A DNA stretch of 64,000 bases from Peptococcaceae bacterium BICA1-7 (GTDB lineage Bacteria; Bacillota; Desulfotomaculia; Desulfotomaculales; Desulfocucumaceae). The notes beneath the pieces were generated by a model. The model made no database searches. It saw only the letters and a program-made list of their open reading frames with translations, and had not been told where the DNA came from. Within the stretch, counting starts at the first letter, position 1. Each line of letters begins with the position of its first letter. The position numbers and the translations under genes are program-made. Where the stretch lies: contig JUEB01000001.1 in the NCBI GenBank assembly GCA_000802095.1, forward strand, positions 186,001 to 250,000, read 5' to 3'. Below are positions 1-64,000 of the stretch, piece after piece.

Positions 1-3
1 CAC

Positions 4-204
4 TTATTTTACTACTATTTTTATGTATTTGGATGTTTCGTCGCCCAGGGAAATCCTTAGTCTCCATTCCCCAGGGGAAAGGTCTTTTGCCCTGAGGTTG
101 TATATGTACTGGTTGTCGGTGTTATCATACCTGAACAGATTGCCGTCATTTGTTTGGATAGATAAATGCCTATAACCTTTTTCCCGCCGGGGCTGGAAGG
201 CCAT
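4..204 (-). pseudogene. C-terminal fragment of a PxKF-like surface domain
   Basis: The reading frame ends with a pattern seen at the end of PxKF-type domains of secreted proteins: NLFRYD, then YIYNLRAKDLSPGEWRLRI, then SLGDETSKYIKIVVK. Such domains are beta-rich modules in large extracellular proteins; a role here is only inferred. The piece is about 66 codons, shorter than the domain's usual length, and has no convincing ribosome site at its ATG. It therefore looks like the surviving 3' end of a decayed gene. The opposing B12 operon promoter begins 94 bp away. Confidence 0.4.
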
Positions 205-297
205 GCCATACTGGAGGAGGGTTGATCCCCTGTTAAAAGGCCGGCAAGAACAATAAACTTTTCCAGTACAACTCAGATTTCGGATATTTTTACTATC

Positions 298-326
298 TTG
301 TCACAAAAATAATGGTATTGTATAAT
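298..326 (+). promoter_or_regulatory. Sigma-A promoter of the B12 operon
   Basis: TTGTCA at 298-303 and a perfect TATAAT at 321-326 are separated by 17 bp. The start of transcription would fall around 333, just before the riboswitch aptamer, which fits a riboswitch-controlled leader. Confidence 0.75.
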
Positions 327-340
327 ACCCCTAATTGAAT

Positions 341-495
341 GAAGGTTACTGGTGCCCCGAAGGGGGAGAATAGGGAACCGGGTGCAATTCCCGGACGGAC
401 CCGCCACTGTAAAGAGGAGCCTCGACGCAAGTATGCCACTGGAACCGGGAAGGCGCGGAGAGGCGATGATTCGTAGTCAGGAGACCTGCCTGTAA
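341..495 (+). promoter_or_regulatory. Cobalamin (adenosylcobalamin-class) riboswitch
   Basis: The leader carries the standard B12-box landmarks in order: GAAGGTTACTGGTGCC near 341, AATAGGGAACCGGGTG at 369, the CCGCCACTGTAA core near 401, and GTCAGGAGACCTGCC at 476. This class senses cobalamins and lowers expression of downstream transport and salvage genes when B12 is abundant. It lies between a consensus promoter and three genes whose products fit corrinoid or lower-ligand salvage. A hairpin with a T-run follows before the first gene. Confidence 0.93.
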
Positions 496-541
496 CCTGT
501 GATACATGGGCAATGGTAAAGTTCATGGTCAATTTGTTTAA

Positions 542-592
542 CCCGGGCCTTTTGGCCGGGAAAAGCAAAGAGGCTTTGGACTTTTTTATTTT
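542..592 (+). terminator. Probable riboswitch expression-platform terminator
   Basis: A CCCGG/CCGGG hairpin at 542-560 is followed by a CAAAG/CTTTG hairpin at 566-578 and then a T-rich run (582-592). It lies between the B12 aptamer and the ribosome site of the first gene (AAGGAG at 602), where a ligand-dependent terminator would be expected. Which stem competes with the aptamer was not folded. Confidence 0.45.
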
Positions 593-616
593 GCCTAGTA
601 CAAGGAGAGTGATGAG

Positions 617-1438
617 ATGGGTTATCGTGGGCGCGATGTGGAAGTTACCTTTGCTAATGATGTAGGCCTGGTGGTAGCTTGTGACTCCTGCGGAGCCATA
701 GGGGAAAAAGAGTTGGATGTGGTCAAAGTCCCCGCTGGGCTGACAGGGAGATTCGCAGCCCGGGTAGCTCTATTGGAAGTGCTGGCCACCGGAGCTAAGC
801 CGCAGATAGTTACAGCAGCCATCTGCAACGAGCCGGAGCCTACCGGGGGCAAGCTGTTGGAGGGTGTTAAGGATGAGTTGGAGTCAGCCGGGCTGGGGAC
901 ATTGCCAATTGCTATCAGTTGCGAGAAGAATATGTCAACCAGACAGACCGGCCTGGGAATCACCGTTGTTGGGTTGGTTGACGCAGCGGCCCTGCGTATT
1001 GCGGGCACTAGGGACGGGGACAGTCTGTACTGTTTGGGCATGCCCCAAGTTGGACCGGAGGTGCAAGATGCGGATGACCCGGAGGTTGTGCGGGCCGGTG
1101 ATGTTCGAAGGCTGTTGGAGGACCCGTCTGTCCACGACATCATTCCGGTGGGTTCACGGGGAATTCTGGGTGAAATCCGGCAGCTGGTAGAAGTAATGGA
1201 GCTTGCCTTTGCCGCAGGAGAGCAAAAATTGGCGGGAGAGTTTTCAGATAAGAATAAGATACCGGTGGGCTCCCCGGATATTCACAAATCGGGCGGCCCT
1301 GCTACCTGTTTAATTTTTTCGGCAGCACCGGCATTCGCGCCGGAAAGCTTTCTTGGCGGAAAACATAGCAGCAGTTCCGCTCCGCTGTTTTACCTGGGCC
1401 AGGTTTTTGCCCAGTCCGGCGTCGATGTTAATTCTTAA
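617..1438 (+). CDS. cblS: AIR-synthase-fold protein, CblS-like alpha-ribazole kinase
   Basis: This 273-residue protein has the PurM/AIR-synthase layout: an N-terminal nucleotide-binding half (VGLVVACDSCGAIGEKELD, ALLEVLATGAKP) and a glycine-rich C-terminal half ending GGPATCLIFSAAPA. CblS proteins of this superfamily phosphorylate alpha-ribazole, the nucleoside of the B12 lower ligand, in the cytoplasm. The assignment rests on fold plus context: it is the first gene behind a cobalamin riboswitch and precedes an ECF S component, the CblS-CblT pairing known from Listeria and Geobacillus. The ATG has AAGGAG ten bases upstream. Another PurM-like kinase remains possible. Confidence 0.65.
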   Translation: MGYRGRDVEVTFANDVGLVVACDSCGAIGEKELDVVKVPAGLTGRFAARVALLEVLATGAKPQIVTAAICNEPEPTGGKLLEGVKDELESAGLGTLPIAISCEKNMSTRQTGLGITVVGLVDAAALRIAGTRDGDSLYCLGMPQVGPEVQDADDPEVVRAGDVRRLLEDPSVHDIIPVGSRGILGEIRQLVEVMELAFAAGEQKLAGEFSDKNKIPVGSPDIHKSGGPATCLIFSAAPAFAPESFLGGKHSSSSAPLFYLGQVFAQSGVDVNS

Positions 1439-1468
1439 AAACACAAATTATATTGGAGGTTTTATTAA

Positions 1469-1984
1469 ATGAGTAAGGTCAGTCTCGAACAGGGAGATCT
1501 GAGGAAATCAGCATTGAGTGTAAAAAGAATCGCAATTATGGCCGTATTTATTGCGCTTAGCGCAGTGGGGGCCTTAATCAAGATTCCCAGTCCTGTTGGC
1601 ACCATCGGGTTGGACTCCGCCCCCGGTTACTTTAGCGCCATTGCCTTTGGCAGCGTGGAAGGGGCCGTCATCATCGCCTTGGGCCATATGATGACTGCGG
1701 CTGTAACTGGTTTTCCGCTTACTATCCCCATCCATATATTCATTTCAGTCCAAATGGCTTTATGGGCGTTGGTTTTTCGGTGGGTCAACAGAAAACTGGG
1801 TCTCATTGCGGCTGTTATTGCCGGCATAGTGTTAAACGGTGTGGTATCCTCCTTCACCATGATGCTAATGGGTGGTTTGGGCGCCGTATTAGGAGTCATG
1901 CCATTCTTGGTCGTTGGTTCCGCGATAAACGTAATCACAGCCGCAGTGGCGTACCGTATTATAAAGGCCGGCAAACTAATCTAG
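1469..1984 (+). CDS. cblT: ECF transporter substrate-binding (S) component, CblT-like
   Basis: This 171-residue membrane protein has about five or six hydrophobic segments and the N-terminal pattern of S components, with IAIMAVFIALSAVGA as the first helix. S components bind a vitamin outside the cell and dock on a shared EcfA-EcfA'-EcfT motor. Position 30 bp after the CblS-like gene under a B12 riboswitch suggests alpha-ribazole or a cobamide as substrate; this is inferred from context. A GGAGG site precedes the ATG. The motor protein is encoded about 220 bp downstream. Confidence 0.7.
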   Translation: MSKVSLEQGDLRKSALSVKRIAIMAVFIALSAVGALIKIPSPVGTIGLDSAPGYFSAIAFGSVEGAVIIALGHMMTAAVTGFPLTIPIHIFISVQMALWALVFRWVNRKLGLIAAVIAGIVLNGVVSSFTMMLMGGLGAVLGVMPFLVVGSAINVITAAVAYRIIKAGKLI

Positions 1985-2042
1985 GAGAGTGTTGCAAAAC
2001 TCTGTTTAGAGGTCAACAAAGTACTTTTTTTTGACTACAACC

Positions 2043-2166
2043 GGAGGCTATTCAAAAAGCTCAGGATGCAAGGCGTGGCAAGGCTTTGAGCGAAGGGTCA
2101 CTCCTTGTGCGTTGGAGCGAAAAACCGCAGCCGCAATACTACAGATGGACTTTTTCAACAGCCTCC
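2043..2166 (+). repeat. 124-bp palindromic intergenic element
   Basis: The element begins GGAGGCTATTCAAAAAG and ends CTTTTTCAACAGCCTCC, giving 17-bp terminal inverted arms with two mismatches. The interior also contains complementary patches. It has no reading frame of its own. It resembles the short non-autonomous (MITE- or REP-like) intergenic palindromes common in Clostridia and deltaproteobacteria. It sits inside the operon between cblT and the ECF motor gene, so it is probably transcribed and folded in the message. Confidence 0.7.
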
Positions 2167-2204
2167 TAGGATATTAACAGACCCGGGGAAAGGAGGTGGA
2201 TGCT

Positions 2205-4625
2205 GTGTCTTATGCCACTGAACTTCGCGATGTTTCATACCGCTATCCTAATGCGGAGGAATGGAGCCTTCGCCATATTAACCTGTCCGTGGAAAAGGGA
2301 AAGTTTGTGGCCATCATGGGACCAAACGGAGCCGGCAAAACCACCTTGAGCCTTTGTTTGAACGGGTTGATTCCTCAGTTGATGGAAGGCGAAATGACCG
2401 GGGAGGTGCAGGCGGCCGGACTGGATACCGGCAAATTTCGGGTCCAAACCCTGGCCCGTCATGTTGGCCTGGTGCTTCAGGATCCTGAGGCCCAGATTTT
2501 CGGCCGCACCGTCTGGGAAGACGTAACCTTTGGCCCCAGTAATTTTGTTTTTCCTCTGCCGGAGATTGAAGCCTGCGGGCGCACCGCTTTGGAATTGGTT
2601 GGATTGAGAGGTTTTGCCCACAGAAATACGGCAGAACTGTCGGGCGGTGAGAAACAGCGGTTGGCCCTGGCGGGAATCCTGGCATTAGAACCAGAAATAC
2701 TGGTACTTGATGAACCCACAGCAGAAATGGATCCGTTGGGCCGTCAGGAGCTTTATGCTGTGCTTGACAGGCTGCGGCGGGAGAAGGGCATTACCGTAAT
2801 TGTGGTGGAACATTCACCGGATGAGGTTTTAACCAGGGCAGACGAAGTGGTGGTTTTAGACAAGGGCCAAATGGTTTGGCAGGGTATCCCGGCGGAGTTG
2901 TTCGCTGATACATCACTGGTGGCAAAATTCGGGTTGCGGCCCCCCAGAGCCTGCCGGTTGGGTCACGCCCGGGAGACCGGAAGCAGGAAGCAGCCAAAAG
3001 AGCCGGGGGCAGAGGCTGAAAAGACACCCGTTATTGAAATAAAGGGCCTGGTATATTGCTATGACTCAGCGCCACCGGTTCTGCGGGGAGTGGATCTAAG
3101 GGTTTTTGCCGGTGAATTTGTGGCGCTGGTGGGTCCCAACGGAGCCGGCAAAACCACATTGGCCAAGCATCTTAACGGGCTGTTGAAACCGCGCCGAGGG
3201 GACGTTTGGGTGGCGAATCGAAATACCAAAGAGCACACGGTCGGTGAACTGGCCGGCACAGTGGGCTATTTGTTTCAGAATCCGGACCACCAGATATTTG
3301 CCGCATCTGTTCAAAAAGAAATTACCTATGGCTTGAAAAATACCAATATCGCTCAAGACTGCATAAATGAACGGATTACCGAGGCCTTGCGTTTTACCGG
3401 CCTGTCAGCTGTGCGGGAAAAACACCCGTTTTCTCTTAGCCGGGGTGACCGTCAGCTGTTGGCGGTGGCTTCTATTCTGGCGCTGGGGCCGCAGGTCCTG
3501 GTAATTGATGAACCCACGGCAGGATTGGATTGGACCGGCGTACAAAAATTGATGACATTAATTCGCCACCTGCACAGCCAGGGGACAACGGTTATTATGA
3601 TCAGTCATGACATGGATTTGGTAGCCGAATATGCTCAGCGCGTGGTGGTGATGAAGGACGGTCAGGTGCAGCGGGACGGGTCGGTACAAGAGTTATTTGT
3701 TGATCCGGTGACCATGACTGGTGCGGCATTGGCAGTTCAGCCGAACCCCAATGAACTTAATATAGAGAAACGGCCAGCAATGCCCGTGATAACTAGTATA
3801 CCAGGTAAAACTGTTCCACTTGAGCCGGTTTTTGATCAAAACACGCACTCATGTGCAGCAGGCTCCCGGGATGTTAAAGACCTGCCAAATTCTTCTCTGT
3901 GGAAGTGTCTTGACGTACGGACCAAAGTAACAGTTTTTTTCACCATGATTGTGCTTGCCTGTTTATTTCAAAGTCCGGTTTTAAACCTTGCCCTGACAGC
4001 AGGAATAGCTATGATGGCCTGGTGGAGCGGAGTGCGTCCCCGGCGTATTGCCGGAGTGCTTATGCCGCTGGTGCCTGTGTTTGTGCTGGTACTGGCCGTT
4101 AATGCCATCAGCTTTGCTCCCGGGCTGTCCGGTCATCATTTTGTGCTGTCGGGCAGCGGTATTGAGCGGGGCATTACATTTGTGCTAAGAATTTTGATGA
4201 TGGTCCTGGCCACGGCCTTTTTAACGGTTAGCACCCCGGTGGATGAAATTGTGCAGTTACTGCACAATTTGCGGCTGCCGCCGTCTGCGGCCTTTGTAAT
4301 TACTACCGCCATACGCTTTATTCCGGCGTTGGACCGGCGACGGATTCAGATTCTGGAGGCGCAGCAAGCACGGGGAGCCAGGTTGGAGGCCAAGGGAATC
4401 ACCGGCCCGGTACGGGCCTATATTCCGATCATGGTGCCTCTGCTTATTTATTCAATTATCACGGCAAACTCCCTGGCCATGGCTATGTTGGACAGGGGGT
4501 TCGGTTTTGCCAGGGAGGTAACACAGCTAAGAGAAACATCCTTCTCAGGCAAAGATTTTATGATCCTGGGGGTGACCATCCTGGTTTTGGCAGTATTAAT
4601 CTATGCCAGGCTGGTTATGCAATAG
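2205..4625 (+). CDS. EcfA-EcfA'-EcfT fusion: energy-coupling module of an ECF importer
   Basis: One polypeptide of about 806 residues carries the whole ECF motor. ATPase domain 1 has Walker A GPNGAGKTT (~39-47), signature LSGGEKQR (~145) and Walker B ILVLDEPT. ATPase domain 2 starts near 277 with a second GPNGAGKTT (~311), a divergent signature LSRGD (~411) and VLVIDEPTAGLD. An EcfT membrane domain from about 567 contains the coupling motifs QQARGARLE and MLDRGFG. The module powers uptake by the adjacent S component. GTG at 2205 is preferred because AGGAGG ends 8 bp upstream; a GTG at 2196 overlaps that site. Usually these are three separate genes. Confidence 0.85.
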   Translation: MSYATELRDVSYRYPNAEEWSLRHINLSVEKGKFVAIMGPNGAGKTTLSLCLNGLIPQLMEGEMTGEVQAAGLDTGKFRVQTLARHVGLVLQDPEAQIFGRTVWEDVTFGPSNFVFPLPEIEACGRTALELVGLRGFAHRNTAELSGGEKQRLALAGILALEPEILVLDEPTAEMDPLGRQELYAVLDRLRREKGITVIVVEHSPDEVLTRADEVVVLDKGQMVWQGIPAELFADTSLVAKFGLRPPRACRLGHARETGSRKQPKEPGAEAEKTPVIEIKGLVYCYDSAPPVLRGVDLRVFAGEFVALVGPNGAGKTTLAKHLNGLLKPRRGDVWVANRNTKEHTVGELAGTVGYLFQNPDHQIFAASVQKEITYGLKNTNIAQDCINERITEALRFTGLSAVREKHPFSLSRGDRQLLAVASILALGPQVLVIDEPTAGLDWTGVQKLMTLIRHLHSQGTTVIMISHDMDLVAEYAQRVVVMKDGQVQRDGSVQELFVDPVTMTGAALAVQPNPNELNIEKRPAMPVITSIPGKTVPLEPVFDQNTHSCAAGSRDVKDLPNSSLWKCLDVRTKVTVFFTMIVLACLFQSPVLNLALTAGIAMMAWWSGVRPRRIAGVLMPLVPVFVLVLAVNAISFAPGLSGHHFVLSGSGIERGITFVLRILMMVLATAFLTVSTPVDEIVQLLHNLRLPPSAAFVITTAIRFIPALDRRRIQILEAQQARGARLEAKGITGPVRAYIPIMVPLLIYSIITANSLAMAMLDRGFGFAREVTQLRETSFSGKDFMILGVTILVLAVLIYARLVMQ

Positions 4626-4671
4626 CAACAAGCCTGGGAAGGTGCGTTTCCCGGCATGGCTAGACCTCTGC

Positions 4672-5349
4672 TCAAATAATCTCTTCAGAAGAAATCACAG
4701 CCTCCTCTTCGCTGAGAACAACTTTCGATGGCCAAACAGCCTCCCTCACCCTCCCCTCGATCTCCCCGGCAAGCTCCGGATTGCCTTTCAAAAACTGCCG
4801 CACGTTCTCCCGGCCCTGGCCCAGCCTGGTTTCGCCATATGAGTACCAGGCCCCGGACTTCTCCAGTATGCCGCACTGGTCCCCCAGGTCCATAAGGCAC
4901 ACTTCCCTGGAAATACCCTCACCATAATAAAGCTCAACTTCAGCCGTTTTAAAAGGCGGGGCCACTTTGTTTTTGGTTACCTTTATCTTCACCCGGGTCC
5001 CGATATTGTCAGTGCCGTTGTTTTTTATATCCTGGGACTTGGTGATCGAAAGCCTTACCGAGCTGTAAAACTTGAGGGCCCGGCCGCCAGGCGTTACCTC
5101 CGGGTTTCCGTACACCACCCCGACCTTTTCCCTGATCTGATTGATAGATATGACCAGGGTCCTGGATTTGCTGGCCACCGCCGTCAGCTTCCTCGTGGTC
5201 TGGGACATCAGCCGGGCCTGGAGGCCAACGTGGGCATCCCCCATCTCCCCGTCAATTTCTGCCCGGGGCGCCAGGGCGGCCACACTGTCCACCACCACCA
5301 CACCGACAGCCCCGCTGCCGATAAGGGTGTCTGCAATCTCAAGGGCGTG
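4672..5349 (-). pseudogene. recA: 5'-deleted recA copy
   Basis: The frame matches the intact RecA at 14039-15082 from [12 protein letters not shown] to near the end, with few substitutions and an extended acidic tail ([13 protein letters not shown]). The first ~140 residues, including the Walker A site, are missing. Homology stops abruptly near 5349, where the sequence switches into an integrase-like fragment. It cannot make a functional recombinase, but the high identity to the intact copy implies recent duplication or recombination. Confidence 0.85.
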
Positions 5350-5563
5350 CAGGCATCGCCACGTGCCCGGCGTAGCTCTCGATTTTCTTGAGGCTTTTGC
5401 CGTCCTTTGCCAAGTGGCGGAGAAAGGTGTCAACCAATTCCTCTGGCACTCCCGGTGATGCCGGAGTCTCCGCTGTTGTCCCTGTGGGCAGTCTTTTGGG
5501 AGGGGGGATCACGAGGGTATGGACAGCCCCGCTCCGGTGCCCCTGCGGGCAAATTTTTTGCAC
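5350..5563 (-). pseudogene. N-terminal fragment of a tyrosine recombinase
   Basis: A GTG at 5563 has AAAGGAGG upstream. The frame gives about 70 residues ending with [18 protein letters not shown] and [12 protein letters not shown], the helical SAM-like core-binding domain at the head of phage-type integrases. The catalytic domain is absent: the frame runs directly into the recA fragment. This may be the remnant of the integrase that once moved part of the region. Confidence 0.6.
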
Positions 5564-5585
5564 TGTGGTTTCCTCCTTTCCGGGC

Positions 5586-5619
5586 ATGGAAAAGGCCAAC
5601 GGTTTGGTTTCCGTTGGCC
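5586..5619 (-). terminator. Strong hairpin upstream of the integrase fragment
   Basis: GGCCAACGG and CCGTTGGCC form a perfect 9-bp stem (5594-5619), and on the minus strand a short TTTT follows. It lies downstream of the CPCC gene and before the GTG of the integrase fragment, so it could terminate the toxin/CPCC transcript. The T-run is short. Confidence 0.5.
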
Positions 5620-5753
5620 CTAGTTATTGCTTGCATTGTCATTATGCGGTCAGTCCAGATATATAGAATTTATTGCCGCTGAGGATTCTCTCGTATTCTG
5701 CTACTTGCTTCAACAGTTTTGCAGTGAGATATGTCAACATTTTGCAGTCACCA

Positions 5754-6014
5754 TCATTGATTCGCCCGTTTCTCTTCATCAAGTGGAGGGCGTACCTGCG
5801 CAACATATTCTTTTCCAATAGCACCTAAGTTGATGAAGTTTTCCCTCGCTTTATTCAAACTGACTTTGTTTGCCCCTCCTTCATAGTTAGGGTCATTATA
5901 CTGTACGCTATCATCCTCCCAGTAGCAAACTGGGCATATTTCGAATGTTCCTGGCGGTTGTTCGCTAAGTGTAAAGTACCCGCAACAAGGGCATTCAAAT
6001 TTTTTTGTAGGCAA
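5754..6014 (-). CDS. CPCC-family cysteine-rich protein, candidate immunity protein
   Basis: This 86-residue protein begins with the CPCC signature (C8, C10, C11), followed by a second pair in FEICPVCYWEDD (C27, C30) and then YNDPNYEGGAN. This is the layout of the Cys_rich_CPCC family, in which the cysteines probably bind zinc. It starts 28 bp after the stop of the giant RHS protein on the same strand, the usual place for the cognate immunity gene of a polymorphic toxin. Family membership is clear; the immunity role is inferred from position. The local sequence is more AT-rich than the RHS core. Confidence 0.75.
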   Translation of the reverse strand: MPTKKFECPCCGYFTLSEQPPGTFEICPVCYWEDDSVQYNDPNYEGGANKVSLNKARENFINLGAIGKEYVAQVRPPLDEEKRANQ

Positions 6015-6041
6015 ACCTATTTCCCCCTTATCTTTGCAATA

Positions 6042-9000
6042 CTATTGTCTATTAAAGTATTCCAGTCCATCTGTTGGCTTGAAATATGTCCGAATGGCCC
6101 CATCATTAGCTTTTACTGCAAATTCATTTGTTGCTTTATTATAGAATATAGTATCCCCATTTGGACGTACCTTGCTGAGAATATCTCCTCCGGGTTTTGA
6201 ATTAATAAGGTTCTGAGCACCTTTCAAATATTGCTCTTTGGTTATATTTCCAAATTCCCCTGCGTGTTTCGCAAAATGTGACTCAAACAATTCTGTTGTT
6301 CTAAACCCAGCTTTACCCGCCCCCTTAAACACTCCGCTAAAAGCACCTGCAAAAGCTCCACCACCATCAATACAGGCTGCCCCATCATTGCCCATTTGTA
6401 TCTGCTCTTGCAGCACCAGATTATGCAAGGTTTGGTCAGCACGAACTTTATCGTCCTTGGTATATTTGGAGCACGGTCCTTTTATAATTATCAACTCGTT
6501 AATTACTGATAACTGATCATAGAACCGTTTCAGTTTTTCAATTGTATCTAAAGAATTTTCTGTTAAGATACTGCCATCATAATTTGCTATAGAATTATCA
6601 ATTTCTCGATATATATCATTATAAACAGGCCATAATTCTTCATAAGTCAGGTCTTTGTTATAGGTATATGTCCAATAAATATTTCCTGCCGCATGCCCTG
6701 TCGGATCGACATACCCTAACGGGTTATTACTTACATAAGTATATAAATTCAAACTTAATGGGTTGGTTATATCCCCTTCATAAGTATCCCTCGATATAAA
6801 CCTCCCCGTCACCGGGTCATAGTACCTGGCCCGGAGAAATATCAGCCCGCTGGGGTCTCTAGGCTCTCCTGTAAAACCGAATATGTTGTCAACTGACTCG
6901 TTTACTGATTGTATATTGCCAAAGGCATCATAGGTATACCGGTTCAGTGGATTTCCATACACATCAGATATTACCGATATGCTGCCCAGGCCGTCCTGGT
7001 GGTAGAACAACTGACCTTGGGGGCCACTGCTGCTGAATAACCTTCCGGCGTAAATGTAGTTATTCTCATTTCCTGAATTATCCTTTTCGACCATCAATAA
7101 GGGCAGTCCTGCATTAATATCGTAAATATATTCTGTAGCCCCGTAAACCGATCCGGAAACACTCATCCCGGTGCGGTTGCCGTCTCCGTCATAGGTATAG
7201 CCAAAGCTTCCGGATAGCCCGTTATATTGAACCAGCCTGTCTTCATAGTCATACTGGCAGTATACAGCGTCTCCCACCGAAATAAGGTTGCCATTGGGGT
7301 CGTAATTATAGGGTACTCCTCCGGCCATGGTCAGGCGGTTGTCGGCATCGTAGCTGTAGCTTATTCCTCCGGCGCCGGTACGGTTACCCACCTGGTCGTA
7401 GGTGTAATCCACGGTATGATTGCCGGGATACCGGACACTGGTCAGCTGGCTAAGGGCATCATAGGTGTAGCTAGTGGTTTGCCCTTTTTCGTCGGTGGCG
7501 GCTGTGCGGTTGCCTATGCTGTCATAGGTATACTCCGCCCCGGCCAGCGACTCTCCTTCCCTGGTGTGCATCAGTGAGATGAGACGTCCGGCGTCATCGT
7601 ACTGGTAGCTTACTGTCACTCCGTTAGGGAGGATTTCTTCTGCCCTGTTGCCCAGCTCATCGTATGTGATGGCGGCGCCGTACACCGCGCCGGTGACAGA
7701 TACCGGCTGGTTTAGCTCATTGTAGCCGTAGTTTATAACCATCCCGTCCGGGTAGGTGATGCCGGTTATATTTCCGGCGGGGTCGTACTGGTATCCTATG
7801 ATGTTTCCGTTTCTCTCCACCGAGGTAATCCTGCCAAGGCTATCACGGTTGTAGCTGGTGACGCCGTGGGGATCAGTCATGGATATCCTGTTTCCGCCGG
7901 CATCATAGGCATAGGTTACACCTGTGTTGTCGGGATAGGTTATTCCCTCCAGACGGTGGTTAACATTGTAGTCATATTTAATTTCATTGCCGTCGGGCTT
8001 TGTCCCGGTAATTATGTTGCCCGCAGGGTCGTATGCAAGACTCCTGGCCTGGCCCAGTGGGTTGGTTTCCTCCAACAGCCGGTTTAGGTCGTCGTATGTA
8101 TAGGTGGTTGCATATCCAGCGGCGTTGGTGACCGTTAACAGGTTGCCTCTTTTGTCATAGGTATACCGGGTAATGTTGCCCAGGGCGTCGGTTACCTTTT
8201 CCAGCCTGTTCAGGGGGTCGTAGTCAAAATACGTGCTTACTCCATTGGCATTGGCGCCGTACACAGCATTGCCCACGCTGTCATATCCGGCGCTGCTTGT
8301 ATGGCCAAGGGGGTCAGTCACGGTTAAAAGCCTCCCCAGAGCGTCGTAGGAATAATTCCACGTTGCGCCCTTTGCGTTGGTGGCGCTTGTTTTGTTCCCG
8401 GCGCTGTCATAGGTGTAGCTGGTCATGTGGCCCAATGGGTCGGTCACCGTAAGCAGCCGGGACAAAGAGTCATAATCATAGGTGGCGGTATTGCCCCTCT
8501 GGTCGGTCAAAGCCGTCACGTTGCCCAGCGTGTCGTACTGGGTTGTTACATTTCCTCCCTCAGGGTCGGTGATTTTGGTCAGGCGGTTTACAGCATCATA
8601 TTCATAGTTTGTTATGCTGCCCCGACGGTCTGTCTTGGCTGTAAGATTACCGTTGCCGTCCAGGGTGAGTGTCTCCACTGCGCCGGCCGGGTCGGTAACC
8701 GATGTAAGCCTGTCCAGGAAGTCGTAGCCATATGTAATCACTTGTCCGTTGGGGTCAGTCCGTAACTTGAGGTTTCCGTTTGTATCGTAATCGTATGTGG
8801 TGACATTACCCAGTGGATCGGTTACCTTGATTAATTTGTTGTTGGCGTTATATTCGTAACTGGTGGTATTGCCATCGGGATCGGTAACGCTTGTAAGGTT
8901 GTCATTGGCGTCATAAGCCATGGAAGTTACGTTACCCAGGGGGTCGGTAACTGTAAGCGGGTTTCCGGACTCGTCATAAGTATACGTTGTAGTGTTGCCC

Positions 9001-12000
9001 CTGGGGTCCGTTTTTGTCAGCACCCGGCCCAGTATATCGTAGGTAAAGGTGGTGGTATTGCCCAGGGGGTCGGTGACCGAGATTTTGTTGCCGTATTCAT
9101 CGTATGTGTAGGTGGTGGTGTTTCCGTTGGGATTTGTATTGCTGACCGGGCGGCCGAATTCATTATAGGTTGTGCTGGTGGTGACGCCAAGGCCGTATAC
9201 GTCACCGGTTACAGTCAGGGGGTTATCCCGGTCGTCAAAGGTAAAGCCGGTTACCATGCCCAGCGAGTCGGTTACCTGTACCAGGTTATCCCTTTCATCA
9301 TAGCTAAATCCGGTAGTGTTTTGCAGGGGATCGGTCTGTGTACGCAGGTTACCCCTGCTATCGTAGGTATAACTTGTGGTTTTTCCGTTTTTATCGGTTT
9401 TGGCCTCGACAAAACCATTGTCTCCATATGTTATTGTTTCATTGATATTGCCGGGGTAAATAATCTGTGTGGTCCGGTATCTTTCATCAAAAACATTTAT
9501 TATCTCATTGCCAATAGGGTCAGTCAGGGTGGTCCGGCGGTTTACCGTGTCATAGTCAAACGCGCTTATGTTGCCGTTGCCGTCGGACTGGCTTATTACA
9601 CGGCCCTGGCCGTCGTACTCATTGTGCAGGAAGGTGTTGCCGTTAGGCTCAATTATATCGGTAAGTCCGTACTGATTGTACGTATATTGAGTAATCCCTC
9701 CCCGGACATCCTGCACCGTGGCCAGGTTTCCGTCGGTATCGTAGGTATAATCAACCGTACGGCCGGCCGGGTCGGTAATGCATGAGATACGCCCTGTGGA
9801 GTCGTAGGCAAAGGCGAGGCTGCGCCCTGCTGGGTCGGCTGCCGATGAAAGGAGGCCGTTTGTATAGAATAGGGTAATGGCACTGCTGTTTTTGTCGGTG
9901 ATGCTGACCAGCTGGCCGGCGCTGTTGAATATATGTCTGGATTTATCCTTAAAGGTAAGAATATATGTGTTATCCGGCCCCACAGTGAGGATCTCGTCAT
10001 ATCCCGGGGGAGTGACATAGCCTGCGCCGCTGTTTTCAAAGCACAGCACATGCCCGTCAGCGTAGGATACGGCAATAGAACTGTCCTCGTTAAAGGTCAG
10101 CTTGGTATTGTAGTTGTGGGCCCATCCTTTACCCAGGGGGCCGGTATTCTTGTCCAGGGAGTTGTAAAAACGGGTAAATTCCAGGGGTTGCCCCCGGGTG
10201 GGGATTTTTACATCAGTTTCTTCCTGAATAAAGTTACCGGTGCTCAAGTTTACTGGCTCTCCAGCCTTTGCGCAGTATCTGGCCACTCCATTGGCGGCCT
10301 TCAAGTATAAATCATTACCGGCGGCTGGCTTCTCCAATAACCAGGGAATAACATCCACCAGGGTGGTACTGCTGATGCTGTCGCCCGTACCGATGGGCTT
10401 GGGGCCTGAGGAGCTGCCCCACCAGTTGTTTTCGGCAACAGCTACCGGCGGCTGATTGTATGGCCAGTTCTCCAGCCCATAATTTGTGTTGTTTTCAAAG
10501 CTGTTATAGCTTATATTGCAGCCATTTGTGTCTCCCGACACCATCATGACCCGAAGCCCTGTTTTGTTGTGGTGAAAATCGTTACCTGTGACAACAGCAG
10601 ATGAGCTTCTGAATATTTCCAACCCAATATTGTTATTATAAAATTCATTATTGATAACTTCAGGGGATGCTCCGCCTGCTTCCACTCCGTAGCCGTTATG
10701 ATGAATCTTACTGTTTTTAATGATAACATTACTTGAACCGCTTATATCTATCCCCCAGCTGGTGAGGCTGATGTCACAGTTGTCAACAGAAAGTTCAGAA
10801 GCCTGTCCACTTATATATATACCCGTATTGGCATAAAGAATGGTTACACCGCTGAAGTTTGCTTTTCCATAATTGGTAATTATTATTTGGCTCCAATCCC
10901 ACGATTGGGGAGTGGTAGCAGTTCCGTCGTTATTGGTGTCTCCGGCGAAGGAATCATCTTTCACCGAAGTGAAAACAATGGGATTATCGGGGCTTCCTCC
11001 GGCGTTAAGGGTGCCCCAAATACTCATTGCTACATCATCATTGACTTTAAATATCGCGCCAGGAGAAATATCAACGGTGGCGCCTGACTTTACATCAAAT
11101 TTGGTGAGAACATAGGGCAGGTCGAAAACAGGAACGGTGCAGGAATTTAAAGAAACGTAAAGATTTATACCCGATTTCTTACAATTAAAAGTATTATCGT
11201 CAAAAGTTACTGAAGGTATCTTATCTCCCCTGAAGCCCAGGGGGTACATGCAGTCGGCTATGGTATTCCCATGTACACCGGCGCTAACAGTCCCTCCGTC
11301 ACTTCCCAGCATAACAGCCTCAAAGTAAAACTGTGAGATAATGTTATTCTCAATTGTCACTGTGCCATTATCCACAACGACACCAACATTGTTGCCCGCG
11401 CCGCCAGTCAGGCTATTTGCCGTTACGGCGGGGGAGCCGCTGGCCACATAGATACCGGCGTTGCTGCTGTTGGTAATGGTGTTGCCGTTCACTGCCGGTG
11501 ATCCATTAAATATGTAAATGCCGTTTTTGATACCTGTGACAATATTTCCATCTATTACAGGAGAGCCAGTGTTTACATATATTCCACTAGTAGCGCAACT
11601 GCTAATTTGACTGCCGGTTATACTGCCGGAACCTTTTATTTCAATCCCATTGCTTTTACTCTGCTCCAGAATACAGTCTTCAATATTTACAGTGCCACCG
11701 GTACCGTAAATCATTGAATAGCTGTTACCACCATAGCGAACCAGGCAGTGTTTTGCATTAACAGTGCCGCCCGAGCACGACTCCAGGCAGCACCAGTCTC
11801 CTCCGGCGGGAACCGTGGCCGCTCCGTCACCATTGCTGTCCCCCGCGTAAGTATCGTCTTTGTATGAGGTAAATACTATAGCGTTATCGGCTTGTCCCAC
11901 AGCGTTAAGAGTGCCGTATACCGTTATTCTACTGTAATATGGCATTTTAAATATGGCTCCAGGGGAAATATCGACGGTGGCTCCTGATTTTATGGTCAGG

Positions 12001-13061
12001 ATGTAGACAGAATATGGAAGTGTATAAGCGGGAATAGTGCCGTTAAAGGCCAGAGATACATTCATGTTTATGCAGTTTATGCTACAACCGCTGATATTGT
12101 TGTTGTCAATGCTTACTGAAGGTATTTTGTCACCGGAAAAGCCCAGCGGATACTTGCATTGGCCGATTGTATTCCCACTGATGCTGCCGCTAACCGTCCC
12201 TCCGATGCTGCCCAATAGAATCGCTTCGTTTTGAGAAAAACTTAAAATGTTGTTGTTTTCAACTGTCACCGTACCATTAGCCGCAACAATTGCCCTATTG
12301 TTACCAGACCCTCCATTCAGGCTATTTCCCGTTATAGCAGGGGAGCCGCCGGCTACATGAATACCTGTGATAATACTGTTGTTTATAGTATTGCCGTTTA
12401 TTTGCGGCATACCATTGACAATATAAATGCCATAATTGCCACCGGTAACAGTATTACCTGATATTACGGGAGAACCGGTATTTACAAATATTCCTGTTGT
12501 AGCAAAGTCGCTCAGCTGGCTATTGGTTATAGATCCAGCGCCATTGATTTCCATCTCCCTGCTATAGCTATGCTCCAATGTGCAATGGTCGATATTTAAT
12601 GTCCCGCCGGAACTATATAGCATGGAGTAGTTATAGCCGCCATAGAGTACCCTGCAGTATTCCATGTTGACGGAGCCCCCCGCATATGACTCAAGACAGT
12701 ACCAGTTTCCCCTGGCGGGAACCGTGGCCGTGCCGTCACCGTTGGTGTCCCCGCCATAAGCATCATCCTTGTATGAGGTAAAAACTATATTGGCCTGTTC
12801 TGACCCCGGGGCCGTGAGTGTCCCTTTTACAACCATTCTTGAGTATTGTGTGAATTTAATCACCGTACCCGGCTCGATACTAAGGCTTACACCCGGCATT
12901 ACCGTAGTGGTTGACTGCACCACATAAATATTGTAGTTACTCCATACCGTATTAGCGGTAATTGAGGCAGGAGCGGTTATTGTATCTGCGTATGCAGACG
13001 CAGCATTGAGCAAGAGAACCAATACAGAGATAAAAAAGCCAATCAACCTGCTTATTTTCAT
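6042..13061 (-). CDS. Giant secreted RHS/YD-repeat protein with beta-helix head and toxin-like tail
   Basis: This 2339-residue protein starts with a signal peptide (ISRLIGFFISVLVLLLNAASAYA). Residues ~30-930 are right-handed beta-helix repeats of the NosD type, including three related blocks with SGATVDISPGAIFK or similar. A DUF6531-like entry domain (GEPVNLSTGNF, ~935) follows, then dozens of YD repeats and the RHS core (~1990-2120) ending RARYYDPVTGRF and NPLGYVDPTGH. In the family the YD shell encloses a C-terminal toxin released by the core. The last ~85 residues here (FESHFAKHAGEFG ... RTYFKP) look like a small nuclease-type toxin, family unassigned. AGGGGG precedes the ATG. The tail is more AT-rich than the core. 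Confidence 0.9.
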   Translation of the reverse strand: MKISRLIGFFISVLVLLLNAASAYADTITAPASITANTVWSNYNIYVVQSTTTVMPGVSLSIEPGTVIKFTQYSRMVVKGTLTAPGSEQANIVFTSYKDDAYGGDTNGDGTATVPARGNWYCLESYAGGSVNMEYCRVLYGGYNYSMLYSSGGTLNIDHCTLEHSYSREMEINGAGSITNSQLSDFATTGIFVNTGSPVISGNTVTGGNYGIYIVNGMPQINGNTINNSIITGIHVAGGSPAITGNSLNGGSGNNRAIVAANGTVTVENNNILSFSQNEAILLGSIGGTVSGSISGNTIGQCKYPLGFSGDKIPSVSIDNNNISGCSINCINMNVSLAFNGTIPAYTLPYSVYILTIKSGATVDISPGAIFKMPYYSRITVYGTLNAVGQADNAIVFTSYKDDTYAGDSNGDGAATVPAGGDWCCLESCSGGTVNAKHCLVRYGGNSYSMIYGTGGTVNIEDCILEQSKSNGIEIKGSGSITGSQISSCATSGIYVNTGSPVIDGNIVTGIKNGIYIFNGSPAVNGNTITNSSNAGIYVASGSPAVTANSLTGGAGNNVGVVVDNGTVTIENNIISQFYFEAVMLGSDGGTVSAGVHGNTIADCMYPLGFRGDKIPSVTFDDNTFNCKKSGINLYVSLNSCTVPVFDLPYVLTKFDVKSGATVDISPGAIFKVNDDVAMSIWGTLNAGGSPDNPIVFTSVKDDSFAGDTNNDGTATTPQSWDWSQIIITNYGKANFSGVTILYANTGIYISGQASELSVDNCDISLTSWGIDISGSSNVIIKNSKIHHNGYGVEAGGASPEVINNEFYNNNIGLEIFRSSSAVVTGNDFHHNKTGLRVMMVSGDTNGCNISYNSFENNTNYGLENWPYNQPPVAVAENNWWGSSSGPKPIGTGDSISSTTLVDVIPWLLEKPAAGNDLYLKAANGVARYCAKAGEPVNLSTGNFIQEETDVKIPTRGQPLEFTRFYNSLDKNTGPLGKGWAHNYNTKLTFNEDSSIAVSYADGHVLCFENSGAGYVTPPGYDEILTVGPDNTYILTFKDKSRHIFNSAGQLVSITDKNSSAITLFYTNGLLSSAADPAGRSLAFAYDSTGRISCITDPAGRTVDYTYDTDGNLATVQDVRGGITQYTYNQYGLTDIIEPNGNTFLHNEYDGQGRVISQSDGNGNISAFDYDTVNRRTTLTDPIGNEIINVFDERYRTTQIIYPGNINETITYGDNGFVEAKTDKNGKTTSYTYDSRGNLRTQTDPLQNTTGFSYDERDNLVQVTDSLGMVTGFTFDDRDNPLTVTGDVYGLGVTTSTTYNEFGRPVSNTNPNGNTTTYTYDEYGNKISVTDPLGNTTTFTYDILGRVLTKTDPRGNTTTYTYDESGNPLTVTDPLGNVTSMAYDANDNLTSVTDPDGNTTSYEYNANNKLIKVTDPLGNVTTYDYDTNGNLKLRTDPNGQVITYGYDFLDRLTSVTDPAGAVETLTLDGNGNLTAKTDRRGSITNYEYDAVNRLTKITDPEGGNVTTQYDTLGNVTALTDQRGNTATYDYDSLSRLLTVTDPLGHMTSYTYDSAGNKTSATNAKGATWNYSYDALGRLLTVTDPLGHTSSAGYDSVGNAVYGANANGVSTYFDYDPLNRLEKVTDALGNITRYTYDKRGNLLTVTNAAGYATTYTYDDLNRLLEETNPLGQARSLAYDPAGNIITGTKPDGNEIKYDYNVNHRLEGITYPDNTGVTYAYDAGGNRISMTDPHGVTSYNRDSLGRITSVERNGNIIGYQYDPAGNITGITYPDGMVINYGYNELNQPVSVTGAVYGAAITYDELGNRAEEILPNGVTVSYQYDDAGRLISLMHTREGESLAGAEYTYDSIGNRTAATDEKGQTTSYTYDALSQLTSVRYPGNHTVDYTYDQVGNRTGAGGISYSYDADNRLTMAGGVPYNYDPNGNLISVGDAVYCQYDYEDRLVQYNGLSGSFGYTYDGDGNRTGMSVSGSVYGATEYIYDINAGLPLLMVEKDNSGNENNYIYAGRLFSSSGPQGQLFYHQDGLGSISVISDVYGNPLNRYTYDAFGNIQSVNESVDNIFGFTGEPRDPSGLIFLRARYYDPVTGRFISRDTYEGDITNPLSLNLYTYVSNNPLGYVDPTGHAAGNIYWTYTYNKDLTYEELWPVYNDIYREIDNSIANYDGSILTENSLDTIEKLKRFYDQLSVINELIIIKGPCSKYTKDDKVRADQTLHNLVLQEQIQMGNDGAACIDGGGAFAGAFSGVFKGAGKAGFRTTELFESHFAKHAGEFGNITKEQYLKGAQNLINSKPGGDILSKVRPNGDTIFYNKATNEFAVKANDGAIRTYFKPTDGLEYFNRQ

Positions 13062-13332
13062 TTTTCCGCAACCCCCTGAATTAATACTTAGCTTGTATTT
13101 ATTGGTAAAAAACCTATACTAATATTAAACAGTCAATACACTATATGGTATGAGTTTAGGGTTGCAATAACATGGGCCTCAAGTCCTATTTGTAAATAGA
13201 TTCCCTTCTTTAGTCAGCAGATTTAACGCGGAGAAATGATTCTAGGCATTCGTATCTCCCTTACCAACATCCAGGTAAACTGCCGCCACTGCCGGCGTAG
13301 AGCAGATAAAAGAAAAAAAGAGCAGCCTGCTC

Positions 13333-13580
13333 ATGGGCGCCCCCTCTTTCTGCGGCTGGCGAATAACATCATACTTTGACTCTTTAATGGTGGTCTCCAG
13401 GTCAAATATCTCTTTAGCCCTACAGCTTTCAAGTATCCCCTCGGCATAATAAAGACTTTTGCCGGCATGAAGGGCATACTTAAACTTGTCTTCCGGGAAC
13501 AGTTCCAGACAGGGCGTAAGAAATCCACCCCCATGACGGTGGCGGCCAGGCCGACGGATTTAAGAAGGGCACTGACCCGT
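13333..13580 (-). pseudogene. Degenerate 3' end of a replication-initiator-like gene
   Basis: On the minus strand the DNA matches the last ~80 codons of the gene at 19717-20742, covering the counterparts of LLKSAGLAATDIEVDF, SLYYTEGILESW and IKESKYDIIHQPQKEG. A frame change splits the match between frames, and substitutions are frequent. No 5' part is present. It sits next to a recA remnant. Confidence 0.75.
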
Positions 13581-13635
13581 TTGCTGTCCACAACCTCCCT
13601 GTCCTGTCCCAATCTTATTAAGGTCACGATTTTTC

Positions 13636-13716
13636 CAGTTTGCCGCACTGGTCACCCAGGTCCCTAAGCCCGAATACCCTCGCCATAATAGAGCTTACCT
13701 CTACTGTCTTAAAGGG
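13636..13716 (-). pseudogene. recA: Short recA remnant
   Basis: About 80 bp resemble the recA segment encoding VELYYGEG through [11 protein letters not shown] in the intact copy, with a small internal deletion. It lies on the same strand as the intact recA and immediately beside the initiator remnant. It has no coding value and is the third recA-derived sequence in 11 kb. Confidence 0.65.
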
Positions 13717-13743
13717 GGTTCACCTTATCTTCGGGGCTGAAAC

Positions 13744-13911
13744 GCAAATTTGGATATACTACCCTATGGTGATTACAATGATCTCCTTCCCAATAAAACC
13801 AATGCTGCTAAAATTATTCTACCTCCTGGTGTCAGAGGGAGAATTAAGTTTACCACGTGGACACCCCACGGTAATATGAGGGATTGCAGTTGGGTCAGGT
13901 TTGAAATTTGA
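13744..13911 (+). other. Orphan 55-codon open tail
   Basis: A plus-strand frame without a start codon reads LDILPYGDYNDLLPNK, then AAKIILPPGVRGRIKF, and ends CSWVRFEI before TGA at 13909. Composition and lack of stops suggest the C-terminal end of a real but unrecognised protein stranded between recA remnants. I do not recognise the family. The rest of 13720-14038 shows no gene. Confidence 0.3.
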
Positions 13912-14038
13912 GTAAGAGGGAGACATGGAACCACCTTCCGCCGCGGCAAGGAAGGCGCTTAAGCTATCACTTGGCAGGCAGACTTCCACCGGTCCGGCTA
14001 CAGGGGTTATCTCCGGGTTACCATCATTTATATCTTAC

Positions 14039-15082
14039 TTAACTCTGCTCTACTTCACTGGGCACAACTTTCGAAGGCCAAACAACCTCCCTCACCCGCC
14101 CCTCGATCTCCCCGGCCAGTTCCGGATGGCCCTTCAGAAACTGCCGAACATTCTCCCGGCCCTGGCCCAGCCTGGTTTCTCCGTATGAGTACCAGGCCCC
14201 GGACTTCTCCAATATGCCGCACTGGTCCCCCAGGTCCATAAGGCAAACTTCCCTGGAAATCCCCTCGCCATAATAAAGCTCTACCTCGGTCGTTTTAAAA
14301 GGCGGGGCCACCTTGTTTTTGGTTACCTTTATCTTCACCCGGGTCCCGATAATGTCCGTTCCGTTGTTTTTTATGTCCTGGTGCCTGGTGACCGAAAGCC
14401 TTACCGAGCTGTAAAATTTAAGGGCCCGGCCGCCAGGCGTTACTTCCGGGTTTCCGTACACCACCCCGACCTTTTCCCTGATCTGATTGATAAATATGAC
14501 CAGAGTCCTGGACTTGCTGGCCACCGCAGTCAGCTTTCTCATGGCCTGGGACATAAGCCGGGCCTGGAGGCCGACGTGGGCGTCGCCCATCTCCCCGTCA
14601 ATCTCTGCCCGGGGCACCAGGGCGGCCACGCTGTCCACAACCACCACGCCGACAGCCCCGCTGCCGATAAGGGTATCGGCTATCTCAAGGGCCTGTTCTC
14701 CGGAGTCTGGCTGGGAGACAAGCAAGTCGTCAATGTTTACCCCCAGCCTTCTGGCATAAAGCGGGTCCAGGGCGTGCTCGGCGTCTATGAAGGCGGCGAT
14801 GCCGCCGGCGTTCTGCACCGAGGCGATAACGTGCAGGGCCACGGTGGTTTTCCCGGACGATTCGGGGCCGTATACCTCAACGATCCGGCCACAGGGCATG
14901 CCCCCCACCCCCAGGGCCACATCCAGGAGCAGTATCCCGGTGGAAACAGCCTCAACGTTAGCCGCAGCCCCCTTCTCCCCCAGGCGCATAAGCGCCCCTT
15001 TGCCGAACTTCTTTTCGATTTCGGACAGGGTCCGGCTTAGCGCACCCTCTTTATCAAAGCTTTCTTCTTTTGCCCTGGCCAT
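14039..15082 (-). CDS. recA: RecA recombinase, intact
   Basis: This 347-residue RecA is full length. It has Walker A GPESSGKT (72-79), the conserved [11 protein letters not shown], Walker B-type [10 protein letters not shown] and the L2 loop region [20 protein letters not shown]. RecA forms filaments on single-stranded DNA for strand exchange and triggers LexA self-cleavage. ATG at 15082 is chosen because GGGGGTG lies just upstream; an upstream TTG at 15097 would overlap it. A consensus promoter with a LexA box precedes the gene. Two recA-derived pseudogenes nearby indicate that the locus has been duplicated. Whether it is the host's only recA cannot be judged here. Confidence 0.95.
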
Positions 15083-15105
15083 AATAACACCCCCCAATAT
15101 AAATA

Positions 15106-15117
15106 GAACATGTGTTC
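15106..15117 (-). promoter_or_regulatory. LexA (SOS) box
   Basis: GAACATGTGTTC matches the Gram-positive LexA/DinR operator core GAAC-N4-GTTC exactly. It lies immediately downstream of the -10 of the recA promoter, so bound LexA would block recA transcription until DNA damage. Confidence 0.88.
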
Positions 15118-15120
15118 TGT

Positions 15121-15149
15121 ATTATATCAGCAATGTCCGTCTGGTTCAA
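15121..15149 (-). promoter_or_regulatory. recA promoter
   Basis: On the minus strand TTGAAC (15144-15149) and a perfect TATAAT (15121-15126) are spaced by 17 bp. The LexA box begins a few bases downstream. The divergent WD40 gene starts about 130 bp away on the other strand. Confidence 0.8.
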
Positions 15150-15280
15150 TGGTGGGTAGGTTCTCTTTATCATGGTATTTTTTAGCTGTACTGGCATAAA
15201 TAAGAGGAATATTTCTTCAATTGGCGAAAAGACAGATTACAATTACTGGTTATATTGGGTTTCCAGAGGAGGTTCTTAAT

Positions 15281-18094
15281 TTGCGGAAAAAATTAATAAA
15301 TTATATATTAACATTCGTTCTTGCGGCCATTTTCATTATGCCCTTCCCCGCTAACGGCGCTGGGGAAAAGATCACCCCGGACAACTCCGGACGGATAAGC
15401 ATGCTGGCCCGCCTGGGCCAGGGCATCATACGCCAGGCAGCATACTCCCCCGACGGCAGGCTGCTGGCCGTGGCTGCTTCTACTGGCATTGCCCTTTACG
15501 ACCCGGTGACCTCTGACGCAACCGGTTTTATTAATACACCCTCGTGGGTGGAGTCTATCTCCTTTAGCCCGGACGGGTCTACCATAGCCGCCGGTCTGAG
15601 GGACGGCGCCGTATGCCTGTATAACATCTCTGACGGCAGCAGACTATTGGCCATGAAGGGCCCTTCCGGCAGAGTATACGGAGTTTCCTTCAGCCCCGAC
15701 GGAGCCATCCTGGCCTCCGGGTCGGAGGACGGGACAGTGCGACTGTGGGATTCCTCTGACGGGAAGCCGTTACGAACACTTGAAACGCTATACAGCACTC
15801 CGGTTAACAGTATTGCCTTCAGCCCGGACGGAACTTCGCTGGCCTCGGCTTCCAGCCAAACAGTACAACTGTGGCGTGTTTCCGATGGCCTGCAAATAAG
15901 GGAGATGGCCTGCGGGTCCAGCAGCAGCCCGGTGTTAAGCGTGGCCTTCAGCCCTGACGGGTCCACCCTGGCCTGTGGAGGCCATCTGGAGGGCAGCCTA
16001 TACCTATTTAGTGTCCGGGACGGGGCAATCCTACATACTCTTAAGTATCCCGGTGAAATTACAGATAATCTGGCTTTCAGCCCGGACGGCTCCACCCTGG
16101 CCACCGGATCTTATGACAAATCAGTACAGATTTGGAGATTATCGGACGGCAGCCTTCTTTCCTCCCTGGAAGGACACACCGGCCCTGTAAAAAGCGTAGC
16201 CTTCTCCCCGGACGGCTCCACCCTGGCCTCGGCCTCTGAAGACGGGACCGTGCGCCTGTGGCCTGTCGCCGAGAGCACACCCCCGCTAATGCTGAAAGGT
16301 AATGGGGAACAAATAATGAGCGCCTCCTTCAGCCCGAACAAATCCACCCTGGCAGCCGGCACCGCAGGAAATACCGTTTTTCTTTGGAATACCTCTGACG
16401 GAGTTTTGCGGTACACTCTTTCGGGCCACACCGGCGTAGTGGGTTGCACAGCCTTCAGCCCGGACGGCTCCACACTGGCCTCCGGGTCACAGGACAATAC
16501 CATTCGCTTATGGGGGGCAGCCGACGGCAAATTACTGCGGGTGCTTTCAGGCCACTCCCAGCCATTATCGTGTATTGCCTTCAGCTCTGACGGATCTCTA
16601 TTGGTCTCGGGGGCAAATGACAACACCGTGCGACTGTGGCGGGCTGCCGATGGCAAATTCCTGCGCCAGTTGGAGGGGCACACCGAGCCTGTATCATGTG
16701 TGGCCTTCAGCCTGGACGGCTCCATACTGGCCTCCGGGTCACAGGACAACACAGTGCGCCTCTGGAATACTTTTGACGGCAGTCTGGTCAGTGTCCTGGA
16801 GGGCCACCAGGGCCCTGTACAAAGTGTTGCTTTCAGCCCTGACGGAATAATCATGGCATCAGCCGCAAGCGATGGGACTGTCCTACTGCGGCTTGTGTCC
16901 GACGGAACACTCCTGCATAAACTGACTCACTCTGGCGCGGTTAAAAATTTGTCCTTCATTCCAGACGGGTCCACCCTGGCCACCGACACTTACGACGGCA
17001 CGGTAAGACTCTGGAAGGTTTCCGACGGCAGCCTCCTGCAAAAGTACGGTCATTCCACACCAACACCGGTATCGGGCATCACCTTCAACCCTGACAGCAG
17101 CGTCAACCTGGCATCGTCTTTGGGCCCCGCTGCGGGAACGTTGCAACTGCGAAAGGTATCAGACAACTGCCGTGTAATTAGGGTTGGGGGCCACTCCGGT
17201 GCCGTCTCTGCAGCTTCCTTCAGCCCGGACGGGTTCACTTTGGCAACCGGCTCCTGGGACAGCACCTTGCTCCTCTGGCGCATCCCTGACGGCGTTCTTC
17301 TAAAAACCCTGGAAGGATATACTTATGGAATATCAAACGTCGCCTTCAGCCCCGACGGATCGACCCTGGCCTCCGGAAGCGGCGTACCCTCGGCGGCCGG
17401 AGTTGGTATACTGAACGTGTGGAGTGTGCCGGATGGCCAATTGCATTATTCAATAAGTGACCGTGGAGCGGATAATGTCTCCTTCAGCCCGGATGGGTCT
17501 ATCCTGGCCTCCAGCAGCTCAAAAAGTGAAGCCGTTACCTTGTGGCGGACCTCTGACGGCTCACCACTGCACAGGCTGGAATGCGGTTACGGCCCGAAAA
17601 TTATTACTTTCTCACCGGATGGCTCCACCCTGGCCGCAGCCACCCCTGACAATACAATACATTTTTGGCGGTTATCTGACGGCAGCCCAATGCAAACAAT
17701 AGCCACTCCCGGTATGCCGCTACTTGATTTTGCACTGCTCCGGAACGGGTCTGTCCTGTCTGTCTGTGTCGAAGATATAAGCACGGATATCAGGTACTTT
17801 ACAATCAGCCATGCCAGTGAAATATTAAGCCGGCTTGAAGGCTGCCCTGATAATTTATATTGCATGGGATTTAGCCCGGATGGAGCCCTTCTGTCCACCG
17901 GGCACACAGACGGGAAAGTATTCCTCTGGCGGACCTCCGACGGAAAGCAGCTGCAAGTACTGGAAGGTCACCATGCAGTGGTGAGAAAAGTCTCTTTCAA
18001 CCAAGACGGAGCCACCCTGGCCTCCGCCTCCGATGACGGCACGGTGTGTCTTTGGGGTATATCCGATTTTCAGGATACTATAATTACACACTGA
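15281..18094 (+). CDS. Secreted 21-repeat WD40 protein
   Basis: TTG at 15281 is chosen because GAGGAGG ends 8 bp upstream and it directly begins a signal peptide (RKKLINYILTFVLAAIFIM ... NGAG). The mature part is built from about 21 consecutive WD40 repeats with the recurring phrase FSPDGSTLASGS and ending in RLW. Twenty-one repeats would fold as three seven-bladed propellers. WD40 propellers are protein-interaction scaffolds with no catalytic activity. No other domain or wall anchor is visible. It is divergent from recA and followed by a radical SAM gene 165 bp away; a functional link is not evident. Confidence 0.9.
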   Translation: MRKKLINYILTFVLAAIFIMPFPANGAGEKITPDNSGRISMLARLGQGIIRQAAYSPDGRLLAVAASTGIALYDPVTSDATGFINTPSWVESISFSPDGSTIAAGLRDGAVCLYNISDGSRLLAMKGPSGRVYGVSFSPDGAILASGSEDGTVRLWDSSDGKPLRTLETLYSTPVNSIAFSPDGTSLASASSQTVQLWRVSDGLQIREMACGSSSSPVLSVAFSPDGSTLACGGHLEGSLYLFSVRDGAILHTLKYPGEITDNLAFSPDGSTLATGSYDKSVQIWRLSDGSLLSSLEGHTGPVKSVAFSPDGSTLASASEDGTVRLWPVAESTPPLMLKGNGEQIMSASFSPNKSTLAAGTAGNTVFLWNTSDGVLRYTLSGHTGVVGCTAFSPDGSTLASGSQDNTIRLWGAADGKLLRVLSGHSQPLSCIAFSSDGSLLVSGANDNTVRLWRAADGKFLRQLEGHTEPVSCVAFSLDGSILASGSQDNTVRLWNTFDGSLVSVLEGHQGPVQSVAFSPDGIIMASAASDGTVLLRLVSDGTLLHKLTHSGAVKNLSFIPDGSTLATDTYDGTVRLWKVSDGSLLQKYGHSTPTPVSGITFNPDSSVNLASSLGPAAGTLQLRKVSDNCRVIRVGGHSGAVSAASFSPDGFTLATGSWDSTLLLWRIPDGVLLKTLEGYTYGISNVAFSPDGSTLASGSGVPSAAGVGILNVWSVPDGQLHYSISDRGADNVSFSPDGSILASSSSKSEAVTLWRTSDGSPLHRLECGYGPKIITFSPDGSTLAAATPDNTIHFWRLSDGSPMQTIATPGMPLLDFALLRNGSVLSVCVEDISTDIRYFTISHASEILSRLEGCPDNLYCMGFSPDGALLSTGHTDGKVFLWRTSDGKQLQVLEGHHAVVRKVSFNQDGATLASASDDGTVCLWGISDFQDTIITH

Positions 18095-18258
18095 AAAAGG
18101 CTAATGCTCAGGACCTTCAAGAGGGTTTCTCAAGGCTATGTGTAGCAGTTTGGGTTGTTTTTTGGTTAATTCTTTTTTCAATAACATATAGATAACATAT
18201 TGAAAAATGTCACACAGAGTTTAGAGTAATTGAATGATTGTGCCCCAAAGGAGAAGCA

Positions 18259-19542
18259 ATGCTAACGTTACTTATGATTACACCTGAGAACAAGGAAATA
18301 AACCGGTTTCGGGTGAAACAATATAATAATTTTACTCAGTTAACCATGCCTTACCTTGCGGGTTTTGTACCTGCCGAATTCAAGATTACGCTAATTGATG
18401 AATATTCACAAGCTGTACCATTTGAAAAATTCGACTTGGTGGCAATAACAGTAAATACTCCAAATGCTCCTCATGTTTACCAAATGGCTCATAAGTTCCG
18501 TAAACTTGGTGCGTGGGTAGTTATAGGAGGACCTCATGTTACTTTGCTCCCGGAAGAAGCTTCCGTATATGCCGATACAATCTTCGTGGGAGAGGCAGAG
18601 GAAACATGGCCTGAGTTTCTAAGGCATTTTCTGGATGGTAAGCAAGAGAGGTTGTATAGGTGCGACTATCCACCCGACCTTATCGGCTTACCAATACCAC
18701 GACGGGATTTAATAGCAGGACACAGGTTTACCAGTGGATCAGTGTTCGCTTCAAGAGGTTGTCCTTATAATTGCAGCTACTGTTGCCTGAAAAATATTTA
18801 TCACCAGCAGTTTCGAACCCGGCCTGTAAACGAAGTTATTGAAGATATAAAAAATATTCCCAACAAACACTTTGTTTTTTGGGATGACAACTTCTTTGCC
18901 GATGCCGAATACACCAAAAAGCTCTTATGTTCTATGCAATCATTAAATAGAAAATGGGCTGCCCAGGTTAACGCCCATAGTTGTAAAGATAAGGAACTCC
19001 TAAGCCTTGCCCAAAACTCAGGTTGCATATATTTGTTTCTGGGGCTAGAATCTTTTTCGGCAAGTTCTCTTAAAGATGCTAATAAAGAATTTAATCAAGT
19101 AGAGCAGTATGCGGACATTGTTAAACTTTTACATAGCTTTGGCATAAGTGTTCAGGCTGGTATAGTTTTTGGGTTTGATTCCGATACAGCAGATATTTTT
19201 AGCCATACTTTAAAGCATTGCGAGTCGATAGGAGTAGATGGCGTAACGGCAAGTATACTAACACCCTATCCCGGTACAGAACTGTATATCAAGTATAAGA
19301 AGGAGGGGCGCTTGCTTTCTGTTGATTGGTCACACTTCAATGGTAAAACCAGGGTATCATTTCAACCTAATCACTTCACACCACAGCAATTGCTCGATGG
19401 ATACCACCAGTTTAGAGGCAGCTTTTACTCATGGAAAAATATAATAAATAGGTTATCAAAATCAAGGGTAAACATTATATATAATCTACTTATCAATATC
19501 GGTTACAGACAATCTTTTAATAAGTTTTTTTCCGGTCAATGA
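18259..19542 (+). CDS. B12-binding-domain radical SAM protein
   Basis: This 427-residue protein has an N-terminal Rossmann-like cobalamin-binding region (FDLVAITVNTPNAP, WVVIGGPHVTLLPEE, IFVGEAEETWPEF), then the radical SAM cluster motif CPYNCSYC (~167-174) and a TIM-barrel part with ITAxxLTPYPGT-like sequence (SILTPYPGTELY). Members use a 4Fe-4S cluster and S-adenosylmethionine for radical methylations or rearrangements; the substrate is unknown. ATG at 18259 has AAAGGAG five bases upstream; a TTG at 18238 lacks one. The AT content is higher than in the neighbouring WD40 gene, suggesting separate acquisition. Confidence 0.88.
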   Translation: MLTLLMITPENKEINRFRVKQYNNFTQLTMPYLAGFVPAEFKITLIDEYSQAVPFEKFDLVAITVNTPNAPHVYQMAHKFRKLGAWVVIGGPHVTLLPEEASVYADTIFVGEAEETWPEFLRHFLDGKQERLYRCDYPPDLIGLPIPRRDLIAGHRFTSGSVFASRGCPYNCSYCCLKNIYHQQFRTRPVNEVIEDIKNIPNKHFVFWDDNFFADAEYTKKLLCSMQSLNRKWAAQVNAHSCKDKELLSLAQNSGCIYLFLGLESFSASSLKDANKEFNQVEQYADIVKLLHSFGISVQAGIVFGFDSDTADIFSHTLKHCESIGVDGVTASILTPYPGTELYIKYKKEGRLLSVDWSHFNGKTRVSFQPNHFTPQQLLDGYHQFRGSFYSWKNIINRLSKSRVNIIYNLLINIGYRQSFNKFFSGQ

Positions 19543-19716
19543 AGTAAAACTAACTATCCGTCAATCTCATCAGTTATATACTACAACCATATACCCTACT
19601 TTAATTTTGCTCAGTATATACCCCTTTTCCTGTTAATTAGGCCACTAACGTTACCTAATTTGAGTCATGGGCATAAAAATTATTGTGACATTTAAATCAT
19701 CCATGATTTTGAATTT

Positions 19717-20742
19717 CTACGTTTTCCTCCGCACCGAAACCAGTCTACTTCTAGGAACCCCCTCTTTTTGCGGCTGGTGGATAATATCATACTTGGATTC
19801 TTTAATTGCGCTCTCCAGGTCAAATATTTCTTTTGATCGCCAGCTCTCAAGTATCCCCTCGGTGTAATAAAGGCTTTTGTCGGCAAAAACTGTTTTCTGC
19901 AGGGCATACTTCACCATATCGTCCGGGAACAGCTTCAGCCAGGGAACTAGAAAATCGACCTCTATGTCAGTGGCAGCCAGGCCGGCAGACTTAAGCAGGG
20001 CTCTGGCCCGCTCGTGAGGGGCCGCTTTTTCATTTCCGGCGCTTTGTATATCTTTTTTATTCTGCATGGATGTTTGTCTGTATGTCTGTATGCTTGCTAT
20101 ATTATCTAATTCGGCTGAAGCCTGCTTCACCCGCCCCTGCAAATCCTGCAGGGGCGGGTGCAGATTCTGCAGGGGGGTTGCCGTTTCCAGTCCAGTATTA
20201 ACAGGGCCGGCAAAATCTGCAGGGGGGGCTGCAATATTTGCAGAGGGGGGTGCGAAATCTGCAGGGGGGGCTGCAGATATTGCAGGGGGTATGATTTCTG
20301 TGTTTCCCGGTTCAGCTTTTAACTCATCTTTTGATGCTGATTTATCATACAATATTCCATCATCAAATTTTTCTCCGTTATTTTCTGCAATAAGAAGCTG
20401 CTCCATTTTTTCAAACAATGGTGTGAGGTCATAGGCGTTGGTCAGCTGGCCGGTGCCGTCAAATCTTGGAGTAACTATAAGATAACCTTTTTCAGTTAAT
20501 GAATTTTTATAAGTTCGGAGAGTCCTTTCACTTATCCCGGAGGTTTTGGCCATTTCTTTTATGGACGGAGTGGTGCCGTCCTCCCGGGTGGTCCACCTGA
20601 AGGTCAGAATATTACAGACGAAAAAAGTCTCCTGGGGGGTGAGATCCAGCTCCTTTTGATATCTGAAAAGGACCGTGGGTATAGGGGCCACTCCCCGGCT
20701 GGCGATGACTTTTCCGTAAAGTTCATAAAACTTTTGCGACAT
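19717..20742 (-). CDS. Replication-initiator-like winged-helix protein
   Basis: This 341-residue protein has an N-terminal winged helix-turn-helix (LTPQETFFVCNILTFRW; SIKEMAKTSGISERTLRTYK), a low-complexity Pro/Ala middle (PPADFAPPSANIAAPPADF) and a separate C-terminal module (ARALLKSAGLAATDIEVDFL). The arrangement recalls Gram-positive plasmid and ICE initiators, where the middle of the gene carries origin iterons, as the DNA here also does. AAGGAG precedes the ATG. The upstream region holds two palindromes, a hairpin with a T-run and iterons, suggesting tight control. A 3' remnant of a paralogue lies at 13.3 kb. The initiator role is inference. Confidence 0.6.
   Translation of the reverse strand: MSQKFYELYGKVIASRGVAPIPTVLFRYQKELDLTPQETFFVCNILTFRWTTREDGTTPSIKEMAKTSGISERTLRTYKNSLTEKGYLIVTPRFDGTGQLTNAYDLTPLFEKMEQLLIAENNGEKFDDGILYDKSASKDELKAEPGNTEIIPPAISAAPPADFAPPSANIAAPPADFAGPVNTGLETATPLQNLHPPLQDLQGRVKQASAELDNIASIQTYRQTSMQNKKDIQSAGNEKAAPHERARALLKSAGLAATDIEVDFLVPWLKLFPDDMVKYALQKTVFADKSLYYTEGILESWRSKEIFDLESAIKESKYDIIHQPQKEGVPRSRLVSVRRKT
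20130..20289 (+). repeat. G-rich direct repeats inside the initiator gene
   Basis: About six ~19-22 bp units of the form TGCA(G/A)AT-TCTGCAGGGGGG run through the middle of the gene, starting with a perfect 12-bp inverted repeat (CCCGCCCCTGCA, 5-bp loop, at 20130-20158). They encode the Pro/Ala-rich linker. Iterons inside the initiator gene are a known origin layout in RepA_N-type plasmids, so this is a candidate replication origin. Confidence 0.65.
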
Positions 20743-20769
20743 GCGATACAGTCTCCTTTCGTATAAAAG

Positions 20770-20783
20770 TTAACGCGCGTTAA
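20770..20783. promoter_or_regulatory. Palindromic operator, proximal copy
   Basis: TTAACGCGCGTTAA is a perfect 14-bp palindrome just upstream of the ribosome site of the initiator-like gene. A near-identical palindrome lies 133 bp further upstream. Paired sites of this sort suggest a repressor, perhaps the initiator itself. Confidence 0.6.
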
Positions 20784-20795
20784 TTTTTGCCATAT

Positions 20796-20825
20796 AAAAA
20801 AGAAAAACCGCTGGAAATGCGGTTT
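20796..20825 (-). terminator. Hairpin with T-run in the initiator leader
   Basis: On the minus strand AAACCGC and GCGGTTT form a 7-bp stem with a 7-base loop, followed by TTCTTTTTT. It is a good intrinsic terminator positioned between the upstream palindrome and the initiator start. It may end read-through from the FtsK operon or act as an attenuator of the initiator. Confidence 0.7.
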
Positions 20826-20902
20826 CGTAAAAGAATATTATGAAAGCTAAAAACTTTTATTAATTCTTAATGAGCCAGATTGCCAAGCACCAAAACTAAA
20901 AA

Positions 20903-20916
20903 TTAACGCACGTTAA
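20903..20916. promoter_or_regulatory. Palindromic operator, distal copy
   Basis: TTAACGCACGTTAA differs from the proximal palindrome at one base. A plausible minus-strand promoter (TTGGCA, 17 bp, TTAATA) lies between this copy and the hairpin. Confidence 0.55.
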
Positions 20917-20937
20917 CTTTCTTCCCTTACACAAAAA

Positions 20938-21050
20938 TCTGTTACCCAACTCTGTTACCCGGCTCTGTTACCCAATCTGTTACCGGGCGATTTCCTCTAT
21001 AAGGGGAAAACGTTTTCAGCCCCACGGGTAACAGTCAATCGGGTAACAGA
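20938..21050. repeat. Iteron cluster TCTGTTACCC
   Basis: Four direct copies of TCTGTTACC(C/G) start at 20938, 20951, 20964 and 20976, spaced 13, 13 and 12 bp. Two inverted copies (GGGTAACAG) start at 21026 and 21041. The cluster fills the gap between the initiator-like gene and the end of the FtsK gene. Such phased repeats are typical of plasmid origins or partition sites. Confidence 0.75.
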
Positions 21051-21064
21051 GATAAATAGTAAAT

Positions 21065-22993
21065 CTATAAATAATTTTTCAGTGTATTTTCTCCGGCAAC
21101 AATAAGATAGGGCTTTTTAGGCACCGGAGGGGCCTGAATCCATCCCTCCCGGATCAGTAGATCTATCAGTTCCATGACTCTTTCCTGTTTAATATTCATT
21201 CTCTCCCTCAAAGACCTTATGGAGGGAGCAGTTATCTGGTCCATTTCAGCCTCTACGGCATCCTGCCAGGCCTGGGCCATGATGATCTTAAACTTCCTTA
21301 TTTCCTCTGATTCAGCCTCAGGCGGATTCCCGTATTCAATACTCTCCCCACCGGGAAGTTCGCCGGAAACTTCCGGGAAGTCGGGCAACCTGACCATGTC
21401 CGGGCCGGGAGCAGCCCGAAGCTTACTGTTTTCCCCTGTTTCCCCTGCAGTATTATGCTGTTCTCTACCTTCTACAGCAGCTTCTGCAATATGAACGGGA
21501 TTAGTTTTATGCCCTGAGTTAACCCAGAAGTCCTTTATCTTTGACACCGCCAGGTCGGCATCATTATCGTTTGCTCCTATGCCCGGGCTCTGGAAACGGA
21601 CAAGGCCGGCGTGTCCCTCCAGTAGAGCTACTCCATCACCTTTTCCTCTTAACTTGAGATCTTGATCAACATTTAGCACCGTTCGGTAATCAGGCCCGCT
21701 GATCAGCTGGAATACCACTCTCGAAGGCAAATTGGATTTTATCACCCCTGTAATTACATCCACTGAAGGCCGCTGGGTGGCGACAATCATGTGTATGCCG
21801 GCAGCCCTGGCAAGCTGGGTGAGTCTTTGAATTAAAACCTCCACTTCTTTTCTTGCTGTAGACATCAGGTCCGCCAGCTCATCAATAACCCCGACAATAT
21901 AACCTATTGACCTGTCACCGGTCCGCTGCCAGTACTGCTGGATATTCTTTACCCCGGCCTGTTCGAAAATTGTGTACCGGCGCTCCATTTCTTTTACCAA
22001 AGACTCAAGGGCTGCCACGGCCTGCGCCGTTTCCGTGGCAACGGTGATGGTATGTGGAAAACCTCTATACTGACTCAGCTCCACCCTCTTGGGGTCGATC
22101 AATACCAGGCTTAAAACATCTGGTCCCCGGGAAAGCAGCAAGGTCACAAGAACCTCGTTGATGAACCAGCTCTTGCCGCTGCCGGTGGTGCCGGCCACCA
22201 GCAGGTGGCGGACGCTTACCAGATCAATCATAATGGGCTCGCCAATGTCATTTACACCTACCACCATGGGGAGCTCAGAACGGCCCAAGAATTCTTCGAA
22301 TTCCTCGGATTCAAGTATGGTACGAAGCACCACCGGCAGGCGGTTCTTATAAGCGATGATCAGAGAGGCCGATCCTGCATGCATGCCCGGGGTTACCTGC
22401 AAGGACTCAACTCCGAAGGCTGAGGCCAGGTCGCTGGTCATATGCTGCAGCCTGGTCAATCGCAGCCCGTCGGGTAACGATACAGTGACCCGGGCAGCTG
22501 CAGGGCCGCTTTGAACTGAAATAACCTCTATTCTTTCTCCTTCGTCTTTCAGAAGCCCGCAGCGGCGAAAGGCTCTGTTCACCCTCAGCGCGTAACCGGT
22601 TCCGGTTCTTTCCTCGGCAGCCTTTCTCACCCAGGCCGGAGGGTCCGGAAGTATTGACAAGGGTGGCAGCCCCTCTTTTAAAGGCCCCCTGGAGTCTATT
22701 TTATTAGCCGGCAGCTGGCTTACCTGACAGCCATCCAGGTAGTTTTTCATAATAGTGGCCACAGCTTCACATTTTTTAAAGAACCGCTCCCGGCGGTCCT
22801 TCCCAATCCAAAGCCATATATACACTACACTCCCCAGCCAGCATACAGCAGCAACTTTCCCGGCATGCCCGGCGCCGCTGCCGGCCGCGCTGGTGGCCAG
22901 GGCCCCTGCGGCCAGAACCAGGAGCAATCCCCTTTGAGCAAAGGAATGCTTATCAGCGCCGCCGCTTTGCTTTACGCTCCTTTTACTGCTCAA
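21065..22993 (-). CDS. FtsK/SpoIIIE-family DNA translocase
   Basis: This ~642-residue protein has two N-terminal membrane segments, a linker, and an FtsK motor with Walker A GTTGSGKS (~268) and Walker B VIDELADL (~368). The C-terminal DNA-binding winged helix (ITAPSIRSLRERMNIKQERV) resembles FtsK gamma. Chromosomal FtsK clears DNA at division; plasmid and ICE relatives pump DNA during conjugation or act as coupling proteins. Its place between an initiator and topB favours element maintenance or transfer. TTG at 22993 follows GGAGGGAGGGG by 5 bp; an in-frame ATG at 23020 would overlap topB more. It overlaps the topB stop. Confidence 0.85.
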   Translation of the reverse strand: MSSKRSVKQSGGADKHSFAQRGLLLVLAAGALATSAAGSGAGHAGKVAAVCWLGSVVYIWLWIGKDRRERFFKKCEAVATIMKNYLDGCQVSQLPANKIDSRGPLKEGLPPLSILPDPPAWVRKAAEERTGTGYALRVNRAFRRCGLLKDEGERIEVISVQSGPAAARVTVSLPDGLRLTRLQHMTSDLASAFGVESLQVTPGMHAGSASLIIAYKNRLPVVLRTILESEEFEEFLGRSELPMVVGVNDIGEPIMIDLVSVRHLLVAGTTGSGKSWFINEVLVTLLLSRGPDVLSLVLIDPKRVELSQYRGFPHTITVATETAQAVAALESLVKEMERRYTIFEQAGVKNIQQYWQRTGDRSIGYIVGVIDELADLMSTARKEVEVLIQRLTQLARAAGIHMIVATQRPSVDVITGVIKSNLPSRVVFQLISGPDYRTVLNVDQDLKLRGKGDGVALLEGHAGLVRFQSPGIGANDNDADLAVSKIKDFWVNSGHKTNPVHIAEAAVEGREQHNTAGETGENSKLRAAPGPDMVRLPDFPEVSGELPGGESIEYGNPPEAESEEIRKFKIIMAQAWQDAVEAEMDQITAPSIRSLRERMNIKQERVMELIDLLIREGWIQAPPVPKKPYLIVAGENTLKNYL

Positions 22994-24794
22994 CAGCGCC
23001 CCTCCCTCCGGCAGCCGCATTTACAACAGTCCTGACCATATCCTCTATATTTCTCATAAATATTTTGGCATCAGCTTTTCCCTGTTCAATTTCCCAAAGG
23101 AGTTCTTCCCACCGGACCGTTAACCGGGGACTCTTCAGATCTTCGGAAACCTGATCCACCAACTCCTCACCCTTTGCCGTCGGCGTCAGGCGTTTTCCAT
23201 CTCTTTGGACATAGCCCGATGAAATAAGCTTTTCAATTATGCCGGCCCGGGTTGCGGGAGTGCCCAGGCCCACTGAACCGAGTTCTTTTGTACTGCCCGC
23301 ATTTTTCATGGCCTTTAGCAGCGAGGCATCGGTAAATCTCCCGGGAGGCCTTGTTTTCTTTTCCTCCACACTTAAAGAAGCAAGGTTTAATTGCATACCT
23401 TCATTTAGTGCGGCTAATGCGGGAAGGGTATTTTTGTCATCCACGGTATTGGAATCCCAGCTTTCTTCGTTATAGACCTCTTCCCAGCCAGGTTTAATCA
23501 CCTGAGACCCTTTGGCATGGAAATGGTGACCTTTGACGGATATGAATATATTGGAATGCCGGTGTACTGCAGGGGGGTAAAACACAGCCATAAACCGACG
23601 CGCCACCAGGTCATAAACACTTCTTTCCTCAGTGCTTAATCTATCTCCAGGAACGGCGCAGGCAGGCAGAATGGCATGGTGGTCGGTAACACCGGCGTCA
23701 TTTACTATAGCCTCAGGCAAGGGAAGGCCGGCTGCCTTCCGGGCAAGATCTTTATAAGTCTCCACTTTGGCCAATGCAGACAGCCTGTCCATGAGAGTGC
23801 CGGCAAGAAGCCCGGTAATATATCTGCTATCGGTCCTGGGGTACGTGATCAGTTTCTTTCTCTCATACAGAACCTGTGCAATTTCAAGGGTATGGGCTGC
23901 GGTCGTACCCAGAAGGCGGTTGGCATCCTGCTGCAGATCGCCGAGGTTGTATAGCGGGGGCGGGGGTACATCAGAATCCTTTGTCTCAAAAGACGTAACG
24001 ATCCCGGCTTTTTCTCCCGATAGAGCACTTTTGATGTTTTCCGCCTCATCCAGTGTCATAAATACGCTTTTTCCATTCTCAGCATCGGTCCAGAGAGCGC
24101 GGAACACCTCACCTTCCGGGGTAACAAATTGCCCCCATAACTCCCAGTAAACCTTTGTAACAAAGCTCCTTATTCCTTTTTCCCTTTCCACCAGCAGGGC
24201 CAGGGCCGGAGTCTGAACCCGGCCAACGGTCATTTTCTCTTTCTTGAAAAGGGTATAAGCCCTGGTGGCATTCATTCCCACCAGCCAGTCAGCCCGTGCC
24301 CGGGCCTGGGCGGCAGCAAAAAGGTAATCATAAAGGGAGCCGTCCTTAAGCTTCGAAAAGGCCCTTTTAATGGCCTCCGGAGTATTCTCTGACAGCCATA
24401 GCCGCTTATAAGGCTTACGGCATTCTGCCAGGAAGTATATGTACCTAAAAATTAATTCTCCCTCCCGGCCAGCGTCACAGGCATTAACCACCAAATTGAC
24501 ATCAGATCTTTTAAATAAAGGTTTTACTTTGCGGAAGTGCTGCTTTTTTGAATCAATAGGCTTTATAAAGAAGTCTTCCGGAATAATAGGCAAGGTGTTC
24601 AGGCTCCATTTTTTTAACCCAGGGTGGTAATCCTCCGGGGCCGCCAGCTCGGCCAGGTGTCCTACAGCCCAGGTAATAATGTAGTCTCCGTTTTCCAGGT
24701 ACCCGTCCTTTTTGGTAAACTTGCCCAGCACCTCAGCTATGTCCCTGGCCACTCCCGGCTTCTCGGCAATAATTAAAGTCCTTTTGCCTGACAA
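22983..24794 (-). CDS. topB: DNA topoisomerase III
   Basis: This 603-residue type IA topoisomerase has a TOPRIM domain (NACDAGREGELIF, ~104-116), the motif VGRVQTPALALLVERE and the active-site tyrosine in ITYPRTDSRYI (~316). It relaxes or decatenates DNA by single-strand passage. Topoisomerase III genes are common on conjugative elements, where they resolve replication intermediates. It overlaps the EAL gene upstream by 22 bp and the FtsK gene downstream, so the three form one operon. Length matches the short, plasmid-type TopB class without extra zinc fingers. Confidence 0.93.
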   Translation of the reverse strand: MSGKRTLIIAEKPGVARDIAEVLGKFTKKDGYLENGDYIITWAVGHLAELAAPEDYHPGLKKWSLNTLPIIPEDFFIKPIDSKKQHFRKVKPLFKRSDVNLVVNACDAGREGELIFRYIYFLAECRKPYKRLWLSENTPEAIKRAFSKLKDGSLYDYLFAAAQARARADWLVGMNATRAYTLFKKEKMTVGRVQTPALALLVEREKGIRSFVTKVYWELWGQFVTPEGEVFRALWTDAENGKSVFMTLDEAENIKSALSGEKAGIVTSFETKDSDVPPPPLYNLGDLQQDANRLLGTTAAHTLEIAQVLYERKKLITYPRTDSRYITGLLAGTLMDRLSALAKVETYKDLARKAAGLPLPEAIVNDAGVTDHHAILPACAVPGDRLSTEERSVYDLVARRFMAVFYPPAVHRHSNIFISVKGHHFHAKGSQVIKPGWEEVYNEESWDSNTVDDKNTLPALAALNEGMQLNLASLSVEEKKTRPPGRFTDASLLKAMKNAGSTKELGSVGLGTPATRAGIIEKLISSGYVQRDGKRLTPTAKGEELVDQVSEDLKSPRLTVRWEELLWEIEQGKADAKIFMRNIEDMVRTVVNAAAGGRGAVEQ

Positions 24795-25534
24795 AAGTTA
24801 TCAGCTCCCTTTTGAATCTCTTTCAGCTGTACAGGCCTGGAAAAGAAAAAACCCTGTCCCAGGGTTACGCCAAGCTTTTTCATCATGGCCAGCTCATATG
24901 CTGTTTCAATGCCTTCGGCTATTACAGAGCATTTAATTTCGGCGCCCAGCGCCACCAGGTGTTTTACGATGGCCTGGTACTGTTCATCAACGGCAGCCCC
25001 TGATACTATCGGCCTGTCTATTTTAATGAAGTCAGGCCTTAGCTCGGCCACGCTGCGCAGCCGGTCATACCCCGATCCCACATCGTCGATGGCTATCAAA
25101 AAACCCCTTTCCTTCAACATTTTGCAGGTACGGCTGACATGCATGAAATCCTGAACCTTTACATGTTCAGTAATTTCAAATACAATTCTTCCCGGAAACG
25201 AATCTATCAGAGATAGATCTCTTTTAATCCCGGATATCTCGGCCATCAATGACGGGTTGGTATTTATAAACACCTTCTTATCTATTGGAATTTGTCTGGC
25301 GGCAGCCATGGCATTCTCTAAACAGGCCGCTTCCAATACCTTTAACAAACCGTAATTACTGGCGCATTTAAAAAGGCTGCCTGCAGAGTGTAAATTTCCA
25401 GCCGGTCCTCTTATCAGCGCTTCGTACCCCATGGGCAGTACTGAAGAAAGGTCTACTATGGGCTGTATCAAGGTAGTCAGTTGCCTGTTGTTGAGAATCT
25501 GCGTTAAAGCGCTTTTCCTTGACCGTAACATCAC
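24773..25534 (-). CDS. EAL-domain c-di-GMP phosphodiesterase
   Basis: This 253-residue protein is a stand-alone EAL domain. The catalytic signature is complete: YEALIRG, the NTNPSL asparagine, FEITEH, AIDDVGSGY, FIKIDRP, AEGIET and LGQGFFF. Such enzymes linearise c-di-GMP in the cytoplasm and lower pilus or adhesion programmes. No sensor domain is attached. It is translationally coupled to topB by overlap. A GGDEF cyclase lies 10 kb downstream in the same strand's pilus cluster, so the element could set c-di-GMP in both directions. Confidence 0.9.
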   Translation of the reverse strand: MMLRSRKSALTQILNNRQLTTLIQPIVDLSSVLPMGYEALIRGPAGNLHSAGSLFKCASNYGLLKVLEAACLENAMAAARQIPIDKKVFINTNPSLMAEISGIKRDLSLIDSFPGRIVFEITEHVKVQDFMHVSRTCKMLKERGFLIAIDDVGSGYDRLRSVAELRPDFIKIDRPIVSGAAVDEQYQAIVKHLVALGAEIKCSVIAEGIETAYELAMMKKLGVTLGQGFFFSRPVQLKEIQKGADNFCQAKGL

Positions 25535-25610
25535 TTTTGCAATACCTCCTTAAAAAAGAGACTCGTATAGAATAAGCACCCAACTATAGGTGCATACAAT
25601 CAACCTGTTT

Positions 25611-27284
25611 TTAAAAATTAATCGTCCGGATAACAAGCCTCCTCAGTATATTGCCGCTGATCTGCAGTTCTACATCAGTGCTTTTACTGACACCGTCTTT
25701 AAAACCTATTATCCTGGTCTGGTATACCCCGTCATCAGGCCAGAAATTATCTACTGTCTTTTCTGGCACGGTGAATGTGTATTCCCAGCGCCCGGTGGCT
25801 CCATTAAATACCATATCAACGATGGCGGATGTGTCGCCAGGGGCCAGGGCAGGGTCGCCGTCCAGCTTTGCCGGCAGGGGAAATTCCACTTCACACGTAT
25901 CCAGGGTTACCGGCTCTCCTGTAGTCATCTTGACGGCTGCCGCAGAGATGGTAACATTCCTGCCTCTCTCGGCCGGCTGCGGGTCAACATATCCGTTAAT
26001 GGTAAAGTCCGCATCACACTCCAGCCTTACCTGAAATATTCTGGGGGTTATCTTTGTATCTGTGGTATCGAGAACAGCCTTTAAAACAAATTCAGCGCCC
26101 TCTGGCACAGCTGTCCATGCCCCTGGTATTATCGCTGTGTAGGCGCTTCCTCCGTCTGATGAAACATAATAGTTTATAGACGTGCCTGCCGGTTTATCGT
26201 CTATTACTGTCAGGTACGCCGCATTGCAGGACATTGAAGAGGCCATTGCCTTGGAATAATATGCTTTAGGATGCGCATATCCACTGTTTAATGTCAGCCC
26301 GGTAATCTCCATGCTGGGATCCCGGACCATCCTCCCTGCGGCGTCATCGTATGACCACCACTGGACATTGCCATCTCCGTCAATAATGGTCTGCTCATAT
26401 GTTCCGGTCTTAAGTGACACGGCCACCGGATTACTTACCGGATCCGGACTGAAAACATCCACCCTGGCCGCCCCGCCAGTGTCGTTGTTCATGTAATATT
26501 CCGCGTTATTATTAGCGAGAACAGCGCTGCCTATATCGTCGCCACTGGCTGAAACTGCGTCCGACAGCCCGCTTATCTGTTTGGCCGGGTCCTCAACGTA
26601 TGTGCCTCCGGCATCGTCATAGGAATAGTAATAGGCGGTGTCCTTTGTAAAGAGCCGGAAGTCCGGGGAATCATTAACCATGGACACCGTAACGGGATCT
26701 GAAATGCCGGGCTCAATAACAAGTGAGGGGTTAAGGCTCCCCCCTGCATCATACCGGGTTATCTTGGTGAGATTACCGTCCGCTTGCAAAACCAGGGCAG
26801 AATCTTTATTCTTAAAGGCCGTCACCGACAAAACATTATTCAGCCCGGATACTTTAAGGGCCGGATCGTTGCTCATCCCGGAACCGTTATACCTGTAATA
26901 AGCCACACTGCTTTCGGAAATGGCCCATATATTGAGATTGTCCTGCCGCAGGGAAACCCCTGTGGCATCAGTGGCCCAGGGACAGGAGAACTCCGGGTTG
27001 GAGGCAATGGTCCCGGTGGCGTCGTCCAGCTCATACAAAGTAATTCCGCTATTTGAGGCCACGGCATAGCCCAGGCTGTTTTTCAGCATATCCAACGAAT
27101 TGGCCAGGGATCGTTCCGGAAGGAGGACACAATGATTGTCAGTATCCACCCTGGCCGTAGTTCTGGACAGGTCCACCCGGGATGTATCGGTAAAACTGTC
27201 GTCCAGGACTATTTCAGCAAATACAGGAGTTGGTAATAATATCAGCAGTAATAGTATGTAAGATATAAATAATGTCTTCCGCAA
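25611..27284 (-). CDS. Secreted protein of unknown function
   Basis: This 557-residue protein begins with a signal peptide (KTLFISYILLLLILLPTPVFA). Residues ~60-350 contain spaced repeats of the type DDAxGxxxxDPxxxISGL (for example YDDAGGTYVEDPAKQISGL), which look like beta-propeller blades. The C-terminal third has Ig-like beta-strand patterns. I do not recognise a family. It stands at the head of three consecutive secreted or lipid-anchored proteins next to pilus genes, so a surface role is likely. It ends close to the EAL gene with a 76-bp gap. Confidence 0.65.
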   Translation of the reverse strand: MRKTLFISYILLLLILLPTPVFAEIVLDDSFTDTSRVDLSRTTARVDTDNHCVLLPERSLANSLDMLKNSLGYAVASNSGITLYELDDATGTIASNPEFSCPWATDATGVSLRQDNLNIWAISESSVAYYRYNGSGMSNDPALKVSGLNNVLSVTAFKNKDSALVLQADGNLTKITRYDAGGSLNPSLVIEPGISDPVTVSMVNDSPDFRLFTKDTAYYYSYDDAGGTYVEDPAKQISGLSDAVSASGDDIGSAVLANNNAEYYMNNDTGGAARVDVFSPDPVSNPVAVSLKTGTYEQTIIDGDGNVQWWSYDDAAGRMVRDPSMEITGLTLNSGYAHPKAYYSKAMASSMSCNAAYLTVIDDKPAGTSINYYVSSDGGSAYTAIIPGAWTAVPEGAEFVLKAVLDTTDTKITPRIFQVRLECDADFTINGYVDPQPAERGRNVTISAAAVKMTTGEPVTLDTCEVEFPLPAKLDGDPALAPGDTSAIVDMVFNGATGRWEYTFTVPEKTVDNFWPDDGVYQTRIIGFKDGVSKSTDVELQISGNILRRLVIRTINF

Positions 27285-27303
27285 GCAGGCCGGTCACCTC
27301 CCC

Positions 27304-28068
27304 CTAAAGATTTTCTATACCGGCAATCTTCCAGGCCCCGTTAACCAGTATTGTATCAATCAGGAACGAAGCTTGTTTTTCAGCGCCGTCCATTGTTACA
27401 CTGCAGACGGCCTTTACCACTGCATAATCGTCTGAGATTCCCAAGCATTCCAGGCTTTTTACAGTGGTTACCGTTTGCTGCAGCACCCCGTATGTATTTG
27501 CATCCACAGGTAACGATTTTGACCTCTCTGAGTCCTGTAATAACTTGCCGGACAGGTATATATAGCCCTTTGCCCTTTTTTCGGAATATGGGGCCTCCAG
27601 ATAAGCCTTAATAACTCCACCAGCGGCATCTGCCGGCAGTTGCCCGGGTTTGAGATCATCGTGCAGGTATTCGCCCCACGTGGTCTTATAGATTTTCCAA
27701 CTGTCTCCGGACTTAATGAGGGCAAAGGTGTATGCCAGCCTGTCAAACCCTTCCGCTGTGCTCTTGGTAATATCAGCCTCTACCCTGGTCAGGCAATCTC
27801 CAACCCGGGATACCTTGTATTTACTGAAGATAATTTTGTCCCCATCAGCCTTTACTTGCCCCGCATTGGCCTTCGCAGAAATCAGGGCCTCCCCGGTCAG
27901 GACCCCAAATACCTCCTGCCAGTTTCCAGCCGCAGCATTTTCCAGGTAGGTTTCCACCACAGGGTATACCTCTTTTTCAAGGGCAGACTGACTGCTATTT
28001 TCAAGAGGGCTGCACCCAGCCAGAAGTAAGAGCGCAATTACCAACACAGGCTTAATAAATTCTTTCAG
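27304..28068 (-). CDS. Lipoprotein, probable CTG start
   Basis: From a CTG at 28068 the protein starts (M)KEFIKPVLVIALLLLAGC, a textbook lipoprotein signal with lipobox LLAGC. GGGAGGG lies exactly 6 bp upstream of that CTG. The longer frame from ATG at 28125 would run through the terminator at 28085-28113 and has no ribosome site. The mature ~235 residues form two NTF2-like alpha+beta repeats (VETYLENAAAGNWQEVF; SGDSWKIYKTTWGE; VNGAWKIAGIENL). Such folds occur in lipoproteins and TcpC/VirB8-like transfer components. Anchored on the outer membrane face; function unknown. Confidence 0.7.
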   Translation of the reverse strand: MKEFIKPVLVIALLLLAGCSPLENSSQSALEKEVYPVVETYLENAAAGNWQEVFGVLTGEALISAKANAGQVKADGDKIIFSKYKVSRVGDCLTRVEADITKSTAEGFDRLAYTFALIKSGDSWKIYKTTWGEYLHDDLKPGQLPADAAGGVIKAYLEAPYSEKRAKGYIYLSGKLLQDSERSKSLPVDANTYGVLQQTVTTVKSLECLGISDDYAVVKAVCSVTMDGAEKQASFLIDTILVNGAWKIAGIENL

Positions 28069-28084
28069 AAATATCCCTCCCCTT

Positions 28085-28113
28085 AAAAAAGAAAAACCCG
28101 GAGCGCATCCGAG
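28085..28113 (-). terminator. Intrinsic terminator between secreted genes
   Basis: On the minus strand CTCGGA and TCCGGG pair around a 5-base loop (28097-28113), followed by TTTTTCTTTTTT. It ends transcription of the secreted-protein pair upstream and argues that the lipoprotein start lies after it. Confidence 0.7.
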
Positions 28114-28126
28114 ATCATTTATCATC

Positions 28127-29065
28127 TTAGAGTTTTCTTATTGTTATTGAGTCCCTTCCGGTATTGCCTGCCTCATCTTTCACCCATACCGTGATTAGGT
28201 TTGATCCGGTGCTGCTTACCAGGAGATCAACCACTCCATCAAGGGGTAAAGGCTGGTATGCGGTCCCGTCCAGACTGTATTCAAATAGACTGCTTGCGTT
28301 ATCAGAAGTATTAATTATAGCCCGAATAGTGTTATCACTGGTGGCCATCGCTCCTGAAGCTGTGGCTATCTTTACCTCCGGCGGTGAAGTATCTCCACCC
28401 AGGTTATTCTGAATATTGGTAACTGCGGTAGCCAGTGAATCGATTTTTGTATTAACTGTTTGGGCTGTATTGTATGCGATCAAGGAATTTGTTTTAGCCT
28501 GCCGCGCTTCGGCAAGAACGGTGCCGCCGGAGTCTCTTACTGCCGTAATTGTATTGCCATTAACATTGTATACTGAGTTATAGGCGTTTAAAGCGTTGGT
28601 GCTTGCTGTATTGGCTGCAGTTGTTGCCGCACCAATAGAGGCCCCGGAGTATGAACCTCCGGTAGTATGCGTTGCAGTAAATGTTTTATTATCCATACCC
28701 AAAAAGCCATAAGAGCCGGCTGATATACCGTCGTAATTTTTAAAATTATACTGAGTAATAACACCCGTCACATTCCAGGTGCTGCCATCATCCGGCACCA
28801 CATAGTTTATGCACCATCTATACTTACCGCCAGAAGTATATACACTAAGACTATGGTTCAGTACCTGTGTCACTGCGTGAGTTCTATTAAAACCTGTAAT
28901 ATGAACAGATATGGAATTGCTATGGTCAGAGTCATAGGCAATTATATCTGTATTATAAGAATATGTTGCGGCTTGAGACATTGTGGGTACATTTAAAAAC
29001 ACAATAAAACAAATGGATAATATTAGTTTCTTAATAACAAACAGAATGCGATGCTTTCCTATCAA
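28127..29065 (-). CDS. Secreted modular protein A (variable head, shared tail)
   Basis: TTG at 29065 after GGAGGTG gives a ~312-residue protein with a signal peptide (KKLILSICFIVFLNVP ... SQA). The N-terminal ~130 residues are beta-rich and unlike the neighbour. The C-terminal part, from NTITAVRD through EARQAKTNS, a coiled-coil-like Ala/Asn segment, DTSPPEV and an Ig-like domain ending WVKDEAGN ... IRKL, closely matches the next gene. This suggests interchangeable heads on a common stalk, like minor pilins, adhesins or fibre tips. Function unknown. Confidence 0.65.
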   Translation of the reverse strand: MIGKHRILFVIKKLILSICFIVFLNVPTMSQAATYSYNTDIIAYDSDHSNSISVHITGFNRTHAVTQVLNHSLSVYTSGGKYRWCINYVVPDDGSTWNVTGVITQYNFKNYDGISAGSYGFLGMDNKTFTATHTTGGSYSGASIGAATTAANTASTNALNAYNSVYNVNGNTITAVRDSGGTVLAEARQAKTNSLIAYNTAQTVNTKIDSLATAVTNIQNNLGGDTSPPEVKIATASGAMATSDNTIRAIINTSDNASSLFEYSLDGTAYQPLPLDGVVDLLVSSTGSNLITVWVKDEAGNTGRDSITIRKL

Positions 29066-29120
29066 AAAAACACCTCCGATACTTATCACCCTATAAAATA
29101 TTTAATGGAAGGTTTCCAGC

Positions 29121-30347
29121 TTAGAGTTTTCTTATGAAGATAACATCCGTACTCTTATTTCCCGCCTCATCTTTAACCCAAACATTGATTGGCACTGAGC
29201 CGAAACCACAAACGGGGACTGTGACAACCCGATCTACCGGTAATGGCTGGTAAGAGGAATCATTCAGACTGTATGTAAACGTATTGGAAATATTATCGGA
29301 GACTTCTACAACAATTTTTATCGAATTACCAGAAGTGGCCCTGGCTCCAGATACTGTTTTCAGATCTATTACAGGTGGTGAGGTATCCGCCCCCATGTTG
29401 TTTTGGATATTTGTTATGGCAGTAGCAAGCGCATCAATCTTCGCACTAACTGTCTGGGCTGTATTATAGGCATTCAGGGCGTTTGTGCTGGCCTGTGATG
29501 CATACGTGCTGGCGTTCTGGGAATTGGTTTTAGCCTGGCGCGCCTCGGATAGGACGGTGCCACTGGCATCCCGGACGGCCGTAATGGTGTTCCCATACCC
29601 ATTACTCACGTCTGATATTACGGTATTAACCCTATTCGTCAAATCCGGATCAATAGGAATATATACACTGCCCATATCCACTGTATGTATTTTATGAGGA
29701 TAGAACCCCCACGTAAGAATATAACTATAACTCTTACCTACACCTACACTTGTATCTATCCATTCAGTTACATTACTCCTTATTGCTGCAGTTTGATTAT
29801 TCTTAAAGGTATAGTCAAGAGCCCCATTTGGTGTACTATTAACAAATGAAGCATGTATAAATCCATCACTTTCTAAACTCAAGTTTGTGCTGTCTATTCT
29901 GTATCTTTTTACTCTCATATTCAATACTTCAACTTGTAGTATCGTAGCATCAGTTGTGGTTGTTGTAAACCCATAAAACGCCAGCCTATTATATCCTGCA
30001 TCAGAAAAATTATAAGCAACCGGACTTGACCAATTTGTATCTGTTATTGGTGTAATAAATTTAGAATCTCCATAAGATCCGGTATCATTATCGCCTGCCG
30101 CATACATTCTACATTCCACATTCTGACCTGACACTCTTTTATACCTTAACGTAACTGATACAATTGAATCCATTCCTTCAGTCGCAAGTGCATTAGTTAG
30201 AGTATGCCCTGTGTCACGGTCACGAACACTCCAAACACCTTTATAACCAGAATCGTACTCCGTATAGCCAGCTAAAGCTACACCTTGCCCTAAAAATAGC
30301 ATTAATACTAATGTTAATGAGCAGAGTATCATTTTAAACTTTATCAT
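29121..30347 (-). CDS. Secreted modular protein B (paralogue of A)
   Basis: This 408-residue protein has a signal peptide (KMILCSLTLVLMLFLGQGVALA) and GGGAGG before its ATG. Its first ~230 residues form a beta-rich head of lectin-like strand pattern with no similarity to protein A. Its last ~170 residues share the A-type tail: ITAVRDASGTVL, SEARQAKTNS, a longer Ala/Asn coiled segment, ADTSPPVIDL and VWVKDEAGNKSTD. The two genes are tandem with a 55-bp gap and lie directly downstream of TadE/G-like pseudopilin genes. Confidence 0.65.
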   Translation of the reverse strand: MIKFKMILCSLTLVLMLFLGQGVALAGYTEYDSGYKGVWSVRDRDTGHTLTNALATEGMDSIVSVTLRYKRVSGQNVECRMYAAGDNDTGSYGDSKFITPITDTNWSSPVAYNFSDAGYNRLAFYGFTTTTTDATILQVEVLNMRVKRYRIDSTNLSLESDGFIHASFVNSTPNGALDYTFKNNQTAAIRSNVTEWIDTSVGVGKSYSYILTWGFYPHKIHTVDMGSVYIPIDPDLTNRVNTVISDVSNGYGNTITAVRDASGTVLSEARQAKTNSQNASTYASQASTNALNAYNTAQTVSAKIDALATAITNIQNNMGADTSPPVIDLKTVSGARATSGNSIKIVVEVSDNISNTFTYSLNDSSYQPLPVDRVVTVPVCGFGSVPINVWVKDEAGNKSTDVIFIRKL

Positions 30348-30370
30348 GCTAAAACCTCCCGTATAAACAA

Positions 30371-30913
30371 TTAGATTTGGTCTACCGGCCTGCTGATCAG
30401 CTCCGGCCCGGCTGTGACGTGGCAGTACATGGTGGTTTCATCCGGCAGGCCGGCCAGTTTTGAAAGGGCTCCGATTTTTACCGGAAAGCTGATAATGGCC
30501 ACTACCGACACCTGGCTGACAGTTTCGCTGTAGCCGGTGAATGTATATGTAAACGGAATTTCTTCCTGCTTAACCACCTTAAAATAATCAACCTGCACCG
30601 GACCCGAATTAAGCATCGACCCCGCCAACGGATTCAGGCTGTGGTCCAGCAGCAGATTTATTTTAAGGGTATCGTAGAAGGTCTGGGCTGCCCTGGACTC
30701 GTCTATGACCAGACTGGCATTTTTAAGCTCTTCCTCATCCACCTGGGCGGCTGCGCTTCTCACCGCCAGGTCCAGCTTGTTTTTTACAGCTACCTTAATG
30801 CAAAAATGCTCACCAACATCGGTAACCAGGGCCGCTACTACAAAAAAACATATGATCATTAAGAGGGCCAGTATATATGCTGACCCTCTCTGGTCACTTA
30901 AAAATTTAATCAC
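30371..30913 (-). CDS. TadE/TadG-like pseudopilin
   Basis: This 180-residue protein has the leader pattern SDQRGSAYILALLMIICFFVV, a short positively charged head, then Gly-Ser and one hydrophobic helix. The ~150-residue remainder is extracellular and lacks repeats. This is typical of TadE/TadG-type minor pilins that prime or cap Tad pili. It overlaps the next upstream gene by 4 bp (ATGA), so the two are co-translated. Confidence 0.65.
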   Translation of the reverse strand: MIKFLSDQRGSAYILALLMIICFFVVAALVTDVGEHFCIKVAVKNKLDLAVRSAAAQVDEEELKNASLVIDESRAAQTFYDTLKINLLLDHSLNPLAGSMLNSGPVQVDYFKVVKQEEIPFTYTFTGYSETVSQVSVVAIISFPVKIGALSKLAGLPDETTMYCHVTAGPELISRPVDQI

Positions 30914-31395
30914 TCTATGAACACCTCGCTTTGGGCGGCGGCGTTAACCTTGAGACGCAAGCTTTCTTCGCTGACCACATAGCTCATCAGGCTGTCGATC
31001 AAAAAGAATTTGAAGCGCCAGGGATAGCTGATATTCACATTTATGTACGAGCCCCTTTGCACCGGTGTGTCCATATCGGTGCCGTAAATATACACTGTGT
31101 CGTTATCCAGGGCGCCCGGAGGAGAGTCACTGCCCGCATCATAATTGTATCCCTGGCTATTCACTGTCCAGTCAGATACCTTGGCGGCCAGTTGGGCCCT
31201 CACCTCACTGGTGAACTGCCCCCTGGTGGCGGCAGCTTCAGCAGTATTGCAGACATAGTAGTTTATCACCGACCAGTTATACATGAGATAGCCCATTTCA
31301 ATAACGAAGCAAAAAATCATAAACAGGAGGGGGATTACTATCAGCGCCTCTATGAAGACCTGACCCCTCCTGTCTTTATGTAACCTCTTAAACAT
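30910..31395 (-). CDS. TadE-family pseudopilin
   Basis: This 161-residue protein starts with KDRRGQVFIEALIVIPLLFMIFCF: a basic head, Gly-Gln cleavage point and Glu at +5 within a single helix, the TadE signature. The body is a globular extracellular domain. Its ATG shares one base with the stop of the upstream prepilin gene (TAATG). Confidence 0.75.
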   Translation of the reverse strand: MFKRLHKDRRGQVFIEALIVIPLLFMIFCFVIEMGYLMYNWSVINYYVCNTAEAAATRGQFTSEVRAQLAAKVSDWTVNSQGYNYDAGSDSPPGALDNDTVYIYGTDMDTPVQRGSYINVNISYPWRFKFFLIDSLMSYVVSEESLRLKVNAAAQSEVFIE

Positions 31396-31571
31396 TAATT
31401 TCCCACCTGTTCGACCTCGGTTTTTATATCACCAATCTTGTCGCCCAGGGCTGCGCCAAGTTCGTTCATATGGGAAGCAACCACAAAGACTACACCGATT
31501 ATGAGAAGGGCCATTTCCACGAAGACACTGCCCTCTTGGCCACGGTGAAGTCTTGCTAAAAATACTTTCAA
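31395..31571 (-). CDS. 58-residue class III prepilin-like protein
   Basis: TTG at 31571 has GAAGGTG 7 bp upstream. The peptide has a basic head ending RGQEG, then SVFVEMALLIIGVVFVV with Glu at +5 after the glycine, and a short amphipathic tail. This matches Flp-type prepilins processed by a TadV/CpaA peptidase such as that at 39821. It closely resembles the next prepilin at 31608-31811. Confidence 0.7.
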   Translation of the reverse strand: MKVFLARLHRGQEGSVFVEMALLIIGVVFVVASHMNELGAALGDKIGDIKTEVEQVGN

Positions 31572-31607
31572 GGAGTATCACCTTCTTCCCGGTTATCTTT
31601 TGCCGGA

Positions 31608-31811
31608 TTAATCTAATGAGGGAACCGCAACGCCCTGGATTTGCGTGGAAATGTTGTTGTACTTAGGCACAATACCATCGTTGGCCAGCCCTGAGGCAGC
31701 ATTGAAAACCACGAAGGCTACACCGATCAGTACGAGGGCCATTTCAACGAAGTAGCTGCCCCCCTGGTCCTCGTGCAGCGCAACCATAACCTTTTTTGCT
31801 TTTTTAGTCAT
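31608..31811 (-). CDS. 67-residue class III prepilin-like protein
   Basis: The sequence HEDQGGSYFVEMALVLIGVAFVV has the glycine cleavage point, Glu at +5 and one long hydrophobic helix. AGGAGG precedes the ATG. It is the second of three tiny prepilin-like genes in a row. Confidence 0.72.
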   Translation of the reverse strand: MTKKAKKVMVALHEDQGGSYFVEMALVLIGVAFVVFNAASGLANDGIVPKYNNISTQIQGVAVPSLD

Positions 31812-31848
31812 TCAAAAAACCTCCTTTTTTACGATTTGCAACTTATGC

Positions 31849-31998
31849 CTATTCCTTTTCCGATGGCCCGGGCTTTTTCTTTTTCCACTTTAAATATGAC
31901 AGCAACAGGCCCGCCCCGATAAAGGCAAATCCCACAACTTCCAGGCTCATCCCTCCTTTTTGGTTTTTGTGCAGTAACCACAGGTATTCTTTTACCAC
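31849..31998 (-). CDS. 49-residue prepilin-like membrane peptide
   Basis: GTG at 31998 (GGGGG upstream) opens a peptide with HKNQKGGMSLEVVGFAFIGAGLLL and a very basic tail (KWKKKKPG). The glycine-then-helix layout is like its two neighbours, though Glu is at +4. It lies 12 bp after the TadC-like gene. It could equally be a simple one-pass membrane peptide. Confidence 0.55.
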   Translation of the reverse strand: MVKEYLWLLHKNQKGGMSLEVVGFAFIGAGLLLSYLKWKKKKPGPSEKE

Positions 31999-32010
31999 GG
32001 TATTAACCCC

Positions 32011-32808
32011 CTATTTAATAGTGTTTAACTGGTTGATTATAGAACCCACCATAGGGATAATAAACATCATGATAAATATCACTATCAGTACTCCAGGCAA
32101 GAGCGACATTAAAACAGGCTGAATCTTAATCCACCTCTTTATTTTGGAAGCCTTTCTCTGCCTGGACACTTTCGAGTAATTGGTCAGTATCTCGCTGATA
32201 TCGGCCCCGGTGCTCTGCTCTACGGCGATGATCCGGGCAAAGTCCTTCATTTCAGCCACGTTGCAGCGTCTGGCGAAATTATCGACGGCCTCTATCAGAC
32301 CCACCAGCTCCATCTCAGCTGACAGCAGCGCCAGTTCGCGGCCAAGCACTCCTTTATAGGACCTGGCCACCACTTTAAAGGCGTCATAATAGCCCACTGC
32401 CCTGGCATAGATCTTTACCTGCTCCACCATCAGTGGAAAGGCTGCCTGTATAGCCTCCTTTCTCCTTTTCTCAAAAAAGCTTAAGAGCATTTCCGGAGCT
32501 TTTGCTGCCATAGGCAGCGCCAGAAGAAATAAGGCCCCCCCTTTCTGCCCTCCCGCCAGCAGTGCTGCTCCGGCAAGAAAAATAAGCAGCAGGACAGACC
32601 TTTTGCCGGCAGTTACCAATTCCGCCGAAAATGGAATTCTTAAGGCCTCCAGCCTTTTTCTCAGTGATTTCAGATCTTCGGCTGATGCGCCGTAGCGGCC
32701 AGCCCATTCAAATACCTGGAGCGCCCCCGGCAATTTAACCCTTCTGAGGCACCAGGCCATTACGGCAATGCCCACCAATACCGGGGGATACATTATTGAC
32801 GGAATCAT
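32011..32808 (-). CDS. tadC: TadC-like inner-membrane platform protein (set 1)
   Basis: This 265-residue type II secretion F-domain protein has N-terminal helices, a cytoplasmic helical core (FPLMVEQVKIYARAVGY; SAEMELVGLIEAVDNFARR) and a C-terminal hydrophobic pair (SLLPGVLIVIFIMMFIIPM). TadB/TadC pairs anchor the pilus or pseudopilus ATPase. It overlaps the TadB-like gene by 4 bp. Confidence 0.8.
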   Translation of the reverse strand: MIPSIMYPPVLVGIAVMAWCLRRVKLPGALQVFEWAGRYGASAEDLKSLRKRLEALRIPFSAELVTAGKRSVLLLIFLAGAALLAGGQKGGALFLLALPMAAKAPEMLLSFFEKRRKEAIQAAFPLMVEQVKIYARAVGYYDAFKVVARSYKGVLGRELALLSAEMELVGLIEAVDNFARRCNVAEMKDFARIIAVEQSTGADISEILTNYSKVSRQRKASKIKRWIKIQPVLMSLLPGVLIVIFIMMFIIPMVGSIINQLNTIK

Positions 32809-33749
32809 ACTTCTTCCAGCACCCCTTTCCTGCCGTCAAAATACCAGCAAAGGTACTCGGCGATAACCAGCAGGGAGACCAGCATATGGCCCCGGCTTGT
32901 TTCTGTGAATACTCTGTGGGCATCAGCGGATCCGGTAAGCATCCAGAGGAAGACAGCCGGCAGGGCGGCCATGAATATGTATATAACAGCCTTTTTGCCT
33001 CTGGTCTCGTTGACCAGCTCCTCCCGCAGGTCCATCCTCTCCCTGACCACTTCAGACATCATTTTAATTACTTCGCGGGTGTCGCTGCCGTACTGCCTGG
33101 AGAGGACGATACCGTGAACAAAGGTGTTTATGTCTATGTTGTCAAGATTGGCGGCAAACTCTAAAAGACATTCATCAAAATCCCGGTTGGTATTGACGTT
33201 CAATATCAGGTTTTCCAGCTCTATTTTTAGAGGCTGGGGGGTTGCCGGTATGACCCTTTCTATGGCCTGCTTGAGGTTGTCGGACACCTGGCACAGTTCG
33301 GCCAGCAGCTGCAGCATCAGCTGGGCCTGCAACTCTATTACGCTTTTAATTCTCTTGTGATACAGCCTGTCCACCAGCTGGTGAGCAAAGAGCACCCACA
33401 ATACTACTGATAATATGGCCAGGAGCTGGTTTGACATAAGCTTTAAGCTTACGACCGCAAGTACGGCGGAGATAGCCGTGATACCAGTCAGAAAGGCGCT
33501 ATAGCTGAAGGGCATGCCTAATTTTTTGAGCATAAAGGCGGTGTCTTTAGTGACCTGGTGCCTGGAGAAGAATAAGTCACTCCGGACTGCTTCGTGTACC
33601 AGCAAGTCTTTAAGCTTTGTAAAGGATTTGCTGAACATCTGAATGTTTCTGGCTGCAAAGACTGCCATAATAGCTGAGGCAATAAAAAGCGCCGGTATGA
33701 AAATCTCCGGCACAGCCAGCAGGACATACAGTTTTTCCCGGCATATCAT
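32805..33749 (-). CDS. tadB: TadB-like inner-membrane platform protein (set 1)
   Basis: This 314-residue F-domain protein has two central helices (TAISAVLAVVSLKLM; LLAILSVVLWVLFA), a helical cytoplasmic core (QLMLQLLAELCQVSDNLKQAIER; QYGSDTREVIKMMSEVVRERMDL) and C-terminal helices. It overlaps both the TadA upstream and TadC downstream by 4 bp, giving a tightly coupled TadA-TadB-TadC block. Confidence 0.82.
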   Translation of the reverse strand: MICREKLYVLLAVPEIFIPALFIASAIMAVFAARNIQMFSKSFTKLKDLLVHEAVRSDLFFSRHQVTKDTAFMLKKLGMPFSYSAFLTGITAISAVLAVVSLKLMSNQLLAILSVVLWVLFAHQLVDRLYHKRIKSVIELQAQLMLQLLAELCQVSDNLKQAIERVIPATPQPLKIELENLILNVNTNRDFDECLLEFAANLDNIDINTFVHGIVLSRQYGSDTREVIKMMSEVVRERMDLREELVNETRGKKAVIYIFMAALPAVFLWMLTGSADAHRVFTETSRGHMLVSLLVIAEYLCWYFDGRKGVLEEV

Positions 33750-34972
33750 ACCAGTGACACCACTCCCCTGGCCTGCTTTGGCGCACTAAAAGGCCTTATC
33801 TGCGGCAGCTTTTCTTCCCCCAGCTCTTCCTGCAGCCGGTCCAGCAGTTCACCGGTGAGGCTGTTAAGGCATTCATGCCTGTTTTCTCTCCTGTTGAACC
33901 GGTATATTTCCCTGAAGTGAGGTTTACCGTTACTGTCTGTCAGCTCATTAACCTCTGAAATGCACCATTTGCCGTCCTTGTACTTTTTGATGTAGATGGT
34001 CAGGTCTATGGCGCTTACTATATGACGGCCCAGTTCCTCATCAGTTATGCCGGAGGCCGGTTTGGCGGCCCTCAATATCCTCTGGAAAAGGTTCATCCTG
34101 GCGTTATTGCTGTGGCCTGTTGACATTGATCCGTAGTGCCCGGTGTCCATGGCCAGCAGGAGGTAATATGTTTCATCCCCCCTGAATTCACCCAGTATTA
34201 TCCGGTCCGGGTCCATACGCAGGGAGTTTTCTATAAGGTCCTTGATACTGGCCTTTTTCGATTCCTGCAGGGCCACCACGCCCTCCAGCCCCAGCTCAAG
34301 GGTGTCCTCCACGGTTATAACCCGCTCATCCCCCGGAATGTACCCACACAATAGCCTGGCAAAAGTGGTTTTGCCGCACCCGGTTACTCCGGCGATAACC
34401 ATATTGCACCCGGACCTTACAACGTACTGGAAGAACTGCAGCATTTCTTCACTGAGAAACCCCTGGGATAGAAGCTCCTGTTCTGTATACACCTTCTTGG
34501 GGAATTTCCTGATGGATATGGCGGGAGTAGTTGTATTAGGGTATATGACCCCGTTCAGACGCATTCCTCCGGGCAATTGGACGTTGACCAAGGGATTGCT
34601 GAAATCTATTTTCCGACCGGCCTTCTGCACCACGTTGTGCAGTATCTTCATAACGTCCTCGCTGCTGTTGAACCTGATGCCAGTTTTCTCTTTCCTGCCG
34701 CCGCTTCTCTTTATCTCCATTTCCAGGTTGGTGACAAATATATCGGTCACCTCCGGGTCCCGCATATATGGCCCCAGCTCCTTGTAGCCTATCAGCTGGT
34801 CTATGGTATACTGCTCTATATCCTGGTCTTCCCGGCCCAATAGGGTTCTTATTTCCTGTTTTATGACCTGTTCTTTCTTCTCCCAGCCACCTTCTTCGCT
34901 ATCCAAAAAGAGCTTGCGGTGCTTTTTTATCACTGCTTCCTGTACTTCCCCAACGAGCTTATGTCTATCCAT
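33746..34972 (-). CDS. tadA: TadA/CpaF-type secretion ATPase (set 1)
   Basis: This ~408-residue ATPase has Walker A GVTGCGKTT (~194), the Asp box RVITVEDTLEL, Walker B RIILGEFRGDE and His box TGHYGSMSTGHS, all hallmarks of the VirB11/TadA/GspE superfamily. It would power pilus assembly or, as a VirB11 analogue, transfer. ATG at 34972 has GAGGGGGG upstream; a longer frame to 35020 overlaps the CpaB-like stop. A second TadA is fused to a ParA-like domain at 42802. Confidence 0.9.
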   Translation of the reverse strand: MDRHKLVGEVQEAVIKKHRKLFLDSEEGGWEKKEQVIKQEIRTLLGREDQDIEQYTIDQLIGYKELGPYMRDPEVTDIFVTNLEMEIKRSGGRKEKTGIRFNSSEDVMKILHNVVQKAGRKIDFSNPLVNVQLPGGMRLNGVIYPNTTTPAISIRKFPKKVYTEQELLSQGFLSEEMLQFFQYVVRSGCNMVIAGVTGCGKTTFARLLCGYIPGDERVITVEDTLELGLEGVVALQESKKASIKDLIENSLRMDPDRIILGEFRGDETYYLLLAMDTGHYGSMSTGHSNNARMNLFQRILRAAKPASGITDEELGRHIVSAIDLTIYIKKYKDGKWCISEVNELTDSNGKPHFREIYRFNRRENRHECLNSLTGELLDRLQEELGEEKLPQIRPFSAPKQARGVVSLV

Positions 34973-34991
34973 GCTTATATAGCCCCCCTCT

Positions 34992-35705
34992 TTATCTGGT
35001 TTTGGCGGGTTGTTTGTCACCGTAATTCAGCAGCTGCAGCAAATTGTCCAACTGTCCGGGGTCATATATATCCCCGCTTAGCTCAGCTCCTTCAGCCTCC
35101 GGGAGCAGCCACAGCTCTTTTGACCGGGCCTTCCCGAAAAATATAGGGCCCACCTGGTCCCATTTGAGCGCCAGGGTAATGCTGTCACCGCTGTTTGCCG
35201 AGACAGCGTTCTTAATCTGTTCTACTGTCCCAGACAGGTTTATGTTTGTATCCGTAACAGACAATATCTTAATTCCTTTACCCACTACCTGGGGATTGCC
35301 GCCTTCCAGTATGGCTACCACCGTGATTGTTTCTCCGGCCTTGATATTTTGAGGCCACCTGGCCTCGTTTTTGTTAAGGGTAAGCCAGGTTTCATCCTGG
35401 CCAACACTGTTTTTAGTTTCGCTGGACAGGTCTGCGGTTATCTTTTGGGATAGTATGGGCTCCTGGTTATACAGGTTTACCATGGCGTATTTTCCTATTA
35501 CCTGACCCGGGACGGTTAAAGCCAATTCGTGCATATCCCTCTTGGCCAGGGTGACATACCCTATGTCAGCCTGGCCAATCACTGCGCCGGCAGGAATATC
35601 TTTGTTGGGCGCTACAACCTTTACCGGCATGTACATCCGGTATAAGGCAAAAAATACCGATACAGCAGCCGCAATACTCAGCAGCACCGCCACCCAGAAG
35701 CTCAT
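34992..35705 (-). CDS. CpaB/RcpC-like SAF-domain pilus assembly protein (set 1)
   Basis: This 237-residue protein has one N-terminal membrane helix, then a SAF-type domain (VVAPNKDIPAGAVIGQADIGYVT; VIGKYAMVNLYNQEPIL). CpaB proteins help build the Tad secretion path outside the membrane. It lies immediately upstream of the TadA gene. A second CpaB is at 45062. Confidence 0.78.
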   Translation of the reverse strand: MSFWVAVLLSIAAAVSVFFALYRMYMPVKVVAPNKDIPAGAVIGQADIGYVTLAKRDMHELALTVPGQVIGKYAMVNLYNQEPILSQKITADLSSETKNSVGQDETWLTLNKNEARWPQNIKAGETITVVAILEGGNPQVVGKGIKILSVTDTNINLSGTVEQIKNAVSANSGDSITLALKWDQVGPIFFGKARSKELWLLPEAEGAELSGDIYDPGQLDNLLQLLNYGDKQPAKTR

Positions 35706-35748
35706 GTTTTTTGCCGGTAGTTTGAGCCTGTTTATTTTTCCTCACCCC

Positions 35749-36573
35749 TTAATCCTCTTTGCACACCTTGTTTCGGCCACTTAGCTTTGCCCTGTACAGT
35801 GCTTCATCCGCCCTCTTTCCAATATTGTCTGGAGTGTCACCCGGTCTATATTGTGCAACCCCAAAGCTGGCAGTAATAGAAACTACCAGGTTGTCATTTA
35901 TTGCAACAGGCGTTTTTTCCACTTTTGCCCGCACGCGGCCGGCTATCTCTAAAGCTTCCAGCAGACTGGCATTACAAACCACCGTAAACTCCTCGCCTCC
36001 GTATCGGAATACCTGGTCAGACGGCCGCACCGTCTTCCTGACTATGCCTGCAAACTGTTTGAGCACCTTATCCCCGGCGTCATGGCCATAGGTATCGTTT
36101 ACTTTTTTAAAATAGTCAATATCCATCATGATTACAGATAGGGGGGGGCCTTTTCTGGCAAAAACCTTTTTCATGTAACTGTTCAAATGCTCTCTGTTGG
36201 ACACTCCGGTTAATGGGTCTGTGGTTGATTTTATTAGAAGGTCCAGGTTCTCCCCGGCATAACGGACTTTCTGATTTAAGAGGTCCGATTCCTTAAACTC
36301 AAATTTTTTAAATAACTCTGAAAGGCTCCTGTCCGCCCTGGCAAAATCGGATATGTAGGCGGGGAAAGCCTTATTAATTACCCCCAGGTCGGGATTAACA
36401 CTGATTAGGTTCTCAATTCTCCTGTTATACTGCCTGGCCCACAGGGCGGTGTATCCCGTGAAGGCCAACCAACTAACCGCCCACAGCACGTTAACGAGGG
36501 GATAAAATTTTCCTGCGTCCAGGCCTACAAGAAACAATACTATTCCTCCCGAGCCCCATAGCCACAAACTCAA
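35749..36573 (-). CDS. Membrane GGDEF diguanylate cyclase
   Basis: This 274-residue protein has two N-terminal membrane helices, a short coiled linker and a full GGDEF domain: DPLTGVSNREHL, MMDIDYFKKVNDTYGHDAG and the active site RYGGEEF (~188). An inhibitory RxxD site (RPSD) precedes GGEEF by five residues, so feedback inhibition by c-di-GMP is expected. It makes c-di-GMP from two GTP. It overlaps the thioredoxin-like gene by 4 bp and lies in the pilus cluster, which suggests control of pilus or adhesion genes. Confidence 0.92.
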   Translation of the reverse strand: MSLWLWGSGGIVLFLVGLDAGKFYPLVNVLWAVSWLAFTGYTALWARQYNRRIENLISVNPDLGVINKAFPAYISDFARADRSLSELFKKFEFKESDLLNQKVRYAGENLDLLIKSTTDPLTGVSNREHLNSYMKKVFARKGPPLSVIMMDIDYFKKVNDTYGHDAGDKVLKQFAGIVRKTVRPSDQVFRYGGEEFTVVCNASLLEALEIAGRVRAKVEKTPVAINDNLVVSITASFGVAQYRPGDTPDNIGKRADEALYRAKLSGRNKVCKED

Positions 36574-37325
36574 CTGCTATCACCCCTCAACACTTCAAGT
36601 ATTTTCTCCTGACCGTATAATGCGCTTGTTTGTCCATCTCTGGTAATTATCAGGGCAGGGACCGCTTCATCCCACTCTGTTTCTGATTGATACATGCTTC
36701 CCAGGTAGCCCGCGCTGTCAAGAAGTTCCCTGCCCTCTCCCGGATCCCCGTCCACCTGGACCGGAACCCAGCCTTTTCCCCCGGGGTCGGTTTCTGCCAG
36801 CCTTCCTATGGTACTCCGGCAGGCCCCACAGGAGGTGGAAAAGAGCAGCACAGGCTTAGCCGATATGTCCAGGGAAGTCCTTGTGCCATCGTAAGAAACA
36901 CTGATGTGCTGACTTACCTTACTGGCCGCTGCTGACATAGGCTTGCCTATAAAAACAGGATAGTGTATCAAGGCGTTGACCATAAACAGGGTAGTAATCA
37001 CTGCCGCCATGCCCCGAAGCACATTCTTTCTTTCACTGGTCTCAATAATTGACAGGTAAATCACCCCGGCCAATATCAGAAGATCGGCTTTGATACAATC
37101 CATACACCTGTATGAAAGGGCCGTTTGCAGGACCAGGGATCCAGCTATGAGCAGCGCCCCTCCAATGACAGACCAACCGGCATAACTGGTGAGGGAAATG
37201 GCTGCAATTACCGAACAGGCGATGACCGCTGCCACAGTGAAAATATCAGGAGTCTTTGTCACTGCCAGGAGTACCCCGGCAGAAATAAAAAAAACGCCCC
37301 CAAAGGCTTTGTTGACAACACTCAT
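36570..37325 (-). CDS. Membrane protein with thioredoxin-like domain
   Basis: This 251-residue protein has about four membrane helices, a cysteine pair in YRCMDCIKADLL at a membrane edge, and a soluble C-terminal thioredoxin-like domain with FSTSCGACRSTIG (CGAC). The layout is like MauE/VKOR-type thiol oxidoreductases. It probably forms or shuffles disulfides outside the membrane. It lies 5 bp after the gene for a 12-cysteine pseudopilin, a plausible client. Confidence 0.7.
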   Translation of the reverse strand: MSVVNKAFGGVFFISAGVLLAVTKTPDIFTVAAVIACSVIAAISLTSYAGWSVIGGALLIAGSLVLQTALSYRCMDCIKADLLILAGVIYLSIIETSERKNVLRGMAAVITTLFMVNALIHYPVFIGKPMSAAASKVSQHISVSYDGTRTSLDISAKPVLLFSTSCGACRSTIGRLAETDPGGKGWVPVQVDGDPGEGRELLDSAGYLGSMYQSETEWDEAVPALIITRDGQTSALYGQEKILEVLRGDSS

Positions 37326-37330
37326 CTACT

Positions 37331-38041
37331 CTATTCACACCCCCCCGCGCTCCTGGCTGAACGGTGCCAGTTGCCGTCAACGTCGTAATAATAAGTCCCG
37401 CCTTGGGAACATTTTGAGACGTTTAATTCAGAAAGGTTCGTTCCGGGATACATCTTGTCCAGGAAATTAAGCATGAGTGTCTTAAATTTACCCTCCGTCC
37501 GGACCACCACCGAAGGATATAAACTGCTGCTGCGGTTGTTGTAAACCGCTATGGAACTTATTTCGGACTCACCCTCTGACCCGGCCATCTCTTCGGGCCT
37601 GTTAAGGTCAAAGTATGTCTCGGCCATCAGCCTTGCTTCGGAACCATTATTCTCGTACTCCACCCAGCGTTCAAGAATTTCCACCTTACCGCACCCGCAG
37701 CTGCAGCAATATTTTTTGTATCCCCTGTTCTCGATCAGCTCATCCTCCCTTCCCTCCACCTCGAAGGGGTCCCCGCAGTCTTTACAGCATCTGCGGCATT
37801 TTCCTTCACTATTACAGCACATGTCCTCATATCTGCCGGGGTCTATTTCCACCCGCACATATCTTTTGGCGCTCATGGCGGCGGCCGCAGCCGCCGAGTC
37901 AGACGCTGTTTTCAATTTTTCGCTTACCAGCACGTATCTGGTAAAATCTATGGCCACTGCCATAATAATAATGAGCACTGTGACCACCACCACGAACATG
38001 GGCAGTATGCTTCCTTTTTCCGATCCTATATACTCCCGCAA
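37331..38041 (-). CDS. Cysteine-rich TadG-like pseudopilin
   Basis: This 236-residue protein starts with EYIGSEKGSILPMFVVVVTVLIIIM, a TadE/TadG-type leader and helix, followed by DFTRYVLVSEKLKTASDSAAAAAA as in Tad pseudopilins. The extracellular part holds 12 cysteines, mostly in two knots (MCCNSEGKCRRCCKDCG and YCCSCGCG). These could form disulfides or bind metal. TTG start at 38041 has GGGGAGC upstream. The neighbouring thioredoxin-like protein suggests disulfides. Confidence 0.72.
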   Translation of the reverse strand: MREYIGSEKGSILPMFVVVVTVLIIIMAVAIDFTRYVLVSEKLKTASDSAAAAAAMSAKRYVRVEIDPGRYEDMCCNSEGKCRRCCKDCGDPFEVEGREDELIENRGYKKYCCSCGCGKVEILERWVEYENNGSEARLMAETYFDLNRPEEMAGSEGESEISSIAVYNNRSSSLYPSVVVRTEGKFKTLMLNFLDKMYPGTNLSELNVSKCSQGGTYYYDVDGNWHRSARSAGGCE

Positions 38042-38053
38042 GAAAAGCTCCCC

Positions 38054-38458
38054 CTATCTCGTATCGGACCACATATAAGTAGCCCTGGTGTTTATGTGGT
38101 AATCCTGCAGGGCGCTGCCTTCCAGCAGTTTCGGGAAGGTTTTGCTAAAGGGCCTGGAGATGTAATTTACCGTGCAGGTTACCCCGGTTCCGCCCGTATA
38201 GAATTCAATGGAGGTCCTCCCGGGGTCAAGCCCCCAAAGCCAGGCCGCCTGCTCTGCCTTTACCTTTGCCCAGCTGACATCTCTTGTCATGCTGGCCTCC
38301 CTGGCCCCCTCCCGGGCCACCTTCTGGGAGCCGTAGGTGTCGGCGAAAAGAAAGGAAAAGGTTACTGTGGCCAAGAATATCACCATGAGAATAGAGACAG
38401 AAAAAACGAATTCAAGCATAATGGAACCCTTTCGGTTGTTTATAATGCTTTTACTCAA
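38054..38458 (-). CDS. TadE-like pseudopilin
   Basis: TTG at 38458, overlapping the stop of the upstream gene, gives a 134-residue protein with NNRKGSIMLEFVFSVSILMVIF: basic head, Gly-Ser point and Glu at +5. The longer frame to 38539 lacks a ribosome site. The rest is a small extracellular domain. Confidence 0.7.
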   Translation of the reverse strand: MSKSIINNRKGSIMLEFVFSVSILMVIFLATVTFSFLFADTYGSQKVAREGAREASMTRDVSWAKVKAEQAAWLWGLDPGRTSIEFYTGGTGVTCTVNYISRPFSKTFPKLLEGSALQDYHINTRATYMWSDTR

Positions 38459-38876
38459 CCCCGATCCTGAGCATGTACTCACGGATTCTGACTGCCTCCT
38501 TCCGGATGTGAATTTTTCCCTTAACATTGGACGCACCAAACGGGTCGATCAGCTTTTGGAATCCCGGAAACAAAGGCTCCATGTACGCTTCCGCCACCCC
38601 ATAGCCGTTCTCCGGGGTGCTGTATGCCACTGCACCCCTGGTGGGACAAGCAATAAGCGCCTTGTTCAGGTAATTAAGGGCCATTTTCTGTGATTCTGCT
38701 GCATTGTCGGTGACGCCGACATTGTGCGCTGCTATCCTGGCCGCCTGGCTCACCTGGGAAGAGTTGTATATCCAAATGCCCGTGACAATGATGCCCATGA
38801 CAAAACCGACAAACATTATTCCGCATACGGCGAATTCCACCAGTATCGACCCTTTTTGGCTTTTTAGCCTGTCCAT
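38451..38876 (-). CDS. TadE-like pseudopilin
   Basis: This 141-residue protein has LKSQKGSILVEFAVCGIMFVGF with Gly-Ser, Glu at +5 and a long helix, followed by a short globular domain. GAGGGGG precedes the ATG. It is the first gene of the 38.9-35.7 kb run. Confidence 0.72.
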   Translation of the reverse strand: MDRLKSQKGSILVEFAVCGIMFVGFVMGIIVTGIWIYNSSQVSQAARIAAHNVGVTDNAAESQKMALNYLNKALIACPTRGAVAYSTPENGYGVAEAYMEPLFPGFQKLIDPFGASNVKGKIHIRKEAVRIREYMLRIGVE

Positions 38877-38892
38877 GAGATTTCACCCCCTC

Positions 38893-38926
38893 AAATAAAT
38901 AAGCCCGCCGGGCTAAAGGCGGGCTT
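38893..38926 (-). terminator. Terminator between toxin-antitoxin pair and pseudopilin operon
   Basis: AAGCCCGCC and GGCGGGCTT form a perfect 9-bp stem, and on the minus strand ATTTATTT follows. It would end the PIN/AbrB transcript before the pseudopilin operon. The T-run is interrupted, so efficiency may be moderate. Confidence 0.6.
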
Positions 38927-39066
38927 GTCTGCGTAACTTACCGGAGAACTCCTCCACGAATTTCACTGTCTGTGTTGAACACCTCATTATTTACCGTGAT
39001 GGTTACCCTGTCCCTGCTATCCGGTGGGTAAATTATGTATTCCCATTTTGAATTTTACATATTCTT

Positions 39067-39489
39067 CTATTTTAGCCAAATAACCTGTACCTTGTCTGCA
39101 ACAATGGAAAATTCCTTGTCTCCGGTTATAAGTGGAGCATCCTTTTCAATGGCCAACGCAGCCGCAAAACAATCAGCGTATGAAATGCCTCCTCTTGCTT
39201 TTAGCTCTGAGGCTATTTTCGCCCGTTCCCAGGTGACATCAATAATGCGAATGTTATTTGATTGATGCAATTCATTTTCAACTAATTGAGCTACTTCTAT
39301 TCCACGTTCCCGATAGACTATATAGTACACTTCACCAGCATTAACCACGCTGATGAAAAACTGTGCTCCTGGAGTTTGGAGGAATTCTTTTACTATTTGT
39401 CCGCCTTCTTCAGCTTCTAAAAATGCAAGCAAAGCATAGGCATCCAGGACGTAGACCTCATTTTTGCTCTTTTCTGATTTCATTGGCAT
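39067..39489 (-). CDS. vapC: PIN-domain ribonuclease toxin (VapC-like)
   Basis: This 140-residue PIN domain carries all four acidic metal-binding positions: D16 (VLDAYALLAFL), E53 (NAGEVYY), D106 (SYADCFAAALA) and D124 (TGDKEF). VapC toxins cleave tRNA or rRNA when their antitoxin decays. It overlaps the AbrB-type antitoxin gene by 32 bp. Such pairs often stabilise mobile elements by killing cells that lose them. Confidence 0.88.
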   Translation of the reverse strand: MPMKSEKSKNEVYVLDAYALLAFLEAEEGGQIVKEFLQTPGAQFFISVVNAGEVYYIVYRERGIEVAQLVENELHQSNNIRIIDVTWERAKIASELKARGGISYADCFAAALAIEKDAPLITGDKEFSIVADKVQVIWLK

Positions 39490-39697
39490 GTTCCTTTTGC
39501 AGCGACCGGGTTAAACTATTCTTACCTTTTAAGACACCGTATAACCCAACAAGCGGTTTATCCGGCAGTGGAATCAAGACCAGCTTCCCATCAATTTCCT
39601 GAAGCTCAAACCTGTCGCCTTGCCTTATCTTATACTTTTTCCTAATCTCAGATGGAATAATAATTTGACCCTTTGTAGAAACTGTGATTACCGGCAC
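39458..39697 (-). CDS. vapB: AbrB/MazE-type antitoxin (VapB-like)
   Basis: This 79-residue protein has the swapped-hairpin DNA-binding core ITVSTKGQIIIPSEIRKKY and RQGDRFEL, followed by a tail that would bind and block the PIN toxin. It probably represses its own operon through the perfect inverted repeat that overlaps the promoter 18-44 bp upstream. Confidence 0.88.
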   Translation of the reverse strand: MPVITVSTKGQIIIPSEIRKKYKIRQGDRFELQEIDGKLVLIPLPDKPLVGLYGVLKGKNSLTRSLQKEHANEIRKEQK

Positions 39698-39714
39698 TGC
39701 CTTACACCCCCTTT

Positions 39715-39752
39715 ATGTCTTACATTATATATGTAAGACATAAAATTGTCAA
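39715..39752 (-). promoter_or_regulatory. Consensus promoter within a perfect operator palindrome
   Basis: On the minus strand TTGACA (39747-39752) and TATAAT (39724-39729) are 17 bp apart, a full sigma-A consensus. The -10 lies within ATGTCTTACAT-N5-ATGTAAGACAT (39715-39741), a perfect 11-bp inverted repeat. Antitoxin binding there would occlude polymerase. Confidence 0.85.
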
Positions 39753-39820
39753 TATATTCATACACCACCCCCAAAACAATTGTGCTTTCTATCCATATAA
39801 CACACGGTTCCTACCACCAT

Positions 39821-40273
39821 TCAAACCATGATTGCCATCAATACCGTAGCGGGCCCCAATACCGCACCATAGGGCGCCTCACCCCCGGGGACCTTCCCTG
39901 ACACCACCATCACTGCAGTCTGCAGCTGGCCTGTCTTATACCAGGTTGTTGTAAACCCCCAAGCTATCAGCACAATCCCTGCAATGAAGGAGCCTAATAA
40001 AACTGGCTGAATTCCCAGGAGTAGCGAAAGGGCAACGGCAAGTTTAAGATCCCCAGCCCCCATCTTTCCGGACAGGAAGAAACACAGGTACATGGCAAAT
40101 ATGATGAGGCCGCCGTATATATTGACATAGTTTCCGGCCAGTATGTTCAGTATGATCCCGGCCAGCACCGCCGGGTAAGTGAAGATATTATAGATTAACC
40201 TCTCCTTTATATCCGTCCAGGTACAGACAGCCACCAGCAAGAACGCTAAGATAATCCCCGCGTCATAATACAA
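39821..40273 (-). CDS. cpaA: TadV/CpaA-type prepilin peptidase
   Basis: This 150-residue A24-family aspartyl protease has the two catalytic regions TWTDIKERLIYN and GKMGAGDLKLAVAL in a protein of about five helices. It cleaves prepilin leaders after glycine at the membrane, and its substrates here would be the Flp and TadE-like proteins of both Tad sets. The start is a TTG after GGGAGGCGG. It lacks the methylase half of PilD, as usual for the Tad class. Confidence 0.85.
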   Translation of the reverse strand: MYYDAGIILAFLLVAVCTWTDIKERLIYNIFTYPAVLAGIILNILAGNYVNIYGGLIIFAMYLCFFLSGKMGAGDLKLAVALSLLLGIQPVLLGSFIAGIVLIAWGFTTTWYKTGQLQTAVMVVSGKVPGGEAPYGAVLGPATVLMAIMV

Positions 40274-40287
40274 AAAACCGCCTCCCT

Positions 40288-40491
40288 TCAGGCAAAAAAC
40301 GTCTTGTAAGTTATAATTCCGGCAACAGCCATCAATACCCCGGAAACTACTCCGGCCTGTCTTTTTTCCAGACCTGCCGAGAACAGTCCCAGGCGAATGA
40401 AGTGGAATATCCCCCCCAATATGGCCAGGCCCAGCAATAAGCCGCCGATAATAATGGACTTGTCCATTACTGATGCCGTAATCCCTCCCAT
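40288..40491 (-). CDS. Small two-helix membrane protein
   Basis: ATG at 40491 after GAGGAG gives a ~67-residue protein with two hydrophobic segments (IIIGGLLLGLAILGGIFHFI; GVVSGVLMAVAGIITY). It is sandwiched between the prepilin peptidase and a DUF192 gene and is probably co-translated with the latter, whose stop is 5 bp upstream. Function unknown; a Tad accessory role is guessed from context. Confidence 0.6.
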   Translation of the reverse strand: MGGITASVMDKSIIIGGLLLGLAILGGIFHFIRLGLFSAGLEKRQAGVVSGVLMAVAGIITYKTFFA

Positions 40492-40495
40492 TACA

Positions 40496-40837
40496 TCACT
40501 CCTCAAGTTTTAATGTATCACCTGGGAGAACCCTATTTCTTAGGGTTCCCCCGGGCAGTTCCACAACGCAGCGCGCTCCCCATACTAGCCTGCTGATTCT
40601 CCACGGTCTCATATTTTGTACAACATGTTTTACCCGGAAATCCAGGCTGAGAAATAATATGTCAATATTAAACCTCATGAAAAAGGTATGCGCCTGGCTG
40701 CAGGGCTTTAAAATGAGGGCAGATCCGGAGGGCATTTCTTTTTTTCCCATGAGCCCGGTGAGGCGGGTAATAAATCTGTCCGCCATTACCACATGGCTTG
40801 AGATGACTTTTCCGTTACTGCAGTTTATTAATTTCAT
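40496..40837 (-). CDS. DUF192 family protein
   Basis: This 113-residue protein has the DUF192 pattern ADRFITRLTGLMGKK, then CSQAHTFFMRFNIDILFL and VVELPGGTL. The family's biochemical role is unknown, but it often sits in Tad/Flp pilus loci, as here beside the prepilin peptidase and an Flp pilin. Confidence 0.82.
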   Translation of the reverse strand: MKLINCSNGKVISSHVVMADRFITRLTGLMGKKEMPSGSALILKPCSQAHTFFMRFNIDILFLSLDFRVKHVVQNMRPWRISRLVWGARCVVELPGGTLRNRVLPGDTLKLEE

Positions 40838-40853
40838 GAAACACCATCTATCT

Positions 40854-40888
40854 AAAAATAAAGAAGGCCCTGGCTAATCAGGACCTTC
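40854..40888 (-). terminator. Terminator after the Flp pilin gene
   Basis: On the minus strand GAAGGTCCTG and CCAGGGCCTTC pair around ATTAG (40863-40888), then TTTATTTTT follows. A terminator directly after flp is common: it lets the pilin message accumulate above the downstream genes. Confidence 0.8.
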
Positions 40889-40904
40889 ACCTTCCATGTA
40901 AATA

Positions 40905-41072
40905 TTAGTTGTCCATTGCATCAGAGACGTCGTCCAATTTTTCGCTTATTCTGCCTCCGAGAGTATTGAAAGCGATAATGGCGGCAACCGCAACCAGGGC
41001 GATTATGAGTCCATATTCAGCCATCCCCTGGCCTTTTTGGTCATTGTGTATCCTTTTAACTAACTGCATCAT
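40905..41072 (-). CDS. flp: Flp-family type IVb pilin
   Basis: This 55-residue protein reads HNDQKGQGMAEYGLIIALVAVAAIIAFNTL and then a short amphipathic tail. It has the classical Flp features: cleavage after glycine, Glu at the expected position followed by Tyr, and one long helix. GGAGGTG precedes the ATG. It heads the cluster towards the peptidase and follows the TadC gene of set 2, so it is the likely major pilin. Confidence 0.9.
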   Translation of the reverse strand: MMQLVKRIHNDQKGQGMAEYGLIIALVAVAAIIAFNTLGGRISEKLDDVSDAMDN

Positions 41073-41119
41073 TTTCTATTCACCTCCCTCTAAATATTGA
41101 ATGGTTTTCTCACCTCTTT

Positions 41120-41950
41120 TCAGTCAAAAGCCAAAAAGAGATTCCACAAAATTGGGAATCCCAATAACACGAATAAAGGCGCCAGAACGAACCCGATTAT
41201 CGGAAACAACAGTTTTATTGTTAATTCCCCGGCAACTTTTTGGGTTTCATGCTTCCTCCTGGCCAGTATCTTTTCAGCGTGGTGCTTCACCACAGGCTCC
41301 AAAGGACTCCCGTAGCGCATGGCCTGCTGCATCTTGCCCACCAGTCCGGTCAGCTCCGGAATGCCGCAGCGCAGCGCCATCTTGTTCAGGGCGGCCTCCC
41401 TGCTGTCACCGGTGGCCATGTCCATCAATGCCCGGCTGACTTCCTTCCCCAGTTCTCCCCGCATGGTATAAGAAACCTCTTCCAGAGCCAAAAGGATATC
41501 TGCCCCTCTCAGCGCATTACCCATAAGCATGCAAAAATCGGGAATATCTCCCTTGATGGCTTCTACCCGGGCTTTCACCCTTTTGTTGAGCCATGCCCCC
41601 GGGATAATGTACAGTACAACGGCAGCCAGTGCCACCCAGTAGAAATCAATCCAGCCAGCCAGCGTGGGCAGCAGTAGGATTACCACACTGACTGCGGGCA
41701 GACCAATCTGGAGCCCCGCGAAGTATTCAGGTTCAATGGCCAGATCAGCCTGAGTTAATTTCTTTTTTAGGATATTCCTATTGACATCATTGCTTAGCCT
41801 GGCTCCCGTTTTATTCAGAAGGCTTTCAGCCTGGCCCTTAAGTTCAACCCCTCCGGGGAGTCTTAACCTGTTTCCCGCAACTGCCACAAGAACGGAGGAG
41901 GCAGCCAGAGCCGCCCCCAGTAAAGCTATATCCATATCTTTTATCAGCAC
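41120..41950 (-). CDS. tadC: TadC platform protein (set 2)
   Basis: This 276-residue F-domain protein has paired helices near 80-125, a cytoplasmic core (FCMLMGNALRGADILLALEEV; YGSPLEPVVKHHAEKI) and C-terminal helices (LLFPIIGFVLAPLFVLLGFP). It lies 3 bp after the set 2 TadB. Confidence 0.85.
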   Translation of the reverse strand: MLIKDMDIALLGAALAASSVLVAVAGNRLRLPGGVELKGQAESLLNKTGARLSNDVNRNILKKKLTQADLAIEPEYFAGLQIGLPAVSVVILLLPTLAGWIDFYWVALAAVVLYIIPGAWLNKRVKARVEAIKGDIPDFCMLMGNALRGADILLALEEVSYTMRGELGKEVSRALMDMATGDSREAALNKMALRCGIPELTGLVGKMQQAMRYGSPLEPVVKHHAEKILARRKHETQKVAGELTIKLLFPIIGFVLAPLFVLLGFPILWNLFLAFD

Positions 41951-41953
41951 GAC

Positions 41954-42805
41954 TTATACCCCCTGGTCCAGGGACTTCTTTATAATCCTGCGGGTAAATA
42001 TGTTTCCGTATAGAATCCAAAGGGTAGCCAGGAGAAAGACCATGTTGCCTTCAAAGGTGCTGAATAGCGGGTCTGTAAAGCCAGGGGACATAATTCGCGC
42101 AAACCCTATGAAAAAGAAGGGCAAAGCCGTGAGGACCTTCAATGTCATCATGTTCTGGGCCACCGCCGCCCCAATAATGCTTCTGAAGCTTTCTTTATCC
42201 TCGTAGGCCTCCATGGAGTACCGGCAGGTTTCAGCCAGATCCACTCCCACCCGGTTGTAAAGCCTTACGGCTATAGAGAGCGATTTTAAGTCCTCCCAGC
42301 CGGTTTCCTTTCTTACCGCCTCTATGGCCTGGGCCAGGGTATCCCCTGTCCTGGTTCTGCGCAGTATTTCATAAAACATGTCCCGGGCCGGCCGGGGCAT
42401 GTTTGGTATGGCATCCTCCAGGGCCTGGTAGGGGTTCATGCCGCCGTAAGTAGCGCTTTCAAGCTGTCCCAGAACATCAATAAACTGAGTTCTGAGGAGC
42501 TCCATTCTGTCATCTTCCTGCTTCTTTTTCCACCACTTCAGCACCAGCGATCCCATACTGAGGCCTATCAGTCCGAAGTACCATTTACCAGTTATAGCAA
42601 GGGCTATTCCTCCTACAATTACCCCGCCGGCGATCATAATAATTTTTTCCTGAGCCGACCTCCCAGCTTTTTCCCGAGTTTCAATTCTCTCATCACTCAG
42701 ACGAACCGATCGTATTTTGGAAAGATTTATTTTGCTGCCCGCCAGTGCCCAAAAGACAGCCGCGCCCATAAGCACCGCAGCAGCGAGAACAAAAATATAA
42801 CTCAT
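41954..42805 (-). CDS. tadB: TadB platform protein (set 2)
   Basis: This 283-residue F-domain protein has an N-terminal helix, a central pair (IIMIAGGVIVGGIALAI), a cytoplasmic core (FIDVLGQLESATYGGMNPYQALED; LYNRVGVDLAETCRYSMEAYED) and terminal helices. It overlaps the ParA-TadA fusion by 4 bp. Confidence 0.85.
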   Translation of the reverse strand: MSYIFVLAAAVLMGAAVFWALAGSKINLSKIRSVRLSDERIETREKAGRSAQEKIIMIAGGVIVGGIALAITGKWYFGLIGLSMGSLVLKWWKKKQEDDRMELLRTQFIDVLGQLESATYGGMNPYQALEDAIPNMPRPARDMFYEILRRTRTGDTLAQAIEAVRKETGWEDLKSLSIAVRLYNRVGVDLAETCRYSMEAYEDKESFRSIIGAAVAQNMMTLKVLTALPFFFIGFARIMSPGFTDPLFSTFEGNMVFLLATLWILYGNIFTRRIIKKSLDQGV

Positions 42806-45060
42806 CTGACCCAGCCCCCGTTCTTAAACTGCTCTCTCCGGAAGAACTCTTTGGCCACCCAGTTAAAGGCGCCGCTTCCCGGGGTATACTGCCAAAGGGT
42901 GTTCAATTTTACATTGAGCACTCCCTCCATCCGCTCAACGCCAGCCACTTCGCAGATATGGTCCATGCGCCGCTGGCCTGTGCTATCCCTGAGAACATGG
43001 ACAAACAAATCCACTGCGTCGGCTATCTGCTCAACGATACCGTCGAACGGCATGTCCATCCCAGCCATCTGTACCATATTTACCAACCTTTTGGTGCAGT
43101 GCCGGGCAGAGTTGGCGTGGGCAGTGGTCAGGGAGCCCTGGTGGCCGGTGTTCATGGCCTGCAACATATCAAAGGTTTCTTCGCCGCGCACCTCACCGAC
43201 AACTATCCGGTCGGGCCGCATGCGCAGGCCGTCCTTTACCAGTTCCCGCTGGGATATTTCCTCGTGCTCGTTGGTGGCTGGCCGTGCTTCCAGCCTTCTT
43301 ACGTTGGGGTGCTGCAGCTGGAGCTCGGCGGGGTCTTCAACTGTGACAATGCTTTCATGCTCCGGAATAAAGGAGGCAATGCAATTTAAAAAGGTGGTCT
43401 TTCCTGAGCCGGTGCCGCCGCTGACCACCATATTCAGCCTTAACTCCACGGCCAGCTTAAGAAACTCCATTACATCCTGAGAGATTACCTTTCTGGCCAT
43501 AAGGTTTTCAATGGTCATATCCTTGCGGAACCGCCGGATGGTAAACATTGTGCCATCGACAGCTACTGGATCTGTATGGGCTATAAGCCTTGAGCCGTCC
43601 ACGAGACGGGCGTTAACCCGGGGAGTTGAGCGATCGAATTTCCGGCCTGTATGGGCAAGCATCCTTTCCACGATGTCCCTTATATGATTTTCGTCCCGGA
43701 ATCTGAGCCCCTCGACGACTCTTTCACGGCCGTTCTTCTCAATCCTGATTATGTCCCTGGCGGCTTTGATTTCAGTAACCTCAGGGTCGTGAAAAAAGGG
43801 CTCTATAGGGCCGTAACCCAGCAGGTCGTTACCAAGCTCCTCCACTAAAGCTTGAGACGCAGCTTCACCGAGGGGAATACTACTCTCCATCAGGCCCCTC
43901 AAAACAATACTTCTGAGTTTAGATCTTACTATGGGGTCTCTGCTCCTGGTTTTTTCCTCGGGCTTCAACATGCTGCTCAGAGCTTTCTGTACGTAACCCC
44001 TTATCTCGATGTATTTTTCTGCATTTAAACCGGGGATCTTTTCTCCTATTTTTGCGGCATCCCCATCATTTATAACTTCTTCTCTATCCTCAATTAGAAA
44101 GCCGCTGCACCGCTGGGCCAGCTTTTTAATCAGATCATGGTCAATGCCCTGGCTCTCCCCCGGCTCAAAGGTCTGAACCTTGTCCGATATTAATTGGAGG
44201 GCTTTACTATAATCGTCCCTCTGTTTTGATAACACTACCATCTGCCTGCGGTTGTTCTCTTCTGCTACTCCAACAGAATAAGGCAGGCTGATGTTTTTAA
44301 GGGCAAGTTTATTCTCCACATCAGCGGCTCGGATGCCGCCAGGCATCCCGGCCTGGTTTAGAACATGGAGTATCCTGCCCCGGCAGCCCAGCCGCAGAAC
44401 AAAACCGTTATTTTCACTAAGGTGATCCAGACTGGTCCTGTCCGGGCGGAAAACGGTGACAATTACATCGGCAACCAGCAGCGCCGCCCAGGATACACTG
44501 GCAATTCCTGCCCCTGCCGGCGGGCAATCAAGTATAATAAAATCGTACTGTTCCTTTAGCAGGGTAAGCATTTTAAAAATCAGGTCCGGATTAAGCTTTT
44601 CCACGTTGTCATAGTGAACCACCCCCGGCGCCACCATAACTCCGCTGGAGTGACAAAACAGCCCCCTTTTCGTATCCCTGGGACTGTGAATGTCTTCCCA
44701 GTCCAGTATATTGGTGAGGCATTCGCCTGTAGGAAGGCCCATGCGGGCTCTCACCGCGCCATAGCCCGCCAGGTCGGCCAGGACAACCCTCTCCGGGCTG
44801 GATATGGCCAGCAGGCCGGCCAGGTTTACCGCAAGCGTAGTGGCTCCGTCACCTTCTGTGGAGCTCTGCGCCACGATAATTTTACCGGTACCCGGTAAGG
44901 CTTTGGGGCTGACCGGGATGTTGTACAGGTGAGTGGCTTCACCGGGTCCAAGGTCCAGATTCAATTGGTGTTCACCCTGTCCGGCCTGCCAGAGGAGGAA
45001 TTCCTGCTGTTCCTCTTGTTCCTGCTTACCTTTCCTGCCTAAAAAATTTTTAAAGGCCAT
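42802..45060 (-). CDS. ParA/TadZ-like and TadA ATPase fusion (set 2)
   Basis: This 752-residue protein joins two ATPase folds. The N-terminal half is a ParA/MinD (TadZ/CpaE) domain: VAQSSTEGDGATTLAVNLA (~64-81), VVLADLAG and FIILDCPPAG. Its P-loop lysine is replaced by alanine (GDGATT). The C-terminal half is TadA/CpaF with Walker A GGTGSGKTT (~547), VTVEDPAELQLQHPNV and TGHQGSLTTAHA. TadZ marks the pilus site and TadA powers assembly; fusion would couple the two. ATG at 45060 has GGAGGG upstream and lies one base after the CpaB stop. The frame could extend to 45117 but with no ribosome site. Confidence 0.85.
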   Translation of the reverse strand: MAFKNFLGRKGKQEQEEQQEFLLWQAGQGEHQLNLDLGPGEATHLYNIPVSPKALPGTGKIIVAQSSTEGDGATTLAVNLAGLLAISSPERVVLADLAGYGAVRARMGLPTGECLTNILDWEDIHSPRDTKRGLFCHSSGVMVAPGVVHYDNVEKLNPDLIFKMLTLLKEQYDFIILDCPPAGAGIASVSWAALLVADVIVTVFRPDRTSLDHLSENNGFVLRLGCRGRILHVLNQAGMPGGIRAADVENKLALKNISLPYSVGVAEENNRRQMVVLSKQRDDYSKALQLISDKVQTFEPGESQGIDHDLIKKLAQRCSGFLIEDREEVINDGDAAKIGEKIPGLNAEKYIEIRGYVQKALSSMLKPEEKTRSRDPIVRSKLRSIVLRGLMESSIPLGEAASQALVEELGNDLLGYGPIEPFFHDPEVTEIKAARDIIRIEKNGRERVVEGLRFRDENHIRDIVERMLAHTGRKFDRSTPRVNARLVDGSRLIAHTDPVAVDGTMFTIRRFRKDMTIENLMARKVISQDVMEFLKLAVELRLNMVVSGGTGSGKTTFLNCIASFIPEHESIVTVEDPAELQLQHPNVRRLEARPATNEHEEISQRELVKDGLRMRPDRIVVGEVRGEETFDMLQAMNTGHQGSLTTAHANSARHCTKRLVNMVQMAGMDMPFDGIVEQIADAVDLFVHVLRDSTGQRRMDHICEVAGVERMEGVLNVKLNTLWQYTPGSGAFNWVAKEFFRREQFKNGGWVR

Positions 45061-45061
45061 G

Positions 45062-45715
45062 TTACTGCCCTCCTTTGGGCGGGAGAAGTGACAGGCTGAA
45101 TTTTTTGCCCGTGACATTTCCTGCCGCCACTTTTTGGGCCTCCTCCGGAGTTACAGCTATAATGAATGAGCCGGTTGACTTTTGCCCGGCAAGGGAGTTG
45201 TCCTTATCAGTAGATCCCAAAGGGACTTTCAGTATGACTGCGCCGGCGGCAACACATTCAACCTCTGTGGTATCCTTACCTACAGTAATTTCTGTATAAA
45301 CATTGACCAGGTCGCCCGCAGCAACCCCCTTCAGCCCGGAGGCGGTGTCCGCCGGGAGGTCTATGGCCTCTTTGCCCGGGGCCATTGAAGTAAGCACAGT
45401 TTTGAGGCTCCCCATGTCAGAGGCCATATGCCCTTTACGAATAACGTCTCCCGGGAATACTGTGCCGGACACGATGGTTTTACCAACAACTTTGTCCAGA
45501 GACGTTTCAGCTTCGGAAGGTATGGCTGATGCCGGGTATTCTCTTATAGTCACATTCTGCTCTCCGATAACAGTGCCGATGGGGAGCTTTCCCGTTGCGA
45601 CCACAACTTTTTCACTGGGAACACTTACTTTAACGTAGTACCATACAAGACCGCCAGCAGCAGCGGCCAGTATAAGAGCAATCAGAATATGAGAAATCTT
45701 CTTTAGTTTGGACAT
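45062..45715 (-). CDS. CpaB/RcpC-like SAF-domain protein (set 2)
   Basis: ATG at 45715 after GAGGTG gives ~217 residues: an N-terminal helix (HILIALILAAAAGGLVWYY), a SAF domain (VVATGKLPIGTVIGEQNVTIREYP; GTVFPGDVIRKGH) and a C-terminal RcpC-like part. It overlaps no gene but is one base from the ParA-TadA fusion. Confidence 0.8.
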   Translation of the reverse strand: MSKLKKISHILIALILAAAAGGLVWYYVKVSVPSEKVVVATGKLPIGTVIGEQNVTIREYPASAIPSEAETSLDKVVGKTIVSGTVFPGDVIRKGHMASDMGSLKTVLTSMAPGKEAIDLPADTASGLKGVAAGDLVNVYTEITVGKDTTEVECVAAGAVILKVPLGSTDKDNSLAGQKSTGSFIIAVTPEEAQKVAAGNVTGKKFSLSLLPPKGGQ

Positions 45716-45725
45716 GTACAACACC

Positions 45726-47597
45726 TCAGATCCAATGGAATTCTCCATCTGTTTTCTTTCTTAAGGCAATGCTCAGGGCATCAGCCGGATTATTTCTTAT
45801 GACAACCTTTGGGCTGGGGCTGAGGTCCGGAATGCCAGCCGGCACACCTCTTAAATCAATGCCTGTAACAATGTTGTTTTTACCTTCAGCTAAGTTTTTA
45901 AGCCAAAATTCGGATACAGTCTGCTCAACCGGGTCGTTACCCGGGATAACAACAAGCACAACCGCCCTTCCCTGATGAGACACCTTGGCTGCCAGGCTGA
46001 TATCTCCACCGAGATCCAGGACGATATAATCCGCTGACTTCCTAATTTCTTTCAGGATGATCCAGAACTCTTGCCCTATGTCTGGAGCTATGTTTTTAAA
46101 GGGGTCAACAGCATATATTTTTGTGTTTCCGCTACGGATAGGAGTATTTGAACCAGGCACCCTCCAGTCAGACATCATAAGCGACTCAGCGTCAATATCC
46201 ATCCACACTGCCCCGGTGCTGTCATGGGCTACGCCGATGTATACCACCTCACCCCCTTCCCCGCCTAACACCCTGACTGCCTGCGCAGACAGCCGGCCGG
46301 CTATATTGGGTTTGAAAGGTGAAACTATAGCGAGAATCCCACCCTGCACAACCGAGGTGGGATTCTTCAAGCTTTGGTTTAATGAAACCTGTTCGCAGGA
46401 ATTTTCCAATGAGATTCCTTCATGCCGGTTTATCTTTGGTCTGATTTTCTTCTTTACTGGCTTTTCTTTGCTGCCTTCCGCCATTGTGAAGGCAGTCTTT
46501 TTGATTACCTGGCCCGTTCCTTTTAACAGGGTAGACAGCGCTTTTTTGGCATCCGGAGCTTTAAGCGGCTTATCTGTCTCATCTTCATCATTACCTGATT
46601 CCTGCAACTCTCTGATAATACCGGTCAGAACCCAGTTAAAGTCATCCCCGCTCAGCTGGCCGCCTGCTTCACAGGAGATAATATGCCTTATGCCGGCCTC
46701 CCGGGCCCGGGCCACCATGTCTTTGCCAACCGCATCCAGCTCGCCGGCAAGCAGCATGATTATGGAAGCATAGTCTTTTGCCCATGCGGCAAGGCCATCA
46801 GCATCTGTAATGCCCCCCCTGACACTTTCACGCATAAGCATGCAGATATCCGGCTCAAGCTCTTCAACCCTTTGTCTGAATTCGTCAGGGTCACGGGCTG
46901 CATGTACCTGCAGCTTATCGCCATAGTTTATGGCAACCCACTCTTCAATCCTTGTGTCACCGATTCCCAGGACGGCAATAAGCTTCCCGCCTTTTGATTT
47001 TCTTTTGGCCTTGGTGGCCTGACCGCTTTCCTCCGGCTCCGGACTGGCTTTCTCTTTAGGAAGCTGCACAAAGTCTGATACTTTTCCCGCCAGGCGTTTC
47101 ACTACACCTCCGGCGCCGGCGCCGGTGTCTTCACTTTTTTCACCGGACTCTTCTTCGCCCCCGCCTTCCAAGTCCACATCCGCCAGTGTTGCCGGGTTCA
47201 GCAGGCGGAAAACCACATTGTCGCCGGTATACGGATCATACACAAAATCATAAATTCCCAGTCTAACCGCGTCACGGACCAGTAATTTTGTGGATTCCTC
47301 CACCGGGTCCCCGGGCAGCAATACCACCCTGTACCCCAGAGCCCTTAGTCCATACAGGGCCTCCTCCGCTGAAGTCCCTCCCTTCCCGGATGTCATAGAA
47401 GATAGGACAATCACCGGTGGAGATACGGTGCTGTCACTGCCGCCCGCCTCACCCGCAGCCATCCCCGTCAAATCATATATGTTTTCAAATGATGGGACTA
47501 CAACCTCAAAACCTTTTGCCCGAAGCTCTTCGTTATTTAATAGAAACTGGTCAAGGGGTGTAATCCTTGTGGCAGCCAGTAACCTCGGCATTTTCAA
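45726..47597 (-). CDS. CpaE/TadZ-like composite protein with decayed ATPase domain
   Basis: This 623-residue protein has an N-terminal Rossmann-like unit (VIVLSSMTSGKGGTSAEEALYGLRALGY; DFVYDPYTGDNVVFRLLNP), an acidic low-complexity linker (~150-205), a second receiver-like unit (LIAVLGIGDTRIEEWVAINYG) and a C-terminal ParA-like fold (GGILAIVSPFKPN; YIVLDLGGDISLAA) without a recognisable Walker A. CpaE/TadZ proteins localise Tad machines; this one probably binds partners rather than hydrolysing ATP. It lies just upstream of the set 2 CpaB and ParA-TadA genes. Confidence 0.6.
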   Translation of the reverse strand: MKMPRLLAATRITPLDQFLLNNEELRAKGFEVVVPSFENIYDLTGMAAGEAGGSDSTVSPPVIVLSSMTSGKGGTSAEEALYGLRALGYRVVLLPGDPVEESTKLLVRDAVRLGIYDFVYDPYTGDNVVFRLLNPATLADVDLEGGGEEESGEKSEDTGAGAGGVVKRLAGKVSDFVQLPKEKASPEPEESGQATKAKRKSKGGKLIAVLGIGDTRIEEWVAINYGDKLQVHAARDPDEFRQRVEELEPDICMLMRESVRGGITDADGLAAWAKDYASIIMLLAGELDAVGKDMVARAREAGIRHIISCEAGGQLSGDDFNWVLTGIIRELQESGNDEDETDKPLKAPDAKKALSTLLKGTGQVIKKTAFTMAEGSKEKPVKKKIRPKINRHEGISLENSCEQVSLNQSLKNPTSVVQGGILAIVSPFKPNIAGRLSAQAVRVLGGEGGEVVYIGVAHDSTGAVWMDIDAESLMMSDWRVPGSNTPIRSGNTKIYAVDPFKNIAPDIGQEFWIILKEIRKSADYIVLDLGGDISLAAKVSHQGRAVVLVVIPGNDPVEQTVSEFWLKNLAEGKNNIVTGIDLRGVPAGIPDLSPSPKVVIRNNPADALSIALRKKTDGEFHWI

Positions 47598-47631
47598 TCA
47601 GCTCCTGTATGCATAATGCTTAATTGAAGTC

Positions 47632-47889
47632 CTATATTTTAGAGATTTGCTTCATAAAATCACCGAACTTGTCAATCAGTCTCTCAGCGTTGCCGGAAAC
47701 TACCGGCCACAGGGTATCCGTATATTTTTCTACCAGTTCGATAGCCTCCGGGGCATTCCTCAGCAACATCACTATAAATAATACTCCGGCTATCAGCCCT
47801 ACCGAGCGTCTGACCTTGTCACTGAAGGATCGAAAGAATAATCCCAATAAAACCAGACCTATAATGAAAAAGATTTTTTCCCAGGACAT
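47632..47889 (-). CDS. Small membrane protein
   Basis: This 85-residue protein has two hydrophobic segments (IFFIIGLVLLGLFFRSF; VGLIAGVLFIVMLL) followed by an amphipathic helix. GGGGGAAAT precedes the ATG. Between a wall hydrolase and Tad genes it could be a holin-like or secretion accessory protein; no family recognised. Confidence 0.6.
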   Translation of the reverse strand: MSWEKIFFIIGLVLLGLFFRSFSDKVRRSVGLIAGVLFIVMLLRNAPEAIELVEKYTDTLWPVVSGNAERLIDKFGDFMKQISKI

Positions 47890-47907
47890 TGTATTTCCCC
47901 CTTTCTG

Positions 47908-49017
47908 TCAGGAGTTTGTCTGAAGGGAATTAAAAAACCATGTTACCCCCCTCCACCAGGTAGGGTCGGTGGCATACATCCCGTTGGGATTTTCGGCGCT
48001 GTTCAGCCAGTGGATAGGGTGTTCCCCGTCAGGGCGGCCCCTGCTTAGACTTACTATGGTACGGGCCGCCACTTGTGCAGATGTTTCCAGCCCTGGCGAA
48101 TAGCTCTCCCAGGAACCATAAACATTGAAGGGGTTGCCTAGTATTCTTGAACTGGACCCGGCCGGAACAAAGCTCTGCTCCTGGCCGGTAATGGCTATTA
48201 GGAGCAGGGGATTTACATTAAACTGGCGGCCCACATCAATCAAGGTATTAAGGTTCTCCGGAGTGGCAATAAGTGAATCCTTGCGGAGATAGCTGTTTAT
48301 CCAGTCAATTGTTCTCTGCGCATCGATATCTTTGAAGACAAGTTCTTCCGGGAGAACAATACTCTTTAAGAACGGCATGGGGTCAATGGGCTTTCCATTT
48401 TCTCTGATTTCAAAGTGTAAATGAGGCCCGGATGTGCGGCCTGTCATGCCTATCTCTCCGATAACCTCACCGGCTTTTACCCGCAGGCCGCTATACCCTA
48501 TCCTTTTCCCAAGGTGCATATATACATAAGTTCTGCCGTCATCTCCCTTTAGGAAAATAGCAAGACCGCCCAGGGCGGTCTCATCGAATTTCAGAACTCC
48601 GCCGGCCATGGCCACCACCGGTGTTCCTAATGGGGCAGCCAGGTCAACACCCTCGTGCGGGCCGTAATCCCTTGGGGCTCCAAACTCCCCTCCCGCCACT
48701 ATCGACCATGCCCCCAGCACAGGTGAGAGGCCCAAGCCCATCCCTCCGTCATAGTAACCGTATGGCGCAGTTCCGTAAGGGGTAAAGGTATTCTTCATGA
48801 AAATGCCCAGAACCGCCACCATTGCGATTAATATTATTACAAATATAATTATCGTTGCAGTCAGCCCAACTGTACCCACCAGCCACAGGATTAACTTTTT
48901 AGACCCTTTTTTAACGCCTTCTTTAGCAGCTTTCCTGAGGGCTTCCCTGGCCAGATCCTTTGATATTTCCCTGGCCATTTCCATATCTGCTGAGGAGTTG
49001 TAAGCACCTATCGCCAA
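47908..49017 (-). CDS. Membrane-anchored M23 peptidase with lysozyme-like tail
   Basis: This 369-residue protein has a basic cytoplasmic head, one helix (TVGLTATIIIFVIILIAMVAVLGIFM), and an M23 endopeptidase domain with HEGVDLAAPLGTPV and SGPHLHFEIREN holding the zinc ligands. The C-terminal ~130 residues have an Asn-acetylglucosaminidase/lysozyme-like pattern (FNVNPLLLIAITGQEQ; SRILGNPFNVYGSW). Two-domain wall hydrolases fill the VirB1 role in Gram-positive conjugation by opening peptidoglycan for the channel. TTG start at 49017 follows AGGAGG. Confidence 0.85.
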   Translation of the reverse strand: MAIGAYNSSADMEMAREISKDLAREALRKAAKEGVKKGSKKLILWLVGTVGLTATIIIFVIILIAMVAVLGIFMKNTFTPYGTAPYGYYDGGMGLGLSPVLGAWSIVAGGEFGAPRDYGPHEGVDLAAPLGTPVVAMAGGVLKFDETALGGLAIFLKGDDGRTYVYMHLGKRIGYSGLRVKAGEVIGEIGMTGRTSGPHLHFEIRENGKPIDPMPFLKSIVLPEELVFKDIDAQRTIDWINSYLRKDSLIATPENLNTLIDVGRQFNVNPLLLIAITGQEQSFVPAGSSSRILGNPFNVYGSWESYSPGLETSAQVAARTIVSLSRGRPDGEHPIHWLNSAENPNGMYATDPTWWRGVTWFFNSLQTNS

Positions 49018-49055
49018 ACACCTCCTGAAATAAAAGCCCCGGGGATTCCCGGGGT

Positions 49056-51020
49056 CTAGGCAGTATCAATTTTTCTTGTCTTAACCATGCGCGCCTCTTG
49101 ATCAGGCAGTCTTAAACGCAAAACATCATAAGCGTTTTTATCCATATACCGTAAAATGAAAGCCTTGGTTTTATTAAGTCCTTTGAGTTTGTTTAAAACC
49201 TCGCCGGGTAGCTCCGAGTTTTCCGCAACAATTTTCATATCCCTCTGCTCAAGCCAGAAAAGAACCTTGAACGCAGAATTGGACCAGAGACCTGATGCAT
49301 CCACAGATCCATCTTTCCCGCCGGATTCCATGAACAGTACTCCCGGATTGTTTGTGGCCAGCGCAACAAGACCGTTCCATTTCCTGATTGTGGTAGCCAG
49401 ATTATTTATGTTGGCATTTTCCCTTTTGTCCTTAAGAACCCTCTGCCCTTCATCGTATATAACCGCCGACCATCTTTTCCCGGCCGCCTTGTTTCTTTTA
49501 ACTGCTTCCCACACAGCGTCAGAGGCCAGTGACATTTTAACGGCCGCAGTATGCTCATCACTTTCATTGTTGATGGAGCTGGCCACATGGAAGACTACCA
49601 GGTTCTGATCGTTTATGTTTATTTCCTCCGGTATGGAAAACATTTTGCTCTGGGCGCCTTCGAAGTAGCGCCATATTTTTTCCGATAACTCATGGCAGCC
49701 CGGGAAATTCAGACCCTTTAAGGTTTCATACCAATGATGAATTGTATACTCCCTGCACTTATCCCAGGTATATGGATCATCACGTTTTACCCCAATACGT
49801 TCCCATAATTCGGTCAGAGCCCGGTCAGCAGCATTCAGCTCAAAAGGGGACAAACCGCCCGCAAGAAGGCTGGCCAGCCGCATAACCCCGTTAAGCACAT
49901 TCTCCAGCCTCTGTGAGTTCTCGTGTTTTATCATCCGGGCAGTTTCCGGGTCTGGGTGATTTTCATTCAGCGGCAGAGGTATTTTAAAAGGGTCCACATA
50001 CCTTCCCGAGGCCATGGTGTGGTCGATCCACAAACCTCCCACGTAATCGCATATGGCTTTGTATTCCCCATCAACATCAAATACAATAACGAGATATCCC
50101 TCTAACAGAAGGCTGTTTACCAGTGCCTTTAAAAAAGTTGATTTCCCCTGTCCGGAAGATCCTAAAACCACCATGTTTTTATTGCCCTCCGGGTCGCCCC
50201 CTTCAGCCAGGTCGATAAAACATATGGAATTGTTTTCCTCCTCTATACGGTGGCCCATATATGTACTACCGGAAGCACCATCAGACAGGGACCCGTGGGT
50301 AAAGGGCATAAGCACCGCCGCAGCGTCTTCGTCCACCAGCCGGCCGGGATATGCCTCATAGAATTCTTTGTCCATGCCCCCTGCGATCCATCCCTGGAGA
50401 AATCCCCGGGTCTGCTCATATGGCAGGTGTGTAACTGAAAAGTTCATACCGCCCAGCACTTCCTCAATCCTTTTAACCGAAAAATACAGGTCATCCCCGT
50501 TTTCAGAAAACACGGTCAAGAGGCACCATACATCCGCCAGTGAGGAATTATCATATAGTGTTTTCTCCTGCATATTGGCTATCGATTGCAACGCCTTGAC
50601 TTCCCCTGGGTCCGGTGTCTCGCCAGGCGTTTTTTCCGCAGACTCGACGCTCTTCTGCAGCCGGCGTATTCTTCTTTTGGTTCCGCTGTCCCATTTTATT
50701 GCTGCAGGAACGTAATGCAGGGATACCCGTACGCAAACACCTTCCGGAAGAAGTTTGTTCTTTAGAACGCCTTTTAATATCGGGTTAATCCAGGCTGGCT
50801 TCATAGAATCAGGCCACTCCCTGACCAGCAGTGTTTTACTGTACAACTCCGCCCCAATTTCCAGATAGCTTTTCCCTTTCCTTACGCCCCCGGCCCGGTC
50901 GGCAGCCCAATCGGCCAATATATTTTTAACCTCCTGGCTTTGGCAAACATTATCGGTATCCCTGGCGGATGCTTTTCCTTTTCCTTTTTCCTTACCCTTT
51001 CCAAACACTAACAATCTCAC
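49056..51020 (-). CDS. VirB4/TraC-type conjugation ATPase
   Basis: This ~654-residue ATPase has an N-terminal TraC-like region and a motor domain with Walker A VVLGSSGQGKST (~284-295), VIVFDVDGEYK, the VirB4-typical VDPFKIPLP and Walker B AVIYDEGQRVL (~519). VirB4 proteins drive the assembly and working of type IV secretion channels at the membrane. It stands between an M23 hydrolase and a VirB3-like protein, the standard T4SS neighbourhood. The start is uncertain: GTG at 51020 overlaps a GAGG site and a TTG six bases on is also possible. Confidence 0.88.
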   Translation of the reverse strand: MRLLVFGKGKEKGKGKASARDTDNVCQSQEVKNILADWAADRAGGVRKGKSYLEIGAELYSKTLLVREWPDSMKPAWINPILKGVLKNKLLPEGVCVRVSLHYVPAAIKWDSGTKRRIRRLQKSVESAEKTPGETPDPGEVKALQSIANMQEKTLYDNSSLADVWCLLTVFSENGDDLYFSVKRIEEVLGGMNFSVTHLPYEQTRGFLQGWIAGGMDKEFYEAYPGRLVDEDAAAVLMPFTHGSLSDGASGSTYMGHRIEEENNSICFIDLAEGGDPEGNKNMVVLGSSGQGKSTFLKALVNSLLLEGYLVIVFDVDGEYKAICDYVGGLWIDHTMASGRYVDPFKIPLPLNENHPDPETARMIKHENSQRLENVLNGVMRLASLLAGGLSPFELNAADRALTELWERIGVKRDDPYTWDKCREYTIHHWYETLKGLNFPGCHELSEKIWRYFEGAQSKMFSIPEEININDQNLVVFHVASSINNESDEHTAAVKMSLASDAVWEAVKRNKAAGKRWSAVIYDEGQRVLKDKRENANINNLATTIRKWNGLVALATNNPGVLFMESGGKDGSVDASGLWSNSAFKVLFWLEQRDMKIVAENSELPGEVLNKLKGLNKTKAFILRYMDKNAYDVLRLRLPDQEARMVKTRKIDTA

Positions 51021-51023
51021 CTC

Positions 51024-52559
51024 TTATTGACTCCTTCCAGAAGCAAATTCGGCTAATGACTCTATATCCGCATATAACGCAAAGCACTTTCTGACCCGGT
51101 ACCTGTGGGCAGCCTGTTTTGTATTCTCATCGGTTTCTGTTACCAAAACAGCCCCGGTCTTTGAGAATTTTAAGGGTGTTTTTATATCCGGCTGTTCCTG
51201 GCCAGCCACAACAATAACCCTGGCGTTTGCGAGGTATGAAAGAGAACTTTCATTGCTACCGAAGTGTACAATCTGTACATGAGACCATTTTTTAGCCTCT
51301 TCAATCACCTTTAAAAGGGCTGGGCGGCTTAATTCAACCGAAAAGACATCATTGGAAAGCCCCCAGTAGGTAAGTCCTTTTTGCGGAGACGCAGGACCGG
51401 GTAATTGCCTCCAGTCTATGTAATCTGATATACCCAATTCATTGCTCATGCTCCCCGGGGAGTGAATATCAGCATCTATTAAAGAAACACTGTAGCCTGT
51501 GCTGATAAGCTTTTCGATTATGGCCAGAGTTACAGGCTTTGTTCCTGTTCCCTTCTCAAAAGTTACAATAACAGTCAGGTTGGTGTTTGTAATAGCTCCA
51601 GGCACTGTTCCCGCTTCATCCGGGCTTATATCTTCCCGGCTCTCTTTTCTCTGAAAGGCCAGCCTGCTTTCCCAGCAGGTATTTGAAATAGGGGCGACAC
51701 GCCGCCAGTCGGCCGGGTTTAACTGCCGGGACACAATGTCCCGAGCAGCCTCAGCGCCTAAGATTCTGCAATTAATTCCCCCTGCCGCCAGATTCCCGAC
51801 AAAGGTCTCAATAATAGCGCTGTATGCCTCTGCAATAAGTGAATCTCTCTCTTTCTCATCCTTTGGCTTCCTGGGGAAATCCCTGTTGCCGGGCTGCCAG
51901 AGCAGCCGGATATGGCTCACCGGCTTAACTGTTCTGGCGTTTTCTTCACCAAATTTTGATAACCGGGCTTCAGCCAGTTCTCTTAGCCGCGATCCCTTCG
52001 GAAAACGGGTGCGCCACTCCAGAGCCTTTTTTTCCAATTCCACTCTGGGCAACTCCAAATCAAAGTCAGTGTAAATGGAGACCTTCACGTTGTTACCGAG
52101 CGCACGGGTTAGAGCTGTTTTAAATGCAGTAATCTCCAGGGATTTTTCATCCTCAGGCATAACCTCCCTCGGGAAAGACTGGACGGACATTACCACCCCT
52201 ACGCTCCTGTCCGGGTAGTCAAGGAAAGGCCCGCCACCAGGGCGGGCCTTTGCCTTCACCAGGGACTGTATTGATTTTTCATGACCACGGCTATCAGGCA
52301 GCCGCAGCGGCGGCTCATTTATGAAAGACTTTATTTTTTGTACCCATTGTCCTACATCGAAGACGAAGAACACAAAGAGGGATGCTGGAATCAAAAATAG
52401 AAGCAGCAACTTCATCAGTATGGGGATGAACGGAATATCCAGCAGCAGCAATAGAGCCGCCCCTATGAGACCCGCAATGGGAATCCATATTCTAGTTATC
52501 TTCAGGCCGTAGAATGTGATATCCCGGCGAACATCATATGGGAAAAATACCGGTTCCAT
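51024..52559 (-). CDS. PrgI/VirB3-like membrane protein fused to a ParA-like domain
   Basis: This 511-residue protein has two N-terminal helices after FFPYDVRRDITFYGLKITRI (PrgI/VirB3 style), then a TraC/VirB4 N-terminal-like segment (RSVGVVMSVQSFPREVMPEDE) and, from about 325, a ParA/MinD-like fold with TFEKGTGTKPVTLAII and SLIDADIHSPGSMSNELGI. The P-loop is altered (KGTGTK instead of KGGxGK). VirB3 proteins bind VirB4 at the membrane. Fusion to a ParA-like unit is unusual and suggests a positioning role. It ends 3 bp before the VirB4 gene. Confidence 0.65.
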   Translation of the reverse strand: MEPVFFPYDVRRDITFYGLKITRIWIPIAGLIGAALLLLLDIPFIPILMKLLLLFLIPASLFVFFVFDVGQWVQKIKSFINEPPLRLPDSRGHEKSIQSLVKAKARPGGGPFLDYPDRSVGVVMSVQSFPREVMPEDEKSLEITAFKTALTRALGNNVKVSIYTDFDLELPRVELEKKALEWRTRFPKGSRLRELAEARLSKFGEENARTVKPVSHIRLLWQPGNRDFPRKPKDEKERDSLIAEAYSAIIETFVGNLAAGGINCRILGAEAARDIVSRQLNPADWRRVAPISNTCWESRLAFQRKESREDISPDEAGTVPGAITNTNLTVIVTFEKGTGTKPVTLAIIEKLISTGYSVSLIDADIHSPGSMSNELGISDYIDWRQLPGPASPQKGLTYWGLSNDVFSVELSRPALLKVIEEAKKWSHVQIVHFGSNESSLSYLANARVIVVAGQEQPDIKTPLKFSKTGAVLVTETDENTKQAAHRYRVRKCFALYADIESLAEFASGRSQ

Positions 52560-52584
52560 ATAATCTCTCCAATCTATTTATTGT

Positions 52585-54405
52585 TTAGCGCTTCCATGGC
52601 CCCATGTGCACACCTCCTGCCGGAGGACTTTTTCGCACTACCGGAAGGCCATTTTCTATAGTCACATAATCGGTCCCGTCAGACCAATAACGTATCTTGT
52701 CTGCGTATACCTTATCCAGATATCTGATAACATTATTAATCTGACCAGGTTCTACAAGTATCCGGTCGTTTTGGGCAGAGTGCTGTTTTACTATGTTGGC
52801 CCCATGACTGGCGCTTATACCAGCCAACAACGAGGCCCTGTCAGCAGGAATAACTTTGATGGATGTCCATGAAACCGTTTGCCCGCCGCTATCCGGCGCC
52901 GATACGGGTTTGGAGTCTATTTGATACGGGTTCTCATTCATGCTTACTGCTGAGGCAACCTTATCGGCATTTGTAACAGAGCTGCCCAGCGCACTGCTTA
53001 CTTTATTTTTCCATGGGCCAGATGACTGCTCAGCCCATCTCTTCCCTGTTTCTCCGGCGCGTTTAGCCGCTTCTCCAAGTTTCATACTTCGCCGCTCCCA
53101 AGTGGGGTTATCAAATCTTTTAGATAATGACCTGCCTGCAGAGGCTGCCATTCCGCCTGCCTTTGAAAAGCCCAGCATTACCCCTGCGCCGCCCAGAGAA
53201 ACAGGTTCCTTCAATAAAGTGACCGATGTCTTCCATACGAATACACAGGAGACTACCAGGTATATAAGAATGATCACTGTAACCGCAAATGTGGCTGAAA
53301 TACCGACACCCAACACATCAGAACTTTGAATCGCAGCCCCGGTGGACGAATCAATCTGGAGTTTGCCTATTTCGGCTAACTGTATCTTTGTGCAGGCCAT
53401 CCAGGTAAACCCTGCCATTACCTCCATAGCCATTAGCCGGCCTATCTGGTACCAAAAGCCTACCATGGTTTCCATCCTGCCCGATATGGATCCTCCAACG
53501 TGCCAGGCAGGTGAACCTATGGCAAGTATAGCTATCAGCATATAACGCGCCAGTGACGCCAGAGCTACTAAGAAAAGCAGCGGATATCCTATAAATAGAA
53601 GTATTATACCGCCACTGTTAATTAGCACATTATACAGAGGGGCCGCCTCACCTGAATTTGATCCAAAAGCGGCATCAGGTGTGAACATCAGCTTTACGAT
53701 TAAATCACCTGTCATTGGGTCCCCTATTCTTACCGAACATCCCAGGCCTTGAAGGTGATCGACGGTGCCTTGCACGATAGATGTGGTCATTTTGTTGGTG
53801 AGGAAGATAGCAAAATCTATAAGGTAAAAAGATGCCACAGCCAGGACGAAGGCAACAAAAATAACTTTTATTGGCTCATAAATATCACCTTCGCCTTTTG
53901 CGCTAAAGAAACTTCCTACAGCAATGACAGAAACCAATACAATCAACGCTATGGATATCCAAAAGAAAAAAGACCAGCAGCTATGCATCCAGGAAATGGT
54001 GTGCAAAGGCGGGGTATAGATAAACGCTGTCCCCAGCAAACCATTAACATTCTTAAAGAATTTGTCCAATTGTTTACCCATCCATTCAGAAATCACGTCC
54101 ATAAGATCACCTTTTAAGATCCGGGACACGTTTTCTGTAAAGGATTCCATGCCATTTACAAGGTCCTTTATACTGTCAATCAATCCCTCGTTTTCGTCTA
54201 CTTTGTCAGTTTCCGTATCCTGGCCCTGATGGTCCTGGACCTGGTCTTGTCCGCTGACCGGTTCAGCTTCATATACGGCCAGGATAAATTTATACCCCGG
54301 TGTTAACTGTGAAGCATTCGATACCTTCGGATTTGAAACAGCCCCTATGAAGGAGCACATTATAACCATCAGTAAGAAAAACTTTATTTTTACATACGAA
54401 TTCAT
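52585..54405 (-). CDS. VirB6/TrbL-like polytopic membrane protein
   Basis: From ATG at 54405 (TAGGAAA upstream) the protein has a signal-like helix, an extracellular acidic segment, about six to eight membrane helices (FFFWISIALIVLVSVIAVGS; VIFVAFVLAVASFYLIDFAIFL; GGIILLFIGYPLLFLVALAS) and a long cytoplasmic tail. The order matches VirB6/TrbL channel proteins of Gram-positive T4SSs. The tail ends with a compact region (ASHGANIVKQHSAQNDRILV) of unknown role. Confidence 0.72.
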   Translation of the reverse strand: MNSYVKIKFFLLMVIMCSFIGAVSNPKVSNASQLTPGYKFILAVYEAEPVSGQDQVQDHQGQDTETDKVDENEGLIDSIKDLVNGMESFTENVSRILKGDLMDVISEWMGKQLDKFFKNVNGLLGTAFIYTPPLHTISWMHSCWSFFFWISIALIVLVSVIAVGSFFSAKGEGDIYEPIKVIFVAFVLAVASFYLIDFAIFLTNKMTTSIVQGTVDHLQGLGCSVRIGDPMTGDLIVKLMFTPDAAFGSNSGEAAPLYNVLINSGGIILLFIGYPLLFLVALASLARYMLIAILAIGSPAWHVGGSISGRMETMVGFWYQIGRLMAMEVMAGFTWMACTKIQLAEIGKLQIDSSTGAAIQSSDVLGVGISATFAVTVIILIYLVVSCVFVWKTSVTLLKEPVSLGGAGVMLGFSKAGGMAASAGRSLSKRFDNPTWERRSMKLGEAAKRAGETGKRWAEQSSGPWKNKVSSALGSSVTNADKVASAVSMNENPYQIDSKPVSAPDSGGQTVSWTSIKVIPADRASLLAGISASHGANIVKQHSAQNDRILVEPGQINNVIRYLDKVYADKIRYWSDGTDYVTIENGLPVVRKSPPAGGVHMGPWKR

Positions 54406-54428
54406 ATTATTTCCTACTTCCATGGTTA

Positions 54429-54857
54429 TTAGCTCAATTTGTTAATAATAGGCAAACACAGCTTATTCCATATAACACTCAGAACGTCGTACCATTTTCC
54501 AGTGATAACTAAAAGTAAAATTATAAAGGCTACGCCTATGGCCATAAACCTTGACTGCTTGTCCTTTAGTGATGCTTCCCCTGATACTAATTCTTTAACA
54601 TCCTTGACTACCACTTTTATCATGCCAATAGCGAAATATACGGAAGCAGCTATTCCTGCAATAAATACTATAACGGAAACAATAACCCCGGCAGCGTCAA
54701 AGGAATCGGCATCAGGCCTGAATGAGTCTGCAGGTGGAAGTTCACCGCCTGCTGCAAAGGCGCATGTGCCTGCGAGGGCACTAATAAAAAAGAGTAATGT
54801 TATAACCAAAACTTTTCGCTTCCAGCCATTAATGCCAGCATTATTTTGTTTTTTCAT
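54429..54857 (-). CDS. VirB2-like small transfer membrane protein
   Basis: ATG at 54857 after GGAGGTG gives ~142 residues: a signal peptide (VLVITLLFFISALAGTCAFA), a short hydrophilic segment, and two helices (GVIVSVIVFIAGIAASVYFAIG; FMAIGVAFIILLLVITGKW) separated by a charged loop. This is the layout of VirB2/TrbC-type channel subunits. It lies 23 bp upstream of the VirB6-like gene on the same strand. Confidence 0.6.
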   Translation of the reverse strand: MKKQNNAGINGWKRKVLVITLLFFISALAGTCAFAAGGELPPADSFRPDADSFDAAGVIVSVIVFIAGIAASVYFAIGMIKVVVKDVKELVSGEASLKDKQSRFMAIGVAFIILLLVITGKWYDVLSVIWNKLCLPIINKLS

Positions 54858-54872
54858 CAGAGACACCTCCGT

Positions 54873-55454
54873 TTAATGAGTATTTGATATTATTGATTCG
54901 CCGATTATTATCCACATAGAGGAGATCCATAAGGCCGGCCGCAACACAAACCTTTCTATCCGTGAGCCTGATTTAAAAGTAAAAGGCCAGGGCAGTACTC
55001 TGGCCAGAGATATTTTGGGGCCAACGGGCCAAAAAAGGCGGACTCCTTCCGGATTGAATATGTCAATGCCAAGGTGACTAATTAACCCTGCAACTAATGT
55101 ATAAAGAATCGGTGGGGGTATGGCCGGCCACACCCGCTGAACGCCCCACCAGACTAAGAAAACCATTAAAAGTGAATGGGTAGCCTCCCTTTTCCCTGTC
55201 AACTTGCGTCCTATCTTTAAAAAAACGGATATTATTTTGCCTGCCATGCTGCCGGCAATAGGTATATTATTTTTAAGCTCGTTTAGAGGGGCATTTTGTG
55301 CTTTAGACTGAGTATGATCTAAGTCAGGAACAGCTGAGGCCACGACGGCCATAATAAGAGCCCCTGGCCACATCTGGGCAGGAGCATTCATCACCTGAAG
55401 AACCAAAGCGCCGGCCAGGAGCCCGCCAGCTCTATGGGTATAGTACTCACACAA
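54873..55454 (-). CDS. YdjM-family membrane metal-dependent hydrolase
   Basis: This 193-residue protein has the family histidines and acids: YTHRAGGLLAG, ASAVPDLDHTQS, REATHSLLMVFLVWW and GLISHLGIDIFNPEG. Four to five helices place it in the membrane. The reaction is unknown; the family is often SOS-induced or plasmid-borne. TTG at 55454 follows AAGGAGG. The structured repeat element begins about 20 bp upstream. Confidence 0.8.
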   Translation of the reverse strand: MCEYYTHRAGGLLAGALVLQVMNAPAQMWPGALIMAVVASAVPDLDHTQSKAQNAPLNELKNNIPIAGSMAGKIISVFLKIGRKLTGKREATHSLLMVFLVWWGVQRVWPAIPPPILYTLVAGLISHLGIDIFNPEGVRLFWPVGPKISLARVLPWPFTFKSGSRIERFVLRPALWISSMWIIIGESIISNTH

Positions 55455-55473
55455 TGTTTCTCACCTCCTTCAA

Positions 55474-55600
55474 AGTAAGCGTCCCGCGTAGATGGCGCCA
55501 TGATTACGCCAGGCGTTTTTGCCCTGGTCCTCGCCATCGCATGATCATTCCTTTACCTTATACGAAACAAAAAAACCCGCTTACACGGATTTAATAAGGT
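55474..55600 (-). repeat. Structured direct-repeat element, copy 1
   Basis: About 127 bp closely match 58365-58492. On the minus strand the order is CCGTGTAAGCGG hairpin plus T7, a spacer, GAGGACCAGGGCAAAAACG, a small ATG-GCGC-CAT hairpin, and ACGCGGGACGCTTAC. It directly precedes the ribosome site of the YdjM-like gene. Compared with copy 2, small stems keep pairing while the bases change, suggesting a conserved RNA. The class is unknown. Confidence 0.7.
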
Positions 55601-55646
55601 GATATATATTTTACTCCTTTATATAATCTTAATTTTTTTCACTTTC

Positions 55647-55940
55647 CTAATCCATGGTATAGCTGATATTAAAAGGTGGTAGTTCCAATGCAAACTGCCA
55701 TCTCTTACGATAGGTTTTAACAAGGTCAACGCACATCTCGGTCAACTCTGGTGGTATATCCTCGAAAAGTCGTACCCCAATATATAATTTAATTTCTGTA
55801 GTTATCCATAAGTGGAAAAGCCTTCGTTTTTCTGGCACACCTAGTGAAATTTCAGTGGATCTTATACCTATTTCTTTTTTTATTCTTTTTAGGTGAAGGG
55901 GTTTCTTGCTTATTTTATAAGGATACCAACTGGCTTTCAC
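55647..55940 (-). CDS. Hypothetical protein
   Basis: This 97-residue protein is rich in basic residues at its start (YPYKISKKPLHLKRIKKE) and has alternating strand-helix pattern later (LFHLWITTEIKLYIGVRLFED). No family recognised. It ends the accessory block between the two structured repeats and lies 48 bp downstream of the radical SAM gene on the same strand. Confidence 0.5.
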   Translation of the reverse strand: MKASWYPYKISKKPLHLKRIKKEIGIRSTEISLGVPEKRRLFHLWITTEIKLYIGVRLFEDIPPELTEMCVDLVKTYRKRWQFALELPPFNISYTMD

Positions 55941-55988
55941 TTAAATCACCTCTCGAACATCTGCCAGCTCTCTATAATGCGCAGTAAC

Positions 55989-56810
55989 TTATATAGCTTT
56001 AAGTTTCAAATTAACCGTCGCAGGCCTTGCCCAAAATTGCTGAAACCTTGCCCACTCCATATCCCTGTTTCCCTTTTTATCCCGGTACAGCATGGCCATG
56101 GGCAAAAATCCAGCCTTGATTGTGTCCATTAATCGCGCTTCTGCCTTCTCGAATGTATCTCCAGGCCCACCAATCAGAACATAAGCTCTCATACTCTGAG
56201 AGCTTATGGTGAACCCAGCTCTCAGGAGTTTCTTTCCGGCTTCAATTAATGGTTCCAGATCGTCAGGTGTATCATAAGCAAAAAACATTTCCTTAGGCCT
56301 TACCTGTCGCAGTAATTCAATATGCCAATCTTTAAGCCGCGCTGCCTCAAGGCCACCGGTAAACATTGGCCTACAGTATTTTTGACGATTCAGCATTTCA
56401 AATACTCCCCGGATATGTTTTTCAGAACAAGCCAGCAGGTTATCGTCCAGGATGTTATTACCTTCTTTAATCTCCAGTTCCCGGATAGTACCGCCTTCTC
56501 TGATGGGCACCCGACAGAACCAGCACCTATTTGGACATCCCCTGGAAGTGATTACATATCCCTCTTTGAGGTATCTGCCGGGTATAAACTCGCAACCGGG
56601 TTCATCCATGGCCGGGCCGCCGATCTTCACTGGGGCCACATCCTGCCATTGCTCGGCCAGTTCTTCAGCCTTCGGCAAATCATAGGTAAAGGCTACCGAT
56701 ACATGCACTTCATCTATCGGAGGAAGAAACATTCCGGGATATGAGAAAAAGCAATATTCATCATTTGGCGTGGCATTTGTTTTTCTTGGAAACACCCTTG
56801 CTATATTCAA
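55989..56810 (-). CDS. Radical SAM protein of phage/mobile-element type
   Basis: This 273-residue protein has the cluster motif SRGCPNRCWFCRVP (~88-101), preceded by KIGGPAMDEPGCEF and followed by GGLEAARLKDWHIELL and AYVLIGGPGDTFEKAEARL. Such short radical SAM enzymes occur on phages and ICEs with unknown substrates. It would use a 4Fe-4S cluster and SAM. The start at 56810 has AGGGTGAT upstream. Confidence 0.82.
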   Translation of the reverse strand: MNIARVFPRKTNATPNDEYCFFSYPGMFLPPIDEVHVSVAFTYDLPKAEELAEQWQDVAPVKIGGPAMDEPGCEFIPGRYLKEGYVITSRGCPNRCWFCRVPIREGGTIRELEIKEGNNILDDNLLACSEKHIRGVFEMLNRQKYCRPMFTGGLEAARLKDWHIELLRQVRPKEMFFAYDTPDDLEPLIEAGKKLLRAGFTISSQSMRAYVLIGGPGDTFEKAEARLMDTIKAGFLPMAMLYRDKKGNRDMEWARFQQFWARPATVNLKLKAI

Positions 56811-56874
56811 ATTATCACCCTCGTTGCAGCATCACTGCTGCACAACATTACCATAAAATAATATATTTTGTTCA

Positions 56875-57144
56875 TTAAAGGCACTGCATTTCCATAATGG
56901 GTTTTGAGCCTCGTTTTTTCTCAGTGGAAAAATGGAGTATAGGGCTTCCATACGTCCTGGGCACAACTTTATAGTATCCCTGGCGGACTTCCCTGTAGTT
57001 GCTCGCGCCGCATTCTGTTTTTAAAAACTCAGCGGCAACCCTTTTAAATTGTTCCATGTCATGGTGCTCTTTAATGTAGCACCCGAATGTTTCATCTTCA
57101 TTGCGTAAAAAATGCATATTCCTATACATTTCATCATCGGTCAT
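56875..57144 (-). CDS. Hypothetical protein
   Basis: This 89-residue protein starts TDDEMYRNMHFLRNEDETFG and ends with a small beta-rich part (YKVVPRTYGSPILHFS). GGGAGGTGT lies before the ATG. No family recognised; codon use looks genuine and the spacing to neighbours suggests an operon with 57186-57470. Confidence 0.5.
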   Translation of the reverse strand: MTDDEMYRNMHFLRNEDETFGCYIKEHHDMEQFKRVAAEFLKTECGASNYREVRQGYYKVVPRTYGSPILHFSTEKKRGSKPIMEMQCL

Positions 57145-57185
57145 TTAGATTACACCTCCCGATGGTCTTTATGTTATAAAGCAGT

Positions 57186-57470
57186 TTAATCCTCTCCAAA
57201 AATACGAGTGTATTCTGATGTTCCAATGTGTCCAGCTGCTGCCCAGCAGAAGCTCTCTCCGAGCTTATCGTCATCACAGTGGATTTCAATATTACCATTC
57301 GGGAGCTTGGTGTATTTAGATTCCATGATGGCCTTGTATTTCTCTACGCCATAATCAGTGATTTTGCTGTCCCCGTTCCAAACGAAGGAAGCTGGCATAT
57401 CAACTCCCCCTATAATCAGGTCGCAGTCGATATCCTCTCCGCTGCGTAAAAGGTCTAAAAATTTACTCAT
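57186..57470 (-). CDS. Hypothetical acidic protein
   Basis: This 94-residue acidic protein (DLLRSGEDIDCDLIIGGVDM; IEIHCDDDKLGESFCWAAAGH) has GGAGGAT upstream of its ATG. No catalytic motif stands out. Short acidic proteins of this sort on mobile elements are sometimes anti-restriction or regulatory, but I cannot assign one. Confidence 0.5.
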   Translation of the reverse strand: MSKFLDLLRSGEDIDCDLIIGGVDMPASFVWNGDSKITDYGVEKYKAIMESKYTKLPNGNIEIHCDDDKLGESFCWAAAGHIGTSEYTRIFGED

Positions 57471-57554
57471 GGTATTATCCTCCTTGTTTTATTTTGACTA
57501 CTCCCTTTTGCTTAGCCTTGGAAAAAGGGCCTCAGACACATAAGTAAAAGAAAG

Positions 57555-58167
57555 CTACACCTGGCTTAATTCCTTAACTGCCCTATAAAAGCTGGTCTTC
57601 TTCATGTCAGCCAACGTCATGGCCTGCACCGCCGTTATCTTGCCCTCTCGCCATTGCCGGCAAATATCATTAAAATTTGGTGGAATCGAGCATCCTGGCC
57701 GCCCGAAACGCACTCCTTTCGCTTTAGCCACAGCAATCCCTTCCATCTGGCGCCGTCTTATATTCTTACGCTCCTGTTCTGCAACATAAGCCAACAAAGC
57801 CAAGAACTGGTCTTCCATGAGCTTGCCGATGTCTCCCATCTCCCGGAACTTCCGGCTGTCGAATAGCTTCTCATTCTCCAACACTACTATGTCCGCTACC
57901 AAATCGCGGGTTATCTCTTTCCATTCGCGGATGATCCCGTCATAATCCCTGCCCAGCCGATCCTAAGGCATCCAGGTATACTACATCGCCCTGTCGTAAT
58001 ATCCGTTTCATTGCCAGGTATTCCGGGCGACCAAAATTTTTGCCGCTCCATCCGTGATCTATAAAAATGAAACGATCTTCAATACCCAGCTCCTGCATTT
58101 TTAATACTTGCCGTTCCACCTGCTGGTTTTTTGCACTAACACGCACGTACCCGAGTTTCACCGACAA
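57555..58167 (-). pseudogene. Serine recombinase (resolvase/invertase), frameshifted
   Basis: The N-terminal part (58167-57940) has the catalytic serine in LGYVRVSAKNQQ, then HGWSGKNFGRPEYLAM. The frame then slips near 57966: skipping one base restores YLDALDRLGRDYDG and joins ADIVVLENEKLFDSRKFR, QFLALLAYVAEQERKNIRRRQ, GVRFGRPG and a C-terminal helix-turn-helix. Together they make a complete ~200-residue resolvase. Either a single-base mutation has silenced it or a frameshift is tolerated. It lies between two copies of the structured repeat. Confidence 0.85.
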
Positions 58168-58257
58168 CCCTCCGTAAAACTACTTGGTAAGTTCTGAACG
58201 TCCGTTATTTACAAGCTGGACTTTTATGAACGCATCATTATCTTTGGCTTAACCCTG

Positions 58258-58280
58258 TCCGTAAAGCCGGCTTTTACGGA
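58258..58280. repeat. Inverted repeat upstream of the resolvase
   Basis: TCCGTAAA and TTTACGGA form perfect 8-bp arms around GCCGGCT. No T-run follows on either strand, so it is not an obvious terminator. Further TCCGT(A/T)A motifs occur at 58172 and 58201. It may be a recombinase (res) subsite. Confidence 0.4.
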
Positions 58281-58364
58281 AAATAAAATGGGCCTCTACC
58301 TTAATAAATGAGACCCGGGTTTAATCTGCTCAATGAAACCTGTTTGAACTAATAGAGCAAAGAC

Positions 58365-58492
58365 AGTAAGCGTCCCGCGTAGTTGTTACCAAGAATAACG
58401 CCAAACGTTTTTGCCCTGGTCCTCACCATCGCGTAATCATTCCTTTACCCTTATACGAAACAAAAAAACCCGCTCACGCGGATTTCATGAAG
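58365..58492 (-). repeat. Structured direct-repeat element, copy 2
   Basis: This copy begins AGTAAGCGTCCCGCGTAG on the plus strand, as in copy 1. On the minus strand its terminator-like stem is CCGC-GTGA-GCGG plus T7, and its small hairpin is TTG-GTAA-CAA where copy 1 has ATG-GCGC-CAT. It lies about 200 bp upstream of the broken resolvase. The two copies are 2.9 kb apart in the same orientation. Confidence 0.7.
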
Positions 58493-58589
58493 TGGTTATA
58501 CGCCGTTTTTAACCTGTTTGTTACATATAAAGGATACTTATACGTCATTTACCTTTCCCTATCCTATATAGAAAAAGCTCCTTAGGCCC

Positions 58590-59204
58590 CTATAAAATCC
58601 TTTTACTTTTAGGATGATAATACAATTCCATTCTACTGATATCTTTCGTATTTAAAAGGATTCTTTGGTTATGTTCATTTTCACAATTCATCAATACCTC
58701 ACCATCATAGTTATACTGAACAAAACCGGCCAGTAAAATAAATGCATTTTTAGGGTCGTCGCTTTCTTCATATTTTCTTATTTCACCTTTATATATCATG
58801 CGTTCGTTAGGCAGATATACCATAACACAGAGTCCATACTCTAGATCAACAATATCGTTAAAAAAGTTCTTATGAATGGATTTACTCACACCAATTCTCT
58901 TCAAAATGGAGGCAAAAAATCCACTTAATACAATTTTTGCAGCGATAAATCCTATTATTAGGGCTGAAGCCATTACTCCTATCTTTGATATTAACGATAC
59001 TAATACATTTTGTCCTACAAGTAAATTGCCCACATTAATCAGAATATAACTAATTACAATACTCTTAATAATCATGTTGCTATCTTTGTCTATTTTTATT
59101 GATAGCATAAACCCCATGATCCATAAAAGCAAATAACCTGGTACTAGATACATAATCAATGAGGGTAATTCCTTGATTATTATTTCTATGTTGCTTAAGT
59201 TCAT
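58590..59204 (-). CDS. DUF6338-like membrane protein
   Basis: This 204-residue protein has three or four N-terminal helices (PSLIMYLVPGYLLLWIMGFML; VISYILINVGNLLVG; ALIIGFIAAKIVLSG) and a cytoplasmic beta-rich domain (VMVYLPNERMIYKGEIRKYEE; IHKNFFNDIVDLEYG). This matches the DUF6338 pattern; function unknown. Its ATG overlaps the stop of the upstream Pro-rich peptide (ATGA). Strongly AT-rich relative to the Tad region. Confidence 0.65.
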   Translation of the reverse strand: MNLSNIEIIIKELPSLIMYLVPGYLLLWIMGFMLSIKIDKDSNMIIKSIVISYILINVGNLLVGQNVLVSLISKIGVMASALIIGFIAAKIVLSGFFASILKRIGVSKSIHKNFFNDIVDLEYGLCVMVYLPNERMIYKGEIRKYEESDDPKNAFILLAGFVQYNYDGEVLMNCENEHNQRILLNTKDISRMELYYHPKSKRIL

Positions 59205-59320
59205 TTTTGTTTTGGCGGGTTTACAGGTGGCCTATGTTGAGCAGGCGGCACATTTTGACTATCTTTATGTATTGTTCCGGGTCGTGGCGATGGTTTAGGA
59301 GTTGACTTTTTTTCAGACAT
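59201..59320 (-). CDS. 39-residue proline-rich peptide coupled to DUF6338
   Basis: ATG at 59320, with AAAGGGTG about a dozen bases upstream, opens SEKKSTPKPSPRPGTIHKDS, followed by a Pro-rich tail ending NPPKQK. Its TGA overlaps the next ATG by 4 bases, so translation is coupled. Disordered and positively charged; probably a partner of the membrane protein. Confidence 0.55.
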   Translation of the reverse strand: MSEKKSTPKPSPRPGTIHKDSQNVPPAQHRPPVNPPKQK

Positions 59321-59350
59321 ACTATACTATCACCCTTTCTTTTTTTACTC

Positions 59351-59521
59351 TTATTCAACAAAAGGAATGATTTTCCTGCTACAATCATTCTGGGTGAAGC
59401 CATCAGATCCGGCGCTGTCCTCCATACCAAGAACATGTAATCTATATTTTGTGCAGCAACGTTCATAATCGAGGATGCCTGGTTTAAAAAAAGGATCTTC
59501 AGTTGTGTCAATTTTATCCAT
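59351..59521 (-). CDS. Possible 56-residue protein
   Basis: An open frame from ATG at 59521 reads DKIDTTEDPFFKPGILDYE, then CCTKYRLHVLGMEDS. It lies 30 bp upstream of the Pro-rich peptide in the same orientation, but no good ribosome site is visible. Weakly supported. Confidence 0.3.
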   Translation of the reverse strand: MDKIDTTEDPFFKPGILDYERCCTKYRLHVLGMEDSAGSDGFTQNDCSRKIIPFVE

Positions 59522-59597
59522 GCCCGAATAATATGAGACCAGCTGTAGCTGATACGGAGAACACAAATAGACAAAAAATTGAAAGGAGTGTTTCTTT

Positions 59598-59738
59598 ATG
59601 GGATTCGGATTAAGCAGCGGAGGCGGATGCGGAGGAGGATCTTACTTTGACGGTAGCTTTATCCTATTTCTTATTCTGATCTTATTAGTATTTAGCTACC
59701 CAACGATCCCCCCTTGCTCGACTCCTTACGGCAAATAG
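59598..59738 (+). CDS. 46-residue Gly-rich membrane peptide, YjcZ-like
   Basis: GAAAGGAG precedes the ATG. The peptide has a Gly/Cys-rich head (GFGLSSGGGCGGGSYF) and one helix (FILFLILILLVFSYP). Tiny Gly-rich one-helix proteins of the YjcZ/sporulation type are typical of spore formers. It is on the plus strand against the trend of the region and ends before a bidirectional terminator. Confidence 0.6.
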   Translation: MGFGLSSGGGCGGGSYFDGSFILFLILILLVFSYPTIPPCSTPYGK

Positions 59739-59820
59739 TAAGCTTAGGAAAAATAACTCTCCTGGTGTATAAAAGTTAATAATTAACAAGCCGCCAATCC
59801 GTATGAAAAATAAAACCCGC

Positions 59821-59856
59821 AAAAAAGTTTGACTGTTTAATGTCAAGCTTTTTTGT
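59821..59856. terminator. Bidirectional terminator
   Basis: AAAAAAG-T-TTGAC and GTCAA-G-CTTTTTT form a stem with A- and T-runs on both sides, placed between the plus-strand peptide gene and the convergent methylase gene. Confidence 0.75.
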
Positions 59857-59906
59857 TTGCAACTATTGCACAATATTACCAAGCGGCAACATGTCTCTTT
59901 TTAAAA

Positions 59907-60761
59907 CTACTCCACCTCAAATAATGGTATCGAAATCCCCGCCTCTGCCGCCACCGGATTAAGCCACAACACTTCTTCTCTTTCCTGGCCCAGCTCTGCA
60001 ATTGCTTTTATGGTCCAGCGCGTCCAATGTTTCAGTCTGTTATCGTACAACTCATGGGCATAATGACTTATCAGTACGGGGCCCGGATGTTTGCCCAATG
60101 TATCCAAAAGCTCCTCATGGGCCGGCCTGTCCATCATTTCCTTTGCATACATCCTTTTAGACCTGGTTTCGCGTAAATAGGGCGGGTCAACATAAATCAG
60201 GACCTCCGGCTTTCGGTATCTCTCAATCAGTTGTAGAGCTGGCTGGCATTCAATCTGTGCATTTTTTAGCCTCCCAGCTGCAGCCAGTATCTTACCTGGG
60301 ATTCCGCCCCAAACTTTGGGTTGACTTGTACCTCTACCTTTCCCAGTGATGTTATTCCTCCATCCGGTCCTATCACTAGTTTTTGAACCGAAAGCCATGT
60401 GCATCCTAACTAAAAAGCGGCGGGCATCCTCCACCGGTTCCCATGTTCGGACATAAGCCTCCATTACTCCAAGGTCCGGAAGAATATTCTCATACTCTTT
60501 CCTGGCCCATGGCGTCCATTGCACAGCTTCAGCCAGGGCCTCCGGCATTTCCCGAATAACCCTGAACAGATTTATCACATCACCATCCAGGTCGTTGATT
60601 GTCTCAAACTTAGCCGGTCTCTTACTGAAAAACACCGCGCCGCTACCGAAATATGGCTCAAGATATACCTCATGTGAAGGCATGTAGCTAATTATCCAAT
60701 CGGCTATTGACCATTTACTTCCAGGATATTTTAAAACCGCTGAAGAGCCCATTTCCATCAC
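59907..60761 (-). CDS. D12-class DNA adenine methyltransferase
   Basis: This 284-residue Dam-family enzyme has KYPGSKWSIADWI, the SAM motif EPYFGSGAVFF (~38), NDLDGDVINLFRVIRE and the catalytic DPPY (~190, IYVDPPYLRETRS). It transfers a methyl group to adenine N6. No restriction enzyme gene is adjacent, so it is probably an orphan methylase that guards the element or adjusts its replication. Confidence 0.9.
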   Translation of the reverse strand: MMEMGSSAVLKYPGSKWSIADWIISYMPSHEVYLEPYFGSGAVFFSKRPAKFETINDLDGDVINLFRVIREMPEALAEAVQWTPWARKEYENILPDLGVMEAYVRTWEPVEDARRFLVRMHMAFGSKTSDRTGWRNNITGKGRGTSQPKVWGGIPGKILAAAGRLKNAQIECQPALQLIERYRKPEVLIYVDPPYLRETRSKRMYAKEMMDRPAHEELLDTLGKHPGPVLISHYAHELYDNRLKHWTRWTIKAIAELGQEREEVLWLNPVAAEAGISIPLFEVE

Positions 60762-60837
60762 CTACTTTGTATGTAGTCACAACTTTTTTAATAAGTACAC
60801 GAACCCAGGACAGCCATCACTAGTGGCATCTGTTATT

Positions 60838-61728
60838 CTACTTTGCTTTTTTTAGGGAGGACTGTTCGTCCCAGATTATAATTCTGGCAAGGCGGTTATT
60901 TACTGCTCCAGCTGAACGCCCCAGGCGCTCACCAATTTCTTTATATGTGAGTTTGTTTTCTTTATAAAGCTTGCGTAATAATGCATCTTCCTCAGGAGTC
61001 CACCGTATGAACTCCCTGGGGAATCTCGATTGGTCCTGTACCAATTTTTGGCGAAACCATTCAGGATCTTTTCTACTGTCTGCAATGCGGTCACTGGCAT
61101 CCATGGCCACCTGCACCACAAACTCAATAAATCTATCCCGGATTATTTCAGGAACCTTACGATCAATAGCCCCTTCAGTACGTCGTACCTTAGTCTTTTC
61201 ATATTCAAGCTCTTTTTTGCGGATGGCTTTTATAACATCCTTAGACTTCCTGGAATCCCACTTATCCGGGTTTTCGCTTAGAAATCTTTCCAGTTCCTTG
61301 GGTGAAACCTGTTTCCTCCCACCCTTTTCGCTTTTGGACCTGGTTGCCTTTAATAAACCCTGGTCAATATACTTTTTAAGTGATTGATGGTTTATCCCGG
61401 TTATTTTTTCAATTTCGTTCTGTGTGAAATAACCCGGATTATAAATTGGCCCCAATTTTAACTTCTTGGCCTTAGTTTCCACGCTGGCATCAGACCTCTT
61501 CAGCCTCCGTGCTATGGCCTTAACAGTCATCTTCCCCCAGTTTTTACGGAGGAACTGTTCGTCCTCTTCACTGTACTCCGGCTCTCTATCCCGACGTATT
61601 CCCAGGACACCGGCCATACTTGAAACGCTGTTTGGATCACGTCCAAGATATTTCGCAACTTTCGACGGACCCAACTCTTTATAATAGTCAATCATGTATT
61701 GGAGCTCGCAGATCGACCAACATGACAT
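60838..61728 (-). CDS. SANT/Myb-type helix-turn-helix regulator
   Basis: ATG at 61728 after AGGAG gives ~296 residues. It has three helix-turn-helix units of the SANT/Myb or GcrA kind: LGPSKVAKYLGRDPNSVSS, MTVKAIARRLKRSDASVET and LTYKEIGERLGRSAGAVNN. A MerR-like segment between them (ITGINHQSLKKYIDQGLL) is followed by a charged linker. It probably binds DNA and regulates accessory genes or phage-like functions. It overlaps no gene but starts 13 bp after the Spo0E-like stop. Confidence 0.7.
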   Translation of the reverse strand: MSCWSICELQYMIDYYKELGPSKVAKYLGRDPNSVSSMAGVLGIRRDREPEYSEEDEQFLRKNWGKMTVKAIARRLKRSDASVETKAKKLKLGPIYNPGYFTQNEIEKITGINHQSLKKYIDQGLLKATRSKSEKGGRKQVSPKELERFLSENPDKWDSRKSKDVIKAIRKKELEYEKTKVRRTEGAIDRKVPEIIRDRFIEFVVQVAMDASDRIADSRKDPEWFRQKLVQDQSRFPREFIRWTPEEDALLRKLYKENKLTYKEIGERLGRSAGAVNNRLARIIIWDEQSSLKKAK

Positions 61729-61740
61729 CAGGCTCACTCC

Positions 61741-61914
61741 TCATTGCACCCAAATCTTCCTTCGCTGAAGTTCGTAAAGGTATTTATCAAGCTCTTGGCT
61801 TTCAATAACTGAACGTGGATGACTGTATCCATACTGACTGATAGTATCAAGCATTCTCTGCCGCTGCCTAATATATTTAAGGTAAATTGATAAAGTATCG
61901 TTTATAAATGGCAC
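61741..61914 (-). CDS. Spo0E-like aspartyl-phosphate phosphatase
   Basis: The 57-residue frame has the Spo0E layout: IRQRQRMLDTISQYGY, then the signature SQELD (39-43) and KYLYELQ. Spo0E proteins dephosphorylate Spo0A-P and delay sporulation. GTG at 61914 overlaps its own GGGAGG site, so the exact start is uncertain. On a mobile element it could adjust host development. It heads a short operon with the SANT-type regulator. Confidence 0.65.
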   Translation of the reverse strand: MPFINDTLSIYLKYIRQRQRMLDTISQYGYSHPRSVIESQELDKYLYELQRRKIWVQ

Positions 61915-62203
61915 CTCCCTAAAAGGTTTTATAAAAAATATAGCCGGTCATCGACCAGCCCAGAGGAGAAGTACATACAAACCACAAATAAACCTTGTCA
62001 CACTACGTTAAACCTTAACAAACTTCATATAAACCTTATATAAATCACAAATAAATGTTACAACTCTTGCATATGTCACACTTGCAACACAGTAAGGTAT
62101 TGTTCTCTATTTTCCGGCAACCATATTGCATAATATGGGCATTTATGTATAATTGATCATGAGACTTATATCTCTATCCACATTTTAAGGAGGTGAGCAG
62201 GCT
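61915..62203. other. AT-rich intergenic region with short repeats
   Basis: No gene is seen. The stretch contains three copies of TAAACCTT (near 61991, 62010 and 62031), two of CACAAATAAA and a CCATATT-GCAT-AATATGG palindrome (62121-62138). It separates divergent genes and could be a regulatory or origin-like site. Confidence 0.4.
62126..62153 (+). promoter_or_regulatory. Promoter of the 55-residue protein gene
   Basis: TTGCAT (62126-62131), 16 bp, then a perfect TATAAT (62148-62153), 50 bp before the gene. The -35 lies inside the CCATATT palindrome, so a regulator bound there would control it. Confidence 0.65.
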
Positions 62204-62371
62204 ATGGCGGGAAACAGCGGAAAAGGTCACCGTGACGGTGCCGTTAAAGGACGCTCCCAAACCCAAACTCCCAACGGCAACTGGGTAAAAAGGGACACCA
62301 CCACCGGCAGATTCATGGATGTCAAAACTACCGACAAAACTCCCTTCAAAGGCGTTACCAAAGAGAAATAG
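62204..62371 (+). CDS. 55-residue basic protein with RDG...TGRFMDVK pattern
   Basis: AAGGAGGTG precedes the ATG. The protein reads SGKGHRDGAVKGRSQTQ, then NWVKRDTTTGRFMDVK and PFKGVTKEK. Small proteins with this pattern are widespread and unassigned. It is strongly basic and may bind nucleic acid. It has its own promoter and terminator, hence an independent unit. Confidence 0.65.
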   Translation: MAGNSGKGHRDGAVKGRSQTQTPNGNWVKRDTTTGRFMDVKTTDKTPFKGVTKEK

Positions 62372-62410
62372 GAGCAGTCAAAAAACTACTCCTATTTCCA
62401 CCCGTTTTAT

Positions 62411-62441
62411 AGGCACCTCAAAAGGTGCCTTTCTTTTTTAA
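62411..62441 (+). terminator. Terminator of the 55-residue protein gene
   Basis: AGGCACCT-CAAA-AGGTGCCT, a perfect 8-bp stem, is followed by TTCTTTTTT. Confidence 0.88.
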
Positions 62442-62601
62442 TAGTGTTACTTCGGTGTATAATTAATTATTCCTTCTATGGATATAATTTTTAAGATGAT
62501 CCCAGTGACGCCTGAGAGGGTATCAGTCTACTTTATGTCTTCTGGAATAATAACACATAAGGTGTAAGGGCTCTGATGATTTTTTATCTGTGTTCCATCT
62601 G

Positions 62602-62775
62602 TTACTGTTTTTCAATCCGCCAATCGCCGGATATTTCTTTAAACTCTACAATGCCGGTAATGTGGAGTTTCTTACATTCTTCAGTTAACCATCCGTCATG
62701 CTTGTTATCTTCTAAAAACTGTATAAGGGGTCCACAAAAAACCTCTTTACCATCGTTATACACTCGAATCTTCAT
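62602..62775 (-). CDS. 57-residue hypothetical protein
   Basis: AAGGAGG precedes the ATG at 62775. The protein reads KIRVYNDGKEVFCGPLIQFL, then NKHDGWLTEECKKLHI and ends with a short beta part. No family recognised; the ribosome site and length make it a likely gene. Confidence 0.5.
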   Translation of the reverse strand: MKIRVYNDGKEVFCGPLIQFLEDNKHDGWLTEECKKLHITGIVEFKEISGDWRIEKQ

Positions 62776-62898
62776 TTTATTTTCCTCCTTGTATGCCCAT
62801 AGGTCAAGAACTACTGCTTATAATATTTATTTTTACAATCTGGAGATCCAAACCCGCCACTCCGTGCTATTAAGGGGCTGGGACTCTTTTAAAATCAA

Positions 62899-63021
62899 TC
62901 ACCCAGACGGTTCTTCCGGTTTCCATTTGCCATATATTTGCTTAAAGACTTCTATATATTCGGATACGCTATTATATCCTTCGGCCTTTGCATCAGCTTC
63001 CTTAATGCATCCTAAAGGATC
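62899..63021 (-). pseudogene. C-terminal remnant of an ASCH-domain protein
   Basis: An open tail without start reads DPLGCIKEADAKAEGYNS, then EYIEVFKQIYGKW, the characteristic end of ASCH-domain (RNA-binding-like) proteins. The upstream codon is a stop, so only ~40 codons remain. The rest of 62776-63174 shows no gene. Confidence 0.5.
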
Positions 63022-63174
63022 TTAGCGTATTGCTTTAATTAGCAGGTGTGCAAAAGTGTTTTCTTTCCTAAAACCAGTCTTTGCCTGGTGTACACTGCCA
63101 ACCTTCCACCGCAGTTTTCCTAAACGGCGGGTTTGTGTTTTTATATCTTTTTTTATTGGATTATATGTTCAGGC

Positions 63175-63429
63175 TTAAATAGGAGCATTGGGATCACCTC
63201 CATGGGTGCATAATACTGACTGGCCATGGAGAATTTTTTGGGGGTGGTCTTCAGAGGATATCCTTTTTACAAAGTCCCGCTCCCTTTTTAACACTTCAAT
63301 AAGTGTATAGGCATCCTGAAGTAAAAGACGAAGTTCTTCATTCTCCAATCTCAGACCGTTTAAAAGACGCTGAAGATTCATCATTTCTTCTAAGGTCAAA
63401 GTAGCTTTCTTTCTAAAAATACTTATCAT
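63175..63429 (-). CDS. Coiled-coil hypothetical protein
   Basis: This 84-residue protein has a leucine-rich coiled coil (LTLEEMMNLQRLLNGLRLE, NEELRLLLQDAYTLIEVLKR). Its ATG overlaps the stop of the DUF6906-like gene (ATGA), and GGTGATTTT precedes it. No family recognised. Confidence 0.55.
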   Translation of the reverse strand: MISIFRKKATLTLEEMMNLQRLLNGLRLENEELRLLLQDAYTLIEVLKRERDFVKRISSEDHPQKILHGQSVLCTHGGDPNAPI

Positions 63430-63587
63430 AAAATCACCACTTTCAATACTCTTCTCCTGCTAGAAAGTCTGTGCTCAAAATGCAAGCAATCCGGCAAATT
63501 CTTGGACACCAGCCAGTTCTCCGGATTAAGCCTGGCGGCCGCAATGATATTCTTTTGTTTTCTCGTAGGGCGCTTGCCGTTTTTCAC
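63426..63587 (-). CDS. DUF6906-like small protein
   Basis: GTG at 63587 after AGGGGGG opens KNGKRPTRKQKNIIAAARLN, then PENWLVSKNLPD. This is the DUF6906 pattern of small basic proteins on Firmicute phages and elements. Function unknown. It is coupled to the coiled-coil gene by a 4-base overlap. Confidence 0.65.
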   Translation of the reverse strand: MKNGKRPTRKQKNIIAAARLNPENWLVSKNLPDCLHFEHRLSSRRRVLKVVIL

Positions 63588-63606
63588 AGATAATCCCCCC
63601 TTTACA

Positions 63607-63629
63607 AAGAAAAAAACCCCATTACGGGG
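63607..63629 (-). terminator. Terminator at the right end of the accessory block
   Basis: On the minus strand CCCC-GTAAT-GGGG is followed by TTTTTTTC. It lies just upstream of the DUF6906-like gene and would stop minus-strand transcription entering from the right. Confidence 0.65.
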
Positions 63630-63680
63630 CTTGTCTCCAATTGTGAGTCATTCTTTTTTGAGGAAAAGGAAAGTCTCCAG

Positions 63681-64000
63681 ATGCAGCCCAAAGCAGCGTC
63701 ATTTATGGGCTTGTACCCTTATACTGAATATTTTACAGCCGCAACCGCCCCCCACGTGGTGGACCCCAAGAATCCCGGGGCCGTCGATGAGATTATTCAT
63801 TTGGGCGATCACTGGAACTCCGGTGGGCTGGTTAAGAACAAGTCCGACATACTGGAGTCCAACCGCGAGGTAGGCAGGCTTTTCCGCAGAGCCTACGGTT
63901 ACCTGGCCAGCGCCAAGATATTTTTGGACCAGGTGGAATCCTACTACCAGGACACCAGGGCGCTGGACGTGGGGGCGCTGGACAATATGTGCCTGGAGCT
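63681..64000 (+). pseudogene. PRK06851-family ATPase-like gene, 5'-truncated, runs off the edge
   Basis: The plus-strand frame, open from about 63594, gives recognisable sequence from about 63660: TATAPHVVDPKNPGAVDE, IIHLGDHWNSGGLVKNK and NREVGRLFRRAYGYL, as in PRK06851-type P-loop proteins. The nucleotide-binding N-terminus expected upstream is missing and replaced by unrelated sequence with a minus-strand terminator. Either this is an internal start or the gene was cut by the neighbouring mobile region. The 3' part lies beyond the window. Confidence 0.5.

Follow-up and report, generated by a model that had tools for sequence, protein, structure and literature searches.

Several described systems bear on the locus analysed here. 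The TraB/TraA-clt system of Streptomyces is the precedent for an FtsK-like translocase that loads at repeats (PMC3583192, PMC12857230, PMC3218068): the C-terminal winged helix of TraB binds clt repeats, the repeats vary between plasmids, and no relaxase is involved (PMC3583192, PMC12857230). KOPS steer FtsK towards dif, with their orientation determining the direction of translocation (PMC2680272). TcpA, the coupling protein of pCW3, resembles FtsK and has been suggested to move double-stranded DNA (PMC12857230). In Bacillus thuringiensis, the tip locus of pXO16 encodes a T4SS that comprises two ATPases and a cell-wall hydrolase, while neither a relaxase nor an oriT has been identified (PMC9673590). 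Among plasmid initiators, the RepA_N protein of pSK41 resembles DnaD and has four Rep boxes in the central part of its gene, and the initiator of pPR9 has an N-terminal PF13730 (HTH_36) domain and no PF06970 (PMC5703833).

Here, we propose that the genome of Peptococcaceae bacterium BICA1-7 probably contains an integrated conjugative element with two adjacent sites, namely a vegetative origin inside its initiator gene and a clt-like transfer site linked to ftsK. The proposal is built on the anatomy of the locus, its conservation, the linkage of a repeat array to ftsK and the covariation of the array repeat with a winged helix. The stretch analysed (hereafter, the window) is 64,000 nucleotides long, and in it the minus strand reads, in order, an ftsK-like gene (ending at 21065), the array, a palindrome, a terminator-like hairpin, a second palindrome and rep. 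The gene order recurs in a genome of the same genus (G027, locus L001/L003), which has 82% identity in Rep and 93% in FtsK and retains the whole intergenic region: six array sites, both palindromes and the hairpin. The initial annotation had listed intragenic repeats, upstream repeats, two palindromes and a leader hairpin, and all four are present about where it placed them.

The rep gene (19717-20742, minus strand) encodes a DnaD-like replication initiator of 341 aa, with a DnaD_N/HTH_36 region, a linker and DnaB_2. Its Pfam matches to DnaD_N, HTH_36 and DnaB_2 lie above their cut-offs (E 8e-9, 1e-6 and 1e-5), PF06970 (RepA_N) is absent among its matches at E 0.1, and its alignment to Bacillus subtilis DnaD (8ojj) is weak but colinear. 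The structure model of Rep is poor (pLDDT 49), and a search of a phage collection for DnaD-like relatives returned none. The linker is where the intragenic repeats sit. These are 21-bp C/G-rich dyads (TGCAnnnnnTGCA with C runs) at 20131-20295 (minus strand), forming a 41-nt repeat family (D1, 20137-20290) with neighbouring copies 21 bp apart; they are read in two frames, which encode APPADFA-like and PPLQNLH-like peptides, in the window and in G027 alike. The TGCA/C-run motif occurs 10 times in the window rep against 1.2 expected, and seven times in the orthologous rep against 0.9 expected, counts reached in neither case by any of 2000 synonymous-codon shuffles. At the level of sequence, the linker repeats are conserved beyond the coding need of the protein.

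Distant Rep homologues have other dyads at the corresponding place. In G061-G065 the middle of the gene holds three GGGGGTGTGAAA..TTTCACACCCC dyads, whose 46-bp spacing breaks the frame, and the homologue in G066 has two longer copies. Initiator-like genes of other elements likewise contain mid-gene 21-bp, 23-bp or G-rich dyads. Comparison across the family thus makes an origin inside the initiator-like gene, whose activity we infer, a well-supported reading; the intragenic dyads mark the probable vegetative origin. A DnaD_N/HTH_36 gene is also borne by the circular plasmid pAP1, which may hint at autonomous replication from rep. In the mechanism that we propose, the N-terminal winged helix of Rep would bind the dyads that lie in the linker-coding part of its own gene, and its DnaB_2-like C-terminal domain would recruit host replication proteins. 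A decayed C-terminal copy of the initiator gene lies about 6 kb from the intact one (13331-13648, minus strand; 74% identity over residues 264-335).

Between rep and the array are two palindromes, GTTAACGCGCGTTAA at 20769-20783, between the leader hairpin and the rep start, and GTTAACGTGCGTTAA (minus reading) at 20903-20917; the palindrome sequence GTTAACGNNCGTTAA has no further match in the 4.75-Mb genome, and both palindromes are found nowhere else there. The rep leader also contains an intrinsic-terminator-like hairpin (20804-20826, minus strand; dG -10.2 kcal/mol, z -2.3) with TCTTTTTT after it. A sigma-70 scan gave a single match, on the plus strand, no more than chance gives. Local control of rep transcription would fit both the two palindromes and the hairpin, and is their probable role. 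A further perfect palindrome, GAAAACGTTTTC, adjoins the array core at 21006-21017 and is imperfect in G027.

The upstream array is located just past the stop codon of the ftsK-like gene. Its right arm (20938-20985, minus strand) has four direct sites of the GGGTAACAGA type, which take the form TCTGTTACC(C/G) and have successive spacings of 13, 13 and 12 bp; its left arm (21025-21050, plus strand) has two inverted GGGTAACAG sites. The two and the four copies point away from each other around a core, CCCCTTATAGAGG (20994-21006, minus strand), that is recognisable in most other arrays. The initial annotation had reported 13-bp-spaced repeats upstream of rep; the four direct copies are indeed there, but its tally was short of the two inverted copies. 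A count of six sites was reached in none of 400 dinucleotide shuffles. The exact TCTGTTACCC occurs six times genome-wide, four of them in the window array; a KOPS-like distribution was considered and rejected, the motif not being scattered over the genome. The array repeat is unrelated in sequence to the intragenic repeats.

The array recurs with ftsK. FtsK was searched in 113 genomes of the order and then by a profile built from eight FtsKs, and a distinct FtsK family was found in nine genomes of the order, with two such elements in the window's own genome. A tenth match (G002) was far weaker and of the chromosomal FtsK/SpoIIIE type; against 398 genomes of the phylum, the profile found outside the order only chromosomal-type FtsK/SpoIIIE, at this same weaker level. 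An array directly follows each complete ftsK at nine loci, the window included, and on two Paenibacillus plasmids, one of them a complete plasmid (G090 was left out because its contig ends before the ftsK stop). The repeat differs from element to element: GGGTAACAG in the window and G027, GGGAACAGT in the second element of the same genome, GGGAAATGATC in G070, GGGAATACAGG in G066, GGGAACGAAT in G048, GGGTAGAGG in G058, GGGAAC in G031 and GAGATCACTT in G079. The spacing (mostly 12-14 bp) and the outward orientation are retained, the copies flanking and facing away from a CCCTTATAG-like core that is weaker in G031 and G079. For six loci none of 400 shuffles reached the observed count, and for G058 one did; with five and nine of 400, respectively, the G031 and G079 arrays are modestly above chance. 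Downstream of chromosomal ftsK genes, 0 of 26 controls reach five copies. The gene after the array is rep in the window, an initiator-like gene in G058, topB in the second element and in G070, an integrase in G066, and small ORFs elsewhere; hence the array tracks ftsK and not rep. Judged from this placement, the upstream array belongs to ftsK and is separate from the intragenic repeats.

On the Paenibacillus side, arrays of the same type are found on P. polymyxa pAP1 and on the P. cellulosilyticus megaplasmid; P. amylolyticus pY5S7-2 has only three weak direct repeats after ftsK, and P. bovis has no array directly after it. FtsK relatives in a virus collection (80 loci, 73 tested) are mostly without arrays, and L087 (IMGVR_UViG_3300034159_000051) alone looks convincing, a 129-kb contig where TGTCTCAT (two copies) and GTGAGACA (three copies), at 11-12-bp spacing, follow an ftsK-like gene. 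The second element of the window's genome (L043, G000:C15:165000-184999), which is related and has its own ftsK array, has a 3-kb stretch in common with the window element at 91% DNA identity, away from ftsK. In L026 (3110-3475), L029 (2976-3140) and L030 (2950-3130) the arrays lie between near-identical direct repeats (e.g. CTCCCAACTTTTCAGAACCAAAA), with a tyrosine recombinase following in L026. Near the G031 element, a Cas1-like protein is encoded (L041, 13002-13949; Pfam E 7e-15).

The ftsK-like gene (21065-23020, minus strand) encodes a DNA translocase of 651 aa with a C-terminal winged helix like that of FtsK-gamma. Its motor matches Pfam FtsK_SpoIIIE at E 3.5e-48 and solved FtsK structures at E ~1e-60, and hhalign matched its C-terminus to chromosomal FtsK-gamma at 92%, with E 7e-7 for one single comparison. 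The model of the C-terminus (pLDDT 88) resembles Pseudomonas aeruginosa FtsK-gamma, both free and KOPS-bound (2ve8/2ve9; Z 8.5/8.3, rmsd 1.7-1.9 A), the superposition on 2ve8 having Z 8.5 and rmsd 1.7 over 63/65. The winged helix is a common fold and unrelated regulators also reach Z 8-10, so the fold match supports, but does not prove, kinship of the predicted C-terminus with FtsK-gamma. Across 10 elements, a small sample with motifs anchored by hand, the distance between repeats is correlated with the distance between winged helices (r 0.33, p 0.02; partial 0.42, p 0.008 with motor distance removed) and not with that between FtsK motors (r -0.08).

The elements have a common backbone of FtsK, TopB, an M23/SLT hydrolase, an EAL protein, a VirB4-like ATPase, two membrane proteins and a YdjM protein. 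In the window, a topoisomerase III-type gene (topB, 22983-24794; Pfam Topoisom_bac E 4e-115, common to seven loci) and an EAL-domain gene (24773-25534; Pfam E 6e-47, common to six loci) come next, and a transfer module consists of an M23 peptidase, a VirB1-like cell-wall hydrolase (47908-49017; Pfam E 5e-25, common to seven loci), a VirB4-like ATPase (49056-51020; TraG P-loop E 3e-11) and two membrane proteins (two ORFs, 51024-54423; without a Pfam match, kept in six loci), all on the minus strand. Of 868 plasmid records that match the VirB4-like protein, 810 are typed conjugative. Inside the element are two Tad-like pilus clusters (30371-46000, minus strand; TadE, T2SSE, T2SSF, CpaB/SAF and prepilin peptidase), and pAP1 likewise bears Tad-type genes.

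Could the two sets of repeats nevertheless be one thing, as the initial annotation had it, two iteron arrays of a single plasmid origin under its own control, with the DnaD-like Rep binding every repeat? In the window both sets flank or lie in rep, the whole arrangement is kept in G027, and in G058 too the array is followed by an initiator-like gene. We consider it distinctly unlikely, however. The two motifs are unrelated, in G061-G065 the Rep homologues contain intragenic dyads but their flanks, as far as examined, hold no GTTACC array, and in the second element, G070, G066 and G048 the array adjoins ftsK with no initiator gene beside it. Its recurrence there, with topB, an integrase or a small ORF as the next gene, counts against a joint origin and led us to reject, as the main reading, binding of the upstream array by Rep; of the origin with self-control, the part that survives is the origin within the initiator-like gene, to which the array does not belong. 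More unlikely again is that the array is a site of recombination, resolution or partition, be it attP-like arm sites, a dif-like site or a centromere. Two arms about a core do resemble attP, three arrays lie between direct repeats and a tyrosine recombinase follows in G066. In the window, by contrast, no recombinase adjoins the array, which is internal to the integrated element and not split at its ends, on which ground attP was rejected for it; moreover, KOPS guide FtsK to dif (PMC2680272), but the array sites face outward from the core.

A conventional oriT, with an unrecognised relaxase nicking the CCCTTATA-like core, the iterons binding a relaxosome protein and FtsK as coupling protein, is also unlikely, if less so than either of these. 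The oriT of Gram-positive ICEs is commonly found beside the coupling-protein gene, although the two-armed layout of the array differs from most oriTs. The element has a T4SS, a core can be made out in most arrays, and pCW3 gives a precedent in which oriT is bound by TcpK, a winged-helix protein distinct from the coupling protein (PMC6137059). Against this, the elements have no relaxase-like gene group in common, a Pfam scan of the larger ORFs of the window element found no relaxase, and a genome-wide search for PF03432 and PF13814 relaxases gave no match on any array-bearing contig. Furthermore, MOB-suite types pAP1 and the three Paenibacillus plasmids related to it as non-mobilizable, and the gene table of pAP1, itself incomplete, lists no relaxase. 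A relaxase of an unrecognised type is possible in these elements, its absence being judged from the window Pfam scan, the two families and the MOB-suite typing.

The array reads best as a clt-like loading site for a double-stranded DNA pump of the TraB/FtsK type. How might such a site work? The FtsK-gamma-like winged helix would bind the GGGTAACAGA sites on either side of the CCCCTTATAGAGG core and, so bound, would load outward-facing FtsK hexamers. As the orientation of KOPS sets the direction of FtsK, motors loaded at the array would travel away from the core, and, once excised, the element would be fed by FtsK, in double-stranded form, into its own T4SS. In its present state, the window element lies on a 312-kb contig that also bears chromosomal genes, and hence is integrated and not a free plasmid; element ends or att repeats were looked for and none found. 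A serine recombinase is broken into two ORFs (57555-58167, minus strand), which suggests that the recombinase of the element itself is disrupted. With this split recombinase the element looks partly degraded and may no longer transfer. Elsewhere in the window, a 643-bp stretch of recA is present in two copies (4707-5349 and 14054-14696; 91% identity) with a 2339-aa ORF between them, and beside recA is a 957-aa ORF (15221-18094, plus strand) that contains numerous WD40-like repeats and is strongly repetitive in its DNA.

We tentatively extend the proposal to a class, which we regard as quite possible: in Bacillota and relatives, T4SS elements would conjugate double-stranded DNA without a relaxase, by means of an FtsK pump whose loading sites, two-armed arrays specific to each element, co-evolve with its winged helix. 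If FtsK does load at the array, plasmids and integrated elements that at present count as non-mobilizable may be self-transmissible, their transfer sites being the arrays, which could be found just after ftsK as divergent repeats spaced 12-13 bp apart, and the elements would offer a model for pXO16-like systems, in which no relaxase or oriT has been found. It would also provide a short cis site with which to test if double-stranded DNA passes through any T4SS, together with natural pairs of repeat and winged helix for studying how FtsK-gamma chooses its sequence.

Compared with the described systems, Rep is like the RepA_N protein of pSK41 and the pPR9 initiator in having an N-terminal winged helix, a linker encoded by the origin repeats and a DnaD-like C-terminal domain. 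It resembles pPR9 in having HTH_36 (PF13730) without PF06970, the lack of which sets it apart from RepA_N, as do its C/G-rich dyads. The array and its translocase are like FtsK-KOPS and SpoIIIE-SRS in the gamma-like winged helix and in most repeats starting GGGNA, as in KOPS (GGGNAGGG); the G079 array alone starts GAGA, like SRS (GAGAAGGG). Unlike those systems, the array is clustered at one site of a mobile element, has element-specific repeats and is directed outward, not towards dif. The T4SS with a cell-wall hydrolase and no recognised relaxase is like the pXO16 tip locus as described. In pCW3, unlike here, the oriT-binding winged helix is a protein separate from TcpA. As in TraB/TraA-clt of Streptomyces plasmids and AICEs, an FtsK-like translocase has a C-terminal winged helix and short repeats adjoining its gene (PMC3583192, PMC12857230). 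The present site differs in its two outward arms, its CCCTTATA-like core and its regular 12-14-bp spacing, the hosts are of Bacillota type, and a T4SS is also encoded. Because of this T4SS module we do not file the element as a member of the TraB-clt group, but propose that it may work like one.
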